A stretch of DNA of 56,393 nt, from NCBI RefSeq assembly GCF_022843985.1, contig NZ_JALHMP010000029.1, positions 1 through 56,393 of the forward strand, read 5' to 3'. Each line of letters opens with the position of its first letter. The stretch's first letter is position 1. A program made the position numbers and the translations under genes. The stretch comes from Phreatobacter sp. GTDB lineage: Bacteria; Pseudomonadota; Alphaproteobacteria; Rhizobiales; Phreatobacteraceae. Below, in pieces: positions 1-56,393 of this stretch. The notes under the pieces are model-generated. The model searched no databases and was not told the origin of the DNA. It worked only from the letters and a program-made list of their open reading frames with translations.

Positions 1-629
1 CCAAAGGGCGACTGAAACCCATCTCCCAACCCGGAGGCCGGAAGCACCATGCACCAGAAGGTGACTGAGAAGCTTCAGAGACGCGAAGCCGGGCCGGTCA
101 AAGCGCGGCGCCGCGTCGATGGGCGGTTTATAGGCCAGCCCCGTTCGGACTGTCAACACGGATCCGGGAAAAAAATGACGTCCCGACGACAGTGCCTGCC
201 GCCGGGCCCGAAGCCCCGTAACCGTGTACGCCATCAGGTCTTTGATTGGATGGTCCAATCGGCGATTCGACAAGGACTTTTCCACAGCGGGCCCCGACTC
301 CCGATACCATTCCGGCGGGCGCGGCGCTCGCTCCGCGAACCGCCAGCCGCCCCGGCCGCCGCCCGGCCCGGCCCGGGCCGGCCGCGCCCCGCCAGGATCA
401 TGTCCACCCCGCCCCAGGCGCCGGGATCCCGCTTCTCCTGCGACCGCACCCGGTGCGCCGACGAACAGCCTCCGGTGGCCCGCAGCCCTGACGGCGCCAC
501 ATTTTTCGCTCTTTCCTCGCCTGGGCCTCGATGCGGTCCATTGCTTGACGGATGGAGGCGGTGCGGGCAACGTCCGCCGCGCATCGCTGGCCGGGCGCCG
601 CCCGGCGAGATCGATCGGAGAATTCGCGT
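1..629. other. Upstream region with no supported gene
   Basis: I see no convincing gene here. Several overlapping frames are open only because of the very high GC content, and none has a recognisable motif or a good ribosome binding site. The last part presumably carries the promoter and leader of the peptidase gene that starts at about 630. I found no tRNA and no clear terminator. Confidence 0.5.
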
Positions 630-2567
630 TTGCTTCTGTCTGGCCGATCGTCCTTTCCTCATCACGGCGGCCCCAGCGCGACGCTCGGGGACGAGGCGCC
701 GCTGTCGAGTGACGGCCGGGAGCGCCGCGGCATCGACGCCCGGCGCGTCAATGTCCGCTGGCTCTCGGGAACGGTCCTCACCGGCCTATGCGGCGCCGGG
801 CTGATGGGCGGAGCGGTCTGGGCGGCGCTGGAGAACCCCACCCGTCCCCCGGCCCCCGCCGAGATCGTCCAGCCCCTCGCCCGCGGCGCCGGTGCGGCCT
901 CCGACCGGCCGACCAACACCGCCCGCAAGGGCGACCGCCTCACCCCCCTCGCCGATCTGTTCTCGTCGTCCAAGCAGACGATCCGCGTCTCCCAGACGAC
1001 CCGGGTTGGCGATCGCGAGATCATCCGTGTCCGGCCGCACACCCGCGTGGTCGCCAACCTCGTCCAGACATCCAGCGGCAATCACGACATTCCCGAATTC
1101 AACCCGCTGCGCCTGCTCGCCGGCGACACGGCCGAGCGCGCCGAGGAACAGGCGCCCGACACCGATGGCGAGGTGACCCTCGTCATGCGTGACATCGCCT
1201 CCCTGCCCCCCCAGCAGCGCACCATGGTGACCCTGTCGACCGAGGAGATCCTCGGCCAGGTGCGCGAGGCGGCAAGCCAGACGGATCTGGCCGTCCCCCT
1301 GGTGCTCCCGGCGGGTAGCCCCCTCAACCGCCCCTTGCCCGTCGGCGCGGTCCTCGACCCCGATGATCCCAATGTGGTGCGCGTCGCCAAACGGGCCGCC
1401 GAGGCCGCGGCCGACGCCGCGCCGCCGGACCGCACGGTCATCGCCAAGACGGGCGACACCATCACCTCGGTCCTGCTCGAGCTCGGCGCGGTGCGCGACG
1501 ACGTCCGCCTCATCGCCGCCGCCTTCACCCGCGGCGGGCGCGAGATCACGCTCCGGGACGGCCAGCGCATCCGCGTGCTCTTCGCCCAGGGCGCCTCGGG
1601 CCGCAGCCAGCCGGTCCGGGTCATCCTCGTCGGCGAGCGCGGCACCCCGGAGGCCGCGGTCGCCCAGACCGACGAGGGTCGCTATGTCGCGGTGGAAGAT
1701 CCCGCCGAGGCCCTCAACGTCACCGACGAATCGGACGACGACGACGATGGCTCCGGACTGCGCCTCTTCGCCGCGATCTACGAAACGGCCCTGCGCCAGG
1801 AGATTCCGCGTCCCATCATCGACGAACTCATCCGCGTCTTCGGCAACGATGTCGACTTCTCGCGCCGCGCCGGCACCAACGACCTGTTCGAGGTCCTCTA
1901 TGCCTCCGACGACGAGGGCGAGGCGGGTCGCGGCGACATTCTCTATGCCTCGATCACCACCGCCGGCGAGACCCGCCGCTACTACCGCTTCCATTCCACC
2001 GCCGACGGCATCGTCGACTATTACGACGAGCAGGGAAAATCGGCCCGCAAGTTCCTCATCCGCAAGCCCATCGCCGGCGGCCAGATGCGCTCCGGCTTCG
2101 GCATGCGCCGCCACCCCGTCATGGGCTATTACAAGATGCATTCCGGCGTCGACTGGTCCGACCGGATCGGCACGCCGATCGTCGCCGCCGGCAACGGCGT
2201 CATCTCCAAGGCGGGCTGGTCCGGCGGCTATGGTCGGCGCATCGAGATCGAGCACGCCAACGGCTACACCTCGACCTATTCCCACCTGTCGGGCTTCGCC
2301 CGCGGCATCAGCGAGGGCGCGCGCGTCCGCCAGGGCCAGGTGATCGGCTATCTCGGCAATTCCGGCCTCTCGACCGGCCCGCACCTGCATTACGAGGTGA
2401 TGGTCAACGGGCGCTTCGTCGATCCGATGCGGGTCCGCGTCCCCCGCGGCCGCGAACTGGCCGGCCCGATGCTCGCCGCCTTCCGCGCCGAGCGCGAGCG
2501 CATCGACAACCTGATGACGCGCGACCGGGCCGAGACGCGCGTCACCGCGGCGGCACCCTCGCGCTGA
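630..2567 (+). CDS. M23 family metallopeptidase (LytM-type murein hydrolase or activator)
   Basis: Likely an envelope peptidoglycan endopeptidase or amidase activator. The last 170 or so residues form a peptidase M23 domain: SGFGMRRHPV, then the zinc-ligand region MHSGVDW (HxxxD) and the HLH motif in GPHLHYEV. A single membrane segment near residues 45-65 (TVLTGLCGAGLMGGAVWAAL) follows a short cytoplasmic tail, so it is probably anchored with the enzyme domain in the periplasm. A LysM/OapA-like segment (VIAKTGDTITSVLLELG) lies in the middle. I chose the TTG at 630 because GGAG lies 9 bp upstream and relatives begin shortly before the GDEAPLS segment; the frame is open from 552. It ends 3 bp from the convergent trmFO. 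The family is clear; whether it is a hydrolase or an activator is not. Confidence 0.87.
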   Translation: MLLSGRSSFPHHGGPSATLGDEAPLSSDGRERRGIDARRVNVRWLSGTVLTGLCGAGLMGGAVWAALENPTRPPAPAEIVQPLARGAGAASDRPTNTARKGDRLTPLADLFSSSKQTIRVSQTTRVGDREIIRVRPHTRVVANLVQTSSGNHDIPEFNPLRLLAGDTAERAEEQAPDTDGEVTLVMRDIASLPPQQRTMVTLSTEEILGQVREAASQTDLAVPLVLPAGSPLNRPLPVGAVLDPDDPNVVRVAKRAAEAAADAAPPDRTVIAKTGDTITSVLLELGAVRDDVRLIAAAFTRGGREITLRDGQRIRVLFAQGASGRSQPVRVILVGERGTPEAAVAQTDEGRYVAVEDPAEALNVTDESDDDDDGSGLRLFAAIYETALRQEIPRPIIDELIRVFGNDVDFSRRAGTNDLFEVLYASDDEGEAGRGDILYASITTAGETRRYYRFHSTADGIVDYYDEQGKSARKFLIRKPIAGGQMRSGFGMRRHPVMGYYKMHSGVDWSDRIGTPIVAAGNGVISKAGWSGGYGRRIEIEHANGYTSTYSHLSGFARGISEGARVRQGQVIGYLGNSGLSTGPHLHYEVMVNGRFVDPMRVRVPRGRELAGPMLAAFRAERERIDNLMTRDRAETRVTAAAPSR

Positions 2568-2570
2568 CAC

Positions 2571-3989
2571 CTATGCGGCGGCGCCCCGCGCCGCGCCGCC
2601 GAGCCAGGCGTCGAAATCGGCCAGCGCCCTGGCGCTCAGCACCCGCTTGCGCGCCTGGGTCTTGGCATTGCCCCGCAGCCGCTCGCCATCCGGACCCTTG
2701 TTCGGCGCCGGTTCTGACAAGGGCGGGAACAGGCCGAAATTGACATTCATCGGCTGGAACGAGCGCGGCCCCTCGTCGATGGTCGACACATGGCCGCCGG
2801 TAATATGGTTGATGAGGGCGCCATGGGCCGTCGTCACCGGCGGCAGCGACGGCTCCCGGCCCAGCCGCTCGGCCGCCGCGAACCGCCCGACCATGCCGCC
2901 GATGGCGGCGCTCTCCACATAGCCCTCGCATCCGGTGATCTGGCCGGCGAAGCGCAGCCGCGGCTCGACCTTCAGCCGCAGGGTCTGGTCGAGCACCTTC
3001 GGCGAGTTCAGATAGGTGTTGCGGTGGATGCCGCCGAGCCGCGCGAACTCGGCCTTCTCAAGGCCGGGGATCATGCGGAAGATGGCGGCCTGCGCGCCAT
3101 ATTTCAGCTTGGTCTGGAAGCCGGTCATGTTGAACAGCGTGCCGAGCTTGTTGTCCTGCCGCAATTGCACGACGGCATAGGCCTTGACCGTGGGATTGTG
3201 CCGGTTGGTGAGCCCCACCGGCTTCATCGGCCCCCAGCGCAGCGTCTCGCGTCCGCGCTCGGCCATCACCTCGATGGGCAGGCAGCCGTCGAAATAGGGC
3301 GTGCCTTCCCACTCCTTGAACTCGGTCTTCTCGGCCGCCAGCAGCGCGTCGATGAAGGCCTCGTACTGGGCCTTGTCGAGCGGACAGTTGATGTAGTCGG
3401 CCCCCGTCCCGCCAGGCCCCGCCTTGTCATAGCGCGACTGGAACCAGGCCTTGTCCATATCGACGGACTCGAAATGGACGATGGGCGCGATCGCGTCGAA
3501 GAAGGCGAGCTCCTTCTCGCCGGTCAGCTGGCCGATGGCGGCGGCGAGCGCCGGCGAGGTCAGCGGGCCGGTGGCGACGATGACGCTGTCCCAGTCCGCC
3601 GGCGGCAGTCCCGCCACCTCCTCGCGCATGATGGTGATCAGCGGATGGGACTCCAGCGCCGCGGTGACCGCCTGCGAGAAGCCGTCGCGGTCGACCGCCA
3701 GCGCCCCGCCGGCCGGCACCTGGTGGGCATCGCCCATGCGCATGATGATCGATCCCGTGCGCCGCATTTCCGCATGGAGGAGGCCGACGGCATTGGTCTC
3801 GGCATCGTCGGAACGGAACGAGTTCGAACAGACGAGCTCGGCGAGGCCTTCGGTCTTGTGGGCCTCGGTGCCGCGCAGGGGGCGCATCTCGTGCAGCACG
3901 ACGGGAACGCCGGCCTCGGCGATCTGCCAGGCGGCTTCGGAACCGGCGAGGCCGCCGCCGACGACGTGAATGGGGGCGATCTGTGTCAT
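2571..3989 (-). CDS. trmFO: Methylenetetrahydrofolate--tRNA-(uracil-5-)-methyltransferase TrmFO
   Basis: A folate- and FAD-dependent enzyme that methylates U54 of tRNA to ribothymidine, using methylenetetrahydrofolate rather than SAM. The N-terminus has the FAD dinucleotide motif [12 protein letters not shown] at residues 9-20. Two cysteines known to matter in the family are present: [10 protein letters not shown] (about residue 54) and [14 protein letters not shown] (about 235). The tail LINHITGG...[11 protein letters not shown] is typical. At 472 residues it is slightly longer than the Bacillus enzyme (435), with an Ala-rich C-terminal extension. It converges with the M23 peptidase gene with almost no spacer, so the two transcripts probably end by colliding or share a terminator. 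Confidence 0.95.
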
Positions 3990-4032
3990 GCGGACCTTCT
4001 AGGGCCGAGCCGCGCGGGCGGCAAGCAAGGGA

Positions 4033-5970
4033 TCAGAGCGCCAGTGTCTCGCCGGCTGCGAGAATCCGCCGCGTCCTGTTCACCTCACGGCAGGCATCGA
4101 CACCGAGGACCGCGAGTTTCAGCGCCCGCAGATGCGCCGTCCCATCACCGGACGGCGCTTCCGCGGTCCAATAATGGATGTGGTTGAAATAGCCTCCGGA
4201 GATCGCTGTCTCGAGCGGCACGTTCATCGTGCCGGGCGAATGCTCCGGCGGGATCGGCCCGCCGATGAAATCGCCCTTCACCCCGGCGCGCTGGGCGAAA
4301 TAGAGATTGGTCCAGCAGGTCAGGGCGAACATGGCGGAGTGCTGCAGGCGCGGGCGCTCCGGCGGCATGCCCGGGTTCTGGGTCTTCGGTGCGAAGAGAA
4401 CGCGCCCGTCCTCACCCGGCGACAAGGCGGGCGGCGCGACCGGGAACTCCCGCAGCGACACCTTCTCGTCGAGGGCTTTGTTGGTCCCGGCTTCGGTCAT
4501 CAACAGGGCCGCATGAGCGAGCGGGCTGCCCATCGTGACGAAATCGCTGATGCGCCAGGGCGAAGCGACGATCTGGCCCTTCGCCACGCTGACCTGCTCC
4601 GCCGTGAAAGTCGCGAAGGCCTGCCGGACCGTCGCCTGGTACGCATCTGCCGATGGCGTGCCGCCCGGCCCGATCCGCTGCCAGGCGAGCCCCCCATCCA
4701 CCGCCGCGACCGCATAGGTTCCCTCCCCGATCGCATCGGCTGGCAGCCCGTCGATGGCCGCGAAGGCGGCGATGACCCTGTCGGTCAGCCGCGCGCTGGC
4801 CATCTGCTCGACGAAGAAGGCGCGCAGCACGTCATAGGCGATGACGGTACCGAGGCTGTGCGCGACGACGACGATCCGGTCATAGCGCGGCGCGCCGTCG
4901 CCGTTGCGCTGGTCGTGCAGGTCCTGGAGGACCTGCAGGCCGAGCTTCCGGATGCGGTTGCGCGCCTCGATATTGTCCGGCGCATCGCGCAGGTAGCGGG
5001 CGCAGTCACCGACATAGGGAACCAGGAACACCCAGGCGAGGAAGACGAAGAGCGTTAGGAAGACGAGAAGCCAGAGCGTCGTCGGCGGATGGCCGAGCGT
5101 CAGCAGCGCGATGTCGAGCAGCCGGGCGCCCTCGGGCCAGCCCGCCTGGCCGATCCCGACGAAGGCCCAGACCGGCCCCCAGAGGGCGACGACAAGCGAC
5201 AGCCCCGCCGTGCCGGCGACCCCATAGGCCGTGGCGACGGGGCCGAGGAACATGACGAGGCTGGCCAGCGCCGGCACCAGGGTCAGGAGCGCCAGCGGGT
5301 GCCACGCGGCGAGGGCGGCGAAGACCAGGAAGATTCCGGCCACGCCCAGCCCCGTCGCCCAGCCCTTGCGCAGGCCGAAGGTCGCGAAGCCGCCGACGAG
5401 GACGGCAAGAACGAGGAACGACACGGTCGCCTGCGGCGCTGCAAGGCCGGCACGGGCGGCGACGTCGCGCCATGACAGCCCGATCAATCCTGTTCCCACG
5501 ACCCAGAGCAGGTGAACGGCGGCAAGCAGGGCCGCGGTCAGGAGCGTGACGGCGGCAAACCAGATCCAGCGCGCATCGGCGGGAAGGCTGGAGCGGTCGC
5601 GCTTGGCGAGGTCGCAGAGCCAGAGCAGCACGGCGACGAAGCGCGTGCCGCTCATCAGATGGGCCCAGTAGAGTTCGAAGAAATCGTAGCGCCGCTTCTC
5701 GGTCAGGCCGAGCGCCGGCGTGGTCACCGATTTCAGGTCGAAGGAGCCGTCCTTGCCGACATAGGGCTTGATCCAGCGGGGAATGGCGCCCTTGCGCCGC
5801 GCTGCCGCGCGATCGGTCTCGGGCTTGCCGAGGACGGCATCGACCACGCCCAGCAGGGTCTCCATCGGCCGCTGGTCGCCGATACCGTGGAACACGAGGA
5901 CGGCCGTCCGGGGAGCCGGAGCAGGCGTCGTCTTGGCTGCGGCCTTGTCTCCACCCGAGCGAGCAGCCAT
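4033..5970 (-). CDS. Polytopic membrane protein with alpha/beta-hydrolase motif
   Basis: Function unknown. Of 645 residues, the N-terminal part contains VLVFHGIGDQRPMETL, which resembles the oxyanion-loop start of lipase-like alpha/beta hydrolases. A run of about six to eight hydrophobic helices follows (roughly residues 110-330). After that comes VVVAHSLGTVIAYDVL, a GxSxG-like nucleophile elbow in the form HSLG, and a soluble C-terminal region. The likely reading is a membrane-embedded serine hydrolase, esterase or lipase; no substrate can be inferred. I chose the ATG at 5970 because GGAGGG precedes it, although the frame stays open to 6192. It lies downstream of clpB on the same strand, with a hairpin between them that probably separates transcription. 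Confidence 0.7.
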   Translation of the reverse strand: MAARSGGDKAAAKTTPAPAPRTAVLVFHGIGDQRPMETLLGVVDAVLGKPETDRAAARRKGAIPRWIKPYVGKDGSFDLKSVTTPALGLTEKRRYDFFELYWAHLMSGTRFVAVLLWLCDLAKRDRSSLPADARWIWFAAVTLLTAALLAAVHLLWVVGTGLIGLSWRDVAARAGLAAPQATVSFLVLAVLVGGFATFGLRKGWATGLGVAGIFLVFAALAAWHPLALLTLVPALASLVMFLGPVATAYGVAGTAGLSLVVALWGPVWAFVGIGQAGWPEGARLLDIALLTLGHPPTTLWLLVFLTLFVFLAWVFLVPYVGDCARYLRDAPDNIEARNRIRKLGLQVLQDLHDQRNGDGAPRYDRIVVVAHSLGTVIAYDVLRAFFVEQMASARLTDRVIAAFAAIDGLPADAIGEGTYAVAAVDGGLAWQRIGPGGTPSADAYQATVRQAFATFTAEQVSVAKGQIVASPWRISDFVTMGSPLAHAALLMTEAGTNKALDEKVSLREFPVAPPALSPGEDGRVLFAPKTQNPGMPPERPRLQHSAMFALTCWTNLYFAQRAGVKGDFIGGPIPPEHSPGTMNVPLETAISGGYFNHIHYWTAEAPSGDGTAHLRALKLAVLGVDACREVNRTRRILAAGETLAL

Positions 5971-5991
5971 CGCGTCCCTCCAAAGCCACGA

Positions 5992-6023
5992 GACCACCCG
6001 ATCGAAACCCCGATCGGGCGGTC
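5992..6023 (-). terminator. Hairpin between clpB and the hydrolase gene
   Basis: GACCACCCGATCG (5992-6004) and CGATCGGGCGGTC (6011-6023) are inverted with one mismatch around a 6-nt loop. Read on the minus strand it lies downstream of clpB and just upstream of the next gene. There is no long T tract, so it is terminator-like rather than a classical intrinsic terminator. Confidence 0.5.
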
Positions 6024-6064
6024 TGGCAAGAGGGCTATAAGTCCGGATGCGGTGCGGCCGTCGG

Positions 6065-8662
<2,598 letters not shown>

Positions 8663-8758
8663 GAGGTCACTCCCTTGCCCGTTCCGCCCGTCTCGCCTGA
8701 GCCCGAAGGAAACGTCCGACCGTTGGATGTGCCGCTCCCGAAGCGACCGGCACGCGTC

Positions 8759-8789
8759 GGATATGGGGGTGTCACGCGGCTGTGAGAAG
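8759..8789 (-). promoter_or_regulatory. Possible RpoH-type promoter of clpB
   Basis: On the minus strand, CTTC (8789-8786) and CCCATATCC (8767-8759) are 18 bp apart. This resembles the alphaproteobacterial sigma-32 consensus CTTG-N17/18-CYTATNT with one mismatch in the -35. It lies about 97 bp upstream of the clpB start, and clpB is normally RpoH-dependent. The match is short and judged by eye. Confidence 0.35.
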
Positions 8790-8923
8790 AGACCGCGGCG
8801 GACTTTTTGAGGCGCGTCAAACCGGCCGCGCCGTCACCGGAAACGCCCCCTGCCCTGTCCGCAGGAGCCCCGGACCGTGCCCCCGGGCTTGACCGCGACG
8901 GCCCCCTCGGGCCACCTCAGGCC

Positions 8924-9724
8924 ATGACCGAGACACCCGCTGCCCGCATCACCGCCCTCTACCGCTATCCCGTGAAGGGGCTTTCCGCCGAGCCTCTCGC
9001 CGAGGCGCCGCTGACCAGTGGCGCGCATTTCCCCGGCGACCGGCTCTTCGCCATCGAGAACGGTCCCTCCGGCTTCGACCCTGCCAATCCCGAGCACCAG
9101 CCGAAGCAGAAATTCCTCGTCCTCGCCCGCCAGGCGGCGCTGGCCAAGCTCAAGACCCGCTATGACGACGCCAGCCACAGCCTCGCCATCGTCGCCGACG
9201 AGGTCGAGGTCGCCCGCGGCGACCTCAGAACATCGGCGGGGCGCGCCGCCATCGAGGACTTCTTCCGGATGTTCCTGGCGAGTGACCTCGCCGGCGCGCC
9301 GAAAGTGCTCGAGGGCCCGCCCGGCTTCCGCTTCATGGATTCGCGCTCCGGCTTCGTCTCCCTCATCAATCTCGCCACGGTCCGGGCTCTGGAAAAGGAG
9401 ACCGGCACCGCCATCGACCCGATCCGCTTCCGCGCCAATATCTATGTCGACGGCGTGCCGGCCTTTGCCGAATTCGCCTGGGTGGGCAAGCGCATCACCC
9501 TCGGCGGTGCCGCCCTGCGCGGCCTGAAGCGCACCGAGCGCTGCGCCGCGACGACCGTCAATCCGGCCACGGCCGTCCGCGACCTGATGATCCCCGCCGT
9601 GCTGATGCGCAGCTACGGCCATGCCGATTGCGGCATCTATGCCGCCGTCGCCCAGGGCGGGCGCATCGCCCAAGGCGACAGGCTGGCCATCACCGACGAG
9701 GACCAGGCCGGCGTCCCGTTCTGA
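8924..9724 (+). CDS. MOSC domain-containing protein
   Basis: A 266-residue protein of the MOSC family (molybdenum cofactor sulfurase C-terminal domain). Members bind molybdenum cofactor and carry out sulfur transfer or N-hydroxylated compound reduction. The N-terminal beta-barrel part is recognisable (LYRYPVKGLSAEPL). The MOSC core has the family's conserved cysteine in KRTERCAATTVNP, after RFRANIYVDG and preceding a GHADCGIYAAV tail. I chose the ATG at 8924, where family similarity begins; the upstream in-frame extension to 8807 is Pro/Ala-rich and looks non-coding. It is divergent from clpB and downstream of no obvious operon partner. The exact substrate is unknown. Confidence 0.85.
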   Translation: MTETPAARITALYRYPVKGLSAEPLAEAPLTSGAHFPGDRLFAIENGPSGFDPANPEHQPKQKFLVLARQAALAKLKTRYDDASHSLAIVADEVEVARGDLRTSAGRAAIEDFFRMFLASDLAGAPKVLEGPPGFRFMDSRSGFVSLINLATVRALEKETGTAIDPIRFRANIYVDGVPAFAEFAWVGKRITLGGAALRGLKRTERCAATTVNPATAVRDLMIPAVLMRSYGHADCGIYAAVAQGGRIAQGDRLAITDEDQAGVPF

Positions 9725-9771
9725 GGGCAGTCCCGCAAGGCGCGGGCAAGCGATGCGTAGCAAGACCGACA

Positions 9772-9798
9772 TGCGTCCTTCGAGGCTCGAAGGACGCA
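9772..9798. repeat. REP-like perfect inverted repeat
   Basis: TGCGTCCTTCGA and TCGAAGGACGCA form a perfect 12-bp stem with a 3-nt loop. It sits between the converging MOSC and nitroreductase genes. Palindromes with CGTCCTTCGAG cores are common intergenic repeats in Hyphomicrobiales genomes. It may also act as a bidirectional terminator. Confidence 0.7.
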
Positions 9799-9825
9799 CT
9801 TGCGGTGTGCACCCCCCCTCTCCCC

Positions 9826-10515
9826 TCAATCCTCCCAGCGCACGACCTCGCCGAGCTCCGCGCGCACCGTGCGATAGCCGTTCACCGGATGGCTCTCATC
9901 CGCCCGCCCGAAGGAGATGCCGCAGACCACGCGCTGGTCATCGGCCATGCCGAAATGGTCACGGATCGCGGCCGCATGGACCGCCAGGGCCGCCTGGGCG
10001 ATGGTGGCGACGCCATGGGCCGTCGCCGCGGTCATGAAATTGCTGACATAGGCGCCGCAATCCAGCGCCCCATAGGCGCCGAGCGCCTCATCCGTGGTGA
10101 TGATCGCCACATGCGGCGCATCGAACAGCGCGAAGTTGCGCAGGCTCTGGCGGGCATAGGCGGCCTTGTCGCCGCGCTGGACGCCCACCGCGTCATAGAG
10201 CTGGAAGCCGCAGGCCCGCCGCCGGTCGAGCAGGGCGCCGCGATATTCACGCGGAAAGGCGAAGTCCGGGGCCGGTTCGGCGCCACGCGCGGCGAGATCC
10301 AGCATCAGCGCGCGGAAGCGCTCGACCGCGCCGCCGCTGGCGATCACCACCTGCCAGGGCTGGGTATTGTTCCAGGAGGCGGTCTTCTGCGCCGTCGTCA
10401 GGATCGCCGCGATCGTCTCCCGCGGGATCGGCTCGGGCCGGAAGGCGCGGCAGGAATGGCGGGCGGCCATCAGGCGGTCGAAGGCTTCGGCATCGGTTGG
10501 CAGGGGGCTGGTCAT
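9826..10515 (-). CDS. Nitroreductase family protein
   Basis: An FMN-dependent NAD(P)H oxidoreductase of the nitroreductase superfamily, 229 residues, probably a cytoplasmic dimer. Evidence includes the N-terminal LMAARHSCRAFRPEPIP (FMN-phosphate contact region, Arg and Ser present), TASWNNTQPWQVVIASG (the SxxNxQPW motif) and a C-terminal VCGISFGRADESHPVN (GxPxG-like segment of the family). I chose the ATG at 10515, where homology starts; the open frame to 10626 overlaps the divergent flavoprotein promoter. The physiological substrate cannot be inferred. Confidence 0.88.
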   Translation of the reverse strand: MTSPLPTDAEAFDRLMAARHSCRAFRPEPIPRETIAAILTTAQKTASWNNTQPWQVVIASGGAVERFRALMLDLAARGAEPAPDFAFPREYRGALLDRRRACGFQLYDAVGVQRGDKAAYARQSLRNFALFDAPHVAIITTDEALGAYGALDCGAYVSNFMTAATAHGVATIAQAALAVHAAAIRDHFGMADDQRVVCGISFGRADESHPVNGYRTVRAELGEVVRWED

Positions 10516-10646
10516 CGGTCTCGCCGGATCGTTCGGGGGCTGCCGCCATCGTCTCTGCTCGCCGGCCGTTTCGCCATCCGCCGTTCGGCATGCCCTGGGC
10601 TCGGAACCGCTCGACAGCCGGGGCACTTCGGGGCTACCGCTCGGTG

Positions 10647-11861
10647 ATGACCCATCTCTCCGGATCCGGCCGCAAGGCCACGACGGCCTTTGACGTCCTG
10701 GTGCTCGGCGCCGGCGCGGCCGGCATGATGTGCGCCATCGAGGCCGGGCGCCGCGGCCGCTCCGTTCTCGTCATCGACCATGCCGAGGCGCCGGGCGAGA
10801 AGATCCGCATCTCCGGCGGCGGCCGCTGCAATTTCACCAATCTCGGCACGTCGCCGAAGAACTTCCTGTCGCAGAACCCGCGCTTCGCCATCTCGGCGCT
10901 CGCCCGCTACACCCAGCGCGACTTCATCGCCCTGGTCGACAGCCACCGCATCGCCTGGCACGAGAAGACCCTGGGCCAGCTCTTCTGCGACGGCTCGGCA
11001 CGCCAGATCATCGCCATGCTGACGGACGAGATGGACCGGGCCGGGGTGACGCTCAGGCTCGCCACCGGTGTCGAGGACATCGCGCGCTCCGAGGACGGAT
11101 TTGCCGTCCGGCTCTCCGACCGGACCATCCGCTGCGCCTCGCTGGTTGTCGCCTCCGGCGGCAAGTCGATCCCGAAAATGGGGGCCACCGGCCTCGCCTA
11201 TGACATTGCCGCGCGTTTCGGCCTCGCCGTCGTCCCGCCACGCCCGGCGCTCGTCCCCCTCACCTTCGCGCCCGACATGCTGGCGACCCTGACGCCTCTG
11301 GCCGGCATCGCGGTGGAGGAGGCGGTGGTGGGACACGGCAAGACGCGCTTTGCCGAGGCGGTTCTCTTCACCCACCGCGGCCTCTCCGGCCCCGCCGTGC
11401 TGCAGATCTCCAGCTACTGGCGCGAGGGCGACGACATCGTCGTCTCGCTGGCGCCCGGCGTGAACGTTGTCGAGGGCCTGAAGGCCGCCCGCACCCGCAA
11501 CGGCCGTCAGGCGGTGCAGACGGTTCTCGCCGAGATCCTGCCGCGGCGCCTCGCCCAGGCCGTCGCCGCGAGCCAGGGCCTCACCGGCAATCTCGCCGAC
11601 TGTTCCGACAAGGTGCTCGCCCGCATCGACGCGGCGGTCAATGCCTGGCGCATCCGCCCTGCCGGCACCGAAGGCTGGCGCACCGCCGAGGTGACGCTCG
11701 GCGGCGTCGACACCGCCGGCCTCGATCAGCAGACCATGGCGGCGAAGTCCGTCCCAGGCCTGTTCTTCATCGGCGAGGCGGTGGATGTCACCGGATGGCT
11801 CGGCGGCTACAACTTCCAGTGGGCCTGGTCGTCGGGCTGGGCGGCCGGCAAGGCGGCCTGA
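10647..11861 (+). CDS. NAD(P)/FAD-dependent oxidoreductase, HI0933/YhiN family
   Basis: A 404-residue flavoprotein of the HI0933-like family, whose function is not settled. The N-terminus has a Rossmann FAD motif, VLVLGAGAAGMMCAIEAGRRG (about residues 16-36), followed by GEKIRISGGGRCNFTN, the family signature. The C-terminus has a second FAD contact, GLFFIGEAVDVTGWLGGYNFQWAWSSG. The ATG at 10647 fits the domain start, while the frame is open from 10497. It is divergent from the nitroreductase and followed by maeB after about 110 bp. Confidence 0.9.
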   Translation: MTHLSGSGRKATTAFDVLVLGAGAAGMMCAIEAGRRGRSVLVIDHAEAPGEKIRISGGGRCNFTNLGTSPKNFLSQNPRFAISALARYTQRDFIALVDSHRIAWHEKTLGQLFCDGSARQIIAMLTDEMDRAGVTLRLATGVEDIARSEDGFAVRLSDRTIRCASLVVASGGKSIPKMGATGLAYDIAARFGLAVVPPRPALVPLTFAPDMLATLTPLAGIAVEEAVVGHGKTRFAEAVLFTHRGLSGPAVLQISSYWREGDDIVVSLAPGVNVVEGLKAARTRNGRQAVQTVLAEILPRRLAQAVAASQGLTGNLADCSDKVLARIDAAVNAWRIRPAGTEGWRTAEVTLGGVDTAGLDQQTMAAKSVPGLFFIGEAVDVTGWLGGYNFQWAWSSGWAAGKAA

Positions 11862-11970
11862 CGGCGGCCTGACGGGCGCAGCCCTCTCCCCCTCACGGCC
11901 CGTTGCCGTCCGGGTGGGCAAACCCTATGGTCCCCGTCCCTTCCGAGGAACGCTGCAAGAAGAACCCGAC

Positions 11971-14256
11971 ATGGCGACCGACAACACGACCGGCCGACGC
12001 AACCGCCCGACCATCACGGACCAGGAGGCGCTGGCCTTCCACCAGGTCGGCAAGCCCGGCAAGCTTGAGATCGTGCCGACCAAGCCCATGGCGACGCAGC
12101 GCGACCTGTCGCTCGCCTATTCCCCGGGCGTCGCGGTTCCCGTCCTCGCCATCGCCGAGGATCCGGCCCGCGCCTTCGACTACACGACGCGCGGCAACAT
12201 GGTGGCCGTGATCACCAACGGCACCGCCATCCTCGGCCTCGGCAATCTCGGCGCGCTCGCCTCCAAGCCGGTGATGGAAGGCAAGGCGGTGCTGTTCAAG
12301 CGCTTCGCCGATGTCGATTCCATCGACCTGGAGATCGACACCGAGGACGCCGACAAGTTCATCGATGCGGTGCGCTATCTCGGCCCCTCCTTCGGCGGCA
12401 TCAATCTCGAGGACATCAAGGCGCCCGAGTGCTTCATCATCGAGCAGCGCCTGCAGGAGCTCATGGACATTCCGGTGTTCCATGACGACCAGCACGGCAC
12501 GGCGATCATTGCCGCCGCCGGCCTGATCAACGCCATGGACATCACCGGCCGCGACATCAAGACGACGCGTCTGGTCGTCAACGGCGCCGGCGCCGCTGGC
12601 ATCGCCTGCGTCGAGCTCCTCAAGGCCATGGGCTTCACGCCCGACAATGTGACGCTCTGCGACACCAAGGGCACGATCTGGCGCGGCCGGACCGACGGCA
12701 TGAACCAGTGGAAGTCCGGCCATGCCGTGACGACCGATGCGCGGACCCTCGCCGAGGCGGTGAAGGGCGCCGACGTCTTCTTCGGCCTGTCGGTCAAGGG
12801 CGCGCTCACCCCCGAGATGGTCATGTCCATGGCACCGAAGCCGATCATCTTCGCCATGGCCAATCCCGATCCGGAGATCACCCCGGAGGAGGTGCATGCG
12901 GTGCGCTCCGACGCCATCGTCGCCACCGGCCGCTCCGACTACCCGAACCAGGTCAACAACGTCCTCGGCTTCCCCTTCCTGTTCCGCGGCGCCCTCGACG
13001 TGCGCGCCACGCAGATCAACATGGAGATGAAGATCGCCGCCGCGAATGCGCTCGCCGCCCTGGCGCGCGAGGACGTGCCCGACGACGTCGCCGCGGCCTA
13101 TGGCGGCGGACGGCCGAAATACGGCCCGGACTACATCATTCCGGTTCCCTTCGATCCGCGCCTGATGATCGCCGTGCCGACCGCCGTGGCCCAGGCCGCC
13201 ATGGAGACCGGCGTCGCCCGCCGGCCGATCGTCGACATGGCCGGCTACAAGGCGCAGCTCACCGCCCGCCTTAATCCCGTCGCCGGCGTCCTCGCCCGCA
13301 TCTTCGAGCGCGCCCGCCGCACGCCGCGCCGCGTCGTCTTCGCCGAGGGCGAGGAGGAACAGGTGATCCGCGCCGCCCAGAGCTTCGTCAACCAGGGCCT
13401 CGGCACGGCGATCCTCGTCGGCCGCGAGGACCGGGTCCGCGCCACGGCGCAGGCCGCCGGCATCGACCTGAAGGAGGGCATCGAGATCGCCAATGCCCGG
13501 CTCTCCACCCGCAATGCCGACTATGCCAGCCAGCTCTACGAGAGGCTGCAGCGCCACGGCTACCTGTACCGCGACTGCCAGCGCATGGTGAACCAGGACC
13601 GCAACATCTTCGGCGCCGCCATGGTGGAAGCCGGCGATGCCGACGGCATGGTGACCGGCGTCACCCGCAACTATTCCTCGGCTCTCGAGGAGGTGCGCCG
13701 CGTCATCGACGTCAAGCCGGGCCACCGCCTCATCGGCGTCTCCATCGTGCTGTCGCGCGGGCGCACGGTGCTCGTCGCCGACACCGCCATCACCGAGATG
13801 CCCTCGGCCGCCGATCTCGCCGAGATCGCCATCGAGGCTGCCCATGCGGCACGCCGCCTCGGCACCGAGCCGCGGGTGGCGCTGCTCGCCTTCTCCACCT
13901 TCGGCCAGCCCAGGGGCGAACGCTCGGAGAAGGTCATCGAGGCCGTGAAGATCCTCGATTCCCGCCGCGTCGATTTCGAATATGACGGCGAGATGTCGGC
14001 CGACGTCGCCCTCAATCCGGAACTGATGCAGGCCTATCCGTTCTGCCGCCTGACCGGACCGGCCAACGTGCTGATCATGCCGGCTTTCCACTCGGCATCG
14101 ATCTCGACCAAGATGATGCAGGAACTCGGCGGCGCCACCGTCATCGGGCCTCTGCTGGTCGGCCTCGACAAGCCCGTGCAGATCGTGCCGCTCGGCGCCC
14201 GCGACTCCGACCTCGTCAACATGGCGGCGCTGGCGGCCTACAATATCGGCGGCTGA
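11971..14256 (+). CDS. maeB: NADP-dependent malic enzyme with phosphotransacetylase-like domain
   Basis: Oxidative decarboxylation of malate to pyruvate, supplying NADPH and pyruvate in the cytoplasm. The 761-residue protein has two parts. Residues 1 to about 430 are malic enzyme: [38 protein letters not shown] and the nucleotide-binding [16 protein letters not shown]. About 435-761 is a phosphate acetyl/butyryltransferase-like domain ([29 protein letters not shown]-type segment, [16 protein letters not shown]). In known MaeB proteins that domain is regulatory (acetyl-CoA inhibition) rather than catalytic. I chose the ATG at 11971; the frame is open from 11785 but overlaps the previous gene. 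Confidence 0.95.
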
Positions 14257-14265
14257 CGACCGGGG

Positions 14266-16791
14266 TCAGCCGAGGGCGGCGGTCATCGCCGTCGTCTCGG
14301 CGTCGGGGACGAGGCATGGTGCGCGGTTGACCGGTAGCGGCTCTGCCTCGATGGAGGCTGCCACCGCCGTCGCCGCGTCGGGCCCGACCGGGCGGGAGTA
14401 GACGAAGCCCTGCACGGAGTCGCAGCCGAGGTCGCGCAGCACGTCAACCTCGGCCCGCTTCTCGGCGCCCTCCGCCACGGTGGCGAGCCCGAGGCCGCGG
14501 GACAGGGCAATGATGCCGTCGAGCAGCTTGCGCTTGGCCGGGTCGCTGGCGATGCCGTCGATGAAGGAGCGGTCGACCTTCAGCCGGTGGAAGGGCAGCC
14601 GCGTCAGATAGCCGAGTGACGAGTAGCCCGAACCGAAGTCGTCGAGGGCGAGCTTGATCCCGAGCCGCGACAGCGCGCTGAGCGTGCGGCTGACGCGCTC
14701 CTCGCTCTGGTCGACGAAGAGGCTCTCCGTCAGTTCGAGGCAGAGCAGCTCCGCTGGCAGGCCCGTCTCGGCCAGCACGGCGGCGACGGCCGTCTCGAAA
14801 TCCATGGCCCAGAACTGGGCCGGCGAGACGTTGACCGACATGGTGCGCGGCGGCAGACCCTGGTCGAGCCAGGTCTTCGCCTGGCGGCAGGCCTCGCGGA
14901 GGATCCACAGGCCAAGGTCGACGATGATGCCGGAGTTCTCCGCGACGGGGATGAACACCGCCGGCGAGATCGCCCCGCGCTCGCGGTGGGTCCAGCGCAG
15001 CAGCGCTTCGAAGCCGATGACCCTGCCGGAGCTGATACACACCTGCGGCTGATAGACGGCGTGAAGCTCCTGGTCCTCGATCGCATGGCGCAGGTCGCGG
15101 GCCAGCAGCAGACGCTGCTCCGCCGCTGCGGCGAAGGCCGGCTCGAACAGAACCGAGCGGCCGCGGCCCGCCTCCTTGCCCGTGTAGAGCGCGAGATCGG
15201 CATGCCGCATGGCCTGGTCCGTCGAGGTCGCGTGCTCCGGCAGCATCGCCACGCCGATGGTGGCGCCAACGAAGGTCTCGCCGCTGGTCAGGTCGATCGG
15301 CCCGGACAGTGCATGGATCAGGTCGTCGGCGATGAGCCGGGCATCCTCGTGCTGGTGGGCCCGCTCGATCAGCACCGCGAACTCGTCGCCCCCCAGCCGC
15401 GCGATCAGGGCGGTCTCGCCGAACTCCCGGCGCAGGATGGCGGCCACACGGCAGAGGAGTTCGTCGCCCGCAGCATGGCCGAAGGCGTCGTTGACCTCCT
15501 TGAACCGGTCGAGATCGACCAGGTAGAGCGTCGCGAAGCGACTTTCGAACAGGGTCTTGCCGATGACCTTGGTCAGCGCCTGCTTGAACATCGCACGATT
15601 GGCGAGGCCGGTCAGCGGATCCGCATAGGCGAGTTCCTCAAGCTGCCGCTGCGCCTGCTTGCGCTCGGTGACGTCCTGCACGGTGCCGACGAAACCGACG
15701 ACCTTGCCTCCGAGCTCCTCGCCCTTGCAGGTCAAAGCGAAATCGCGGATGCAGCCATCAGCACAGCGCAGGCGCACGTCACAGCTATGCGCACCACCAT
15801 CGTTCAGAACCGCGCGCTGCACGTCCAGCAGTTTCTGCCGGTCCTCCGGCAAGAACAGCGCCAGGACTGCCTCGCGGGAGCTGTCGAAGGTCGCCGGGTC
15901 GAAGCCGGTGACCGAGAAGAGCTCCTCGCTCCAGGTCACGCTCGCGTCGCCCAGGAGATAGGACCACGACCCCATGCGGCCGAGCCGATGGGCCTCGGCA
16001 AGCGCGACCGACCGCTTCAGCAACAGGCGCTCGGTCTCGCGCAGCTCGGTGATGTCGCTCGTCGTGCCGCGATAGCCGCGAAAGGTTCCGTCCGCGTCGA
16101 ACATCGGCTTGCCGCTGGTGCGGACACGGCGGGGTCCCATGCGGGTATTGACGGTGTAGTCGAGATTGCGGAACGGCCGGCGGGCCTCCATCGCCTCTCG
16201 CACAGCCTCCAGTTCTGGGCGGGAGGAAGCCGGGATGTCGAGGTCCCAGCGACGCTTGCCGATGACGAGGCGGATGTCGATCGACTGTGCCGCGCTGCCC
16301 GCGTCGAACTTCTCGAAACGGTGCGCGGCATCGGTCTGCCAGCACCAGTCTGTCGCGGTGTCGAGGAAATCCGCCAGCCTCTGTTCCGAGGCGGCGACCT
16401 TCTCCAACGCCTGGGTCTCGCTGGTTTCGTCGGTGACGATACCGATGACGCGGACGATGGCTCCCGACGCGTCCCGCTCTGCTTCGCCATGGAAACGCAG
16501 TGAGAGAACCCGCCCATCGGGATGGAGGTAAACCACGTTCATGGCATAGGCCGTCCCATCCGAAAGGCAACGCTGGAACGCTTCCTCCATCCGCACGGCG
16601 CCGTCGCCCTGGTAGCGGCTTCGCACCATATCGATGCGGACCGGGGCAGACGACACGCCGATCAGGGCGGCGAATTCCGGGGAGACCCAGCTTGTCGAGG
16701 GATCACGCGCTTCGACGACCCAGTAACCCACCCCGGCGATACGCATGGCGCGGCTGGCGTGCCCGGAAGGCTCGGGGAGCGGCGCATTCAT
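14266..16791 (-). CDS. PAS-GGDEF-EAL protein (cyclic-di-GMP turnover)
   Basis: Bifunctional c-di-GMP enzyme candidate without obvious membrane helices. Three PAS segments occupy the first 400 residues (WVSPEFAALIG; WCWQTDAAHRFEKF; WSEELFSVTGFDP). The GGDEF domain is intact (ARLGGDEFAVLIE) with no RxxD inhibitory site just before it. The EAL domain has EALLRW, NVSPAQF, LELTES, DDFGSGYSSLGYL and KVDRSFIDG, so phosphodiesterase residues look complete. I chose the ATG at 16791, matching where its paralogue begins; the frame is open with a GTG to 16869. It is a close paralogue of the gene just upstream (17081-19663), on the same strand, so the pair arose by tandem duplication. The ligand of the PAS domains is unknown. 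Confidence 0.9.
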   Translation of the reverse strand: MNAPLPEPSGHASRAMRIAGVGYWVVEARDPSTSWVSPEFAALIGVSSAPVRIDMVRSRYQGDGAVRMEEAFQRCLSDGTAYAMNVVYLHPDGRVLSLRFHGEAERDASGAIVRVIGIVTDETSETQALEKVAASEQRLADFLDTATDWCWQTDAAHRFEKFDAGSAAQSIDIRLVIGKRRWDLDIPASSRPELEAVREAMEARRPFRNLDYTVNTRMGPRRVRTSGKPMFDADGTFRGYRGTTSDITELRETERLLLKRSVALAEAHRLGRMGSWSYLLGDASVTWSEELFSVTGFDPATFDSSREAVLALFLPEDRQKLLDVQRAVLNDGGAHSCDVRLRCADGCIRDFALTCKGEELGGKVVGFVGTVQDVTERKQAQRQLEELAYADPLTGLANRAMFKQALTKVIGKTLFESRFATLYLVDLDRFKEVNDAFGHAAGDELLCRVAAILRREFGETALIARLGGDEFAVLIERAHQHEDARLIADDLIHALSGPIDLTSGETFVGATIGVAMLPEHATSTDQAMRHADLALYTGKEAGRGRSVLFEPAFAAAAEQRLLLARDLRHAIEDQELHAVYQPQVCISSGRVIGFEALLRWTHRERGAISPAVFIPVAENSGIIVDLGLWILREACRQAKTWLDQGLPPRTMSVNVSPAQFWAMDFETAVAAVLAETGLPAELLCLELTESLFVDQSEERVSRTLSALSRLGIKLALDDFGSGYSSLGYLTRLPFHRLKVDRSFIDGIASDPAKRKLLDGIIALSRGLGLATVAEGAEKRAEVDVLRDLGCDSVQGFVYSRPVGPDAATAVAASIEAEPLPVNRAPCLVPDAETTAMTAALG

Positions 16792-17080
16792 GTCTCCGGT
16801 GCCGACTGATTGGACATGGTTGGGGGCGGCGCTCGACAGTTTCAAGATCCCGAACAAGACTTGCAGCACAATTGCTCGACATGACGTAACGCAAAAGCGC
16901 TGAACAAAATGTAATCAAATGCCATTAGTGCCCTTGGAGGGGGTGCCGCTCAGGCAGCCGGCATGCTCGTCCATGGCATCGGCCAGCCCGGCTGCGTCGG
17001 CGACGGGACGCAGCGCCTGCAGCGCGCGCCGAGAACGATCCGGCGCGAACACCGGGAAACGCGGCGGCTGAAGCCTTGCC

Positions 17081-19663
17081 TCAGACCGTCAGTGCGGCGA
17101 CGGTCGGCAGGGCCCGTTCCAGCCGCGCCGGGCGGCGGGACCATTCGCCCAGTGGCGAACGCTCGATCGACTCGGCGACGAGCGGGGCCATGTCCGGCGT
17201 CACGGGACGCGAATAGACATAGCCCTGGACCACGTCGCAGCCGAGTTCACGAAGCACGTCGACCTCCGCCGGCCGCTCGGCCCCTTCCGCGACCACGGAC
17301 ATGCCGAGGCCGCGCGACAGGGCGATGATGCCACCGAGGAGCTTGCGCTTGTCGGGCTGGGTCGAGACCCCGTCGACGAAGGACCTGTCGACCTTCAGCC
17401 GGTCGAAGGGCAGGCGCGTGAGGTAGCCGAGCGAGGAATAGCCGGAGCCGAAATCGTCCAGCGCCAGACGCACCCCGAGGGCGGAGAGCGCCCCCAGCGT
17501 CCGGCTGATCTGGTGCTCGCTCTGATCGACGAAAAGGCTCTCCGTCAGTTCCAGGCAGAGAAGGTGGGGCGGCAGGCCCGTCTCGGCGAGCACGGCGGAG
17601 ACGGCGGTCTCGAAATCCAGGTTCCAGAACTGCGCCGGCGAGACGTTGACGGCGATGGCGCGGGGAGGCAGGCCCTGGTCGAGCCAGGCGCGCCCCTGGC
17701 GGCAGGCCTCCCGCAGGATCCACAGACCGAGGTCGACGATGATGCCCGAACTCTCGGCCACCGGGATGAACTCGGCCGGCGAGATCGCGCCGCGTTCCCG
17801 ATGGGTCCAGCGCAGCAGCGCCTCGAAGCCGATGACACGGCCGGTCGCAAGTTCCACCTGCGGCTGGTAGTGGGCGTGGAGTTCGTTCTGCTCGATCGCA
17901 TAGCGAAGGTTGCGCGCCAGGATCATCCGCTGTTCGACCGCCTCCGCATATTCGGTCTCGAACACCATGCACCGGCCACGACCGGTTTCCTTGGCCATGG
18001 ACAGGGCGAGGTCGGCGTGCCGCATCGCCAGTTCCGTCGTCGCCCCATCCTCCGGCAGCTTGGCGATGCCGATGGTGGCGCCGATGAAGGCTTCGCCGTT
18101 GGCCAGGTCGAGCGGGCCGGAGATCAGGGCAATGAGCCCGTCGGCCAGTTCCCGCATGTCGTCATGCCGCGTCGGGCGTTCGATCAGCACCGCGAATTCG
18201 TCGCCCGCGAGCCTGGCGATGAAGGCCTCCGCGCCAAGCTGCTGGCGCAGCAGGCCGGCGACCCGGCAGAGCAATTCGTCACCGGCGGCATGCCCGAGGG
18301 AATCATTGACCTCCTTGAAGCGGTCGAGGTCGATGAGCAACAGCGCCCCGAAGCAATCCTCGAGCAGGGCGCGTCCGACCATGGTGGTCAGCGTCCGCTT
18401 GAACTGCGTGCGATTGGCGAGGCCGGTCAGTGGATCGGTGAAAGCCAGCTCTTCCAGCTGGCGGTGGGCGAGCTTGCGTTCGCTGATGTCCTGCACCAGT
18501 CCGATGACGCCCACGATCCTGCCGGCGACGACGTCCGCCTTGCAGTTGACGGCAAAATCGCCGACGCGGCCGTCGGCACACCGGAACCGCAGGTCGGCAC
18601 TGGTCGCCCCCCCGGATTTCAGCACCTGCTTCTGCATGTCCTGGAGGCGCGCGGCATCGTCGGCGGCGAAATGCGAGAGGATGTTGGCGTGGGACATGTC
18701 GAGCGTCGCCGCATCATATCCCGTCAGCGCATAGAGCTCCTCGCTCCAGGTGACCTGCGCGTCGCCCAGCCGATAATGCCAGGATCCCATCCGGCCGAGC
18801 CGCTGCGCTTCGGCGAGGGCCGTCGTCCGGCGGGCGAGAAGCTCCTCGGTCGCCTTTCTTTTGGTGACGTCGCTGGCCGTGCCGCGATACCCTTGGAAGG
18901 CGCCGTTTTCATCGAAGACGGGCTTGCCGCTGGTGCGGATCGTCGCCTTGTCGCCGCCGGGACCGATCAGCGAATAGGTGAAGGCCCGAAACGGCCGATG
19001 TGCTTCCATATCGGCGCGGTGGCGCGCCATGGCGTCGCGATCCTCGGGAAGATAGGGCAGGTCCCAGCGGGCGACATGGCCTGCGGCAATCGTCTGGATC
19101 GCCGTGTTCTTTTCGGCCGGGAGCGCATTGGGGAGAAGGCGATGGTCGGCATCGGTCTGCCAGCACCAGTCCGAGGCCGTGCTGATGAAGTCGGCGAGGC
19201 GCTGCTCGCTCGCTGCGAAGGAGCGCAGGACGGCCTTTTCCTCGGACACGTCGCGGACGATCCCCGAAACCGCAACGACCCGGCCCGCCGCGTCGCGCTC
19301 GGCCTCGCCATGGACGGACAGATCGATGACCCGTCCATCGGGATGACGATACTGGCCCTCGACGCGGTAGGGCAGGCCCTCGCTCCAGCACAGGAGAAGA
19401 CCGCGATGGAGGTCGTCGGCTGCGGTGCCGAGATAGCGCCCACGGATGGCGTCAACCGCGATCACCCCCTCTGCGGTGGCAAGGCCATACAGGGATGCGA
19501 GTTCGGGCGAGATCCACAACGTCTGGCTGTCGGGCCCGGCAGATTGCCAATAGCCCATGCCGGCGATCGCCAGGGCGCGCTTGAGCAGGCCGGCCTCGCG
19601 AGCGGAGGATACGGGAAGCGGCACATCGCCGCCTTTCCGCATCGCCTTTCTGGTTCCCGGCAT
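17081..19663 (-). CDS. PAS-AGDEF-EAL protein (tandem paralogue)
   Basis: 860 residues with the same layout as its downstream neighbour: three PAS segments (LWISPELASLYGL; WCWQTDADHRL; WSEELYALTGYD), a diguanylate cyclase domain and an EAL phosphodiesterase domain. The cyclase motif reads AGDEF (ARLAGDEFAVLIE) instead of GGDEF; AGDEF enzymes can still be active. EAL residues are complete (EALLRW, NVSPAQF, LELTES, DDFGSGYSSLGYL, KVDRSFVDG). The start may be 19663 or the ATG at 19642, which has AAAGG just upstream. The 290 bp between the two paralogues hold no gene I can support. The pair may form a bicistronic unit from a promoter near 19,700. Confidence 0.9.
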   Translation of the reverse strand: MPGTRKAMRKGGDVPLPVSSAREAGLLKRALAIAGMGYWQSAGPDSQTLWISPELASLYGLATAEGVIAVDAIRGRYLGTAADDLHRGLLLCWSEGLPYRVEGQYRHPDGRVIDLSVHGEAERDAAGRVVAVSGIVRDVSEEKAVLRSFAASEQRLADFISTASDWCWQTDADHRLLPNALPAEKNTAIQTIAAGHVARWDLPYLPEDRDAMARHRADMEAHRPFRAFTYSLIGPGGDKATIRTSGKPVFDENGAFQGYRGTASDVTKRKATEELLARRTTALAEAQRLGRMGSWHYRLGDAQVTWSEELYALTGYDAATLDMSHANILSHFAADDAARLQDMQKQVLKSGGATSADLRFRCADGRVGDFAVNCKADVVAGRIVGVIGLVQDISERKLAHRQLEELAFTDPLTGLANRTQFKRTLTTMVGRALLEDCFGALLLIDLDRFKEVNDSLGHAAGDELLCRVAGLLRQQLGAEAFIARLAGDEFAVLIERPTRHDDMRELADGLIALISGPLDLANGEAFIGATIGIAKLPEDGATTELAMRHADLALSMAKETGRGRCMVFETEYAEAVEQRMILARNLRYAIEQNELHAHYQPQVELATGRVIGFEALLRWTHRERGAISPAEFIPVAESSGIIVDLGLWILREACRQGRAWLDQGLPPRAIAVNVSPAQFWNLDFETAVSAVLAETGLPPHLLCLELTESLFVDQSEHQISRTLGALSALGVRLALDDFGSGYSSLGYLTRLPFDRLKVDRSFVDGVSTQPDKRKLLGGIIALSRGLGMSVVAEGAERPAEVDVLRELGCDVVQGYVYSRPVTPDMAPLVAESIERSPLGEWSRRPARLERALPTVAALTV

Positions 19664-19788
19664 CTGGAGCGGACCCTGAGTCTTGTTGCGCAGATTGTCC
19701 CTTCAGGGCGTTATCAGTTCGTTACGATCCACCACTATGCCGCGATCTGACCGTTACATGACGGTTAATTTCCCGGGGGACGGCGCTC

Positions 19789-20400
19789 ATGACGGCAACT
19801 CACGCGATACCCGTGTTCGACATCGGCCAGGTTTTGCTGCGCTGGGAGCCGCGGGCGGCGCTCGCGCCGCATTTCGATGACGGGGCGGCGCTCGACGCCT
19901 TTATGGAGGAGGTCGGGTTCATGGACTGGCACGCCCGCCAGGATGCCGGGCGGGCGGTCGCCGAAGCGGTCGCCGACCATGCCGCCCGCTTTCCCCACCA
20001 TGCCCCGGTCTTCGCCGCCTTCTACGACAACTGGCTGGACGCGGTGCCGGGAGAGGTCCCGGGCACCCGCGCCATCTTCGAGGGCCTCGCCGCGCGCGGC
20101 CCGGTCTACGGCATCTCGAACTTCTCGCGGGAGCTTTTCGACCGGACGCGGCCGGCCCATCCCTTCCTCGACGCCTTTTCCGGGCTGGTCCTCTCCGCCG
20201 ATGTCGGCATCAACAAGCCGGACCCGCGGATCTATGCGGTCCTCTGCGAGCGCCATGCCCTGGCACCGCAGGCCTGTCTCTTCATCGACGACTCGCCCCG
20301 CAACGTGGAGGCAGCGCGTACCTTCGGCATGGACGCGGTCCATTTCACCGACGCGCCTTCCCTTTCCGCCGCGCTGCGGGCGCGGGGCCTGGCGTGGTGA
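19789..20400 (+). CDS. HAD family hydrolase
   Basis: A 203-residue haloacid-dehalogenase superfamily protein, probably a small-molecule phosphatase. Motif I is FDIGQVLLRW (nucleophile Asp of DxGxV/L, as in YihX-like phosphatases). Motif II is GISNFS, the motif III lysine is in INKPDPRIY, and motif IV is LFIDDSPRNVEAA. The helical cap lies between motifs I and II. Its 3' end overlaps the 3' end of the convergent histidine kinase gene by 56 bp, an unusually long tail-to-tail overlap. The substrate is unknown. Confidence 0.9.
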   Translation: MTATHAIPVFDIGQVLLRWEPRAALAPHFDDGAALDAFMEEVGFMDWHARQDAGRAVAEAVADHAARFPHHAPVFAAFYDNWLDAVPGEVPGTRAIFEGLAARGPVYGISNFSRELFDRTRPAHPFLDAFSGLVLSADVGINKPDPRIYAVLCERHALAPQACLFIDDSPRNVEAARTFGMDAVHFTDAPSLSAALRARGLAW

Positions 20401-22426
20401 CCTTGCCATGGAGGTCGATCGCCTCGGCCAGGCGGTCGCGGTCGAGAGGCTTGGTGAGGAAGGAATCCATTCCGGCGGCGATGGCTGCGGCCCGGTCCTC
20501 GGGGAAGGCATTGGCGGTGAGTGCGACGATCGGCAGACGCCGGCCGTCCCCTTCTCCTGCCCGGATCAGCTTGGCCGCTGACAGGCCGTCGCATTCCGGC
20601 ATCTGCATGTCCATCAGCACGAGGTCGATGCCGGCCTCCGGGTCGAGGGCCGTGGCCGCGGCGGCGCGTCCATCCTTCACCCAGACGGCCCGATGGCCAA
20701 GCTTTTCAAGGAGCTTGCGGCAGAGCAGCGCATTGATGTCATTGTCCTCGGCGATCAGCACCGTCAGGGACGGGCCGGCTGGCACGGCGTGCGGGTCGGC
20801 CCTGCCCTCCCCCTCGGCCTCCCGTTCCGCCGGGCCGGGGCCCTGGCCGCGCATCTGCATGAGGAGCGAGGCCTCGCGGACGGGTGACACCAGCCAGCCG
20901 CCGATCCCCTTCTGGCGCCAGACAGCCACGGCCGACCGCTCCGCCGGCCGCACCAGGAGCACCGTGCGCTCGACCCGCGCGGACAGCACCGACAGGACCG
21001 CGGCGACACCGTCCTCGCCGAGGCGGTAGTCGAGGATCGCCGTGTCGAAGCGCCCCGGCGCAAGGTCCGGCAGGCCTTCGCAGGCCGTGGCGACCGCCCC
21101 GCGCGCCGTCAGCCGCTGGGCCAGCGCCGCGCGCTCGATCGGCGAGGGCGAGACGATCAGCACGGCCAGACCTGCAAGGCCCTCATCGGCCGGGCCGGCC
21201 GTGGCCGCGATCGTCATCGGCAGCCGGACGGTGAAGGTCGCGCCCGCACCGAGCGCGGTGGCGACGGTGAGCGTCCCGCCCATGAGGGCGACGATGCGCC
21301 GCGAGATGGCAAGACCGAGCCCGGTGCCGGCATGGCGGCGGGAGAAGGTCGTCTCGCCCTGCTCGAATTCGCCGAAGATGCGCTCGATATCGGCGGGTGC
21401 GATCCCCGGACCGGTATCGGCGACGGTGAGCACGAGATGATCGTCGTCGCGCGTCGCCGCGATGGTCACGCCGCCGGTCTCGGTGAACTTCACCGCATTG
21501 CCCGCGAGATTGAGCAGGACCTGGCGCAGACGCGTCGCATCGCCGGTCAGCCGCGGCGGCACGTCGGGGGCGACGGAGGTCGCCACATCCAGCCCCTTGG
21601 CCTGGGCGCGCGGGCCGAGCAGCTCCGCCGCGCCCTCGATGATCGGCAGCAGGTCGAAGGGAGCGACGTCGAGGTCGAGGCGGCCCGCCTCGATCTTCGA
21701 GAAATCGAGGATCTCGTCGATCAGCGCCAGCAGCGCCTCGCCGGACCCCTTGACCGCATCGGCATAGGTCTTCTGGTCCGGCGACAGGGGGGTATCCAGC
21801 AGCAGGTCCGCCATCCCGAGGATGCCGTTCAGGGGGGTGCGGATCTCGTGGCTGACGGTGGCGAGGAAACGCGACTTCGCCTCGTTGGCGCCTTCCGCCC
21901 GGGCTGTCGACAGCGCCAGCGCCGCCTCCGCGGCCTTGCGGTCGGTGATGTCGCGGCCGACCGACTGCATCTCCTCGCAACGTCCCTCGCCATCGCGGAT
22001 CGGATGGTGGCGCCAGGCGATCCAGCGATGCCCCGCGGGCGTGGCGATCAGCTCGTCGGCACTGCAGGAGCCGTCGGCCTCGCGCCGCTCTTCCGCGCGG
22101 TCGATCACCACCGGGCCGCGATCGAGGCCGACCAGATCGGCCGCGGCAAGGCCGACGAGATCGCCGAAGGCCCGGTTGGCGAAGGTGATGGTTCCCTGGC
22201 GGTCGCGCCGCACGATGAGATCGCCCTGGGCATCGATCAGCCCGCGATGCCGCTCCTCGCTCTCGGCCAGTTCGAAGACCCGGTCGGTGAGGGCCTCGAC
22301 CGCGTCCTCCAGCGCCGCCGTCTTGCGCAGCAGCGCCCGGCGGCCATGGGCGAGGTGCAGAAGGGCCGCGACGGCGGCCACGCCGAAGGCTGCCGCGCCA
22401 CCCGCGACCAGGGCGAAAGCATCCAC
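20345..22426 (-). CDS. Hybrid sensor histidine kinase/response regulator
   Basis: A membrane-anchored hybrid kinase of about 693 residues. One hydrophobic helix at the N-terminus (ALVAGGAAAFGVAAVAALLHL) is followed by a short coiled coil, a PAS domain (GTITFANRAFGDLVGL) and HisKA with the phospho-acceptor His in FLATVSHEIRTPLNGI. The HATPase comes next (GNAVKFTETG, DTGPGIAPADIERIF, GTGLGLAISRR), then a degenerate receiver whose usual acidic pair is replaced by SPSP. A canonical receiver ends the protein (LIAEDNDINALL, LVLMDMQMPECDG, KPLD). I chose the GTG at 22426 because GGAG precedes it at good spacing; the open frame to 22729 runs through tandem repeats. No cognate regulator gene is adjacent. 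Confidence 0.88.
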   Translation of the reverse strand: MDAFALVAGGAAAFGVAAVAALLHLAHGRRALLRKTAALEDAVEALTDRVFELAESEERHRGLIDAQGDLIVRRDRQGTITFANRAFGDLVGLAAADLVGLDRGPVVIDRAEERREADGSCSADELIATPAGHRWIAWRHHPIRDGEGRCEEMQSVGRDITDRKAAEAALALSTARAEGANEAKSRFLATVSHEIRTPLNGILGMADLLLDTPLSPDQKTYADAVKGSGEALLALIDEILDFSKIEAGRLDLDVAPFDLLPIIEGAAELLGPRAQAKGLDVATSVAPDVPPRLTGDATRLRQVLLNLAGNAVKFTETGGVTIAATRDDDHLVLTVADTGPGIAPADIERIFGEFEQGETTFSRRHAGTGLGLAISRRIVALMGGTLTVATALGAGATFTVRLPMTIAATAGPADEGLAGLAVLIVSPSPIERAALAQRLTARGAVATACEGLPDLAPGRFDTAILDYRLGEDGVAAVLSVLSARVERTVLLVRPAERSAVAVWRQKGIGGWLVSPVREASLLMQMRGQGPGPAEREAEGEGRADPHAVPAGPSLTVLIAEDNDINALLCRKLLEKLGHRAVWVKDGRAAAATALDPEAGIDLVLMDMQMPECDGLSAAKLIRAGEGDGRRLPIVALTANAFPEDRAAAIAAGMDSFLTKPLDRDRLAEAIDLHGKVTTPGPAPAARRKGKARR

Positions 22427-22510
22427 CGCAACTCTCCACGCAACCCCGAACGATGGGCAGAGCGTAAACAGACAGGGTTGACGCCGGGTTACCATGACCG
22501 CTGAGCGGGG

Positions 22511-22697
22511 TGAGGTCTGTGGCATGAGGTCTGTGGCATGAGGTCTGTGGCATGAGGGGGAAGTCAGGCATGAGGGGGAAGCCAGGCATGAGTCCCGCGC
22601 CATGAGGCCCGCGCCATGAGGCCCGCGCCATGAGGCCCGCGGCATGAGGCCCGCGGCCAGGGGACACAGGCATGAGGCCCGCGGCCAGGGGACACAG
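22511..22697. repeat. Degenerate tandem repeats with GCATGAGG core
   Basis: Short direct repeats share a GCATGAGG core. In order: three copies of GGCATGAGGTCTGT-type units, two of GGCATGAGGGGGAAG, about four of GCCATGAGGCCCGC, and two longer units ending in GCGGCCAGGGGACACA. Unit length drifts from 14 to about 30 bp. The array lies between the kinase start and the comM end, upstream of the kinase gene. No unique spacers exist, so it is not CRISPR. Slippage-generated repeats are the simplest explanation; a regulatory role is possible. Confidence 0.85.
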
Positions 22698-22809
22698 ACC
22701 GCCGCCTGCGGGGCCATGGCGACGAACACCCCGCCACTTGCGGCGCCAGGACGACAAACGTCCCGCCGCCTGCGGCGTCCTCACAAAGACAGCCCCGCCG
22801 CGCGCGGCA

Positions 22810-23514
22810 TCAGGCGGCGGCCCGCACCCGATCCGTTGCCCCGCGATAGCTGATGGCCTCGGCGAGATGGACGCGCCTGACGCCGGCCGCCCCGTCGAGA
22901 TCGGCAATGGTCCTGGCAAGCTTGAGGACCCGGTGATAACCCCGCGCCGTCAGCCGCAGGGCCTCGGCGGCGTCGCGCAGCAGGGCAAGACCCGCCGCAT
23001 CCGGGGCCGCGACCTCGTCGAGAAGGGCTGGCGGCGCATGGGCGTTCAGCCTGACGGGAAGCCCGCGCCCGCCATAGCGCGCCTGCTGCAGCGCCCGTGC
23101 CGCCGCGACCCGCAGGCCGATCTCCGGGCTCCCCTCGGCCGGCGCCGGGAGGATCAGATCGGCGGCGGAGACCGCCGGCACCTCAATCACCATGTCCATC
23201 CGGTCGATGAGGGGCCCGGAGATCTTCGCCTGGTAATCGGCCATGCAGCGGGGGTTGGGCATGCGCGGGCAGGCAAAGCCCGGTTCGGTGGCCTTGCCGC
23301 AGCGGCAGGGATTCATGGCGGCCACGAGCTGGAACCGGGCGGGAAAACTGACGCGCTGGTTGGCCCTGGCGATGACGGCCTCGCCGGCTTCGATCGGTTG
23401 CCGCAGCCCGTCCAGCACATGCGGCTGGAACTCGGGCAGTTCGTCCAGGAACAGAACGCCGTGATGGGCGAGCGACACCTCCCCCGGCCGGACGCGCAAC
23501 CCGCCCCCGATCAG
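22810..23514 (-). pseudogene. comM: comM/yifB (Mg-chelatase-like AAA ATPase), C-terminal part, interrupted by a Tn7-like element
   Basis: ComM is a branch-migration helicase of natural transformation, normally about 510 residues. Only the last 235 or so remain. Visible parts are the Walker B region GVLFLDELPEF, ANQRVSFPARFQLVAAMNPCRCG with its cysteine cluster, KISGPLIDRMDM (arginine-finger region) and the C-terminal winged region ARGYHRVLKLARTIADLDG. The family normally has RPFRxPHHT...AL before VGGG/IGGG. Here similarity ends right upstream of LIGGG and runs into transposon sequence. The N-terminal half with Walker A is not in the window. The native protein should be non-functional unless the rest is rejoined. 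Confidence 0.88.
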
Positions 23515-23655
23515 TGAGCATTTACACTGGTAGTGAGACAGAGTCGTGCCCAGAGGAGCCATCGCACCCGCCAAGCGCCCCTTCCGCGAGACAACATAGT
23601 TGAGACGAATTGCGCATTTTGCGGAACATATGAGACGAATCGCGTAGGAGACATT
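23515..23655 (+). repeat. Transposon left end with probable TnsB-binding repeats
   Basis: TGAGAC occurs at 23534, 23601 and 23631. The last two belong to the 10-bp identical repeat TGAGACGAAT, exactly 30 bp apart, each followed by T/CGCG. A related GCGAGACAAC sits at 23586. Repeated TnsB sites of this kind lie in Tn7-type left ends. The outermost base is uncertain: no TGT is visible at the junction, and TG at 23515 or 23528 are candidates. AGGAGA at 23646-23651 is the tnsA ribosome binding site. Confidence 0.65.
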
Positions 23656-24357
23656 ATGCGTAAAGTGCCCCTCGGCAGGTTTGCCATCACAGGGAGGTTT
23701 CCCAGTCGATATTCAGACGCCCCGCTACAGTACGAGTCGGCTCTCGAGGGCAAATTCCTCGCGATCTTGGACTCCGACGTGCTGCTGAAGAGCATAGCCA
23801 CACAGCAACCGACCGTGATGGTCGACGTGGGCGGCAAGGAGCGAAAATACACACCGGACGTGCTCGTAACGTGGCGCTCTGATGTCGAATGGCCGTACGG
23901 CTCCCAAACTGTTGCATTTGAGGTCAAGCCATTCGCGATCTTGAGGGACAAGCATTACTCGCTGGCGCCTAAGCTTCGTGCCGCACGTCAGGTGCTGAAA
24001 GAAATCGGCATCGGCTTCCGGGTGATTACAGACCGGTCGATCGAAACGCCCCGTCTGGTCAACGCGCGCAAGATGATTGAGGCGCGTTCTTACCGGCCGA
24101 AGGACGAGTGGTACAATGCGGCATCAGAGGTGTTCCGATGGCGGCAAGAGCCTTTCGAGTTAGTCGAGCTGGAGAACGTCCTGTTGCGTGCTGGGGCTCG
24201 CCCCTTCGAGGCGCAAGAGTTCATTTGGCACTGGGTCTCGCGGGGGTTCATCGAGTGCGATCTCAACCGCCCTGTTACAGGAACCACCAAATGTCTGTGG
24301 TGGACTATGCTGGTACTTCAGGGCATGCCTCGCCATGAGGAAGACGCACGGGATTGA
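23656..24357 (+). CDS. tnsA: TnsA-like transposon endonuclease
   Basis: Cuts the 5' ends of the Tn7-type element so that it leaves by cut-and-paste, working with TnsB. The restriction-endonuclease fold is recognisable in 233 residues: YESALEGKF (Glu about 27/31), KYTPDVLV (Asp68) and VAFEVKP (Glu89, Lys91). This matches the E...D...ExK active site of TnsA. The C-terminal half would be the winged-helix region that contacts TnsC. The ATG at 23656 has GGAGA upstream; the open frame to 23533 lies in the terminal repeats. It is the first gene of the tns operon. Confidence 0.88.
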   Translation: MRKVPLGRFAITGRFPSRYSDAPLQYESALEGKFLAILDSDVLLKSIATQQPTVMVDVGGKERKYTPDVLVTWRSDVEWPYGSQTVAFEVKPFAILRDKHYSLAPKLRAARQVLKEIGIGFRVITDRSIETPRLVNARKMIEARSYRPKDEWYNAASEVFRWRQEPFELVELENVLLRAGARPFEAQEFIWHWVSRGFIECDLNRPVTGTTKCLWWTMLVLQGMPRHEEDARD

Positions 24358-24364
24358 GGTCGGC

Positions 24365-26254
24365 ATGGTCGTCTACGCCGGCGGGCGCAGAGGCTTCGTC
24401 ACCGGTGTTGCGAATTTTGACAACATCGGTGTGCGCCACGAGAACCAGGACGGGATCACCATCTACAAGGCGTCGGACCTTCACCAGCGCCCAGACCCGT
24501 CACCAGACCGCCGGTTCGCGATCGACGTGTTGACCGCCGAGCAGTTGGCCATCGCCACCGAGACCCGGGATATCCTTCAACCCGTTCTAGACGGCGAGGT
24601 ACAAGGACGAAAAGCTCTTGGCGAGCTCATCGCCCCGCATCGCAATCGTCCCGATCTCCGTCTCAGCATAGCCACTGCCTACAGGCGCATCGCGGCGTAT
24701 AAGGCGACCGACGACATATCCGCGTTCCTTCCCGATCGCACCTGGAAGCCCAGAGCCCAAAGCAAGGTCAAGCAGAGCGCGGCGGAGCAGGCAATGGAAA
24801 CGGCGATACAACGCCACATTCTCTGCAAGAAGCCTCTCAAATACCAAACGATTCATAAAGAAATGCTGCCCGCCATTTGCAGGGCGCTAGGCTGCAATGT
24901 TCCGCCCTATTGGACGTTGGTGCGCCGAATAAACGAGGTCAAACGACGCGATCCGTATGCGGTCGAGGTCGCCCAAAAAGGAAGGCGTGTCGCAGACCAT
25001 CATTACCGTCAGAACCGCGGCAGCCACCCCCTGGCAACCGGTCCCCTCTCCTGCGTCCAAGCAGACTATTGGGATGTGCATTGCATCCTGGTGGACGACG
25101 CCACGCGAGAGTCGGTCGGCCGCCCCGTTCTCTGCCTGGCAACCTGCATCGCGACGGGCATGCCTTACGGCTACTATCTCAGCTACGAACCCCCCAACGC
25201 AGGCTTCATCGGGGTGACGCTGTATGAAGGCATGATACCCAAGGACCAGCTTCTGAGCCGCCTTGGGGTGGAAATGCAGTGGCCCGTGTGGGGACCACCC
25301 AGAGTTCTGCAGCTCGACAACGCCAAAGATTTCCGCGGCGAGATGATTAGCACGTTCTGCAAAAGCTGGGGTATCGACCTCCAGCACCGACCAGTGCGGA
25401 CGCCGCATTTCGGAGGGGCAATCGAGAACCGCTTCAAGCAGTTGGCCAGCAAGATCGACCACCTGCCGGGAGCTACCGGGTCAAACCACACCACCAGGAG
25501 AGGCAACCCAAGCAAAGAGGCCATCTTCACAATCGATGAGTTCGAACTCTACTTAATCAATTTGCTAAAGGAACACATTAACACGCCCAGCAAACGGTTC
25601 GGCGGAATGACGCCTCTTCAAAAGTGGAACTCGTATTTCTTTGATCCCGCCACAGGCGAGCAGAAGAAAACGATTCCGATGCCACCCGAAGATCCGCAGG
25701 CCCTACGAATCGAGCTTATGCCGTTCTTCGATCGAAAACTGACCCAGAAGGGCTTGCTCCTCGACCATATTCACTATGACAGCCCTCAGCTCACAGCAAT
25801 TAAGAAGCGATACGCCACGGGTGAACGGATCCCGATGCGGATGAGGAGAGATCCGCGGGATATCTCGTACATTTATGTGATGGATCCATTCGCCAAGACC
25901 TACATCCAGGTCCATTGGGTGACGCCCTCGCGCGAGCCGATCAACCTGTGGCAGCACCGCCGACTTCTACGAATTCTGAGGTCTCACGGCGACAAGAGCA
26001 CCGAGGAAAACCAGATCAGGGCACAGGAAGACCGAAAGCATATTGCCGATAAGGCTAAAACGAAGACAAAAAATATGCGTCGCGACAAGGCCAAGGCACT
26101 TCGTGGCATGAAGATGAGCAACGCTCAGAATCCCAAGCTGCTCAACGACCCTGTTGCGGCCTCGGTCAAAGCTGCATTGAATGCGGCTAAGGACACCATC
26201 GACGCAGCCACCGCGCAGGAAGACTACGACGATATCTTCAAGTTCAAACTATGA
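24365..26254 (+). CDS. tnsB: TnsB-like DDE transposase (Mu/TniA type)
   Basis: Binds the transposon ends and performs 3' cleavage and strand joining. The N-terminal part has a small beta domain (MVVYAGGRRGFVTGV) and helix-turn-helix regions. The rve-type catalytic core supplies Asp in VQADYWDVH (about 236), Asp in LQLDNAKDF (about 318) and Glu in GGAIENRFKQ (about 360), with a Mu-type C-terminal barrel afterwards. At about 629 residues it is near Tn7 TnsB (702) and TniA. I prefer the ATG at 24365, with GAGG five bases upstream and eight bases after the tnsA stop; an ATG at 24335 overlapping tnsA is possible. The stop overlaps the tnsC start (ATGA). Confidence 0.92.
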   Translation: MVVYAGGRRGFVTGVANFDNIGVRHENQDGITIYKASDLHQRPDPSPDRRFAIDVLTAEQLAIATETRDILQPVLDGEVQGRKALGELIAPHRNRPDLRLSIATAYRRIAAYKATDDISAFLPDRTWKPRAQSKVKQSAAEQAMETAIQRHILCKKPLKYQTIHKEMLPAICRALGCNVPPYWTLVRRINEVKRRDPYAVEVAQKGRRVADHHYRQNRGSHPLATGPLSCVQADYWDVHCILVDDATRESVGRPVLCLATCIATGMPYGYYLSYEPPNAGFIGVTLYEGMIPKDQLLSRLGVEMQWPVWGPPRVLQLDNAKDFRGEMISTFCKSWGIDLQHRPVRTPHFGGAIENRFKQLASKIDHLPGATGSNHTTRRGNPSKEAIFTIDEFELYLINLLKEHINTPSKRFGGMTPLQKWNSYFFDPATGEQKKTIPMPPEDPQALRIELMPFFDRKLTQKGLLLDHIHYDSPQLTAIKKRYATGERIPMRMRRDPRDISYIYVMDPFAKTYIQVHWVTPSREPINLWQHRRLLRILRSHGDKSTEENQIRAQEDRKHIADKAKTKTKNMRRDKAKALRGMKMSNAQNPKLLNDPVAASVKAALNAAKDTIDAATAQEDYDDIFKFKL

Positions 26255-27168
26255 CCCTCGATCACCTTCACCCAGACGTCCGGCATTTGGCTTCCGAACC
26301 GATCAAGGTCAGGATCTATGAGTTCTGGCCTCGCATCTTCGTGCAAACCAAGACAGTTGAAGCAATCTACCGCGAGATGGACCGACTCGTTTTGCGGGGC
26401 GATCAGGCGCGCTCCCCTATTCTTCTGCTCTGGGGAGACTCAAACGTCGGCAAAACGGCGCTTCTCGAGCGATATGTCCGAGACAAGATGGAAGAGGCTG
26501 TCCAAGGGGGTGAGGTAAGAGCCAGCCTCTACCCGAACATCCCCGTCATCATGATTTCAATGCCGGCGGACAACAACCGCACGGAATTCTTCGAGTTGAT
26601 GCTGACCAAGCTCGGTCGCGTGTTCAACCCCTACGGTAAAAACGACGCCCTGTCGCCGGTCACCCGTAAACTCATGGAAGAGGTGGGGCTACGCCTCGCC
26701 ATCTTCGACGAGATCCATAACGTCATCCCCGCCCACGACGCAAAAGCCGAAATGCTCCGGCAAATCAAGGAATTGTCTAACAAGATACGGCGGCCAATGG
26801 TTTTATCCGGCACGCGCGAGGCATATGAGTTTATCAGTGCAAGCATTGAGCTGAAGGAGCGCTTCATCGACATCGAGATGCCGAGGCTCGAGAGAGGCGA
26901 CGAGTTCCCCACGTTCCTCAGAACAATTGCGCGTCTCATCCCGCTAAAGAAACCCTCGCCCCTTTCGAAGTCCGAGATGGTCGACCTGCTCTATAACCTC
27001 TCGGAGGGGCTCACGGGTAGATTATCTGAACTTCTGTATCACGCCGCGATCGCCGCGGTCGAAGACGGTACGGAACGCATCACTGCAGACAACGTTATTT
27101 CAACCATTTACGCGAAAAATATCCTGAGGAGATTGGGTGCAGTTCGCACTCTGGCGCCCGAACCTTAA
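26251..27168 (+). CDS. tnsC: TnsC-like AAA+ transposition regulator
   Basis: An AAA+ ATPase that polymerises on target DNA and passes the target signal from TniQ/TnsD or TnsE to the transposase. The Walker A is LLLWGDSNVGKTALLERYV (about residues 66-84) and the Walker B is LAIFDEIHNVIP (about 149-160). The sensor region MVLSGTREAYEF follows. With 305 residues it is short, like TniB, rather than like the 555-residue Tn7 TnsC. The start codon overlaps the tnsB stop by 4 bp, indicating translational coupling. TniQ follows after 5 bp. Confidence 0.9.
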   Translation: MTLDHLHPDVRHLASEPIKVRIYEFWPRIFVQTKTVEAIYREMDRLVLRGDQARSPILLLWGDSNVGKTALLERYVRDKMEEAVQGGEVRASLYPNIPVIMISMPADNNRTEFFELMLTKLGRVFNPYGKNDALSPVTRKLMEEVGLRLAIFDEIHNVIPAHDAKAEMLRQIKELSNKIRRPMVLSGTREAYEFISASIELKERFIDIEMPRLERGDEFPTFLRTIARLIPLKKPSPLSKSEMVDLLYNLSEGLTGRLSELLYHAAIAAVEDGTERITADNVISTIYAKNILRRLGAVRTLAPEP

Positions 27169-27173
27169 GAGTA

Positions 27174-28346
27174 ATGTTCCCGTCGCGTTTCGCGTTCAGA
27201 CCACCGCCCCTCCCGGACGAGCTCCTGTCGTCATGGATCCAGAGAACGGCGGTCGGAATGTTCTTCATCCCCTACGCCTTCGTGCACACCTATTGGCGCT
27301 CGGAGCCGCCAGTGCTCAGCCGGGACATCGACCTCATGAGCGATCCCCGGGTCATCGCCGGCATGGCCTTCGGCACCGGCACGGATGCAGACGTGGCAGC
27401 GTCGACCTCCCTCGGCTCTCTCGACGGGCTTCTCTTCTCGGACTGCGGGTCGCGGGGCATCTATCCCTGGGTTCTGCCCGTCGGCGTCCGCAACCGCGAC
27501 CGGAAGCTGCCAGGCCAGCAATACTGCCCCCATTGCCTTGCAGCTGACGAGCGGCCGTATCTTCGCAAGCGCTGGCGTCTTGCTGTTGCGTCAGTATGCC
27601 TCGAGCACCAGCGGATGCTGCTCGACCGTTGTAACGGCTGTGCCTCACCGCTCATGCCGTTCCGATCACGTGCGCTTCACGTTTGCTGGGCCTGCAACAC
27701 CGACCTCCGAGAGGCTGCAACTGAACCCGCGCATCCTCACGCGGTCCGATTCAACCAGATGGCCCAGGACGCCTTGCGCTCTGGCTGGGGGTCACTTGGA
27801 CCATCGACCTTCCACTACAGCCCGGTGATGTTCAGCGTGCTGAGGCAGCTGGGCCGGACCATCATCTCCGGACCGCGCTCGCAGGCATTGCGAACAGTTC
27901 TCAGCGGGCTCTCGAACGTCAGCGACCGGCCCTTCGTCTTCGTCGGTGGTCGAGGTGAGGTGGAGTTCCTCAGCGCCGACGAGCGTCACCGTATGCATGC
28001 TATGATCACCGCTCTGGTCGACGACTGGCCGCACACCTATCTCGCTTGCATGTCCGCGGCCGGAATGTGGCACTCATGGGCTCTGCGGGACATGCCGAAT
28101 GTTCCTCACGCTCTTCGAACCGTCGTGGATGCTGGACTGCGGCCACGCACCTATAGTCCCCCCGTCGAGGAAGTCGTAGAAGCTGCACGCTACATCGCCA
28201 GGCGCGGAAACGGGGTCAGCGGTCGCCAGTTGCGGCGTCTGATCGGAGACAGCATTCATCATCGGGAAGCCGTCGCCCGCGTCCTGGCGCCCCCTCTGGT
28301 ACCCGCGCTAGAGCCCGCGGAGGCGGTCCCGCTCTCGCAGGATTGA
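27174..28346 (+). CDS. tniQ: TniQ/TnsD-family target-site selector
   Basis: A TniQ-domain protein of 390 residues. The family motif LPDELLSSWIQRTA is near the N-terminus. Zinc-binding pairs follow: QYCPHCLAADE, ASVCLEHQRMLLDRCNGC and HVCWACNTDL. In Tn7-type elements the TniQ/TnsD protein binds the attachment-site DNA and recruits TnsC, so this protein probably recognises comM. The C-terminal part (GNGVSGRQLRRLIGDS) could be an extra DNA-binding helix. The length is intermediate between TniQ of Tn5053 and TnsD of Tn7. Its end overlaps the convergent tnsE-like gene by 39 bp. Confidence 0.88.
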   Translation: MFPSRFAFRPPPLPDELLSSWIQRTAVGMFFIPYAFVHTYWRSEPPVLSRDIDLMSDPRVIAGMAFGTGTDADVAASTSLGSLDGLLFSDCGSRGIYPWVLPVGVRNRDRKLPGQQYCPHCLAADERPYLRKRWRLAVASVCLEHQRMLLDRCNGCASPLMPFRSRALHVCWACNTDLREAATEPAHPHAVRFNQMAQDALRSGWGSLGPSTFHYSPVMFSVLRQLGRTIISGPRSQALRTVLSGLSNVSDRPFVFVGGRGEVEFLSADERHRMHAMITALVDDWPHTYLACMSAAGMWHSWALRDMPNVPHALRTVVDAGLRPRTYSPPVEEVVEAARYIARRGNGVSGRQLRRLIGDSIHHREAVARVLAPPLVPALEPAEAVPLSQD

Positions 28347-30083
28347 CTTCGCCATTTGGTCCGGCAGGACGCGAGCGGGGCGATGGCGGATCGTGGCGAC
28401 AGGCAGCGTTCTACCCCGCGCAGCCGAAGGCCGGTCCGGGTCTTGGCCAGGAACGATCTGGCTCTCGCGGAACGTGCCGTTCGCCATCGCCAGTGAGATG
28501 ATGATGTCATAGAGAGCAACAGAGGGGAGCGGAGGGCCAGGCGACCATACAAGCAGCGCTGAGCGCTCCCCGCCTGACGCCAGGCTCTCCCCGTCAAATG
28601 TGTAGAGCACCCCCTCCCGGGAGATCAGCGACATCACCGCAATCCTCCGGGATAGGCCGCCCGGTCTGATCCATGGAAGCAGCTTGTGCAGGTCCCTATC
28701 ATCGACCTTCCATAGGCCGTCCCCGGCATCATATGGTGCTGGAGGAGGCTCCAGTCTGAAGAGCGCTCCATCCATCCGCGCTGCGGCCTCGAGGGCGTCG
28801 ATAAGCTGCTGCATCCGGCTCGTGATCCCGCTGTGCATCTTTGTTGGCTGGAGAGACGCAGGCTCAACCTTCGCTGTCCTTCCATGCGGCGACCCAGTCG
28901 AAGAGCCCTCAACCTGGATCTGGTCATCGGACTTGCGGCGGTAATGCCGGGGGGCCGATCGGCTGGGGTCGGTAATGATGGATATGGGGATCTCGGCGGG
29001 CTGCTCACCATCGACCGCAAACTCTCTCGCCTCGAGCGATCGGCTTGGTGAAGCACGCAGCTTCAAAGCGGGCTGCGCCGCGACCAATTCGCCGTCGTCA
29101 ATGATCTGAGCGGAAACCCGCGTCGGCACGTCCCGATCGCCCGCACTTCGATCAGGAACAAACATCCTGACTGACCGCACATCCGACTCAAATCGCGCCG
29201 TCCGGATCCGCGTCACAAGCAAGGGTCTACGCGGCTCCATCAGCGCCCCTGTAGCGTCGGTGCGAGCCAACCTTACCTTATCGGTCTCAAGATCGCAGAC
29301 GAACCCGACATTTTGGGGAAACAACGTGTCGACGAACTGGGGGCTGTTGAGGAAGTCCGACTGGCTCAGCTTCTTGAAAACGGCAGTGTAGGAGCGGTAG
29401 CGCTCCTCGTTGCCGAGGATGAGAGGAATCGGCGCCGGATACGACCCCGGATGGGAAAATCCGCGGCACGTCAGCAAACCATCCTCGACGCTGAAGCTCT
29501 CCGGAGAAAGATCAACGAGCCGGCCAGCCTCCGGGCGATCCGGCAGACCAAGTCCCTCCATCATATGCCGCAGCCAGGGCCCGCCTAGGCGGAAGACCGC
29601 CATGAGGAGCTCAAGGACTGGCACGAAGGCTAATGCGTAGCGGTTCAGCCTGACGGCGAAATAGCGTAGCCCCTGAAATTCCCCGATGGGGTGTGCAGGA
29701 TGAGGCAGTTCATCAGCCGCATCGACGAAGCCCCTCAGCTCCTCGCTGACCGGATGCGATCTCTCGCGCGTCAAAGTTACGGCGCGCCACGATAGTCGAC
29801 CGGGATACTGCCCAGTTATCGACCCGACTCTTTCGCCGTTTCGCACCATCGTCCCCGGGCGCAGGCCGCTCAGCCAGGAGACGGCGACAGGGGCGGCTCT
29901 GATCTCCGGTTTCTGGGTCGCAGCGCCATTCCTCCACCCTGCCTCGGCAAGGAGCAGTTCAGCTTCCACCTCGCCTGACATCGGACCTGGCCGTCCTACA
30001 CGACCCGCAGCGATAACTTCCCACTCGCGATTATCCTGCGGCAGGCTGTCGAACTTGAACTGCGGCAGATGCAAACTGTTCAC
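28308..30083 (-). CDS. Candidate TnsE-like protein
   Basis: 591 residues. I recognise it only by layout. Near residues 130-175 it has RYFAVRLNRYALAFVPVLELLMAVF, a pattern like the TnsE segment that also precedes a beta-rich region. After that come RYRSYTAVFKKLSQSDF, a long variable linker, and a C-terminal domain (about 430-560) with RMQQLIDALEAA, RIAVMSLIS, GVLYTFDGES and SALLVW in the order seen in the TnsE C-terminal fold. TnsE (538 residues in Tn7) steers insertion to replicating conjugal plasmids. Its place next to tniQ within a Tn7-like element supports the call; the opposite orientation is unusual. An unrelated accessory gene remains possible. Confidence 0.5.
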   Translation of the reverse strand: MNSLHLPQFKFDSLPQDNREWEVIAAGRVGRPGPMSGEVEAELLLAEAGWRNGAATQKPEIRAAPVAVSWLSGLRPGTMVRNGERVGSITGQYPGRLSWRAVTLTRERSHPVSEELRGFVDAADELPHPAHPIGEFQGLRYFAVRLNRYALAFVPVLELLMAVFRLGGPWLRHMMEGLGLPDRPEAGRLVDLSPESFSVEDGLLTCRGFSHPGSYPAPIPLILGNEERYRSYTAVFKKLSQSDFLNSPQFVDTLFPQNVGFVCDLETDKVRLARTDATGALMEPRRPLLVTRIRTARFESDVRSVRMFVPDRSAGDRDVPTRVSAQIIDDGELVAAQPALKLRASPSRSLEAREFAVDGEQPAEIPISIITDPSRSAPRHYRRKSDDQIQVEGSSTGSPHGRTAKVEPASLQPTKMHSGITSRMQQLIDALEAAARMDGALFRLEPPPAPYDAGDGLWKVDDRDLHKLLPWIRPGGLSRRIAVMSLISREGVLYTFDGESLASGGERSALLVWSPGPPLPSVALYDIIISLAMANGTFRESQIVPGQDPDRPSAARGRTLPVATIRHRPARVLPDQMAKSILRERDRLRGL

Positions 30084-30466
30084 GGATGACTTCGCTGCTA
30101 ACGCTCCGGCTCTCGGGCTTAAATGCTCCCGGTTGATCCGCGATTAACCGAGGCGACGATCGCTCGCACGACCTTTACCCCGTGACATTCCGGTAGCCGA
30201 GCCCACTATTTCCGTGGCACTCGGCACGGCGTCAGCTGGTCACTCAAATTGATCGTGAGAGCCCCAGCTCAAAAATGAGAACATTCCGGATGGAACCGGC
30301 CTCTGGTCAAGGGCAGAGCTTGTTCAGAATGCTCGGACTGCGGGAGCTCGATCAGCGCACCAAGGGCGCGTATCGGGTTGTGGATGTGGAGCGACAGATA
30401 ACTTGGCACCAAATGCCGGGTTAACGTGGCGCAATCCACCCATAACGTGACATTTGACCCTGAAGG

Positions 30467-30490
30467 CCCCGCTACTCGGCGGGGTCTTCG
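30467..30490 (+). terminator. Terminator-like GC hairpin
   Basis: CCCCGC (30467-30472) and GCGGGG (30479-30484) flank a 6-nt loop and are followed by TCTTCGTCATTT. No gene upstream on the plus strand obviously uses it, so it may be left over from a deleted gene. Confidence 0.45.
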
Positions 30491-30684
30491 TCATTTCAAG
30501 CGAGAATGTTGGGGCGCGATCCAGCCGACCACGAGAGTACAAGAGGCGTTTCAGTCGCAGCCAGCCCCACTCGGGAGGCCCAGCAGCCGATCATGGATCA
30601 AAGGGGGACTAGGCTCGGGCGTCTGTCCGCATTGCGGTTGGCCCGACGACCACGAATGTTAACCCTGAAGGTGCTAGCAGGGTC

Positions 30685-30741
30685 CATAACATACGTTATG
30701 CGCATACAATCAATAGCTTAGTTCGCATAATGGCCGTTATG
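30685..30741. promoter_or_regulatory. Pair of 16-bp palindromic operators, CATAAY-N4-GTTATG
   Basis: CATAACATACGTTATG (30685-30700) and CATAATGGCCGTTATG (30726-30741) share the same arms and spacer length and start 41 bp apart, close to four helical turns. This is the arrangement of paired repressor sites. They lie about 130-180 bp upstream of fic. The binding protein is unknown and no repressor gene is adjacent. Confidence 0.6.
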
Positions 30742-30808
30742 TTAAGGTGGTGCGGTACTCTCCGAGGGTCAATCAGGAAAGTGGTCAATCGGTAGGCACT
30801 AGGCCTGC

Positions 30809-30857
30809 TAAGCAAAGGATAATCCGCTATCGTTTGCTTATGCGATTCGTAAGCAAA
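30809..30857. promoter_or_regulatory. TAAGCAAA repeats upstream of fic
   Basis: TAAGCAAA occurs at 30809-30816 and 30850-30857, and in inverted form (TTTGCTTA) at 30833-30840. The last two form a perfect inverted repeat with 9 bp between arms. It ends 11 bp before the fic start codon, so binding would block transcription or translation. The Fic protein has its own winged helix and could be autoregulatory. Confidence 0.55.
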
Positions 30858-30868
30858 GGTTCGTTGGC

Positions 30869-32056
30869 TTGAGCACCGGTACCAACCCGCGGCTCGGCCG
30901 CTATGTGACGTCGGTGTTCGGCGATGAAGCCGTGCGCGCCTTTATTCCCCCACCCTTACCGCCAGTCCCGGAGGTGAACTTAGGACCTCTGGTTCCGCTG
31001 CTTGACCAGGCCGCCACGGCACTCGGCCGGCTGGACGGGGTCACGACGGTCCTGCCCGACTCGCCGCTGTTCATCTACATGTACGTTCGGAAAGAGGCCC
31101 TGCTTTCGTCCCAGATCGAGGGCACGCAGTCGTCCCTTTCCGATCTACTGCTTTTTGAGAACGACGAGATCCCGCAGGTTCCCCTCGACGACGTGGCAGA
31201 GGTCTCGAACTACGTACGGGCGCTTCAGCATGGCCTCAACCGGCTTCGGGGAGGCTTTCGCCTCTCTCTACGGCTCATCCGCGAGATCCATGAGATTCTG
31301 CTGAGTGAAGGACGCGGCAGCAGCAAGCAGCCTGGGGAGTTTCGCCGGACGCAGAACTGGATCGGCGGCACCCGACCAGGAAATGCGCTGTTTGTGCCCC
31401 CTCCCCCCGATCAGGTCATGGAGTGCCTGGGGCAGCTCGAGAAGTTCATGCATGAGGACCACAAGAGCCTGCCACTACTGGTTCGCGCGGCTCTCGTGCA
31501 CGTCCAGTTCGAGACCATTCACCCATTTCTGGATGGCAATGGGCGCCTGGGCAGGCTGCTCATCACTTTTCTGCTGTGTGCTGAGGGCACGCTTCGCGAG
31601 CCGATCCTCTACCTCAGTCTTTATTTCAAGACGCAGCGGAGCACCTACTACGACCTTCTGCAGGCCGTCCGCGAGCGTGGCGACTGGGAGTCTTGGATCG
31701 AATTTTTCCTGACCGGGGTGGTGGAGACGGCCAACCAGGCGACGGACACAGCCCGCCAGCTCCTGGCGTTGTTCGAGGCCGATCGAAAGGCGCTGTCAGG
31801 CATAGGGCGGGGTGGCCCGTCAGCATTGCGGGTCCACGAGATGCTTCAGCGGCGTCCTCTGACGAGCGTGGCCGCGGCCGCCAAGCAGCTCCAGCTTTCA
31901 GAGCCGACCGTCCAGAAGTCCCTCGACGCGATGATGAAGCTGGGGATCGTGCGGGAGATGACAGGAAAGCGCCGCCGCCGCCTCTACGCTTACGCGAAGT
32001 ACCTGAGTATCCTCAACCAAGGTACCGATCCGCTCTCGCCGAAGACTGCGCCCTGA
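30869..32056 (+). CDS. Fic family protein (AMP-transferase) with C-terminal winged helix
   Basis: Fic enzymes usually transfer AMP from ATP to target proteins. The active-site motif is HPFLDGNGRLGRLL (about residues 216-229), fitting HPFxxGNGRxxR fully. An N-terminal inhibitory helix of the (S/T)xxxE(G/N) kind is present in SSQIEGTQSS, making this a class II, self-inhibited Fic. The C-terminal part contains a winged helix-turn-helix (SVAAAAKQLQLSEPTVQKSLDAM). The start is a TTG. It is the first gene of a plus-strand run and lies just after AAGCAAA palindromes. Possible roles are autoregulated toxin, stress modulator or defence component. Confidence 0.9.
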   Translation: MSTGTNPRLGRYVTSVFGDEAVRAFIPPPLPPVPEVNLGPLVPLLDQAATALGRLDGVTTVLPDSPLFIYMYVRKEALLSSQIEGTQSSLSDLLLFENDEIPQVPLDDVAEVSNYVRALQHGLNRLRGGFRLSLRLIREIHEILLSEGRGSSKQPGEFRRTQNWIGGTRPGNALFVPPPPDQVMECLGQLEKFMHEDHKSLPLLVRAALVHVQFETIHPFLDGNGRLGRLLITFLLCAEGTLREPILYLSLYFKTQRSTYYDLLQAVRERGDWESWIEFFLTGVVETANQATDTARQLLALFEADRKALSGIGRGGPSALRVHEMLQRRPLTSVAAAAKQLQLSEPTVQKSLDAMMKLGIVREMTGKRRRRLYAYAKYLSILNQGTDPLSPKTAP

Positions 32057-32059
32057 TCC

Positions 32060-32305
32060 ATGAACGCCGTTGAAATCGAAGAAGCCATCTCAGCGCTCGC
32101 TGAGCAGCCTTTTGACACCGCCGAGTTTCCCTATGCCTTCCTCGAGGCGTTTGGGCGCAAAGAGACGGCCCTGAAGCGCGCATTGAAGTTCAAGCTCGAG
32201 CGCGGCCGGCTGCCGTCCATCACGGCGGCCGATCCTTGGGAAAAGCGGATGGCCGAGGGCGTGGCCTTCCTTGCGCGCATGAAGGCCGAGGTCGCCGATG
32301 GCTAG
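32060..32305 (+). CDS. Short ORF; N-terminus resembles a class I DNA methyltransferase, probably a remnant
   Basis: 81 residues. The first 30 or so (EIEEAISALAEQPFD...FPYAFLEAFGRKETALKR) resemble the N-terminus of large class I SAM-dependent DNA methyltransferases found in restriction islands, as I remember them. After that point the sequence departs (FKLERGRLPSITAADPWEKRM) and stops. There is no SAM-binding or NPPY motif. It could be a deletion fusion of a methyltransferase gene, or a real small protein. It starts 3 bp after fic and overlaps the next gene by 8 bp, so it is placed like a translated member of the operon. Confidence 0.5.
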   Translation: MNAVEIEEAISALAEQPFDTAEFPYAFLEAFGRKETALKRALKFKLERGRLPSITAADPWEKRMAEGVAFLARMKAEVADG

Positions 32306-33503
32306 GCAGTTCACCGATGAGGACGACGCGCTGCTCCAGGAGCTGGGCGTCGAGGTTGAGGCCAAACCCAGCAGCGGCCGCAGCGCCCGGGATGAGCGGA
32401 TCATCGCCGGATTTGAGGACATTCAGCGCTTCGTGGAGACCCATGGTCGCGCGCCACAGCATGGTGAGGGCCGAGACATCTTCGAGCGTCTCTATGCCGT
32501 GCGGCTGGACCGGCTCAGGGCCCAAGAAGACTGTCGGGCTCTCCTAGCCCCGCTTGACCATCAAAAGCTCCTCGAGGGCTCTCCCCTGCCCTCCTCAGCC
32601 ACGGTGCCCGACGATCTGGACGATGACGCGCTGCTGACTCTGCTGGGCGTTGAGGCTGAGGTCCCAGATATTGGCGAGCTTCGCCATGTCCGCTCGGTTG
32701 CCGAGAAGCGGGAAGCCGAAGAGATCGCCAACCGCCAGAAATGCGAGGACTTTGCGGACTTCAAACCGCTGTTTGAGCGGGTGAAGCGCGAGCTGAAAGA
32801 TGGGGTGCGGACCGCCCTGCTCTTCCGCAAGGACGCCGGTTTCCTGAAAGCCGACATCACCCAGGGTAGCTTCGTGATCCTGGGCGGCCAGATGGCCTAT
32901 GTTGCCGAGATTGGGGATCCGATCCGCGCGCCGAATGGGGAATTCGACGCCCGTATGCGGGTGATTTATGACAACGGAACCGAGAGCAACTTGCTCCTGC
33001 GATCGCTCCAGCGCGCCCTCTATAAGGACGAGGCAGGACGGAGGATCTCGGAGCCCTCGGCCGGTCCCCTCTTTGCCGATACCGCCGAGCCCGAGGACCT
33101 GGAAAGCGGCACGATCTATGTACTGCGAAGCAAATCCGACCACCCCACGGTCTCAGCAAGCCGAGAGCTGATCCATAAGATCGGTGTGACCGGAGGTGCG
33201 GTTGAACGTCGGTTCGCGAATGCGCGGCTGGAGCCCACCTTCCTGATGGCAGATGTGGAGGTCGTTACGACCTACAAGCTGTTCAATATTAATCGGGTGA
33301 AGCTCGAGAACCTCATCCACAAGGTCTTTGGCCCGGCGCGGTTGAACATCGAGATCATGGACCGGTTTGGCCAGCCTGTGACCCCGCGGGAATGGTTCCT
33401 GGTGCCGCTGTTCGTGATTGACGAGGCCGTCGAGCGGATCAAGGACGGGACAATCACCGATTTTGTCTACGATCCAGCGGCAGCCGCTCTCAAACACCGT
33501 TGA
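32298..33503 (+). CDS. GIY-YIG nuclease family protein
   Basis: 401 residues. The C-terminal third carries a GIY-YIG/T5orf172-like domain: TIYVLRSKSD, then HKIGVTGGAVERR, and LENLIHKVF with the Glu expected of the metal site. In this subfamily the KIG plus VERR elements take the place of YIG and its arginine. The rest is charged and probably helical. Genes of this type commonly accompany the class I methyltransferases that the preceding short ORF resembles. The pair may therefore be the residue of a restriction-modification unit whose methyltransferase was lost. The start overlaps the previous frame by 8 bp. Confidence 0.72.
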   Translation: MARQFTDEDDALLQELGVEVEAKPSSGRSARDERIIAGFEDIQRFVETHGRAPQHGEGRDIFERLYAVRLDRLRAQEDCRALLAPLDHQKLLEGSPLPSSATVPDDLDDDALLTLLGVEAEVPDIGELRHVRSVAEKREAEEIANRQKCEDFADFKPLFERVKRELKDGVRTALLFRKDAGFLKADITQGSFVILGGQMAYVAEIGDPIRAPNGEFDARMRVIYDNGTESNLLLRSLQRALYKDEAGRRISEPSAGPLFADTAEPEDLESGTIYVLRSKSDHPTVSASRELIHKIGVTGGAVERRFANARLEPTFLMADVEVVTTYKLFNINRVKLENLIHKVFGPARLNIEIMDRFGQPVTPREWFLVPLFVIDEAVERIKDGTITDFVYDPAAAALKHR

Positions 33504-33550
33504 TTGAGGCTTAGACGCCGCATTTGGCTTAAGCGTGCTGAGGTCTCGCT

Positions 33551-34315
33551 ATGGCAATACCTAACTTTGCAGTCGTTTATGCGGGCAAGATTGTCGGCGA
33601 TATGCAGGCACACTACAGGTCACTGCCTCTCGGGGCCAGCGTTGGGCGATATGAGTCCGAGGTAGAAGCCCTGTTGTTGCTGCTTCAAGGAGTACGCCAC
33701 ATCGACGCTGTTATTGAGCTTTCGCGTTCGTCTCCCGACTATGTTCCCAGTGCCATGGTCCTCGCCCGAGCGGCCCTAGAGTCTGTTACGCTAGCCGCCT
33801 GGCTAATCAGTCCAGAAGATCCGTTTGAACGAGAGTGCCGCTATATCGCCCATCTTGAGCGAGATATCTCTGCACGCACTCGGATAGCACAGCGCAAGGG
33901 AGATGAATTCATTCAACAAGATAGAGAGAATGACGCCATCAAGGAATTCTACGAGAGCCTCAAAACAGCCCTCGCGGAGCAAGGATACGTTCACATTCCA
34001 AGAATGCCCAAAATCGTGGTCATGATTAGTGATGTCTTTGGCCGAGACATGGCACAGCACTATATCCACGCATCGCAATATGCTCACGGTGGACATTATT
34101 CTACGTGGCTATACAGGCGCAATCTTGGGAGTATGAAAGAGATTGAGCTGAGCATCGAGCCGCGGCAATGGCGCCACGCCTTTTGTCTGTGTTTAGACGT
34201 GATGGGGATTCCGGCAGGAAAGATAGTCCAGCGGCTCACTGGCATCGAGCCGCTCTTCACCCAGATCTGGGTCGCGGAAAAGAAGGCCGAGCTTGTCCGC
34301 CAGTTTCTGGGGTGA
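33551..34315 (+). CDS. DUF5677-like protein
   Basis: 254 residues, largely helical. It contains AMVLARAALESVTLAAWLI and, further on, HYIHASQYAHGGHYSTWLY. The spacing of Arg, Glu and later His/Ser residues resembles the DUF5677 group, whose helical bundles are sometimes compared to HEPN proteins. No enzymatic activity can be claimed. It sits between the nuclease-like protein and the DUF2130 gene, 47 bp after the former. Its GC content is lower than that of the genes to its left. It may be a separate cargo gene. Confidence 0.5.
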   Translation: MAIPNFAVVYAGKIVGDMQAHYRSLPLGASVGRYESEVEALLLLLQGVRHIDAVIELSRSSPDYVPSAMVLARAALESVTLAAWLISPEDPFERECRYIAHLERDISARTRIAQRKGDEFIQQDRENDAIKEFYESLKTALAEQGYVHIPRMPKIVVMISDVFGRDMAQHYIHASQYAHGGHYSTWLYRRNLGSMKEIELSIEPRQWRHAFCLCLDVMGIPAGKIVQRLTGIEPLFTQIWVAEKKAELVRQFLG

Positions 34316-34374
34316 GATCGAAGATCCAGACAGATTTCATTGATCTAGAATACAATCTATGAGAGCGTCAGAGC

Positions 34375-35649
34375 ATGACAGAGCCCGTGATTGTATGCCC
34401 CAACTGCCAGCACGAGATGAAGCTCACGGAGTCGCTGGCAGCTCCTCTGCTTCAACAGACTCGGCATCAGTTTGAACAGAAGCTGGCGCTCAAGGATAAG
34501 GAAATCCAGGCCCGCGAGGCCGCCGTTCGCGACCAACAAGCCGCCGTTGAGCACGCGAAAGCCGCTGTAGCCGAACAGGTGGCAGCACAGCTGAAGATCG
34601 AGCGTGAGAAGGTAGCCGCCGAGGAGGCGAAGAAGGCTCGGCTGGCGCTTGGTGCGGACCTAGAGCAACGGGCCAAGGAGGTGGCCGAGCTTCAGCAGAT
34701 TGTAGCGGATAAGGACGTCAAGCTCGGGGAAGCTCAGAAAGTCCAGGCTGAGTTGATGAAGAAGCAGCGTGAGCTAGACGATGCTAAGCGCGAGCTGGAT
34801 CTAACGGTCGAAAAGAAGGTCCAGGAATCCTTGGTGGTGGTCCGCGACAAGGCGAAGCAAGAAGCGGAGGATAGCCTCAAACTGAAGGTTACTGAGAAAG
34901 AAGAGCAGATTGCCTCGATGCAGCGCCAAATCGAGGAGCTACGTCGGAAGGCTGAGCAGGGCTCTCAGCAGCTCCAGGGCGAGGCCTTCGAGATCGAGCT
35001 GGAGGCCGTTTTGCGGGCGAAGTTCCCTCGGGACATCATCGAGCCGGTACCCAAGGGAGAGTTTGGTGGGGACGTGCTGCACAGGGTTGTCGGACCGTCG
35101 GGACAGGTCTGCGGGACCATTCTTTGGGAGAGCAAGCGTACCAAGAACTGGAGTGACGGGTGGCTGCCGAAGCTTCGCGAAGATCAGCGGACCGCCAAGG
35201 CGGAAGTTGCGCTCATCGTATCCAACGCACTGCCCAAGGGTGTGGAAACCTTTGACCAGGTTGACGGCGTGTGGGTCACCGAGCCGCGTTGCATGATTCC
35301 TGTTGCCCTGGCGTTACGCCAGACCCTGGTGGAGCTGGCCAGTGCACGTCAGGCATCAGAGGGTCAGCAGACGAAGATGGAGCTGGTCTACCAGTATCTG
35401 ACCGGGCCACGATTCCGGCACCGGATAGAGGCAATCGTCGAGCGGTTCGGTGACATGCAGGCGGACCTAGAGCGCGAGCGAAAAGCAATGACACGGCTTT
35501 GGGCGAAGCGCGAGGAGCAGATCCGGGGGGTCATAGAATCGACGGTGGGGATGTACGGGGATCTGCAGGGTATTGCCGGGCGGGCGCTTCAGGAAATTGA
35601 GAGCTTGGATGTGCTGGCGATTGAGGCTAAATCTGACGAGGCTTTCTAA
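34375..35649 (+). CDS. DUF2130 coiled-coil protein with nuclease-like core
   Basis: 424 residues. A zinc-ribbon start (IVCPNCQHEMKL) leads into a long coiled coil (about residues 25-205, heptads rich in Glu, Lys, Ala and Gln). Then comes the DUF2130 core: GEAFEIELEAVLRAKFP, GGDVLHRVVG and ILWESKRTKNWSDGW, followed by KAEVALIVSNALP. The Glu, the Asp of GGD and the ExK of ESKRT are placed as in PD-(D/E)XK nucleases. DUF2130 proteins have no settled function, but this arrangement suggests a DNA-cutting or DNA-binding role. It is followed after 2 bp by an RloC-like ATPase, so the pair is probably co-translated. Confidence 0.72.
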   Translation: MTEPVIVCPNCQHEMKLTESLAAPLLQQTRHQFEQKLALKDKEIQAREAAVRDQQAAVEHAKAAVAEQVAAQLKIEREKVAAEEAKKARLALGADLEQRAKEVAELQQIVADKDVKLGEAQKVQAELMKKQRELDDAKRELDLTVEKKVQESLVVVRDKAKQEAEDSLKLKVTEKEEQIASMQRQIEELRRKAEQGSQQLQGEAFEIELEAVLRAKFPRDIIEPVPKGEFGGDVLHRVVGPSGQVCGTILWESKRTKNWSDGWLPKLREDQRTAKAEVALIVSNALPKGVETFDQVDGVWVTEPRCMIPVALALRQTLVELASARQASEGQQTKMELVYQYLTGPRFRHRIEAIVERFGDMQADLERERKAMTRLWAKREEQIRGVIESTVGMYGDLQGIAGRALQEIESLDVLAIEAKSDEAF

Positions 35650-35651
35650 CC

Positions 35652-37907
35652 ATGCTTCTAAAGTTCGAGCAGATCGATGAGATAGGGCGCTTTTCGAGTT
35701 TCAAACACAAGGCGCCACAGTTTCCGAAACTGCCCCTCGTGTTCGCAAGGAACGGCTACGGGAAAAGCACTTTGTGTTCGATCCTTCGATCCGCTTCAGA
35801 ATCGAAGGGACACCACATCTCCGCTCGCCGCCGACTGGGGGCGGTGAACCCGTCTTCAGTGCGGCTCAGTTGGGCAGCCGGAAAGTCATTCACTTTCGCG
35901 GGGGTTGCCTGGAATTCATGCCCGGGGATGATTCACGTTTTTGACCAGGAGTTCGTCCACCAGAACCTTCACATTGGGGAGAGCGTAACCCGCGACAACA
36001 AACGTAGTCTTTTACCGATAATCCTGGGACAGGACGGCGTCGCCTTGGCGCAGAAGATCATCGATCTCGATAAGGAACAGCGCGAGCTAGGCGAAAAGAT
36101 CAGGGGCGCTTCTCAGATTATCAGGGCGAGGCTGCCTGTCATCCCTGAAAACAAGGTCGAGAGCTTTTGCCGCAATGCCGTGCCTGCCGATATCGCCGAG
36201 AAGGTTGAAGACTACGGCCGCAAGCTCGAGCTCGCCAAAAACGCCCATGTCGTCCGCCAGAAGGCGAACCTGAGGGTGATCTCGGCCGGGACGCTAAGTC
36301 ATCACCTGAATGTTTTGAGCAGGACACTTGATTCCGTTTCGGCCGACGCAACAGCGCGCATCAGGGCACAGCTTGAACTGCACAAACTGGGAGCGCGAGG
36401 CGAGGCCTGGCTGAAGTTCGGCGCAGATCATGCGGACGGAGAGAGCTGCCCTTTCTGCAATCAGCCTACCGCGGACCTCGACCTAATTGGGGTCTACAAG
36501 GGGTATTTCAGCGAGGCGTTTTCCCAGCTTTCCACGGATCGAGATGAAGGCTTGGCTGAGTTGAATGCCGGTTTCGGCGTCGAAGGTGCAACATTCTTAG
36601 CCTTGCTGGATGGCAACGGCGTTGATGTGGAATTCTGGAAAACCGTTTGCCAGCTTCCCGTTATCCCCGACATGAGCGCCGATCAGCGCATGGCGTGCGT
36701 GGACGCCTTCAAGACTCTGGATGGCCTCTATCAGCTGAAGGTTGCCAACCCGCTTGCCGTCGTACGTCCTGGTGCAGCTGCCCAAATCCTCGAAGACGCC
36801 TTCGCTCTGATGGACGCCTACAATGTAGATATTGCAGCCTGCGCTGCGGCGGTTGATGCGGCCAAAGCGGCCACGGCAGCGATCGACGTGGCCGAGGCAA
36901 ACAGGATCAATGAGTCCTGGAAGGCATTGCAGGCGAAGCAGGCTGAGCCGGTCAAATCTGCGGTGCACGACTACATCGCCGCTGACAATAGGCGAAAGGA
37001 ACTGGACACCGAGAAGAAGGCCGCACAAACCGCGCTGACCGCTTACTCAAAAACCACGATTGCCACCCGGCAGACTCAAATCAATGAACTACTCGCCCTG
37101 TTCGGTGCTGGATTTTCGATTGTCGACGTCAAGGCTACTTATGTGGGCCGTGAGCCTAACACAGACTATGCGCTCGCTGTCGGCTCTCACAAGGTTAAGG
37201 TCGGAGACCGCTCCAACGATGAGCCGAGTTTCAAAACGGTGTTGAGCGCGGGCGACAAGAGCACTCTCGCCTTGGCCCTTTTCCTTTGCCAGGTACGGGC
37301 GGATCCGAATATCGCAGACGCCGTTGTAGTTTTCGACGACCCCTTCAATAGCCAGGACATGGGTCGGCAGTTTGAAACCACCAGCCAGATCAGAGCAGTG
37401 GCAAAGCTGGCCTGTCAGACGATCGTGTTTTCGCACGATGCCCGTTTCCTTCACATGATTGAGCGTGATGCTCCCAGCGCCGACGTCCAAGCTTATCAGA
37501 TTAGCTGCACGGACCAGGGTGTGGGAGATATCAAGGTCTGGTCGTCGGAGGCGGAGCTAAAGACGACCTACATCCGACATTACGAAATGATCACCGAGTA
37601 TGCGAAGCACGGAACACTGCTCGCCGGCACCGATCACGCCGGGGTCCACAAGGCGATCCGGCCGTTCCTCGAAGACTTCATCAAGAACAGATTTCCGGGA
37701 CGATTTGCCGCTGATGCCTATCTCCACGAGATGGCCACCGCGATCGAGGCGTCCGGTGCGACGGATCCGATGCACGCGTCGACGGCTGATCTTCTTGCCT
37801 TGAACGAGTACACCCGCCCGACCATGCACGGGGGAGCACTGGTGACGGAGCCCATTGCACTCCGCGCCCAGTGTCAGCGCGTTCAGCGAATTATCGGACT
37901 ATACTAA
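35652..37907 (+). CDS. RloC/PrrC-like ABC-type ATPase, possible anticodon nuclease
   Basis: 751 residues of the AAA_13 type. Walker A is ARNGYGKSTLC (about residues 32-42). A CPFC in GESCPFCNQPTADL (about 263) lies in the middle coiled coil, as the zinc hook does in RloC. The ABC signature-like LSAGDKSTLALALF (about 533), Walker B VVVFDDPFNSQD (about 557) and switch His in IVFSHDARFL (about 593) follow. The C-terminus has RPFLEDF (about 668-674) and later RPTMHGG (about 722). The R-x3-E plus distal His resembles the anticodon-nuclease triad of PrrC and RloC. Such enzymes cut tRNA when a restriction system or DNA repair is disturbed. Nuclease activity is inference. Confidence 0.68.
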   Translation: MLLKFEQIDEIGRFSSFKHKAPQFPKLPLVFARNGYGKSTLCSILRSASESKGHHISARRRLGAVNPSSVRLSWAAGKSFTFAGVAWNSCPGMIHVFDQEFVHQNLHIGESVTRDNKRSLLPIILGQDGVALAQKIIDLDKEQRELGEKIRGASQIIRARLPVIPENKVESFCRNAVPADIAEKVEDYGRKLELAKNAHVVRQKANLRVISAGTLSHHLNVLSRTLDSVSADATARIRAQLELHKLGARGEAWLKFGADHADGESCPFCNQPTADLDLIGVYKGYFSEAFSQLSTDRDEGLAELNAGFGVEGATFLALLDGNGVDVEFWKTVCQLPVIPDMSADQRMACVDAFKTLDGLYQLKVANPLAVVRPGAAAQILEDAFALMDAYNVDIAACAAAVDAAKAATAAIDVAEANRINESWKALQAKQAEPVKSAVHDYIAADNRRKELDTEKKAAQTALTAYSKTTIATRQTQINELLALFGAGFSIVDVKATYVGREPNTDYALAVGSHKVKVGDRSNDEPSFKTVLSAGDKSTLALALFLCQVRADPNIADAVVVFDDPFNSQDMGRQFETTSQIRAVAKLACQTIVFSHDARFLHMIERDAPSADVQAYQISCTDQGVGDIKVWSSEAELKTTYIRHYEMITEYAKHGTLLAGTDHAGVHKAIRPFLEDFIKNRFPGRFAADAYLHEMATAIEASGATDPMHASTADLLALNEYTRPTMHGGALVTEPIALRAQCQRVQRIIGLY

Positions 37908-38128
37908 TTTGGTACCCGCAGCCAATCACGGATCGTGCTGCGCATAAGTTAAGAACCCTGCACGGTCTGGCGCTCTCGTAGAGCGGTCCACAGCAGCAGC
38001 GCAGCTCCGAGCGTGATCACCACATCGGCCAGATTGAAGGTCGGGAAATGAAGGCCGCCCGCGTGCAAGTCGATGAAATCCGTGACCACGCCGTCATGCA
38101 GACGATCCGCCAGGTTGGCGAACCCGCC

Positions 38129-38150
38129 GTAATCATCCGGCGTAGGCCGC
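38129..38150 (+). repeat. IS66 inverted repeat (right end in tnp orientation)
   Basis: GTAATCATCCGGCG, extended to 38150, matches the reverse complement of the other end with 3 mismatches. It is preceded by the target duplication AACCCGCC. Confidence 0.93.
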
Positions 38151-38157
38151 GGCAGGC

Positions 38158-38382
38158 CTATTTTGGCCTGCTGCGATGGATTTCGATGAGGTTGAGCAGG
38201 CTTTCGACGCCGTATTCGGTGAAGGCCATGGTCCCGTCCTCGTGCTGCGGATCGTAGACCCAGATCAGCCCGTCCTCCGGCTCCATGTCGAGCGCGAGAT
38301 CGGCGAGCCAGTCTTCGTCCTTGTCGAGATCGCGAGCGACGAGCGCCAAGGTCCGGACGGAGTGGACCTTGTTGACGTGCAT
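38158..38382 (-). CDS. IS66 small accessory protein
   Basis: 74 residues (DLDKDEDWLADLALDMEPEDGLIWVYDP...VESLLNLIEIHRS), highly acidic. It starts two bases after the tnpC stop and ends 8 bp before the inverted repeat. Small acidic passengers like this accompany some IS66 elements; the function is unknown. I chose the ATG at 38382 over an upstream start that would overlap tnpC. Confidence 0.65.
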   Translation of the reverse strand: MHVNKVHSVRTLALVARDLDKDEDWLADLALDMEPEDGLIWVYDPQHEDGTMAFTEYGVESLLNLIEIHRSRPK

Positions 38383-38384
38383 CG

Positions 38385-40034
38385 TCAGGCCGCGACTGCT
38401 GTGATCGACGGCGCGCGCCAGTTCCACGGCAAAAGCTCGTCGAGCCGGCCTTGGGTCATTCCGGCGATGCGGGCAAGCACGTCGGCGAGCCAGGTCTGTG
38501 GATCGACGTCGTTCATCTTCGCTGTCTGGATCAGCGTCGCCATGGCGGCGGCACGCTCGGCGCCGCGATCGGAGCCCGCGAAGAGCCAGGCTTTTCGACC
38601 GAGGGCAAAACCTCTGAGCGCCCGCTCGGCGGCATTGTTCGACAGGCAGGCCCGTCCGTCGTCGAGGAACGAGGCAAAGCCGTCCCAGCGCCTGAGCATG
38701 TAGTCGATCGGCTTGGCGACGGTCGCCGAGCGCGAGAGCTTGACGCGCTGCTCGCCAAGCCAGGCGCGCAGGTCGTCGACGATCGGGCGGCTGCGCTCCT
38801 GCCGGACCTGGCGGCGCTCGTCGGCGTCCAGGCCATTGATCTCGCGCTCGATGGCGAAGAGCGCGTCAATGCGCTTCACCGCCTCCAAGGCGATCGGCGA
38901 CACGGGCGCGGCGCCAGGCCCGCGCCGTGCGCTCGCGGCGATGTCGGCGAGCTCGAAGAAGCCCCGGCGGGCATGCGACCAACAGAGCGCCGACGTGACC
39001 GGCCCGCCCGGACGCGCGGGATCGTACAGCCCGTTGTATCCGCCATAGGCGTCGGCCTGCAGGATGCCGCTCCAAGTCGCGAGGTGCACGTCCGGATGCT
39101 CTTGCCGCCGGTCGCGTGAGGCGAAGTAGAGCGCCGCCGGCGGATCGGCGCCGCCGAAGGGCCTGTCGTCGCGCACATAGGTCCAGATCCGGCCCGTGTC
39201 GGTCTTGCCCCTGGCGAGGATCGGCACCGTCGTGTCGTCGGCGTGCAGCCTCTGCGCCGCCATGGCGTGCCGGGCGATCAGGTCATGTAACGGCGCCAGC
39301 GCCACAGTCGCCGCGCCGACCTGGTCGGCGAGCGTCGAGACGGAGAGGTCGATGCCCTCTCGAAGGTATCTCTCGCTCTGCCGGTTCAGCGGTTGGTGCT
39401 GACCGAACTTCTCAAACAGTACCATGGCCAGCAGGTTCGGCCCCACGAAGCCGCGCGGCGTCACATGATAGGGCGCCGGCGGCTGTGTGATCATCTCGCA
39501 AGCGCGGCACGTGAACTTCTCCCGCACGGTCTGGATCACCTTCCAGGACCGCGGCACGACCTCCAGGGTCTCCGTCACGTCCTCGCCGAGCTTCGACAGC
39601 TTCATCGAGCCGCAGCACGGGCACGATGTCGGTGCTGCGATCACGACCCGCTCGCGCGGCAGATGCTCCGGGAAGGGCTTGCGGACAGGACGACCGCGCG
39701 CCCGTACGGGCAGCGATGCCTGGCGCGACATCGCCTCCGCCGCAAGTTCGTCCTCGGTCGCCTTCGATTCGAGCTCCTCGAGCTGAAGCTCCATCTGGTC
39801 GATGAGGCGCATCGTGCGCTCCGAGCGCTGACCGTAGAGCTCGCGCTTGAGCTTCTCGATCATCAGCTTGAGATGCACGATCGTCGCCTCGGTCGATGAC
39901 GCCGCGGCCTTCGCGGTGAGGGCTTCGGCTTGCGCCTCGATACGCGCCTGGCGCTCCGCCAGGATCATCGCATGCGCCGCTGCCAGATCAGTCGGCAGCG
40001 TCGGCGGGACGGGCGATTCAGCGGGCGCGTTCAC
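38385..40034 (-). CDS. tnpC: IS66 transposase TnpC
   Basis: The main DDE transposase of the element, 549 residues. An N-terminal coiled coil and a zinc-finger-like part (TSCPCCGSMKLSKLGEDVTE, CRACE) precede the catalytic domain. The catalytic residues are Asp in LHADDTTVPIL, Asp in LQADAYGGYN and Glu in SNNAAERALRGFALGRKAWLFAGS. The length is normal and no frameshift is seen. It is the last large gene of the tnpABC order and starts 45 bp after tnpB. Confidence 0.95.
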   Translation of the reverse strand: MNAPAESPVPPTLPTDLAAAHAMILAERQARIEAQAEALTAKAAASSTEATIVHLKLMIEKLKRELYGQRSERTMRLIDQMELQLEELESKATEDELAAEAMSRQASLPVRARGRPVRKPFPEHLPRERVVIAAPTSCPCCGSMKLSKLGEDVTETLEVVPRSWKVIQTVREKFTCRACEMITQPPAPYHVTPRGFVGPNLLAMVLFEKFGQHQPLNRQSERYLREGIDLSVSTLADQVGAATVALAPLHDLIARHAMAAQRLHADDTTVPILARGKTDTGRIWTYVRDDRPFGGADPPAALYFASRDRRQEHPDVHLATWSGILQADAYGGYNGLYDPARPGGPVTSALCWSHARRGFFELADIAASARRGPGAAPVSPIALEAVKRIDALFAIEREINGLDADERRQVRQERSRPIVDDLRAWLGEQRVKLSRSATVAKPIDYMLRRWDGFASFLDDGRACLSNNAAERALRGFALGRKAWLFAGSDRGAERAAAMATLIQTAKMNDVDPQTWLADVLARIAGMTQGRLDELLPWNWRAPSITAVAA

Positions 40035-40079
40035 AAGGAGAGGGAATCACATCCGCCAGCAAACACAAGACTCGAAGCT

Positions 40080-40427
40080 CTATCCGATCGCCGTCGGACG
40101 CCAGGTCTCCACCGGATTGCGCCAGTCGATGCCGGAGAGCAGGTAGCCCATCTGAGCGGGCGTGATCGCGAGGACGCCGTCGGCCGGCGACGGCCACAGG
40201 AAGCGACCCTTCTCCAAGCGACGCACGTAAAGGCTCGCCGCCTGCCCGTCGTGCCAGATCACCTTCAACAGATCGCCGCGACGCCCGCGGAAGCAGAAGA
40301 TGTGGCCGCCCAGCGGATCACGCTTCAAGACCTCCTGTGCCACCAGCGCCAGGGAGGCGAACCCCTTCCGCATGTCCGTGTGGCCGGTCGCCAGCCACAC
40401 CTTCACGCCGACCGGAACCGGGATCAC
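40080..40427 (-). CDS. tnpB: IS66 accessory protein TnpB
   Basis: 115 residues of the IS66 Orf2 family: [43 protein letters not shown] and [11 protein letters not shown] are characteristic. It is needed with TnpA and TnpC for transposition of IS66 elements. The start overlaps the tnpA stop in an ATGA arrangement, indicating coupled translation. Confidence 0.95.
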
Positions 40428-40852
40428 CTGAGCCCCTCGAGGCCGCGTGCGAGGGTCAACACCGTATCGGCATCCACCGCGCCCTCGACTATGATGCGCC
40501 GACCGCCGCGCAGCACGATCTCGATCCGCCCCGGCGTCGGCGCGGCGACCGCCAAGGCCGACGGCGCTCCCGCGCCCATCATCCGGGCGTCCTCACGCCG
40601 GTCAGTCTCGGACGTCACAATCATCGGGACAAAGCCTGCAGGTGCAGCACTGGGCTCGACGAACAGCGCCCGCCGCCAAGCCAGCAATTGCGAGCGCGCG
40701 ATCCCATGCCGCCGCGCCGTCGCGGAGATCTGGCGCGGACCGGCCATGCTCTCCAGCACGATCCGCTCCTTCTCGCCCTCGCTCCAGCGGCGACGGCGCC
40801 CAGTCTCCACCATGTCGAGGCGGCTCAAGACACTGTCAGTATGGCTGTCCAT
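40424..40852 (-). CDS. tnpA: IS66 accessory protein TnpA
   Basis: 142 residues with an N-terminal helix-turn-helix of the transposase IS3/IS911 type ([17 protein letters not shown]...[18 protein letters not shown]) and a variable C-terminal part. It is the first gene of the IS66 operon. I chose the ATG at 40852, though the frame is open from a TTG at 40867. It begins 38 bp inside the inverted repeat. Confidence 0.9.
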
Positions 40853-40890
40853 ACTCACAGTGCTCAACGATTTGCGTCACTCAGCGCAAG

Positions 40891-40912
40891 GCGGCCTTCG
40901 CCGGATGCATAC
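40891..40912 (-). repeat. IS66 inverted repeat (left end in tnp orientation)
   Basis: The reverse complement begins GTATGCATCCGGCG and pairs with the other terminus. It is followed by the second copy of AACCCGCC at 40913-40920. Confidence 0.93.
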
Positions 40913-41039
40913 AACCCGCCGCCCGCGATTAGTGCATAACCATCCCACTTGGCCTTTTCGATCACGTTCAATCACGCCACATCACCTTGAAACACAAGAG
41001 CTTTTAGGCTTGTCGTAGAGTCGGTCATTGTGGCATATT

Positions 41040-41139
41040 GGGGTCGGTTTTAAGGGGATCAAGGCCCTTTTTGACCCCAGTCGCCGACCCCACGAACCCG
41101 TCGAGCGACCCCAGTTGGAAGCCGACGGAGAACCCCAGT
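41040..41139 (+). repeat. GACCCC repeats upstream of the integrase
   Basis: GACCCCAGT at 41073 and 41107, GACCCCA at 41086, AACCCCAGT at 41131 and an inverted GGGGTC at 41040 lie in the 100 bp before the integrase start. This resembles arm-type binding sites for a tyrosine integrase or its directionality factor. The last copy overlaps the integrase start codon, so binding could repress its own translation or transcription. Confidence 0.55.
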
Positions 41140-42379
41140 GCCAAGCCTTACAGATGGAGAAATTCGCCGAGCCCTGAAGCAGGTGGAAACGACCGGCAAG
41201 CAGCTCAGCCTTGTCGATGGCGAGGGTCACGGAACCGGCCGGCTGGTCCTCGTGATGAAGCCTATGCCTACCCGTGTGACCGCAGACTGGATGGCGCAGC
41301 AATGGCGCGATGAGAAGCGCCTCAAGAAGAAGCTCGGCTCGTATCCCTCGATGCCCCTCAGCAAGGCCCGCGAGATATTCAACCGCGACTTCGCGGAGCT
41401 GATCCAGAAAGGCCGTAGCATCAAGGTTGCCGGCGACACGCGACCGGGAACCGTCGCCGACCTCTTCGAGGCGTATGTCGCCTACCTCAAGGAGGGCGGG
41501 AAGTCGTCCTGGAAGGAGGCGGAAAAGGGCCTCAACAAGATCGCCGATACGCTCGGACGCAACCGCCCGGCCCGCGACATCGAACCGGATGAGATCACGG
41601 CGATCATCCGGCCCATCTATGAACGCGGCAAGCGTTCAATGGCCGATCATGTGCGCAGCTACATTCGATCTGCCTTTAGCTGGGGCCTGAAATCCGAGCA
41701 CGATTATCGCTCCACCGCTGCGCGCCGCTTCCGGCTGACCTACAACCCCGCTGCGGGCATACCGACGGAACCCAAGACGATCGGAACGCGCTGGTTGAGC
41801 GAGGAAGAGTTCGTTCGACTCTATCGCTGGCTCGAATGCCCCGACACGCCGGTTCATCCTTCCTATGCCCGCGCCGTCCAGATCATCATGCTGACTGGCC
41901 AGAGGGTCGAGGAAATCGCCCGTCTCCATGTCGATCAATGGGATGCCAAGGAACGGATCATCGACTGGACCAAGACCAAAAACCTTCAGCCGCACGCTGT
42001 TCCGGTGCCCTTGTTGGCCGCGGAACTGATCGAGTCGATTATCCCGAACGAACACGGCTGGTTCTTCCCCTCCGCCAAAGACCCGTCAAAGCCCGTCAGC
42101 CACGGCACACTCTACAGCTTTATCTGGCGCCAGCGGGATCGCGGCGTGATCCCCCATGCGACCAACCGCGACCTCCGTCGCACCTTCAAAACCTTGGCTG
42201 GCAAGGCGGGAGTCCCGAAGGAGATCCGCGACCGTCTCCAGAACCACGCCTTGCAGGATGTCAGCTCGAAGCACTACGACCGCTGGAACTACATGGTTGA
42301 GAAGCGTGCCGGCATGGCGAAGTGGGACAAGTTCGTCCGAGCCATGCTCGCCAAGAAGCGCATGAAAGCGGCGGCATGA
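41138..42379 (+). CDS. Tyrosine-type site-specific integrase
   Basis: 413 residues, P4/phage-like integrase that would insert and excise a genomic island or ICE. The N-terminal arm-binding domain is DUF4102-like (DGEIRRALKQ...LGSYPSMPLSKAREIFNRDFAELIQKG). The core-binding SAM-like domain follows. Catalytic residues: Arg in LTGQRVEEIARL, the His-x-x-Arg box HATNRDLRRTFKTLAG, His in NHALQDVSSKHYDRWNY and the Tyr nucleophile near its end. The start is GTG with ACGGAG upstream. It probably marks one end of an island that continues to the right. No tRNA or clear att duplication is visible nearby. Confidence 0.92.
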   Translation: MPSLTDGEIRRALKQVETTGKQLSLVDGEGHGTGRLVLVMKPMPTRVTADWMAQQWRDEKRLKKKLGSYPSMPLSKAREIFNRDFAELIQKGRSIKVAGDTRPGTVADLFEAYVAYLKEGGKSSWKEAEKGLNKIADTLGRNRPARDIEPDEITAIIRPIYERGKRSMADHVRSYIRSAFSWGLKSEHDYRSTAARRFRLTYNPAAGIPTEPKTIGTRWLSEEEFVRLYRWLECPDTPVHPSYARAVQIIMLTGQRVEEIARLHVDQWDAKERIIDWTKTKNLQPHAVPVPLLAAELIESIIPNEHGWFFPSAKDPSKPVSHGTLYSFIWRQRDRGVIPHATNRDLRRTFKTLAGKAGVPKEIRDRLQNHALQDVSSKHYDRWNYMVEKRAGMAKWDKFVRAMLAKKRMKAAA

Positions 42380-42431
42380 GCCTCCGGCGCCTATAAAGAG
42401 GAAGTGAGAAACGACTATAATCGGCCTGGCG

Positions 42432-42845
42432 TTGCTGGCGACGCTGACCACGGCGACCGCGGCCAAGGCCGATCCCTGCAAGGCCATTCCCGACCGCGGC
42501 CCGATGCCGTCCTATCTCCACCGGGGCGCACACTTCTCCGGTCCCGTGGTCTATGTCGGCGACGGCGACTCGCTGTGCGTGGCCGTGGGCCAAGGGCCAG
42601 CCAACTGGGTGGAGATCCGGCTGGAAGATTTCTACGCGCCCGAACTCCACTCCCCCACCGGCCCTGCTGCCAAGGCCGCGCTGGAAAGACTTGCCATGGG
42701 TCGGAACGCGGAGTGCGTCGCCAACCATAAGTCCTACGACCGTGTAGTCGGCACCTGCCGGATCGGCGGACGCTCCATCGGGGATTTATTGAAGGCGGCC
42801 GGAAACGTCGAGGGCGGCAACGGATACGACCAGCGCAAGAGTTAG
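42432..42845 (+). CDS. Thermonuclease (SNase-like) protein, secreted, start degraded
   Basis: A small staphylococcal-nuclease-like protein. Recognisable parts are YVGDGDSLCV (Ca-binding Asp pair), IRLEDFYAPE (equivalent of the RLxGIDAPE motif), GPAAKAALERL and SYDRVVGTC with the second active-site Arg. A signal-peptide-like segment precedes (TIIGLALLATLTTATAAKA), but the proper ATG is absent. The frame follows TGAGAA at 42405 and only TTG (42432) or weaker codons are available. One lost base after the GTG at 42404 would explain this. It is possibly not translated efficiently, or a pseudogene. Confidence 0.65.
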   Translation: MLATLTTATAAKADPCKAIPDRGPMPSYLHRGAHFSGPVVYVGDGDSLCVAVGQGPANWVEIRLEDFYAPELHSPTGPAAKAALERLAMGRNAECVANHKSYDRVVGTCRIGGRSIGDLLKAAGNVEGGNGYDQRKS

Positions 42846-42863
42846 CCCGACCCTTGGTGGCGC

Positions 42864-43760
42864 TTAGATGCGATCTGAAAACCGATCATAGGCATCGATC
42901 CGCCGGACGGGGGGATCGACCTCATACCGATAGATCTCCGTGCTCAAGAACCGCACCTCGGCCTCGCGTTGGGCTTCGGGAACGTCGATATACCAAGCGC
43001 GGGGATGCGGGCCGGGATCGCCGTTCCAGCGGTATCCCCGCGCCTTGAGAACATCCTTGAGGTCGAAGGGCGAGTTCTCCGCCCAGATGCGCCAGGAGAC
43101 AGTACGAGCACCATCCAGAAGGCGGCTAAGGCCCGTAACACCAGATCGGGGCAGCTGCATCGCCAACAGCTCGATCGTCGCAAGACAGTCGTGCATCGCG
43201 CGGTGGCGGTCATAGAAGAAGCCGGCCGCCTGAGCGAGATAGGCGAGCTTCGCGCCCTGAAATCCTTCCGCCGCCCAGTCGATCTGGCTGAGCGAGCATG
43301 CCCACGGCTTCGTCGAGAACACGTCACTGAATCGTTCAAAGAAGCGGCGGTCGAACGCCGCGTTGTGCGCGATGAAGAGTGAAGCCGGCGCCGCGAATGT
43401 GGCCACCACGGCGGGATCAATGATCTGGCCGGCCACCATCTCGTTGGTGATGCCCGTGATCGCGGTGATTTCCGGGAGGATAGGCTCGCTCGGCTGACGC
43501 AGCCCTTGGAAGCTGTCGCCCACGCTGAAAATGGTGCCATCCAAGCCGTAGCTGAATGGCGTCATGGCGAGTTCTATGATCTCGTCACGCTGGGGATCTA
43601 GCCCCGTGGTCTCGACATCCACCACCATGCCGAGTCGGACGGGCGTTGCGGGAGACGGCATATTGGATGGACGCGGCTTAAGACGCCGGATGACGCGATA
43701 ATCCCCGGTAGCCTCTAGCGTCTGCGCCATGGACTCCAGATGATCAGAAGATGTCGTCAT
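42864..43760 (-). CDS. DEDDh 3'-5' exonuclease domain protein
   Basis: 298 residues. The N-terminal DnaQ-like exonuclease has motif I VVDVETTGLDPQRDEIIELA, motif II IAHNAAFDRRFFE and motif III HRAMHDCLATIELL, giving the full Asp-Glu-Asp-Asp-His set. The C-terminal 110 residues (WAENSPFDLKDVLKARGYRW, PHPRAWYIDVPE) form a separate domain seen behind exonucleases of this group, possibly DNA-binding. It follows gajB by 22 bp on the same strand and is probably the last gene of the defence operon. It could degrade cut or unwound phage DNA. Confidence 0.85.
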   Translation of the reverse strand: MTTSSDHLESMAQTLEATGDYRVIRRLKPRPSNMPSPATPVRLGMVVDVETTGLDPQRDEIIELAMTPFSYGLDGTIFSVGDSFQGLRQPSEPILPEITAITGITNEMVAGQIIDPAVVATFAAPASLFIAHNAAFDRRFFERFSDVFSTKPWACSLSQIDWAAEGFQGAKLAYLAQAAGFFYDRHRAMHDCLATIELLAMQLPRSGVTGLSRLLDGARTVSWRIWAENSPFDLKDVLKARGYRWNGDPGPHPRAWYIDVPEAQREAEVRFLSTEIYRYEVDPPVRRIDAYDRFSDRI

Positions 43761-43782
43761 CCTTCATACCCAGAGGCTTGAG

Positions 43783-45609
43783 TCATGCCGGTACGGGTCT
43801 GAGCAAAACACAGACATCATCCCTTGGTGTCATGATCGTCGTGCGTGCCTTTGCGCGCGTGATGCTGACCCGAAAATTCTGACGCGCCTGAGTCATCACC
43901 CCGTCGTGGACATTGCCGAAGACGATCCGGTCAGGATTGGCCACGATTTCGCCCTTGAACCGTTTTGGCCATCCTTCAAAGATCACAACCTCGTCGAACT
44001 GCTTTCCCTTCGCCTTGTGCATGTTCATCACCACGACGCCGGATTCAGGCTTGTGGGCTGTTGCGAAATGCTCCTGAACAAACGACTGGCGGGTGATCGC
44101 AAGGGCGTTGCTATAGCGGCCGACGTCACGCCAGTCCTGCGCCAACCCCTGACGGAGCTGCGTACCGCGCTCAAGCAGACGCACGTTACGGACGTCCTTT
44201 GCGACATCCTTCAGTCGCTCACAGGCCCCAGTATCCAGAACGTCGCGCACCGAGACCCAATCTGCATCCGGATCACCTGTGAATGTCAGTGCGGCAGTTG
44301 CCTGGTGCACGGCAAAGGTTCCTTGCAAGACGCTGTTACCAGGCGTTGTTCGTCCTTTCGCTAGACATTCGTTCCACTTGGACAGCGCCTTCCGGAACCG
44401 CGCAGCCTCGTCCATGTCGCCCTTGGTCGGCGCCGTGCCTCCTCGACCGTGAAAATAGCTGCACATCAACTCGACAAATTCGTCGAAACTTCCGTCATGC
44501 CCGCACTTTTGGAGCAGGAAAGCAATGATCTCTGCGGCGAGGATCGGGCCTTCCATATCAACTGCTGCTGAGTGAGAAATCGACGGAACATTACCGAATG
44601 GCTCGCGCAGGATGTCAGACACCATCCGCGTCATTTTCTTGGTCGGCACGAGAATGGCCAACGACCAGTCACGCCGGCCAGACTCAACCAAGCGCTTCCG
44701 GGCTTGCAACACCTGGCCAACCAGTGAAGCATAAGCTTGGTTGGGGTTCGACGCGAACGGCGCGTAGCCGATACCCTGGTATTCCTTCTGCCGAAAATTG
44801 CCGGTCAGGATGTCGTTGCCGAATAGGGCAATCTCCGTCCCCTTGCTCCGATGGTTGTCACCGGCAAGGTCGTGGACCGTCGGCGCGAAATCGGCCTTGA
44901 AGTGGTTCAGCCTTTCCGGATCGGCGCCGATGAAATCGAATATGCGCTGCTCCGGGTCGGCAAGAGCGATCAACGTGCTGTTGGCGCCGAGGGCTTGGAC
45001 CACTCGCCATTGATCGGCGCTGGTGTCCTGAAACTCGTCCAGGGTAATGTACGGATACATCGTAGAGACGAGCGCTCGAACCTTATCTGAGCCATGAAGC
45101 AGGGTCGCCACGCGGTCTGCGAAGAGGTCGAAGCAGACCTTCCCTTCTTCGGTCGCCAGCCGGACACGCTCCGCTTCCTCCTTCGCGCGCTTCTCAGCCT
45201 TTTCCTCGTCCGACAGATTTTTGGCCGCCTTGTAGCCGCTTCGAACCGCCGACAATGCAATCGCCTCATTCGGAGGCGTGAGGATCGTCATCCGTCGTGG
45301 AAAGCCGACAAGGTAGCCGTGCGTTTTAAGGATGCGCCAGAAGAACGAATGGTAGGTATCGACCTCGATCCGTTGCCTCTCCTCTCGCGTGATTGCGCTT
45401 TCTTCGTCGATTGCCTCCAGCACGCGCGAAACGGTTGCACGCGCGAAGCTGAGGAAAAGGATGCGCTGTCCTGGCTTCAATTCCTCCCGCGCGATCTTGG
45501 CCGCTTTGAGGATAGAGACGGTAGTCTTCCCCGAACCGGGACCGCCGGTGACGAGTTGATGCCCGACAGCTTGTAGAATTTCCTTCTGCGCTTCTGTTAG
45601 GTCGACCAC
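43783..45609 (-). CDS. gajB: Gabija-like protein GajB, UvrD-type helicase
   Basis: 608-residue superfamily 1 helicase. Motif I is TGGPGSGKTTVSIL (about 19-32), motif II LDEFQDTSADQW (about 190), and motif VI QNFRVSITRAKARTTI near the C-terminus. It starts with GTG, 9 bp after the gajA-like stop. In Gabija the GajA OLD-type nuclease and the GajB UvrD-like helicase form an anti-phage complex. Adjacent order and strand match the known system. It is about 110 residues longer than Bacillus GajB (494). On its own it would be called only a UvrD-like helicase. Confidence 0.8.
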   Translation of the reverse strand: MVDLTEAQKEILQAVGHQLVTGGPGSGKTTVSILKAAKIAREELKPGQRILFLSFARATVSRVLEAIDEESAITREERQRIEVDTYHSFFWRILKTHGYLVGFPRRMTILTPPNEAIALSAVRSGYKAAKNLSDEEKAEKRAKEEAERVRLATEEGKVCFDLFADRVATLLHGSDKVRALVSTMYPYITLDEFQDTSADQWRVVQALGANSTLIALADPEQRIFDFIGADPERLNHFKADFAPTVHDLAGDNHRSKGTEIALFGNDILTGNFRQKEYQGIGYAPFASNPNQAYASLVGQVLQARKRLVESGRRDWSLAILVPTKKMTRMVSDILREPFGNVPSISHSAAVDMEGPILAAEIIAFLLQKCGHDGSFDEFVELMCSYFHGRGGTAPTKGDMDEAARFRKALSKWNECLAKGRTTPGNSVLQGTFAVHQATAALTFTGDPDADWVSVRDVLDTGACERLKDVAKDVRNVRLLERGTQLRQGLAQDWRDVGRYSNALAITRQSFVQEHFATAHKPESGVVVMNMHKAKGKQFDEVVIFEGWPKRFKGEIVANPDRIVFGNVHDGVMTQARQNFRVSITRAKARTTIMTPRDDVCVLLRPVPA

Positions 45610-45618
45610 AGTAATCGC

Positions 45619-47415
45619 CTATCCTAACAGGTCAGCAAAATCGTCTTCGGGTTCGGGCTCGGCTGGCTGTAGAGGCGGATCACACAGTGCCTTCAGGGTG
45701 ACGCAGGCATCCCGTAGCCACTGCGGGATCTCAGCTTCGGAACACTGTGCCAAGAACTCAGCGATTCCCCAATTGCCTTTCGACCAGCTGAAATAGGCCC
45801 CGAGCGCGGCAGCAGCCTGAGCTTTTGGGTCGGGGTATTTCGCGAGCAGATGCTGTGGCCAATCGAGCTGATCGGCAAACCGCTCCAGGGCCGCTTGGGT
45901 GGTGTTCTTGAGGATCAGATCCTCAATACCCTTCTCGTCGTGCATGAACAGGCGTTCCACCTGGGCTTCTATGGCCACCTTGGCGGCATCCGTCTGCTTG
46001 TCGCATAACGCAAAGGTCCGTTTCCCAAGACTTTTGTACAGCGCTCCAAGGTCGGCGATCTGGGTCTCGCTTCCGGCGTCGATCACGCAGACGCCCAAGG
46101 CTTCCAAAGACGCATAAGCAGCCGGGTTGAGCTCGGCCAGTCGCCGCGCGACGACCGGGAAGGAGGTCGCCTCCGTAGCGCCTTCGGCGATGAGAACTCG
46201 GCGCGAAAGAAGCCCCTCGCAAAATCGGGTTCGGAAATCCTGCCGATAACGCTTGTGCTTGATGCTCTCAGGCAACTCGATTTTGGATTGGCTCAGTTGG
46301 CCATTGTCCGATCGCGAGAGGATGACGGTTTCGTCGAGGCTGAATTCTTCGAGCACATACGGCGAGTGCGACGTGAAGATCGACTGCGCCGACAGCTTGC
46401 GAAGCTCATGGACAATCCGCTTCTGCGCGTATGGCGGAATCGCCGTTTCGGCTTCCTCCATCGCAAAAATGACGTTCTGCTTGTCCTCGGCGATCTGTGA
46501 CAGCATCGCGAGCACCAACATGTTGATCGTCCCTGTTCCCTGCCGAAAGAAGGGAGCGGCATGATCGCCCGCACCCGTGGCGATGAACGCGGTGATGACC
46601 TTGCGCAAATGCTCGCGCGTCAGGTTCGACACCTTTAGGTGCGGCTTCACTCCCCATTCGCGCGGGACGTATTTCTTCAGCGACTTGTCGATGCTCTCGA
46701 GCACGCCTGAGATGCCAATGGACGGGTCGCTCGCGACATCGAAGGCTGCGAGCGTTCCGATCGTCCCTTCCCACATCTGCGGCCGGATTTCCTTCAGCCG
46801 GAGGATGATGTCCAGCAGGCTGCCGTGTTCCAAGCTGAGCGCCCGAGATCCTGTCCTCAACGACCGCAGGAAAAGAAATCCGCAGTGCTGCTTGTCCTTC
46901 TTCGAGAACGATGCAGGTGTCTCATCCTCTGAAAGGCTGCGCGTGAAATAGCTGTTGCCGACGAAGTCATCCTCATCGGGATCGTATTGGCCGACGAATG
47001 TGACGCGCAGCGCCGCCTTGATCTCGGCAGCATCGACCCCAGCCGGGTTGGCCTCCTGATAGAAGTCTCCGGTAGTAGTATTCAGCCACTCGACGTTGGC
47101 TCCAAATCGTGCCTCCTGCTCCGGCGACAGATTGGTGATCGTCACCTCGACCGTGATTTTCGGCGCGGGGCCGGGCTCCGCGCCCTCGGGAGCATCGGGG
47201 TTTGGGCTAGGAAGATAGCGCCCCTGATAGAAATCATGCTCATCCACGGGGGGTCGCCGGCTCAGCCGGTCCGGCCCCAAGGCGAGATCGATCGCTTCGA
47301 ATACCGACGATTTGCCGGTATTGTTGTCGCCGATCAGTACGGCGTGATCAGGCAGCACCAGTTTGGCCGACTGGATGCCGCGAAAATTTTCGATCCCTAC
47401 CGAGAATATCTTCAA
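45619..47415 (-). CDS. gajA: Gabija-like protein GajA, OLD-family ATPase-TOPRIM nuclease
   Basis: 598 residues. The N-terminal ABC-type ATPase starts MKIFSVGIENFRGIQSA with Walker A IGDNNTGKSSVFEA and has IFAMEEAETAIPP as Walker B and FTSHSPYVLEEF as the switch His. The C-terminal TOPRIM domain has the Glu in RVLIAEGATEATSF and Asp residues in CVIDAGSE and FALCDKQTD. Known GajA nicks DNA when nucleotide levels fall and is the nuclease of Gabija. The start is TTG after a GGGGGG stretch. It lies 12 bp after abiEii, in one minus-strand operon. Confidence 0.82.
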   Translation of the reverse strand: MKIFSVGIENFRGIQSAKLVLPDHAVLIGDNNTGKSSVFEAIDLALGPDRLSRRPPVDEHDFYQGRYLPSPNPDAPEGAEPGPAPKITVEVTITNLSPEQEARFGANVEWLNTTTGDFYQEANPAGVDAAEIKAALRVTFVGQYDPDEDDFVGNSYFTRSLSEDETPASFSKKDKQHCGFLFLRSLRTGSRALSLEHGSLLDIILRLKEIRPQMWEGTIGTLAAFDVASDPSIGISGVLESIDKSLKKYVPREWGVKPHLKVSNLTREHLRKVITAFIATGAGDHAAPFFRQGTGTINMLVLAMLSQIAEDKQNVIFAMEEAETAIPPYAQKRIVHELRKLSAQSIFTSHSPYVLEEFSLDETVILSRSDNGQLSQSKIELPESIKHKRYRQDFRTRFCEGLLSRRVLIAEGATEATSFPVVARRLAELNPAAYASLEALGVCVIDAGSETQIADLGALYKSLGKRTFALCDKQTDAAKVAIEAQVERLFMHDEKGIEDLILKNTTQAALERFADQLDWPQHLLAKYPDPKAQAAAALGAYFSWSKGNWGIAEFLAQCSEAEIPQWLRDACVTLKALCDPPLQPAEPEPEDDFADLLG

Positions 47416-47427
47416 CGCCGCCCCCCT

Positions 47428-48444
47428 TTAGGCCCCCATTCGGTTAGCCCGCGCAGCTATATCTGTACATCGCGCCATGAGCGCTTCGAACGGCTCGGCG
47501 TCATCGAAGAGCAGCCCATCCTCGACCATGCGGGCATAGTCGTCCTCCAACGCCTTTGCGCCATCGCCGACCGGCACGAGCTGCAAGCCGCCGTTGACGG
47601 CCGCTGCATAGTCGATCGGCGTGCGGTCGGCGGCCTTCTCCGCGAAGAACATCGCCTTATGCCGGGCGACAGCGTTGGCCAGTTCGCGATCGGCGAAAGC
47701 GGCGTTCGCGAAGCCGGTTTCATCCAGCCGGACAACATCGTGCCAGTGTCTTGCGAAGCGGTCGCCGCGTAGCCGTTCCTGGAGGCAGAAGACATGGATG
47801 GCGGTCGCCTTCTCCCAGAACGTCCGCTCCGCGTGCATGACGCGCGGCCGCGCCGTCGGGAATATCAGCCCGTCGATCAGGCCGGCCGCATCGCAGACGA
47901 CGTCGCGCCCGCTCGCCGGTTCACCCGTCGAGCGGGCGCCGAACTCCAGCATGACGCTGGGCGCGACATAGCCGGACCCGGCTGCGGTCGCCTCATAGTC
48001 GATAAAGAGCCTCTCATCCTCGACGCGAATGACCGCAGCCAGACCTTCGGCGGCCAGCGCGTTCGCGATCACGGGCTGCACGGTCTCCGCGACCCATGCT
48101 GGCAACCGCCTGCGGACCTCGCTGGACCAGCGCTTTTCCTCGCTTCGGGTTTTCGGCAGACCCTCGCCATTGTCCCCGACCAGATCGGGCGCAATCGCCC
48201 GAATGTCGTAGGTCAGATCCACATCCTCCGAAAACCGACGAATGACCTGATAGGCTTTCGACAGCGACGTGCCGCCTTTGAACACCAGATGGTCGCCGAG
48301 CGGCGCGGCGTAGAGGGTCGCCAGCGCCCACACCACCCACACATCCTTTTCGAGAAGATGGGTAGGCCGGCCCGAGCGGTCGGCAGCGACGCCCAGCGCA
48401 TCGCGCCGATCCTCGGCCGAAAGCTGGAGAAAGACGTCAGCCAT
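47428..48444 (-). CDS. abiEii: AbiEii-type nucleotidyltransferase toxin
   Basis: 338 residues of the nucleotidyltransferase AbiEii/AbiGii family, toxin of a type IV-like abortive-infection pair. The GSxnDxD-type motif is HLVFKGGTSLSKAYQVIRRFSEDVDLTYDI, with a Lys and Asp downstream (ERTFWEKATAIHVFCLQ; RHWHDVVRL). Members modify tRNA or other targets by adding nucleotides. I prefer the ATG at 48444, which overlaps abiEi by 8 bp; a TTG at 48459 is also open. Downstream it is nearly joined to gajA. Confidence 0.9.
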   Translation of the reverse strand: MADVFLQLSAEDRRDALGVAADRSGRPTHLLEKDVWVVWALATLYAAPLGDHLVFKGGTSLSKAYQVIRRFSEDVDLTYDIRAIAPDLVGDNGEGLPKTRSEEKRWSSEVRRRLPAWVAETVQPVIANALAAEGLAAVIRVEDERLFIDYEATAAGSGYVAPSVMLEFGARSTGEPASGRDVVCDAAGLIDGLIFPTARPRVMHAERTFWEKATAIHVFCLQERLRGDRFARHWHDVVRLDETGFANAAFADRELANAVARHKAMFFAEKAADRTPIDYAAAVNGGLQLVPVGDGAKALEDDYARMVEDGLLFDDAEPFEALMARCTDIAARANRMGA

Positions 48445-49030
48445 AGGCCGCCTTGCCAACGCTCTGCGCGAGCCATGTCGGAAGCTGCGGCGCGGCGGCG
48501 ACCAGTTCGCCGAACACGCCAGGCGGCATCTTCCGCTTCAATGTCGTGAGCGCGGCCTCCGCCTTTTCCGGGCCGAGCCAGGCCAGCGCCCGCACAGCCT
48601 CCCCCGCCGGCCGGTTGGCCAGCGCCAATAGCCAGCGCGGTGCGTGCCGCAATTCCACGACCTGCTTGCCGAGGTGCATTTTTCGGCTGCGCCCGGAGGT
48701 CAGATAGACCGAGCGGACGGGCACCTGCGTCGTCAAGCCAAGGGCGTTCGCCGCGGCGGCGCCGTTCGAGACGATGATCTCCCCCTTTTGGTTCGCAAGG
48801 GCCTCGACAGCCTGCTCGACCGAAGGTGTGCGCGTGCCGAACCGGCTGGCGATGGGACGCAGATAGACGCCGCGACCGGCGCGGATGAGCTGCCCGCGCT
48901 CGGACAGACGCGACAATGCCTGATCCACGGCCGCCCGGTTTCCGAGGTGAAGCAGGCTCTTGGCAGACACAGGGGCGCCTTCGGGCAGGCCCGTCGCATG
49001 CGACAGAATCTGTTCGGTTAGCCGTGTCAT
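48437..49030 (-). CDS. abiEi: AbiEi-type antitoxin and transcriptional repressor
   Basis: 197 residues. The N-terminal winged helix (GAPVSAKSLLHLGNRAAVDQALSRLSERGQLIRAGRGVYLRP) is the AbiEi DNA-binding domain. The C-terminal half neutralises the AbiEii toxin in the family. The ATG at 49030 has AGGAG 9 bp upstream; the longer open frame to 49285 would run into the ardC leader. It is the first gene of the five-gene minus-strand operon and is expected to repress it by binding inverted repeats near the promoter at 49049-49077. Confidence 0.9.
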   Translation of the reverse strand: MTRLTEQILSHATGLPEGAPVSAKSLLHLGNRAAVDQALSRLSERGQLIRAGRGVYLRPIASRFGTRTPSVEQAVEALANQKGEIIVSNGAAAANALGLTTQVPVRSVYLTSGRSRKMHLGKQVVELRHAPRWLLALANRPAGEAVRALAWLGPEKAEAALTTLKRKMPPGVFGELVAAAPQLPTWLAQSVGKAAYG

Positions 49031-49048
49031 CGTCTTTCTCCTGTTGGA

Positions 49049-49077
49049 AACATATGCGAGTTTCTGACAGTTTTCAA
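49049..49077 (-). promoter_or_regulatory. Sigma-70 promoter of the abiE-gabija operon
   Basis: On the minus strand, TTGAAA (49077-49072) and TATGTT (49054-49049) are 17 bp apart, and the start codon of abiEi is 18 bp further. Inverted GTTTTCAA/TTGGAAAC segments overlap both boxes (7 of 8 positions pair), which would suit AbiEi autoregulation. Confidence 0.65.
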
Positions 49078-49183
49078 GGATGCCCATGAGAACAGGCCGG
49101 ATAAGGGGGAAAGCCTTCCCCTGCGGCCGAGCCGGGGTCTCGGCCGACCCCTTCTGCGGGGAGAGCCCCGCAACGCCCCCCTG

Positions 49184-49265
49184 GAGAGTGAGAGTGCGGA
49201 CGGGGTTTCCGTGGCGGGTTGAGGGCTGGAGAAGAGGTCTCCGGCGCCCGTCGCGGAGAACCGCG
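49184..49265 (+). promoter_or_regulatory. Structured 5' leader of ardC, shared with two other genes
   Basis: Starts with GAGAGTGAGAG (49184-49194). A hairpin at 49226-49244 closes an AGAGG loop, and an outer helix pairs GGCGGG (49213-49218) with CCCGTC (49247-49252). It ends with GCGGAG, a likely ribosome binding site, before the ATG. The parB-like leader has the same layout with compensatory base changes. Confidence 0.7.
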
Positions 49266-50228
49266 ATGTTCAGGAATGACCGCAACGGGCGTGCCGGCTC
49301 CGGCCGGACGAGCCTTTACGACGACATCACCAGCAAAATCATCGACGAGCTGGAGGCAGGCCGCTTCCCTTGGGTCCAGCCCTGGGGCACCGCCACGGCC
49401 AAGGCGCCCCTCGCCATGCCGAGGAACGCCGCGACCGGGCGGCATTATTCGGGAATCAATGTGCTGATCCTCTGGGGCGCAGTGATCCAGCACGGCTTTC
49501 CCGGCCAGAGCTGGATCACCTTCCGTCAGGCCCTGTCGCTCGGCGGCAATGTCCGCCGGGGCGAACGCGGCACCACCGTCGTCTATGCCGATCGTTTCAC
49601 CCCAGAGGACGAAAAGCGCCGCGCCCGTGAGGCCGGCGAGGAAGCGGCGGCGATCCCGTTCCTCAAGCGCTTCACCGTGTTCAACGCGGCGCAATGCGAC
49701 GGCCTGCCAGAGGATGTCGCCATCGTTGCTCCACCGCCTCCGCCCGGTCTCATCGAGCCGCAGGTCGATGCCCTGATCCGGGCCACGGGCATCGAATTCC
49801 GCATCGGCGGCGACCGCGCCTTCTATGTGCCGGCACACGACTATGTGCAGGTGCCGCCGCCCCAGGCATATTTCGAGCCGATCAACTGGCATCGCACGGC
49901 CCTGCATGAGATGGGGCACGCCACCGGCCATGCCTCCCGGCTCGGCCGCGACTTGACCGGCGGCTTCGGCACCAGGAAATACGCCTTCGAGGAACTGGTG
50001 GCCGAGATCAACGCGGCCTTCTGCTGCGCATCCCTCGGCATCGCGCCCACCGTCCGTCATGCCGATTATATCGGCTCCTGGCTGGAGGTGCTGCGCGAAG
50101 ACAATCGCGCCATCGTCCGCGCCGCCTCCCAGGCGAGCAAGGCGGCCGATTGGCTGCTCGGCTTCCTGCCGGACGCCGATCTCAGCTCCGACGACGCCTC
50201 GGCAGATGGTGAACGGCAGGCAGCATGA
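49266..50228 (+). CDS. ardC: ArdC-family antirestriction protein
   Basis: 320 residues. The N-terminal DUF1738/ArdC domain (SLYDDITSKIIDELEAGRFPWVQPW, HYSGINVLILW) binds single-stranded DNA in ArdC proteins. The C-terminal zincin-like domain holds the metal site TALHEMGHATGHASRLGRD plus the downstream Glu in YAFEELVAEINAAF. ArdC proteins protect conjugating or incoming DNA from restriction. The ATG at 49266 is preceded by CGGAG. It is divergent from abiEi and the first of a plus-strand series that looks plasmid- or ICE-derived. Confidence 0.9.
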   Translation: MFRNDRNGRAGSGRTSLYDDITSKIIDELEAGRFPWVQPWGTATAKAPLAMPRNAATGRHYSGINVLILWGAVIQHGFPGQSWITFRQALSLGGNVRRGERGTTVVYADRFTPEDEKRRAREAGEEAAAIPFLKRFTVFNAAQCDGLPEDVAIVAPPPPPGLIEPQVDALIRATGIEFRIGGDRAFYVPAHDYVQVPPPQAYFEPINWHRTALHEMGHATGHASRLGRDLTGGFGTRKYAFEELVAEINAAFCCASLGIAPTVRHADYIGSWLEVLREDNRAIVRAASQASKAADWLLGFLPDADLSSDDASADGERQAA

Positions 50229-50304
50229 TCGACCTGAAAACCGGAAAGGCGGGAAAGCAGGTCTCCGGCTTCACGCCTTTTCGCTTCCGTGGCGCTGCCC
50301 TCCT

Positions 50305-50387
50305 GAGAGTGAGAGGGCGGCGCTTCGCTTCGTGACGGGTTGGAGGTCGAGAGAGAGGCTCTCGGCGCCCGTCGCGGAGTCAAGATC
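50305..50387 (+). promoter_or_regulatory. Structured 5' leader of the parB-like gene
   Basis: Begins GAGAGTGAGAG (50305-50315). The inner stem CGAGAG (50348-50353)/CTCTCG (50359-50364) closes an AGAGG loop, and the outer stem GACGGG (50334-50339) pairs with CCCGTC (50368-50373). GTCGCGGAG before the start is identical to the ardC leader. Confidence 0.7.
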
Positions 50388-52514
50388 ATGGCAACTGCCG
50401 TTCAGAAGATCACCCTGTCGTCGGCGCGCGACATTCCCTTCAACAAGCTGGTGCTGAGTCAGTCCAATGTCCGCCGCGTCAAGGCCGGCGTCTCGATCGA
50501 GGAATTGGCCGAGTCCATCACCCGGCACGGCCTCATCCAGAGCCTGCATGTGCGCCCGGTCCTCGATGGCGATGGCCATGAGACCGGCATGTTCGAAGTG
50601 CCCGCCGGCGGCCGCCGCTATCGCGCGCTCGAATTGCTGGTGAAGCAGAAGCGCCTGGCCAGAAATGCTCCGGTCCCCTGCGTCATTGGCGACGCCCACA
50701 GCGACATCCTGATCGACGAGGTGTCGCTGGTCGAGAACATGGAACGCGCACCGCTCCATCCGCTCGACCAGTTCCGCGCCTTTCAGGCCATGCGCGACAA
50801 GGGCATGACCGAGGAGGCCATCGCCGCCGCTTTCTTCGTCAGCGTCACCGTGGTGAAGCAGCGCCTGCGGCTCACGTCCGTCTCGCCGGCCCTGCTCGAG
50901 ATCTATGCCGATGACGGCATGACGCTCGAACAGCTCATGGCCTTCACCGTCAGCCCCGACCATGCCCGTCAGGAACAGGTCTGGGATGCGATCAAGGATA
51001 GCTGGCAGAAGGAACCCTATCAGATCCGGCGGATGCTGACCGAAACCGCAGTCCGCGCTTCGGACAAGCGGGCCGTCTTCGTCGGTGTCGACGCCTACGA
51101 GGCCGCAGGCGGCATCATGCTGCGCGATCTGTTCCAGTCCGACGACGGCGGCTGGCTGCAAGACCCGGCCCTGCTCGACCGCATGGTGGCCGAGAAGCTG
51201 AAGAGCGCCGCCGACCAGATCGCCGAGGAAGGCTGGAAGTGGATCGAGGTCGCCATGAGCTTCCCCTATGGCCACGACCATGGTCTTCGTGAACTCAGCG
51301 GCACGACGGTCGATCTGACCGACGAGGAACGCGCGACCCGCGAGGCATTGCGCGAAGAATATGACCGGATCGAAGCGGAATATTCCGAAGCCGACGAGCT
51401 GCCCGACGCCATCGATCAGCGTCTCGGCGAAATCGAACAGGCGCTGGAAGCCTTCGACAACCGCCCGGTCAGCTACGATCCGGCCGACATCGCGATCGCC
51501 GGCGCCTTCGTCAGCCTCGACGCCGACGGTTCTCTGTCGATCGACCGCGGCTATGTCCGCGCCGGGGATGAAGCCCAGGCCGGGCCCGATGGTGAGGCAA
51601 CCGGGGGCGACCAGACCGACACGCCGGTCGTCCAACGGGCGGTCATCACCATCGGCGGCAAGCCCGCCGAACCCGAGGACGACGAGGAGGACGGCATCAA
51701 GCCACTCCCCGAGCGTCTCGTGATCGAGCTGACGGCCCATCGCACAGTGGCGCTGCGCAACGCGGTGGCGGAAAATCCGCACGTCGCCATGACGATGTTG
51801 CTGCACAAGCTCCTCAGCGACACCTTCATCCACACCAACGCGACCGGCTGCCTCGAGACCAATGTCCGCCACATCTTCTTCCCGGGACAGTCCGAGGAAT
51901 TGAAGGACAGCCCATCGGCGCGGGCGGTCAACGATCGCCACGAACGCTGGGGGGATCACATCCCCGCCGACGATCAGGCGCTGTGGGACTGGCTGACCGA
52001 TCTCGATGACGGCACGCGCATGGAGCTGCTGGCGCTTTGCGTCAGCTATGGCGTCAATGCGCTGTTCGAGCGTCCGAACCCCTATTCGGGCTCGGGCGTC
52101 AGTCAGCACGGTCTCGACGTGCGCCTGGCCCAGGCCGACCGGCTCTCGCGCGCGACCGGTCTCGACATGGTGGCCGTTGGCTGGAAGCCCACGGTCGGCA
52201 ACTATCTCGGCCGCGTGACCAAGCCCCGTATTCTCGAAGCCGTCCGTGAGGGCGCCGGCGAGCGGGCCGCCCAGCTCATCGATCACCTGAAGAAGAGCGA
52301 CATGGCCAAGGAAGCCGAACGCCTTCTTGCGGAAACCGGCTGGCTGCCGGAACCGCTGCGCCTGGCGTCCCTCGACGGCGATCAGCCCAGCCCGGACGAT
52401 CAGGCCGACGCTGGCGACAACACCGCGCTGCCGGACTTCCTCACCGATGAGAGCGAGGACGAAGCGGCCAGCGACGACGAGGACGAAGTCCAGCACGCCA
52501 TAGCGGCTGAATAA
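50388..52514 (+). CDS. ParB-like protein
   Basis: 708 residues. The N-terminal ParB/Srx-type domain has FNKLVLSQSNVRRVK, the nucleotide-binding box AGGRRYRALELL and VENMERAPLHPLDQ. A helix-turn-helix follows (MTEEAIAAAFFVSVTVVKQRLRL). The long C-terminal part is acidic (about 530-700) and ends in Asp/Glu-rich DESEDEAASDDEDE. It is much longer than a chromosomal ParB (about 300), and no parA is nearby. Homologues of this kind sit on rhizobial and sphingomonad plasmids and ICEs next to ardC and strawberry-notch genes. Its role may be DNA stabilisation or regulation during transfer. Confidence 0.85.
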   Translation: MATAVQKITLSSARDIPFNKLVLSQSNVRRVKAGVSIEELAESITRHGLIQSLHVRPVLDGDGHETGMFEVPAGGRRYRALELLVKQKRLARNAPVPCVIGDAHSDILIDEVSLVENMERAPLHPLDQFRAFQAMRDKGMTEEAIAAAFFVSVTVVKQRLRLTSVSPALLEIYADDGMTLEQLMAFTVSPDHARQEQVWDAIKDSWQKEPYQIRRMLTETAVRASDKRAVFVGVDAYEAAGGIMLRDLFQSDDGGWLQDPALLDRMVAEKLKSAADQIAEEGWKWIEVAMSFPYGHDHGLRELSGTTVDLTDEERATREALREEYDRIEAEYSEADELPDAIDQRLGEIEQALEAFDNRPVSYDPADIAIAGAFVSLDADGSLSIDRGYVRAGDEAQAGPDGEATGGDQTDTPVVQRAVITIGGKPAEPEDDEEDGIKPLPERLVIELTAHRTVALRNAVAENPHVAMTMLLHKLLSDTFIHTNATGCLETNVRHIFFPGQSEELKDSPSARAVNDRHERWGDHIPADDQALWDWLTDLDDGTRMELLALCVSYGVNALFERPNPYSGSGVSQHGLDVRLAQADRLSRATGLDMVAVGWKPTVGNYLGRVTKPRILEAVREGAGERAAQLIDHLKKSDMAKEAERLLAETGWLPEPLRLASLDGDQPSPDDQADAGDNTALPDFLTDESEDEAASDDEDEVQHAIAAE

Positions 52515-52521
52515 CGCAACA

Positions 52522-52549
52522 GCGCGGGGCGGCTCCGTTCGTCCCGCGC
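52522..52549 (+). terminator. GC-rich hairpin downstream of the parB-like gene
   Basis: GCGCGGG (52522-52528) pairs with CCCGCGC (52543-52549). No T tract follows directly. It lies 8 bp after the stop, upstream of a second hairpin. Confidence 0.45.
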
Positions 52550-52571
52550 GTCCCACCCCGATCTTCCATCT

Positions 52572-52597
52572 GCCCGGTCATCGCACCGGGCATTTTC
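52572..52597 (+). terminator. Intrinsic terminator or attenuator before the 138-residue gene
   Basis: GCCCGGT (52572-52578) and ACCGGGC (52585-52591) with a 6-nt loop, then ATTTTCG. The next start codon is 17 bp further, so it may also attenuate read-through into the small-gene cluster. Confidence 0.6.
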
Positions 52598-52613
52598 GTT
52601 TCAGGAGCCTGTC

Positions 52614-53030
52614 ATGGCCGACTATTTCACCCATTTCTCGTGCCTGCTCGACGTCGTCACGCCGGAGAACGCCGCCCGCGCGCTCGACCTATACAACCGC
52701 CTGTCCGAGGCTGGCGCGTCGGAAGAACCGCCTTCCGAGGGTTTTCTCCTCTCGATCCAGCCCGAGCATGGCGGCGCCCAGCTCTGGATGCGCGACGACA
52801 TCACCGGCGATCCCGAGCGGCTGATCCAGTTCGTGAAGCGCTGCGCCGCGGAGTTCGGCCTGACCGGCCGCTGGGGTTTCCAATATGCCAACACCTGCTC
52901 CAAGCCCCGGCTCGACGGCTTCGGCGGTGGCGCGCATGTCCTCGATCTCGCCACCGGGGAGACGGTGGACTGGATCTACACCGATGGCTGGCTCGCCGAG
53001 ACCATCTCCGACTCAGGAGACCGGATATGA
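52614..53030 (+). CDS. Hypothetical protein, plasmid/ICE type (138 aa)
   Basis: 138 residues; I do not recognise a function. It has no signal peptide or transmembrane helix. The fold appears mixed alpha/beta (ADYFTHFSCLLDVVTPENAARALDL; GFLLSIQPEHGGAQLWMRDDITGDPERLIQFVKRCAAEFGLTG). CAGGAG lies just upstream of the ATG. The stop overlaps the next start (ATGA), so the small genes form a coupled set. Its neighbours suggest a conjugative-island role, but nothing in it shows this directly. Confidence 0.72.
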   Translation: MADYFTHFSCLLDVVTPENAARALDLYNRLSEAGASEEPPSEGFLLSIQPEHGGAQLWMRDDITGDPERLIQFVKRCAAEFGLTGRWGFQYANTCSKPRLDGFGGGAHVLDLATGETVDWIYTDGWLAETISDSGDRI

Positions 53031-53293
53031 GCATCCCCTCCTTCGCCCAGACCAATTTTCAGACCCTTCTGCGCGCCGCAGGTGACGGCAACCTCGCGCT
53101 CATGGAGTGCCTCGACGCCGTGACCGGCGCTCCGCGTTACGTCATCTGCGCAGTGGGACGAGACGATGGGGATTTCGTCTTCACGCCCTTCGGCCATCTC
53201 GCCGACGGCAATCCTTATGACGCCTATCTGCCGCCCGACCCCGGCGATCCTGACCGTTTCATACATCCCGACACACCGGGAGAGGCGCCATGA
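53027..53293 (+). CDS. Small hypothetical protein (DUF6117-like)
   Basis: 88 residues (SIPSFAQTNFQTLLRAAGDGNLALMECLDAVTG...VICAVGRDDGDFVFTPFGHLADGNPYDAYLPP). It resembles small proteins seen beside ardC and parB-like genes on alphaproteobacterial plasmids and ICEs; the DUF6117 link is from memory. The ATG overlaps the preceding stop by 4 bp and the gene ends 4 bp into the next frame. No function is known. Confidence 0.7.
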   Translation: MSIPSFAQTNFQTLLRAAGDGNLALMECLDAVTGAPRYVICAVGRDDGDFVFTPFGHLADGNPYDAYLPPDPGDPDRFIHPDTPGEAP

Positions 53294-53586
53294 TGGACAT
53301 CGACGCCATCTTCGCCGCCGATCACGAGCGGCCGCCCACCGAACGGTCGTTCCCCTGGCCAGAGATCAGGGACGGCATCACCGTCGTCATAGAGCCCAAG
53401 CCTCATTGGGCCAGCGACATGAGGGCATTCCGGGCCGAGGCCCGTGAATATTGCGCCTATGCCGATTGGACCACGAACGGCGCGCGCGCCAGGTTCTTCG
53501 AGCACATCGACACCAGCGGCGATGACCTGATCCGCAAGGCGCGCATGCTCATCGCCAGTGAGATCGCCGACGGATACTGGACCTGA
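53290..53586 (+). CDS. Small hypothetical protein (98 aa)
   Basis: 98 residues, acidic and aromatic-rich (PWPEIRDGITVVIEPKPHWASDMRAFRAEAREYCAYADW...RFFEHIDTSGDDLIRKARMLIASEIADGYW). No recognised domain, signal or membrane helix. It starts overlapping the previous stop (ATGATGG) and is followed by a terminator, so it closes the three-gene set. Confidence 0.68.
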   Translation: MMDIDAIFAADHERPPTERSFPWPEIRDGITVVIEPKPHWASDMRAFRAEAREYCAYADWTTNGARARFFEHIDTSGDDLIRKARMLIASEIADGYWT

Positions 53587-53594
53587 CGCCTCAA

Positions 53595-53627
53595 AGCGCC
53601 CCGCCGATCGGCCGAGGCGCTTTTCTC
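53595..53627 (+). terminator. Intrinsic terminator after the small-gene set
   Basis: AGCGCC (53595-53600) and GGCGCT (53616-53621) followed by TTTCTC. It ends the three small genes and precedes the strawberry-notch leader. Confidence 0.65.
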
Positions 53628-53650
53628 ATGCCGGCCGCGAAAAGCGTTTC

Positions 53651-53745
53651 GAGAGTGAGAGGGCCGCCGGGACGAGGTGAGTCCGGGCGGTCGAGAGAGA
53701 GCGTCGTTCGGGCTTCCCGTTCCCGCTCTCCCGAGGTTCCAGTCC
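53651..53745 (+). promoter_or_regulatory. 5' leader of the strawberry-notch gene
   Basis: Begins with the same GAGAGTGAGAG (53651-53661) and carries TCGAGAGAGAG (53691-53701), as in the parB-like leader. Here the stem is GAGAGCG (53697-53703)/CGCTCTC (53724-53730) with a longer loop, and the conserved CCCGTCGCGGAG end is missing. It is a diverged member of the same leader type. Confidence 0.55.
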
Positions 53746-56283
53746 ATGAACATCATGTCACCCGTAGCCGTTCCGGCCGCGCCCATCGTCCGTGCGTCCG
53801 CCATCATAGCCGCTGCGCATCGTCTTCTCGCCTTGCTCGAACGCGGGCAGCGGATCGACAGCGCCGCTCTTCGCACCGGCATGGAGACCGCCTTCGACGC
53901 TTCCGACGTGACCGGCGTCTGGGACTGGAAGACGGCCTATGAAGCCTGCGAATGCGCGACCGTCCTGTTCCTGCACAAATACGGACGCGCGCTTTTCCGT
54001 AAAGCCGACAGCCCGGCTGCACGGCTTTCCGCTTTGTCGAAAATCACCGGCCTCCTGCCGACGCACACCCGTCGCTCCGAAGAGAGCCAAGCGCTTCAGC
54101 AATTCTCGACCCCGATCCCGCTCGGCCTTGCCGCCATTGCCGCTGCCGCCATCACGCCGCGCGACATCGTGCTGGAACCTTCGGCCGGCACGGGACTGCT
54201 CGCCATCCTTGCCGAGATCAGCGGCGGTTCGCTGCTCATCAACGAGTTGGCGGAAACCCGCGCCGATCTGCTTGGCCAGCTCTTTCCGGCCCTTGCTATC
54301 ACGCGCGTCGACGCCGCCCAGATCGACGATCACCTCCCCGCGAGCGCCATTCCCTCCGTTGTCCTGATGAATCCGCCGTTCTCGGCAATGGCGAACGTCT
54401 CCGGCCGCGTGGCCGACGCCGCCGCCCGCCATGTCGCCTCGGCTCTGGCGCGGCTCGCCGACGGTGGGCGTTTGGTAACGATCACCGGCGCGAACTTCGG
54501 TCCCGAGCAACCCGCCTGGCGCGATGCCTTCGTGCGGCTTCAGGAGCGCGGTCGCGTCGTCTTCACGGCGACGATCGACGGCTCGGTCTATGCCAAGCAC
54601 GGCACGACCATCGAGACGCGGCTCACCGTCATCGACAAGCTGCCGGCCGAAGACCCGGCCATGTTCTCGCCATCCGCCGGTCTCGCGCCCGACGTCGCCA
54701 CACTGCTCGCATGGATCGCGGCACAGGTTCCACCACGCCTGCCGGTTTCTCTGCCCGACATCACGCCACTTGTGTCGGGCTCAGCGCCCCGCACCGTGCG
54801 CGGCTATCTCGCACGGGCCGCAACCGCGCGCCCGGCCGCTTGCTCGTCCATCGACCCGGAGGGCGTCGAACTCGCCTATGACACGGTGGACTGGACGCCA
54901 CCTGAGGGCGCGAACCTCACGGATGCGATCTATGAAGAATACGGATTGCAGTCGATCCGCATTTCCGGCTCGCAGGCGCACCCGACAAAACTCGTGCAAT
55001 CGGCAGCCATGGCGAGCATTGCGCCGCCCAAACCCGCCTATCGGCCGATGCTGCCGGCGGGCATCACCGATCTGCTGTCGGACGCCCAGCTCGAAACCGT
55101 CATCTATGCCGGCGAAGCCCATTCGGATTTTCTCGCAGGATCGTGGACGGTCGATGCGACCTTCGACCTCGTCCAGGCAGCGCCGGCCGAGGCCGAGAAC
55201 GCCGTGCGGTTCCGCCGTGGCTTCATGCTCGGCGATGGCACCGGAGCCGGCAAAGGCCGTCAGTCTGCGGGCATTATCCTGGACAACTGGCTACGCGGTC
55301 GCCGCAAGGCGGTCTGGATTTCTAAATCCGACAAGCTGATCGAGGACGCGCAACGCGACTGGTCAGCCCTTGGCATGGAGCGCCTGCTGGTCACGCCGCT
55401 ATCGCGCTTTGCCCAGGGCAAGCCGATCATGCTGTCGGACGGCGTCCTATTTGCAACCTATGCCACGCTGCGTTCCGACGACCGCGGCGAGAAGGTTTCG
55501 CGCGTCCGGCAGATCGTCGATTGGTTGGGTTCCGATTTCGACGGAGTGATCATTTTCGACGAGAGCCACGCCATGGCCAATGCCGCAGGCGGCAAGGGAG
55601 AACGCGGCGACATTGCCGCTTCGCAGCAGGGCCGCGCGGGGCTTCGCCTCCAGCACGCCCTGCCGAACGCGCGCGTCGTCTATGTCTCCGCCACCGGCGC
55701 GACCACCGTCGATAACCTCGCCTATGCCCAGCGGCTCGGCCTGTGGGGCGGCGACGACTTCCCCTTCGCCACCCGCGCCGAATTCGTGGAGGCGATCGAG
55801 GACGGTGGCGTCGCGGCGATGGAGGTTTTGGCCCGCGACCTTCGCGCGCTCGGCCTCTATACCGCCCGTTCGCTTTCCTATGATGGCGTCGAATACGAGC
55901 TGGTCGAACACGCCCTGACCAACGAGCAGCGCCGCATCTATGATGCCTACGCTGGCGCCTTCGCCGTCATCCACAACCACCTCGACGCCGCGATGCGGGC
56001 CGCCAACATTACCGGCAGCGACGGCACGTTGAACCGGCAGGCCAAATCCGCCGCCCGCTCGGCATTCGAGAGCGCGAAGCAGCGCTTCTTCGGCCATCTG
56101 CTCACGTCGATGAAGACCCCGACCCTGATCCGGTCCATCGAACGCGACCTGAACGATGGCCACGCTGCCGTCATCCAGATCGTCTCGACCGGCGAAGCCC
56201 TGATGGAACGCCGTCTGGCCGAGATCCCGACCGAGGAATGGAACGATGTTCGCGTCGACATCACGCCGCGCGAATATGTCTAA
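53746..56283 (+). CDS. Strawberry-notch-like methyltransferase/helicase, C-terminally truncated
   Basis: 845 residues remain of a protein that is usually about 1,400. The N-terminal DNA-methyltransferase-like part has EPSAGTGLLAILAEI and VLMNPPFSAMAN (NPPF). The helicase part has LGDGTGAGKGRQSAGI (Walker A-like), GVLFATYATLR, IFDESHAMANAAGGKGERG (DEAH-type) and VYVSATGATTVDNL. The strawberry-notch C-terminal domain is missing. The frame meets a stop directly after VDITPREYV, where intact relatives, as I remember them, continue with the SNO C-terminal region. The break coincides with a 26-bp palindrome, so an insertion is likely. The protein may be inactive. Confidence 0.85.
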   Translation: MNIMSPVAVPAAPIVRASAIIAAAHRLLALLERGQRIDSAALRTGMETAFDASDVTGVWDWKTAYEACECATVLFLHKYGRALFRKADSPAARLSALSKITGLLPTHTRRSEESQALQQFSTPIPLGLAAIAAAAITPRDIVLEPSAGTGLLAILAEISGGSLLINELAETRADLLGQLFPALAITRVDAAQIDDHLPASAIPSVVLMNPPFSAMANVSGRVADAAARHVASALARLADGGRLVTITGANFGPEQPAWRDAFVRLQERGRVVFTATIDGSVYAKHGTTIETRLTVIDKLPAEDPAMFSPSAGLAPDVATLLAWIAAQVPPRLPVSLPDITPLVSGSAPRTVRGYLARAATARPAACSSIDPEGVELAYDTVDWTPPEGANLTDAIYEEYGLQSIRISGSQAHPTKLVQSAAMASIAPPKPAYRPMLPAGITDLLSDAQLETVIYAGEAHSDFLAGSWTVDATFDLVQAAPAEAENAVRFRRGFMLGDGTGAGKGRQSAGIILDNWLRGRRKAVWISKSDKLIEDAQRDWSALGMERLLVTPLSRFAQGKPIMLSDGVLFATYATLRSDDRGEKVSRVRQIVDWLGSDFDGVIIFDESHAMANAAGGKGERGDIAASQQGRAGLRLQHALPNARVVYVSATGATTVDNLAYAQRLGLWGGDDFPFATRAEFVEAIEDGGVAAMEVLARDLRALGLYTARSLSYDGVEYELVEHALTNEQRRIYDAYAGAFAVIHNHLDAAMRAANITGSDGTLNRQAKSAARSAFESAKQRFFGHLLTSMKTPTLIRSIERDLNDGHAAVIQIVSTGEALMERRLAEIPTEEWNDVRVDITPREYV

Positions 56284-56303
56284 TGTGGAGCTCCACATTA
56301 GAC
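56278..56303. repeat. Perfect 26-bp palindrome at the broken end of the strawberry-notch gene
   Basis: Each half is 13 bp (GTCTAATGTGGAG and its reverse complement), with no spacer. The stop codon of the truncated gene lies inside it. Terminal palindromes of this sort are known at the ends of elements moved by trios of tyrosine recombinases (RIT elements). That link is inference. Confidence 0.9.
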
Positions 56304-56393
56304 GTATTCTTTGCAGTCGCAGTTTATGTCGAGCGTGGCGGCGAGAGACGCAGGTTTCCTTCGGTTTTCCATGATTTCACTCCAGATAATATG
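56298..56393 (-). CDS. Partial open frame entering from the right edge
   Basis: On the minus strand a frame is open from the window end down to a stop inside the palindrome and would end LDINCDCKEYV. Only 31 codons are visible, and an internal ATG at about 56371 is possible. This would be the place for the 3' end of a gene of the inserted element, but the stretch is too short to identify. Confidence 0.25.
   Translation of the reverse strand, partial: HIIWSEIMENRRKPASLAATLDINCDCKEYV

Follow-up and report, generated by a model that had tools for sequence, protein, structure and literature searches.

Three leaders and the family they belong to

Why should an anti-restriction gene, a parB-like gene and a helicase gene on the same contig of Phreatobacter sp. 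be preceded by the same short sequence? In the window, that is, the whole stretch of 56,393 nucleotides that was analysed, exact copies of GAGAGTGAGAG start at positions 49184, 50305 and 53651. All three lie on the + strand, as do all features described below. They precede ardC (49266–50228; Pfam domains ArdcN and MPTase-PolyVal), which codes for an anti-restriction protein, the parB-like gene (50388–52514; ParB_N, with HTH_ParB below the Pfam cut-off) and a strawberry-notch type helicase gene, here sno (53746–56283; Pfam AAA_34, open frame of 845 aa). According to the original prediction, the three leaders open with this motif 82–95 bp before the start codon, and the distances to the ATG are indeed 82 nt (ardC, ATG at 49266), 83 nt (parB-like, 50388) and 95 nt (sno, 53746). 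The three exact copies compare with none in every one of 100 dinucleotide shuffles, and across the 4.33-Mb genome GAGAGTGAGAGNGC occurs at these three leader sites only. With up to two mismatches allowed, the 11-mer occurs 14 times vs 18.7 expected and shows no enrichment.

The ardC leader (75 nt, 49184–49258) scores 91.0 bits with covariance model R1 and 86.0 bits with R2, a model built without the ATG, and is a training sequence of both. After the unpaired 5' motif (49184–49194), for which the family consensus is AGAGnnAGAG, it folds into a 13-bp outer stem (49207–49219 with 49246–49258) enclosing an inner hairpin (49226–49244; 49226–49232 with 49238–49244) whose loop is AGAGG (49233–49237). 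The Shine-Dalgarno (SD) sequence GGAG (49255–49258) is the end of the 3' outer arm. The parB-like leader (50305–50379; 95.6 bits with R1, of which it is a training sequence) has the same order over about 75 nt: outer stem 50328–50340/50367–50379, inner stem 50347–50353/50359–50365, AGAGG loop 50354–50358 and SD 50376–50379. In both leaders the ATG follows 7–8 nt downstream. The two-helix shape proposed for this pair is thus recovered, with fold z-scores of −4.13 (ardC) and −2.07 (parB-like). Placed side by side, the two leaders differ by four A-U/G-C swaps in the inner stem and by one outer-stem pair, G-U in the former and A-U in the latter, as had been noticed. We refer to this architecture as class I.

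The original prediction called for a covariance-model search, and R1 gave 205 sites at E ≤ 0.1 in 87 loci. These loci were chosen through ardC, and seven of them supplied the R1 training set; an R1 site precedes ardC in all 87 and a class I leader also precedes parB in 81. Elsewhere, class I leaders stand before genes for a 185-aa protein, RadC, a DUF932-like protein and others. The 40 stretches studied further are a selection among the genome-search matches listed, and the six plasmid loci a selection among 40 listed of 363 records. Class I matches near 24–25 bits (5 of 32 positive genomes; contig 47 of the Phreatobacter genome itself) are probably due to chance. The position of the leader is fixed relative to the start codons of several gene families: in 59 of the 71 R2 sites examined the ATG lies 6–10 nt after the site, mostly 7–9 nt from the end of the element. 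The placement of the R1 matches relative to start codons was scored leaving out two that lack a start, both of class II.

More distant ArdC proteins (33.7–50.2% identity) gave no relevant R2 match in any of ten loci, themselves selected among 40 listed of 3076 records (best score 14.8 bits). One of these, plasmid pLA2, carries a different leader repeated before ardC and parB. In phage records, the ardC leader had no blastn match. Rfam 15 gave no match in the window at gathering score and, at E ≤ 10 in 48800–54200, two weak matches, neither of them on a leader. Our searches of open-access papers gave no description of this leader family.

The sno leader (53651–53748 including its ATG; alignment A6; SD GAGG at 53733–53736) reaches only 15.6 bits (E = 0.13) with R1 and was rejected as a member of class I. 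Its fold is different and less unusual (z = −1.43). The proposal that the 5' motif is retained here while the stems differ stands, yet the sno leader is not a single rearranged copy: it belongs to a second conserved class, class II, related to class I, in which the AGAG motifs recur with other stems. It scores 89.3 bits with model R3, of which it is a training sequence, and a class II leader precedes sno in 61 of 61 loci. In the predicted class II consensus, the second 5' AGAG is paired with an invariant CUCU; these pairs are almost invariant and give no covariation signal. For class I, a switch in which the 5' AGAG would pair with the inner stem was set aside on sequence inspection, because inner stems such as GGCCUUCGG contain no CUCU.

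Covariation, G-U pairs and the nature of the element

In AGAG(N2)AGAG, compared over 174 different class I leaders, each of the eight fixed positions is 94–100% conserved while the middle two vary; these percentages are somewhat flattered, since the leaders were found with a model containing the motif. This pattern makes simple GA slippage, raised at the outset as a possible source of the repeats, unlikely. The inner stem keeps pairing and not sequence. In the structure-aligned class I leaders, 97.2% of 2580 cells are paired, and the covariation score was reached by none of 500 shuffles; alignments A5, A8 and A9 were fitted to the model, so that the structure is favoured. When 106 leaders were realigned without structure, 92.2% of cells remained paired, with 146 doubly changed cells vs at most 60 in 300 shuffles. 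The summed covariation of class I is 750 vs a maximum of 187 among 300 phylogeny-aware nulls, generated by a home-made parsimony resampling and not by R-scape; the five weakest of the 71 A8 rows were left out of this sum and of the structure-free realignment. Five of 20 pairs reach E < 0.05 over the 20 structure-pair tests (six of 20 once dereplicated), and when the same test is scaled to all 1653 pairs none is significant in the full set and two are in the dereplicated set. For class II, the summed covariation is 210 vs a maximum of 106 among 300 nulls, which is aggregate support only; the last two of the 82 rows of A9, which are class I sites, were left out. A lack of significant covariation in a larger alignment had been named as evidence against a structured leader. 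The aggregate signal exceeds the phylogeny-aware nulls, but alignment A5 alone (the best 150 of the 205 R1 matches) has no pair at E < 0.05 when all column pairs are tested.

The pairs also discriminate between strands. On the sense strand, class I has 523 G-U pairs vs 16 A-C mismatches, and the structure-free alignment has 380 vs 36. When the structure is shifted along that alignment, the G-U/A-C ratio is 0.8 to 3.1; base composition therefore accounts for only part of the bias, and this excess indicates that the sense-strand RNA probably folds. A DNA-level element, either a repressor operator made of an inverted repeat or a Frpo/ssi-type hairpin promoter active on entering single-stranded DNA, would fit the repeated hairpins that precede early genes in such elements (PMC11541004). 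We consider it improbable. As we read the mechanism, the hairpin of an entering-DNA promoter lies on the template strand, where the G-U pairs would be A-C, and either form sits poorly with conservation of pairing rather than sequence in the inner stem. Furthermore, the leader ends at the SD, mostly 7–9 nt from the ATG, which leaves little space for a start site beyond.

Comparison of the leaders shows that each is a conserved RNA structure, with an unpaired AGAGnnAGAG and a long stem-loop whose apical loop is of the AGAG type, and that it ends at the SD, a set distance before the start of unrelated genes. Aggregate covariation, the G-U bias, the fixed spacing to the ATG and recurrence before unrelated genes together support well the proposal of a cis-acting RNA.

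Possible modes of action and precedents

We consider, with a probability of about 0.62, that these leaders are a cis-acting mRNA family that sets translation initiation of early or establishment genes in alphaproteobacterial conjugative elements. The stem would restrict ribosome access, the SD being paired in ardC and parB and abutted by the structure in other genes. The conserved unpaired AGAG may be the binding site of a putative shared trans factor, protein or small RNA, which would raise or lower translation of all leader genes together. Judging by the genes concerned, the switch would occur when the element reaches a new cell. Coordination of the genes, and its operation as the element enters a new host, would follow from gene identities and precedent. 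Against this reading, the 200 nt ahead of the element hold no clear promoter.

Folding predicts occlusion of the SD in the ardC and parB leaders but none before the 185-aa gene or sno. Folding was computed for leaders that retain GGAG, without duplicates or short leaders. The mean SD unpaired probability is 0.07 vs 0.41 with the upstream sequence shuffled in parB leaders (n = 73), and 0.17 vs 0.46 in ardC leaders (n = 80). The corresponding values are 0.40 vs 0.38 for the 185-aa gene and 0.45 vs 0.33 for class II, on which SD sequestration was rejected as a universal mechanism. Of 129 class I leaders, 39 lack the pair at the A of the SD (columns 28–84). The parB and ardC leaders, folded together with 30 nt of the coding region, are stable (mean MFE −53 to −54 kcal/mol). 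RNA thermometers pair the SD in a stem that heat can melt; here the folds are stable, and the SD is paired in ardC/parB but not in the 185-aa gene or class II. Target leaders of CsrA/RsmA carry GGA in the apical loop, a feature not seen here, where this loop is AGAGG in 104 of 129 class I leaders.

Part of the same evidence would suit a structured leader working without any trans factor, one that constitutively throttles translation or stabilises the mRNA and in which AGAG serves as a ribosome standby site or makes structural contacts. The folds are stable, the unpaired stretches are purine-rich and no trans factor was found. Moreover, ardC and parB leaders are as similar between loci (0.739) as within them (0.741; 387 of 2000 permutations as high), which gives no sign of co-evolution with a local factor; the same values led us to reject concerted evolution of the leaders within one element. 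The conservation of the unpaired motifs seems to go beyond what a throttle needs, and the AGAG motifs reappear in class II with different stems. We regard this explanation as possible though rather doubtful. It is extremely unlikely that the leader belongs to the coding sequence or is a mobile repeat that has inserted ahead of genes: the ardC leader of the window is open in frame (ORF 49080–50228), but in-frame stops occur in 84 of the 87 ardC leaders and in 51 of the 82 of the parB cluster, and the copies are not homogenised within elements, are sense-oriented and keep a set distance to the ATG.

The translational leader family that we favour has its nearest precedent, in our view, in EGeRS1 of the Bacillus plasmid pLS20, inverted-repeat-bearing repeats lying directly upstream of the ribosome-binding site (RBS) in ardC and in further genes presumed to serve establishment, by a mechanism stated there to be unknown (PMC8708921). 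Compared by description, both are common structured sequences that immediately precede the RBS in ardC as well as in further genes, with the SD here inside or beside the structure; unlike EGeRS1 (420–750 bp with many inverted repeats, in Bacillus plasmids), the present leaders measure 75–100 nt and belong to alphaproteobacteria. In EGeRS2/Reg of p576, ardC and other establishment genes are likewise under common control, exerted there on DNA by a promoter and a ribbon-helix-helix repressor (PMC8708921) and here through RNA structure at the RBS. Frpo/ssi sequences, described as single-stranded DNA promoters with −35/−10 elements in the structure (PMC11541004), also repeat secondary structures ahead of anti-defence genes of conjugative elements, but their structure is in the entering template strand, in contrast to the sense-strand G-U bias and the pairing up to the SD seen here.

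In conjugative plasmids, FinP/FinO control the leader hairpin of traJ at its RBS through an antisense RNA; our leaders are similar as conjugative-element hairpins at the RBS and differ in serving many genes instead of one and in having no known antisense RNA. A more specific and tentative scheme, which we judge unlikely as a whole, is an establishment regulon at the RNA level. The element would encode an RNA-binding protein or a small RNA that acts on the AGAG motifs and silences ardC, the parB-like gene, sno, radC and other early genes in the resident cell, and a recipient without this factor would produce one burst of anti-defence and early proteins on entry. Unrelated shared leaders would have arisen for the same purpose in other lineages of the alphaproteobacteria, as in pLA2.

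To our knowledge, the timing of anti-defence proteins on entry of conjugative elements has been worked out for few systems. The leader looks like a shared, undescribed switch for the joint production of these proteins, and it is a small regulatory unit that is directly testable. The family could become an Rfam entry, and its short, recognisable RNA would tag further establishment genes of unknown function across the alphaproteobacteria, such as those of the 185-aa protein, the DUF932-like protein and a DUF6878/DUF6915 protein.

Leaders of the ardC, parB-like, and strawberry-notch genes

In the window, GAGAGTGAGAG occurs on the + strand only, at positions 49184, 50305, and 53651, which are 82, 83, and 95 nt upstream of the respective ATG codons of ardC, of a parB-like gene, and of sno, a strawberry-notch gene. 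These genes encode ArdcN and MPTase-PolyVal, ParB_N, and AAA_34 Pfam domains. The three exact copies, compared with 0 in 100 shuffles, bear out the original prediction of a motif common to the three leaders. Folding and sequence comparison likewise agree with the predicted likeness of the ardC and parB leaders, which adopt the same predicted fold and differ by compensatory changes. The sno leader had been described as a rearranged copy; it does keep the 5′ motif and its stems differ, but rather than a lone variant it represents a second leader class.

Class I leaders (∼75 nt) open with AGAGnnAGAG and a spacer; an outer stem of 13 bp follows, then an internal loop and a 7-bp inner stem closed by an AGAGG loop. 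The Shine–Dalgarno (SD) sequence GGAG terminates the outer 3′ arm. Rfam 15 returned no match on this element. Immediately 5′ of the ardC copy lies a separate hairpin-rich stretch (GGGGAAAGCCTTCCCCTGCGGCCGAG...CCCCGCAACGCCCCC, 49105–49183), possibly an oriT or another control region, also found upstream of ardC in L004, L046, L052, and L070 and replaced elsewhere (e.g., L044, L094, and L116). An AbiEii/AbiEi-type pair (47428–49030, − strand) adjoins the ardC leader, divergent from ardC, and a Gabija-type pair (43783–47415, − strand) encodes a GajB-like UvrD helicase and a GajA-like ATPase, both near full length according to PADLOC models. Consecutive genes at 24188–28343 encode Mu-transposase C-terminal, TniB, and TniQ domains, which we take to be a Tn7-like or Tn5053-like transposition module.

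Distribution of the two classes

R1, a covariance model built from 14 class I leaders (alignment A2), was applied to 87 loci: the best 80 of 557 ArdC-relative loci, the window, and six plasmid loci. At E ≤ 0.1, it identified 205 sites there. Among these sites, 202 have the ATG of an open frame precisely at their end, a placement partly by construction as R1 includes the ATG; one is offset by 2 nt and two lack a start. According to protein clusters, they precede ardC (87), parB (82, one actually sno), a 185-aa protein (24), RadC (6, weak at 23–33 bits), a 128-aa protein (3), and one other protein, a 398-aa relative of which has a DUF932 match under the Pfam cut-off. Both ardC and parB copies are present in 81 of the 87 loci. 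Over all 87, 53 have just these two, 17 the 185-aa gene in addition, 6 ardC alone, and 11 other combinations. Identical leaders occur in some loci.

R1 had matched 21 of 289 genomes in a prior scan. R2, built from 31 diverse class I leaders trimmed at the SD, matched 32 of 385 genomes of the class (five weakly) and 25 of 299 genomes of the phylum, a set given without its outside-class share, all 25 carrying the label own, same order, or same class. L068, labeled Thiocapsa, is a metagenome bin and possibly misplaced. In 40 stretches from matching genomes, 71 R2 sites are followed by ATG at 6–10 nt (59), another start at 3–32 nt (9), or none (3). By best BLAST match, the genes behind them are parB (34), ardC (12), DUF932-like (9), 185-aa type (3), sno (3), and others (7, including an AlpA-type regulator), with none for three sites.

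Class II leaders share the 5′ AGAGnnAGAG, followed by an outer stem of the CGGGACGGG type, an unpaired stretch (GAGAGAGAG), an invariant CUCU, and the SD GAGG. All 61 loci in which sno starts on the + strand have this leader. It was directly seen in 60; in L099, the class II covariance model R3 places it at 13301–13399, the first-assumed start lying too far upstream. R3 matched 18 of 372 genomes. Of 23 places listed, 20 were taken as loci, with genes that are sno-like (16), RadC-like (1), or without match to the compared proteins (3). One of the latter (L223) resembles the DUF6878- and DUF6915-containing protein behind the L176 site. The sno frame of the window has 845 aa versus ∼1440 aa for L004 and L005, and a 38-bp near-perfect palindrome (56272–56309) lies at its end, close to the contig end.

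R2 gave no relevant match in 10 loci with ArdC of 33.7–50.2% identity, two of them outside alphaproteobacteria. One of the 10 is Novosphingobium plasmid pLA2 (L208), whose ardC and parB leaders, unmatched by R2, are mutually identical over ∼99 nt; three exact copies, at 23834, 26091, and 28983, precede parB, ardC, and a third ATG. A second short, GCCGCGAnnGGCGCGG-like hairpin, recorded without a chance control, precedes distant ardC genes, DUF736, and DUF2493 on several plasmids (L004, 24428; L005, 21141; L006, 19553 and 21527; L200, 3932 and 6713; L201, 3941 and 5523; L203, 3935; L207, 3958). Genes of this kind may quite generally be preceded by shared leaders.

Covariation and the folding strand

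In A5, the alignment of the best 150 of the 205 R1 matches (129 distinct leaders), 97.2% of the structure cells pair, compared with 30–50% for slid structures. Eight of the 20 pairs are doubly changed, as many in 2 of 500 shuffles, and no shuffle of 500 reached the covariation score. A MAFFT-only realignment of 106 dereplicated leaders gave 92.2% pairing, 18 of 20 pairs doubly changed, and 146 doubly changed cells versus at most 60 in 300 shuffles. Under a phylogeny-aware null over all column pairs, A5 alone yielded no pair at E < 0.05, its top two pairs nonetheless being structural. With 182 distinct leaders, structure pairs take the top five places among 1653 column pairs, and 5 of the 20 structure pairs are at E < 0.05 (6 in the set dereplicated to 82 leaders); scaled to all 1653 column pairs, none (full set) and two (dereplicated) remain below 0.05. 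Summed covariation is 750 versus a maximum of 187 in 300 nulls (426 versus 84 in 300 when dereplicated). The covariance-model search and larger alignment thus uphold, in sum, the covariation suspected originally.

For class II, 49 doubly changed cells compare with a shuffle mean of 23 (none of 500 as high); the doubly changed pair count and pair-type count were reached in 43 and 218 of 500. A phylogeny-aware test of 54 leaders gave no signal. In 76 model-aligned leaders, summed covariation is 210 versus at most 106 in nulls, and one individual pair passes E < 0.05 across 21 tests.

A hairpin of this kind could be a template-strand hairpin promoter or a plain DNA operator. Both are spoken against by the class I structure cells, which contain 523 G-U and 16 A-C. 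As G-U on the sense strand is A-C on the opposite one, this excess indicates that the sense strand most likely folds. It is also seen in the structure-free alignment (380 and 36; ratio 10.6, compared with 0.8–3.1 for slid structures). We consider these sequences, with a probability of roughly 0.93, a genuine and widely distributed family of structured mRNA leaders that appears not to have been described before.

Ribosome access and establishment

The predicted unpaired probability of the SD, compared with shuffled upstream sequence, is 0.07 versus 0.41 for parB, 0.17 versus 0.46 for ardC, 0.40 versus 0.38 for the 185-aa gene, and 0.45 versus 0.33 for class II. The least-kept class I pair is that at the SD's A, broken in 39 of 129 leaders. 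Common to all leaders are a stem terminating at or beside the SD and unpaired AGAG motifs. Positions 2–5 and 8–11 of class I are conserved at 94–100% in 174 distinct leaders, and the apical loop is AGAGG in 104 of 129. These common features favor a model in which a putative trans factor bound to the leader would act on ribosome access, SD pairing being one version of this control.

We found no description of these leaders in an open-access library. The nearest case is EGeRS1 of pLS20: the excerpted text reports repeated structured sequences, of unknown mechanism, directly 5′ of the RBS of several genes, ardC among them (PMC8708921). A survey of polyvalent proteins places ArdC-N, ParB-type, RadC, and strawberry-notch domains in mobile element–host conflicts, with no mention of the leader in its excerpted text (PMC5512222). 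The leaders most probably control the translation of establishment genes, and the mechanism proposed above is a reasonably probable reading. The originally proposed role upon entry into a new host is attractive because R388 ArdC, in the excerpted account, is required in the recipient cell but dispensable in the donor cell (PMC7213743); the leaders, with a trans factor, would then act at the time of entry.
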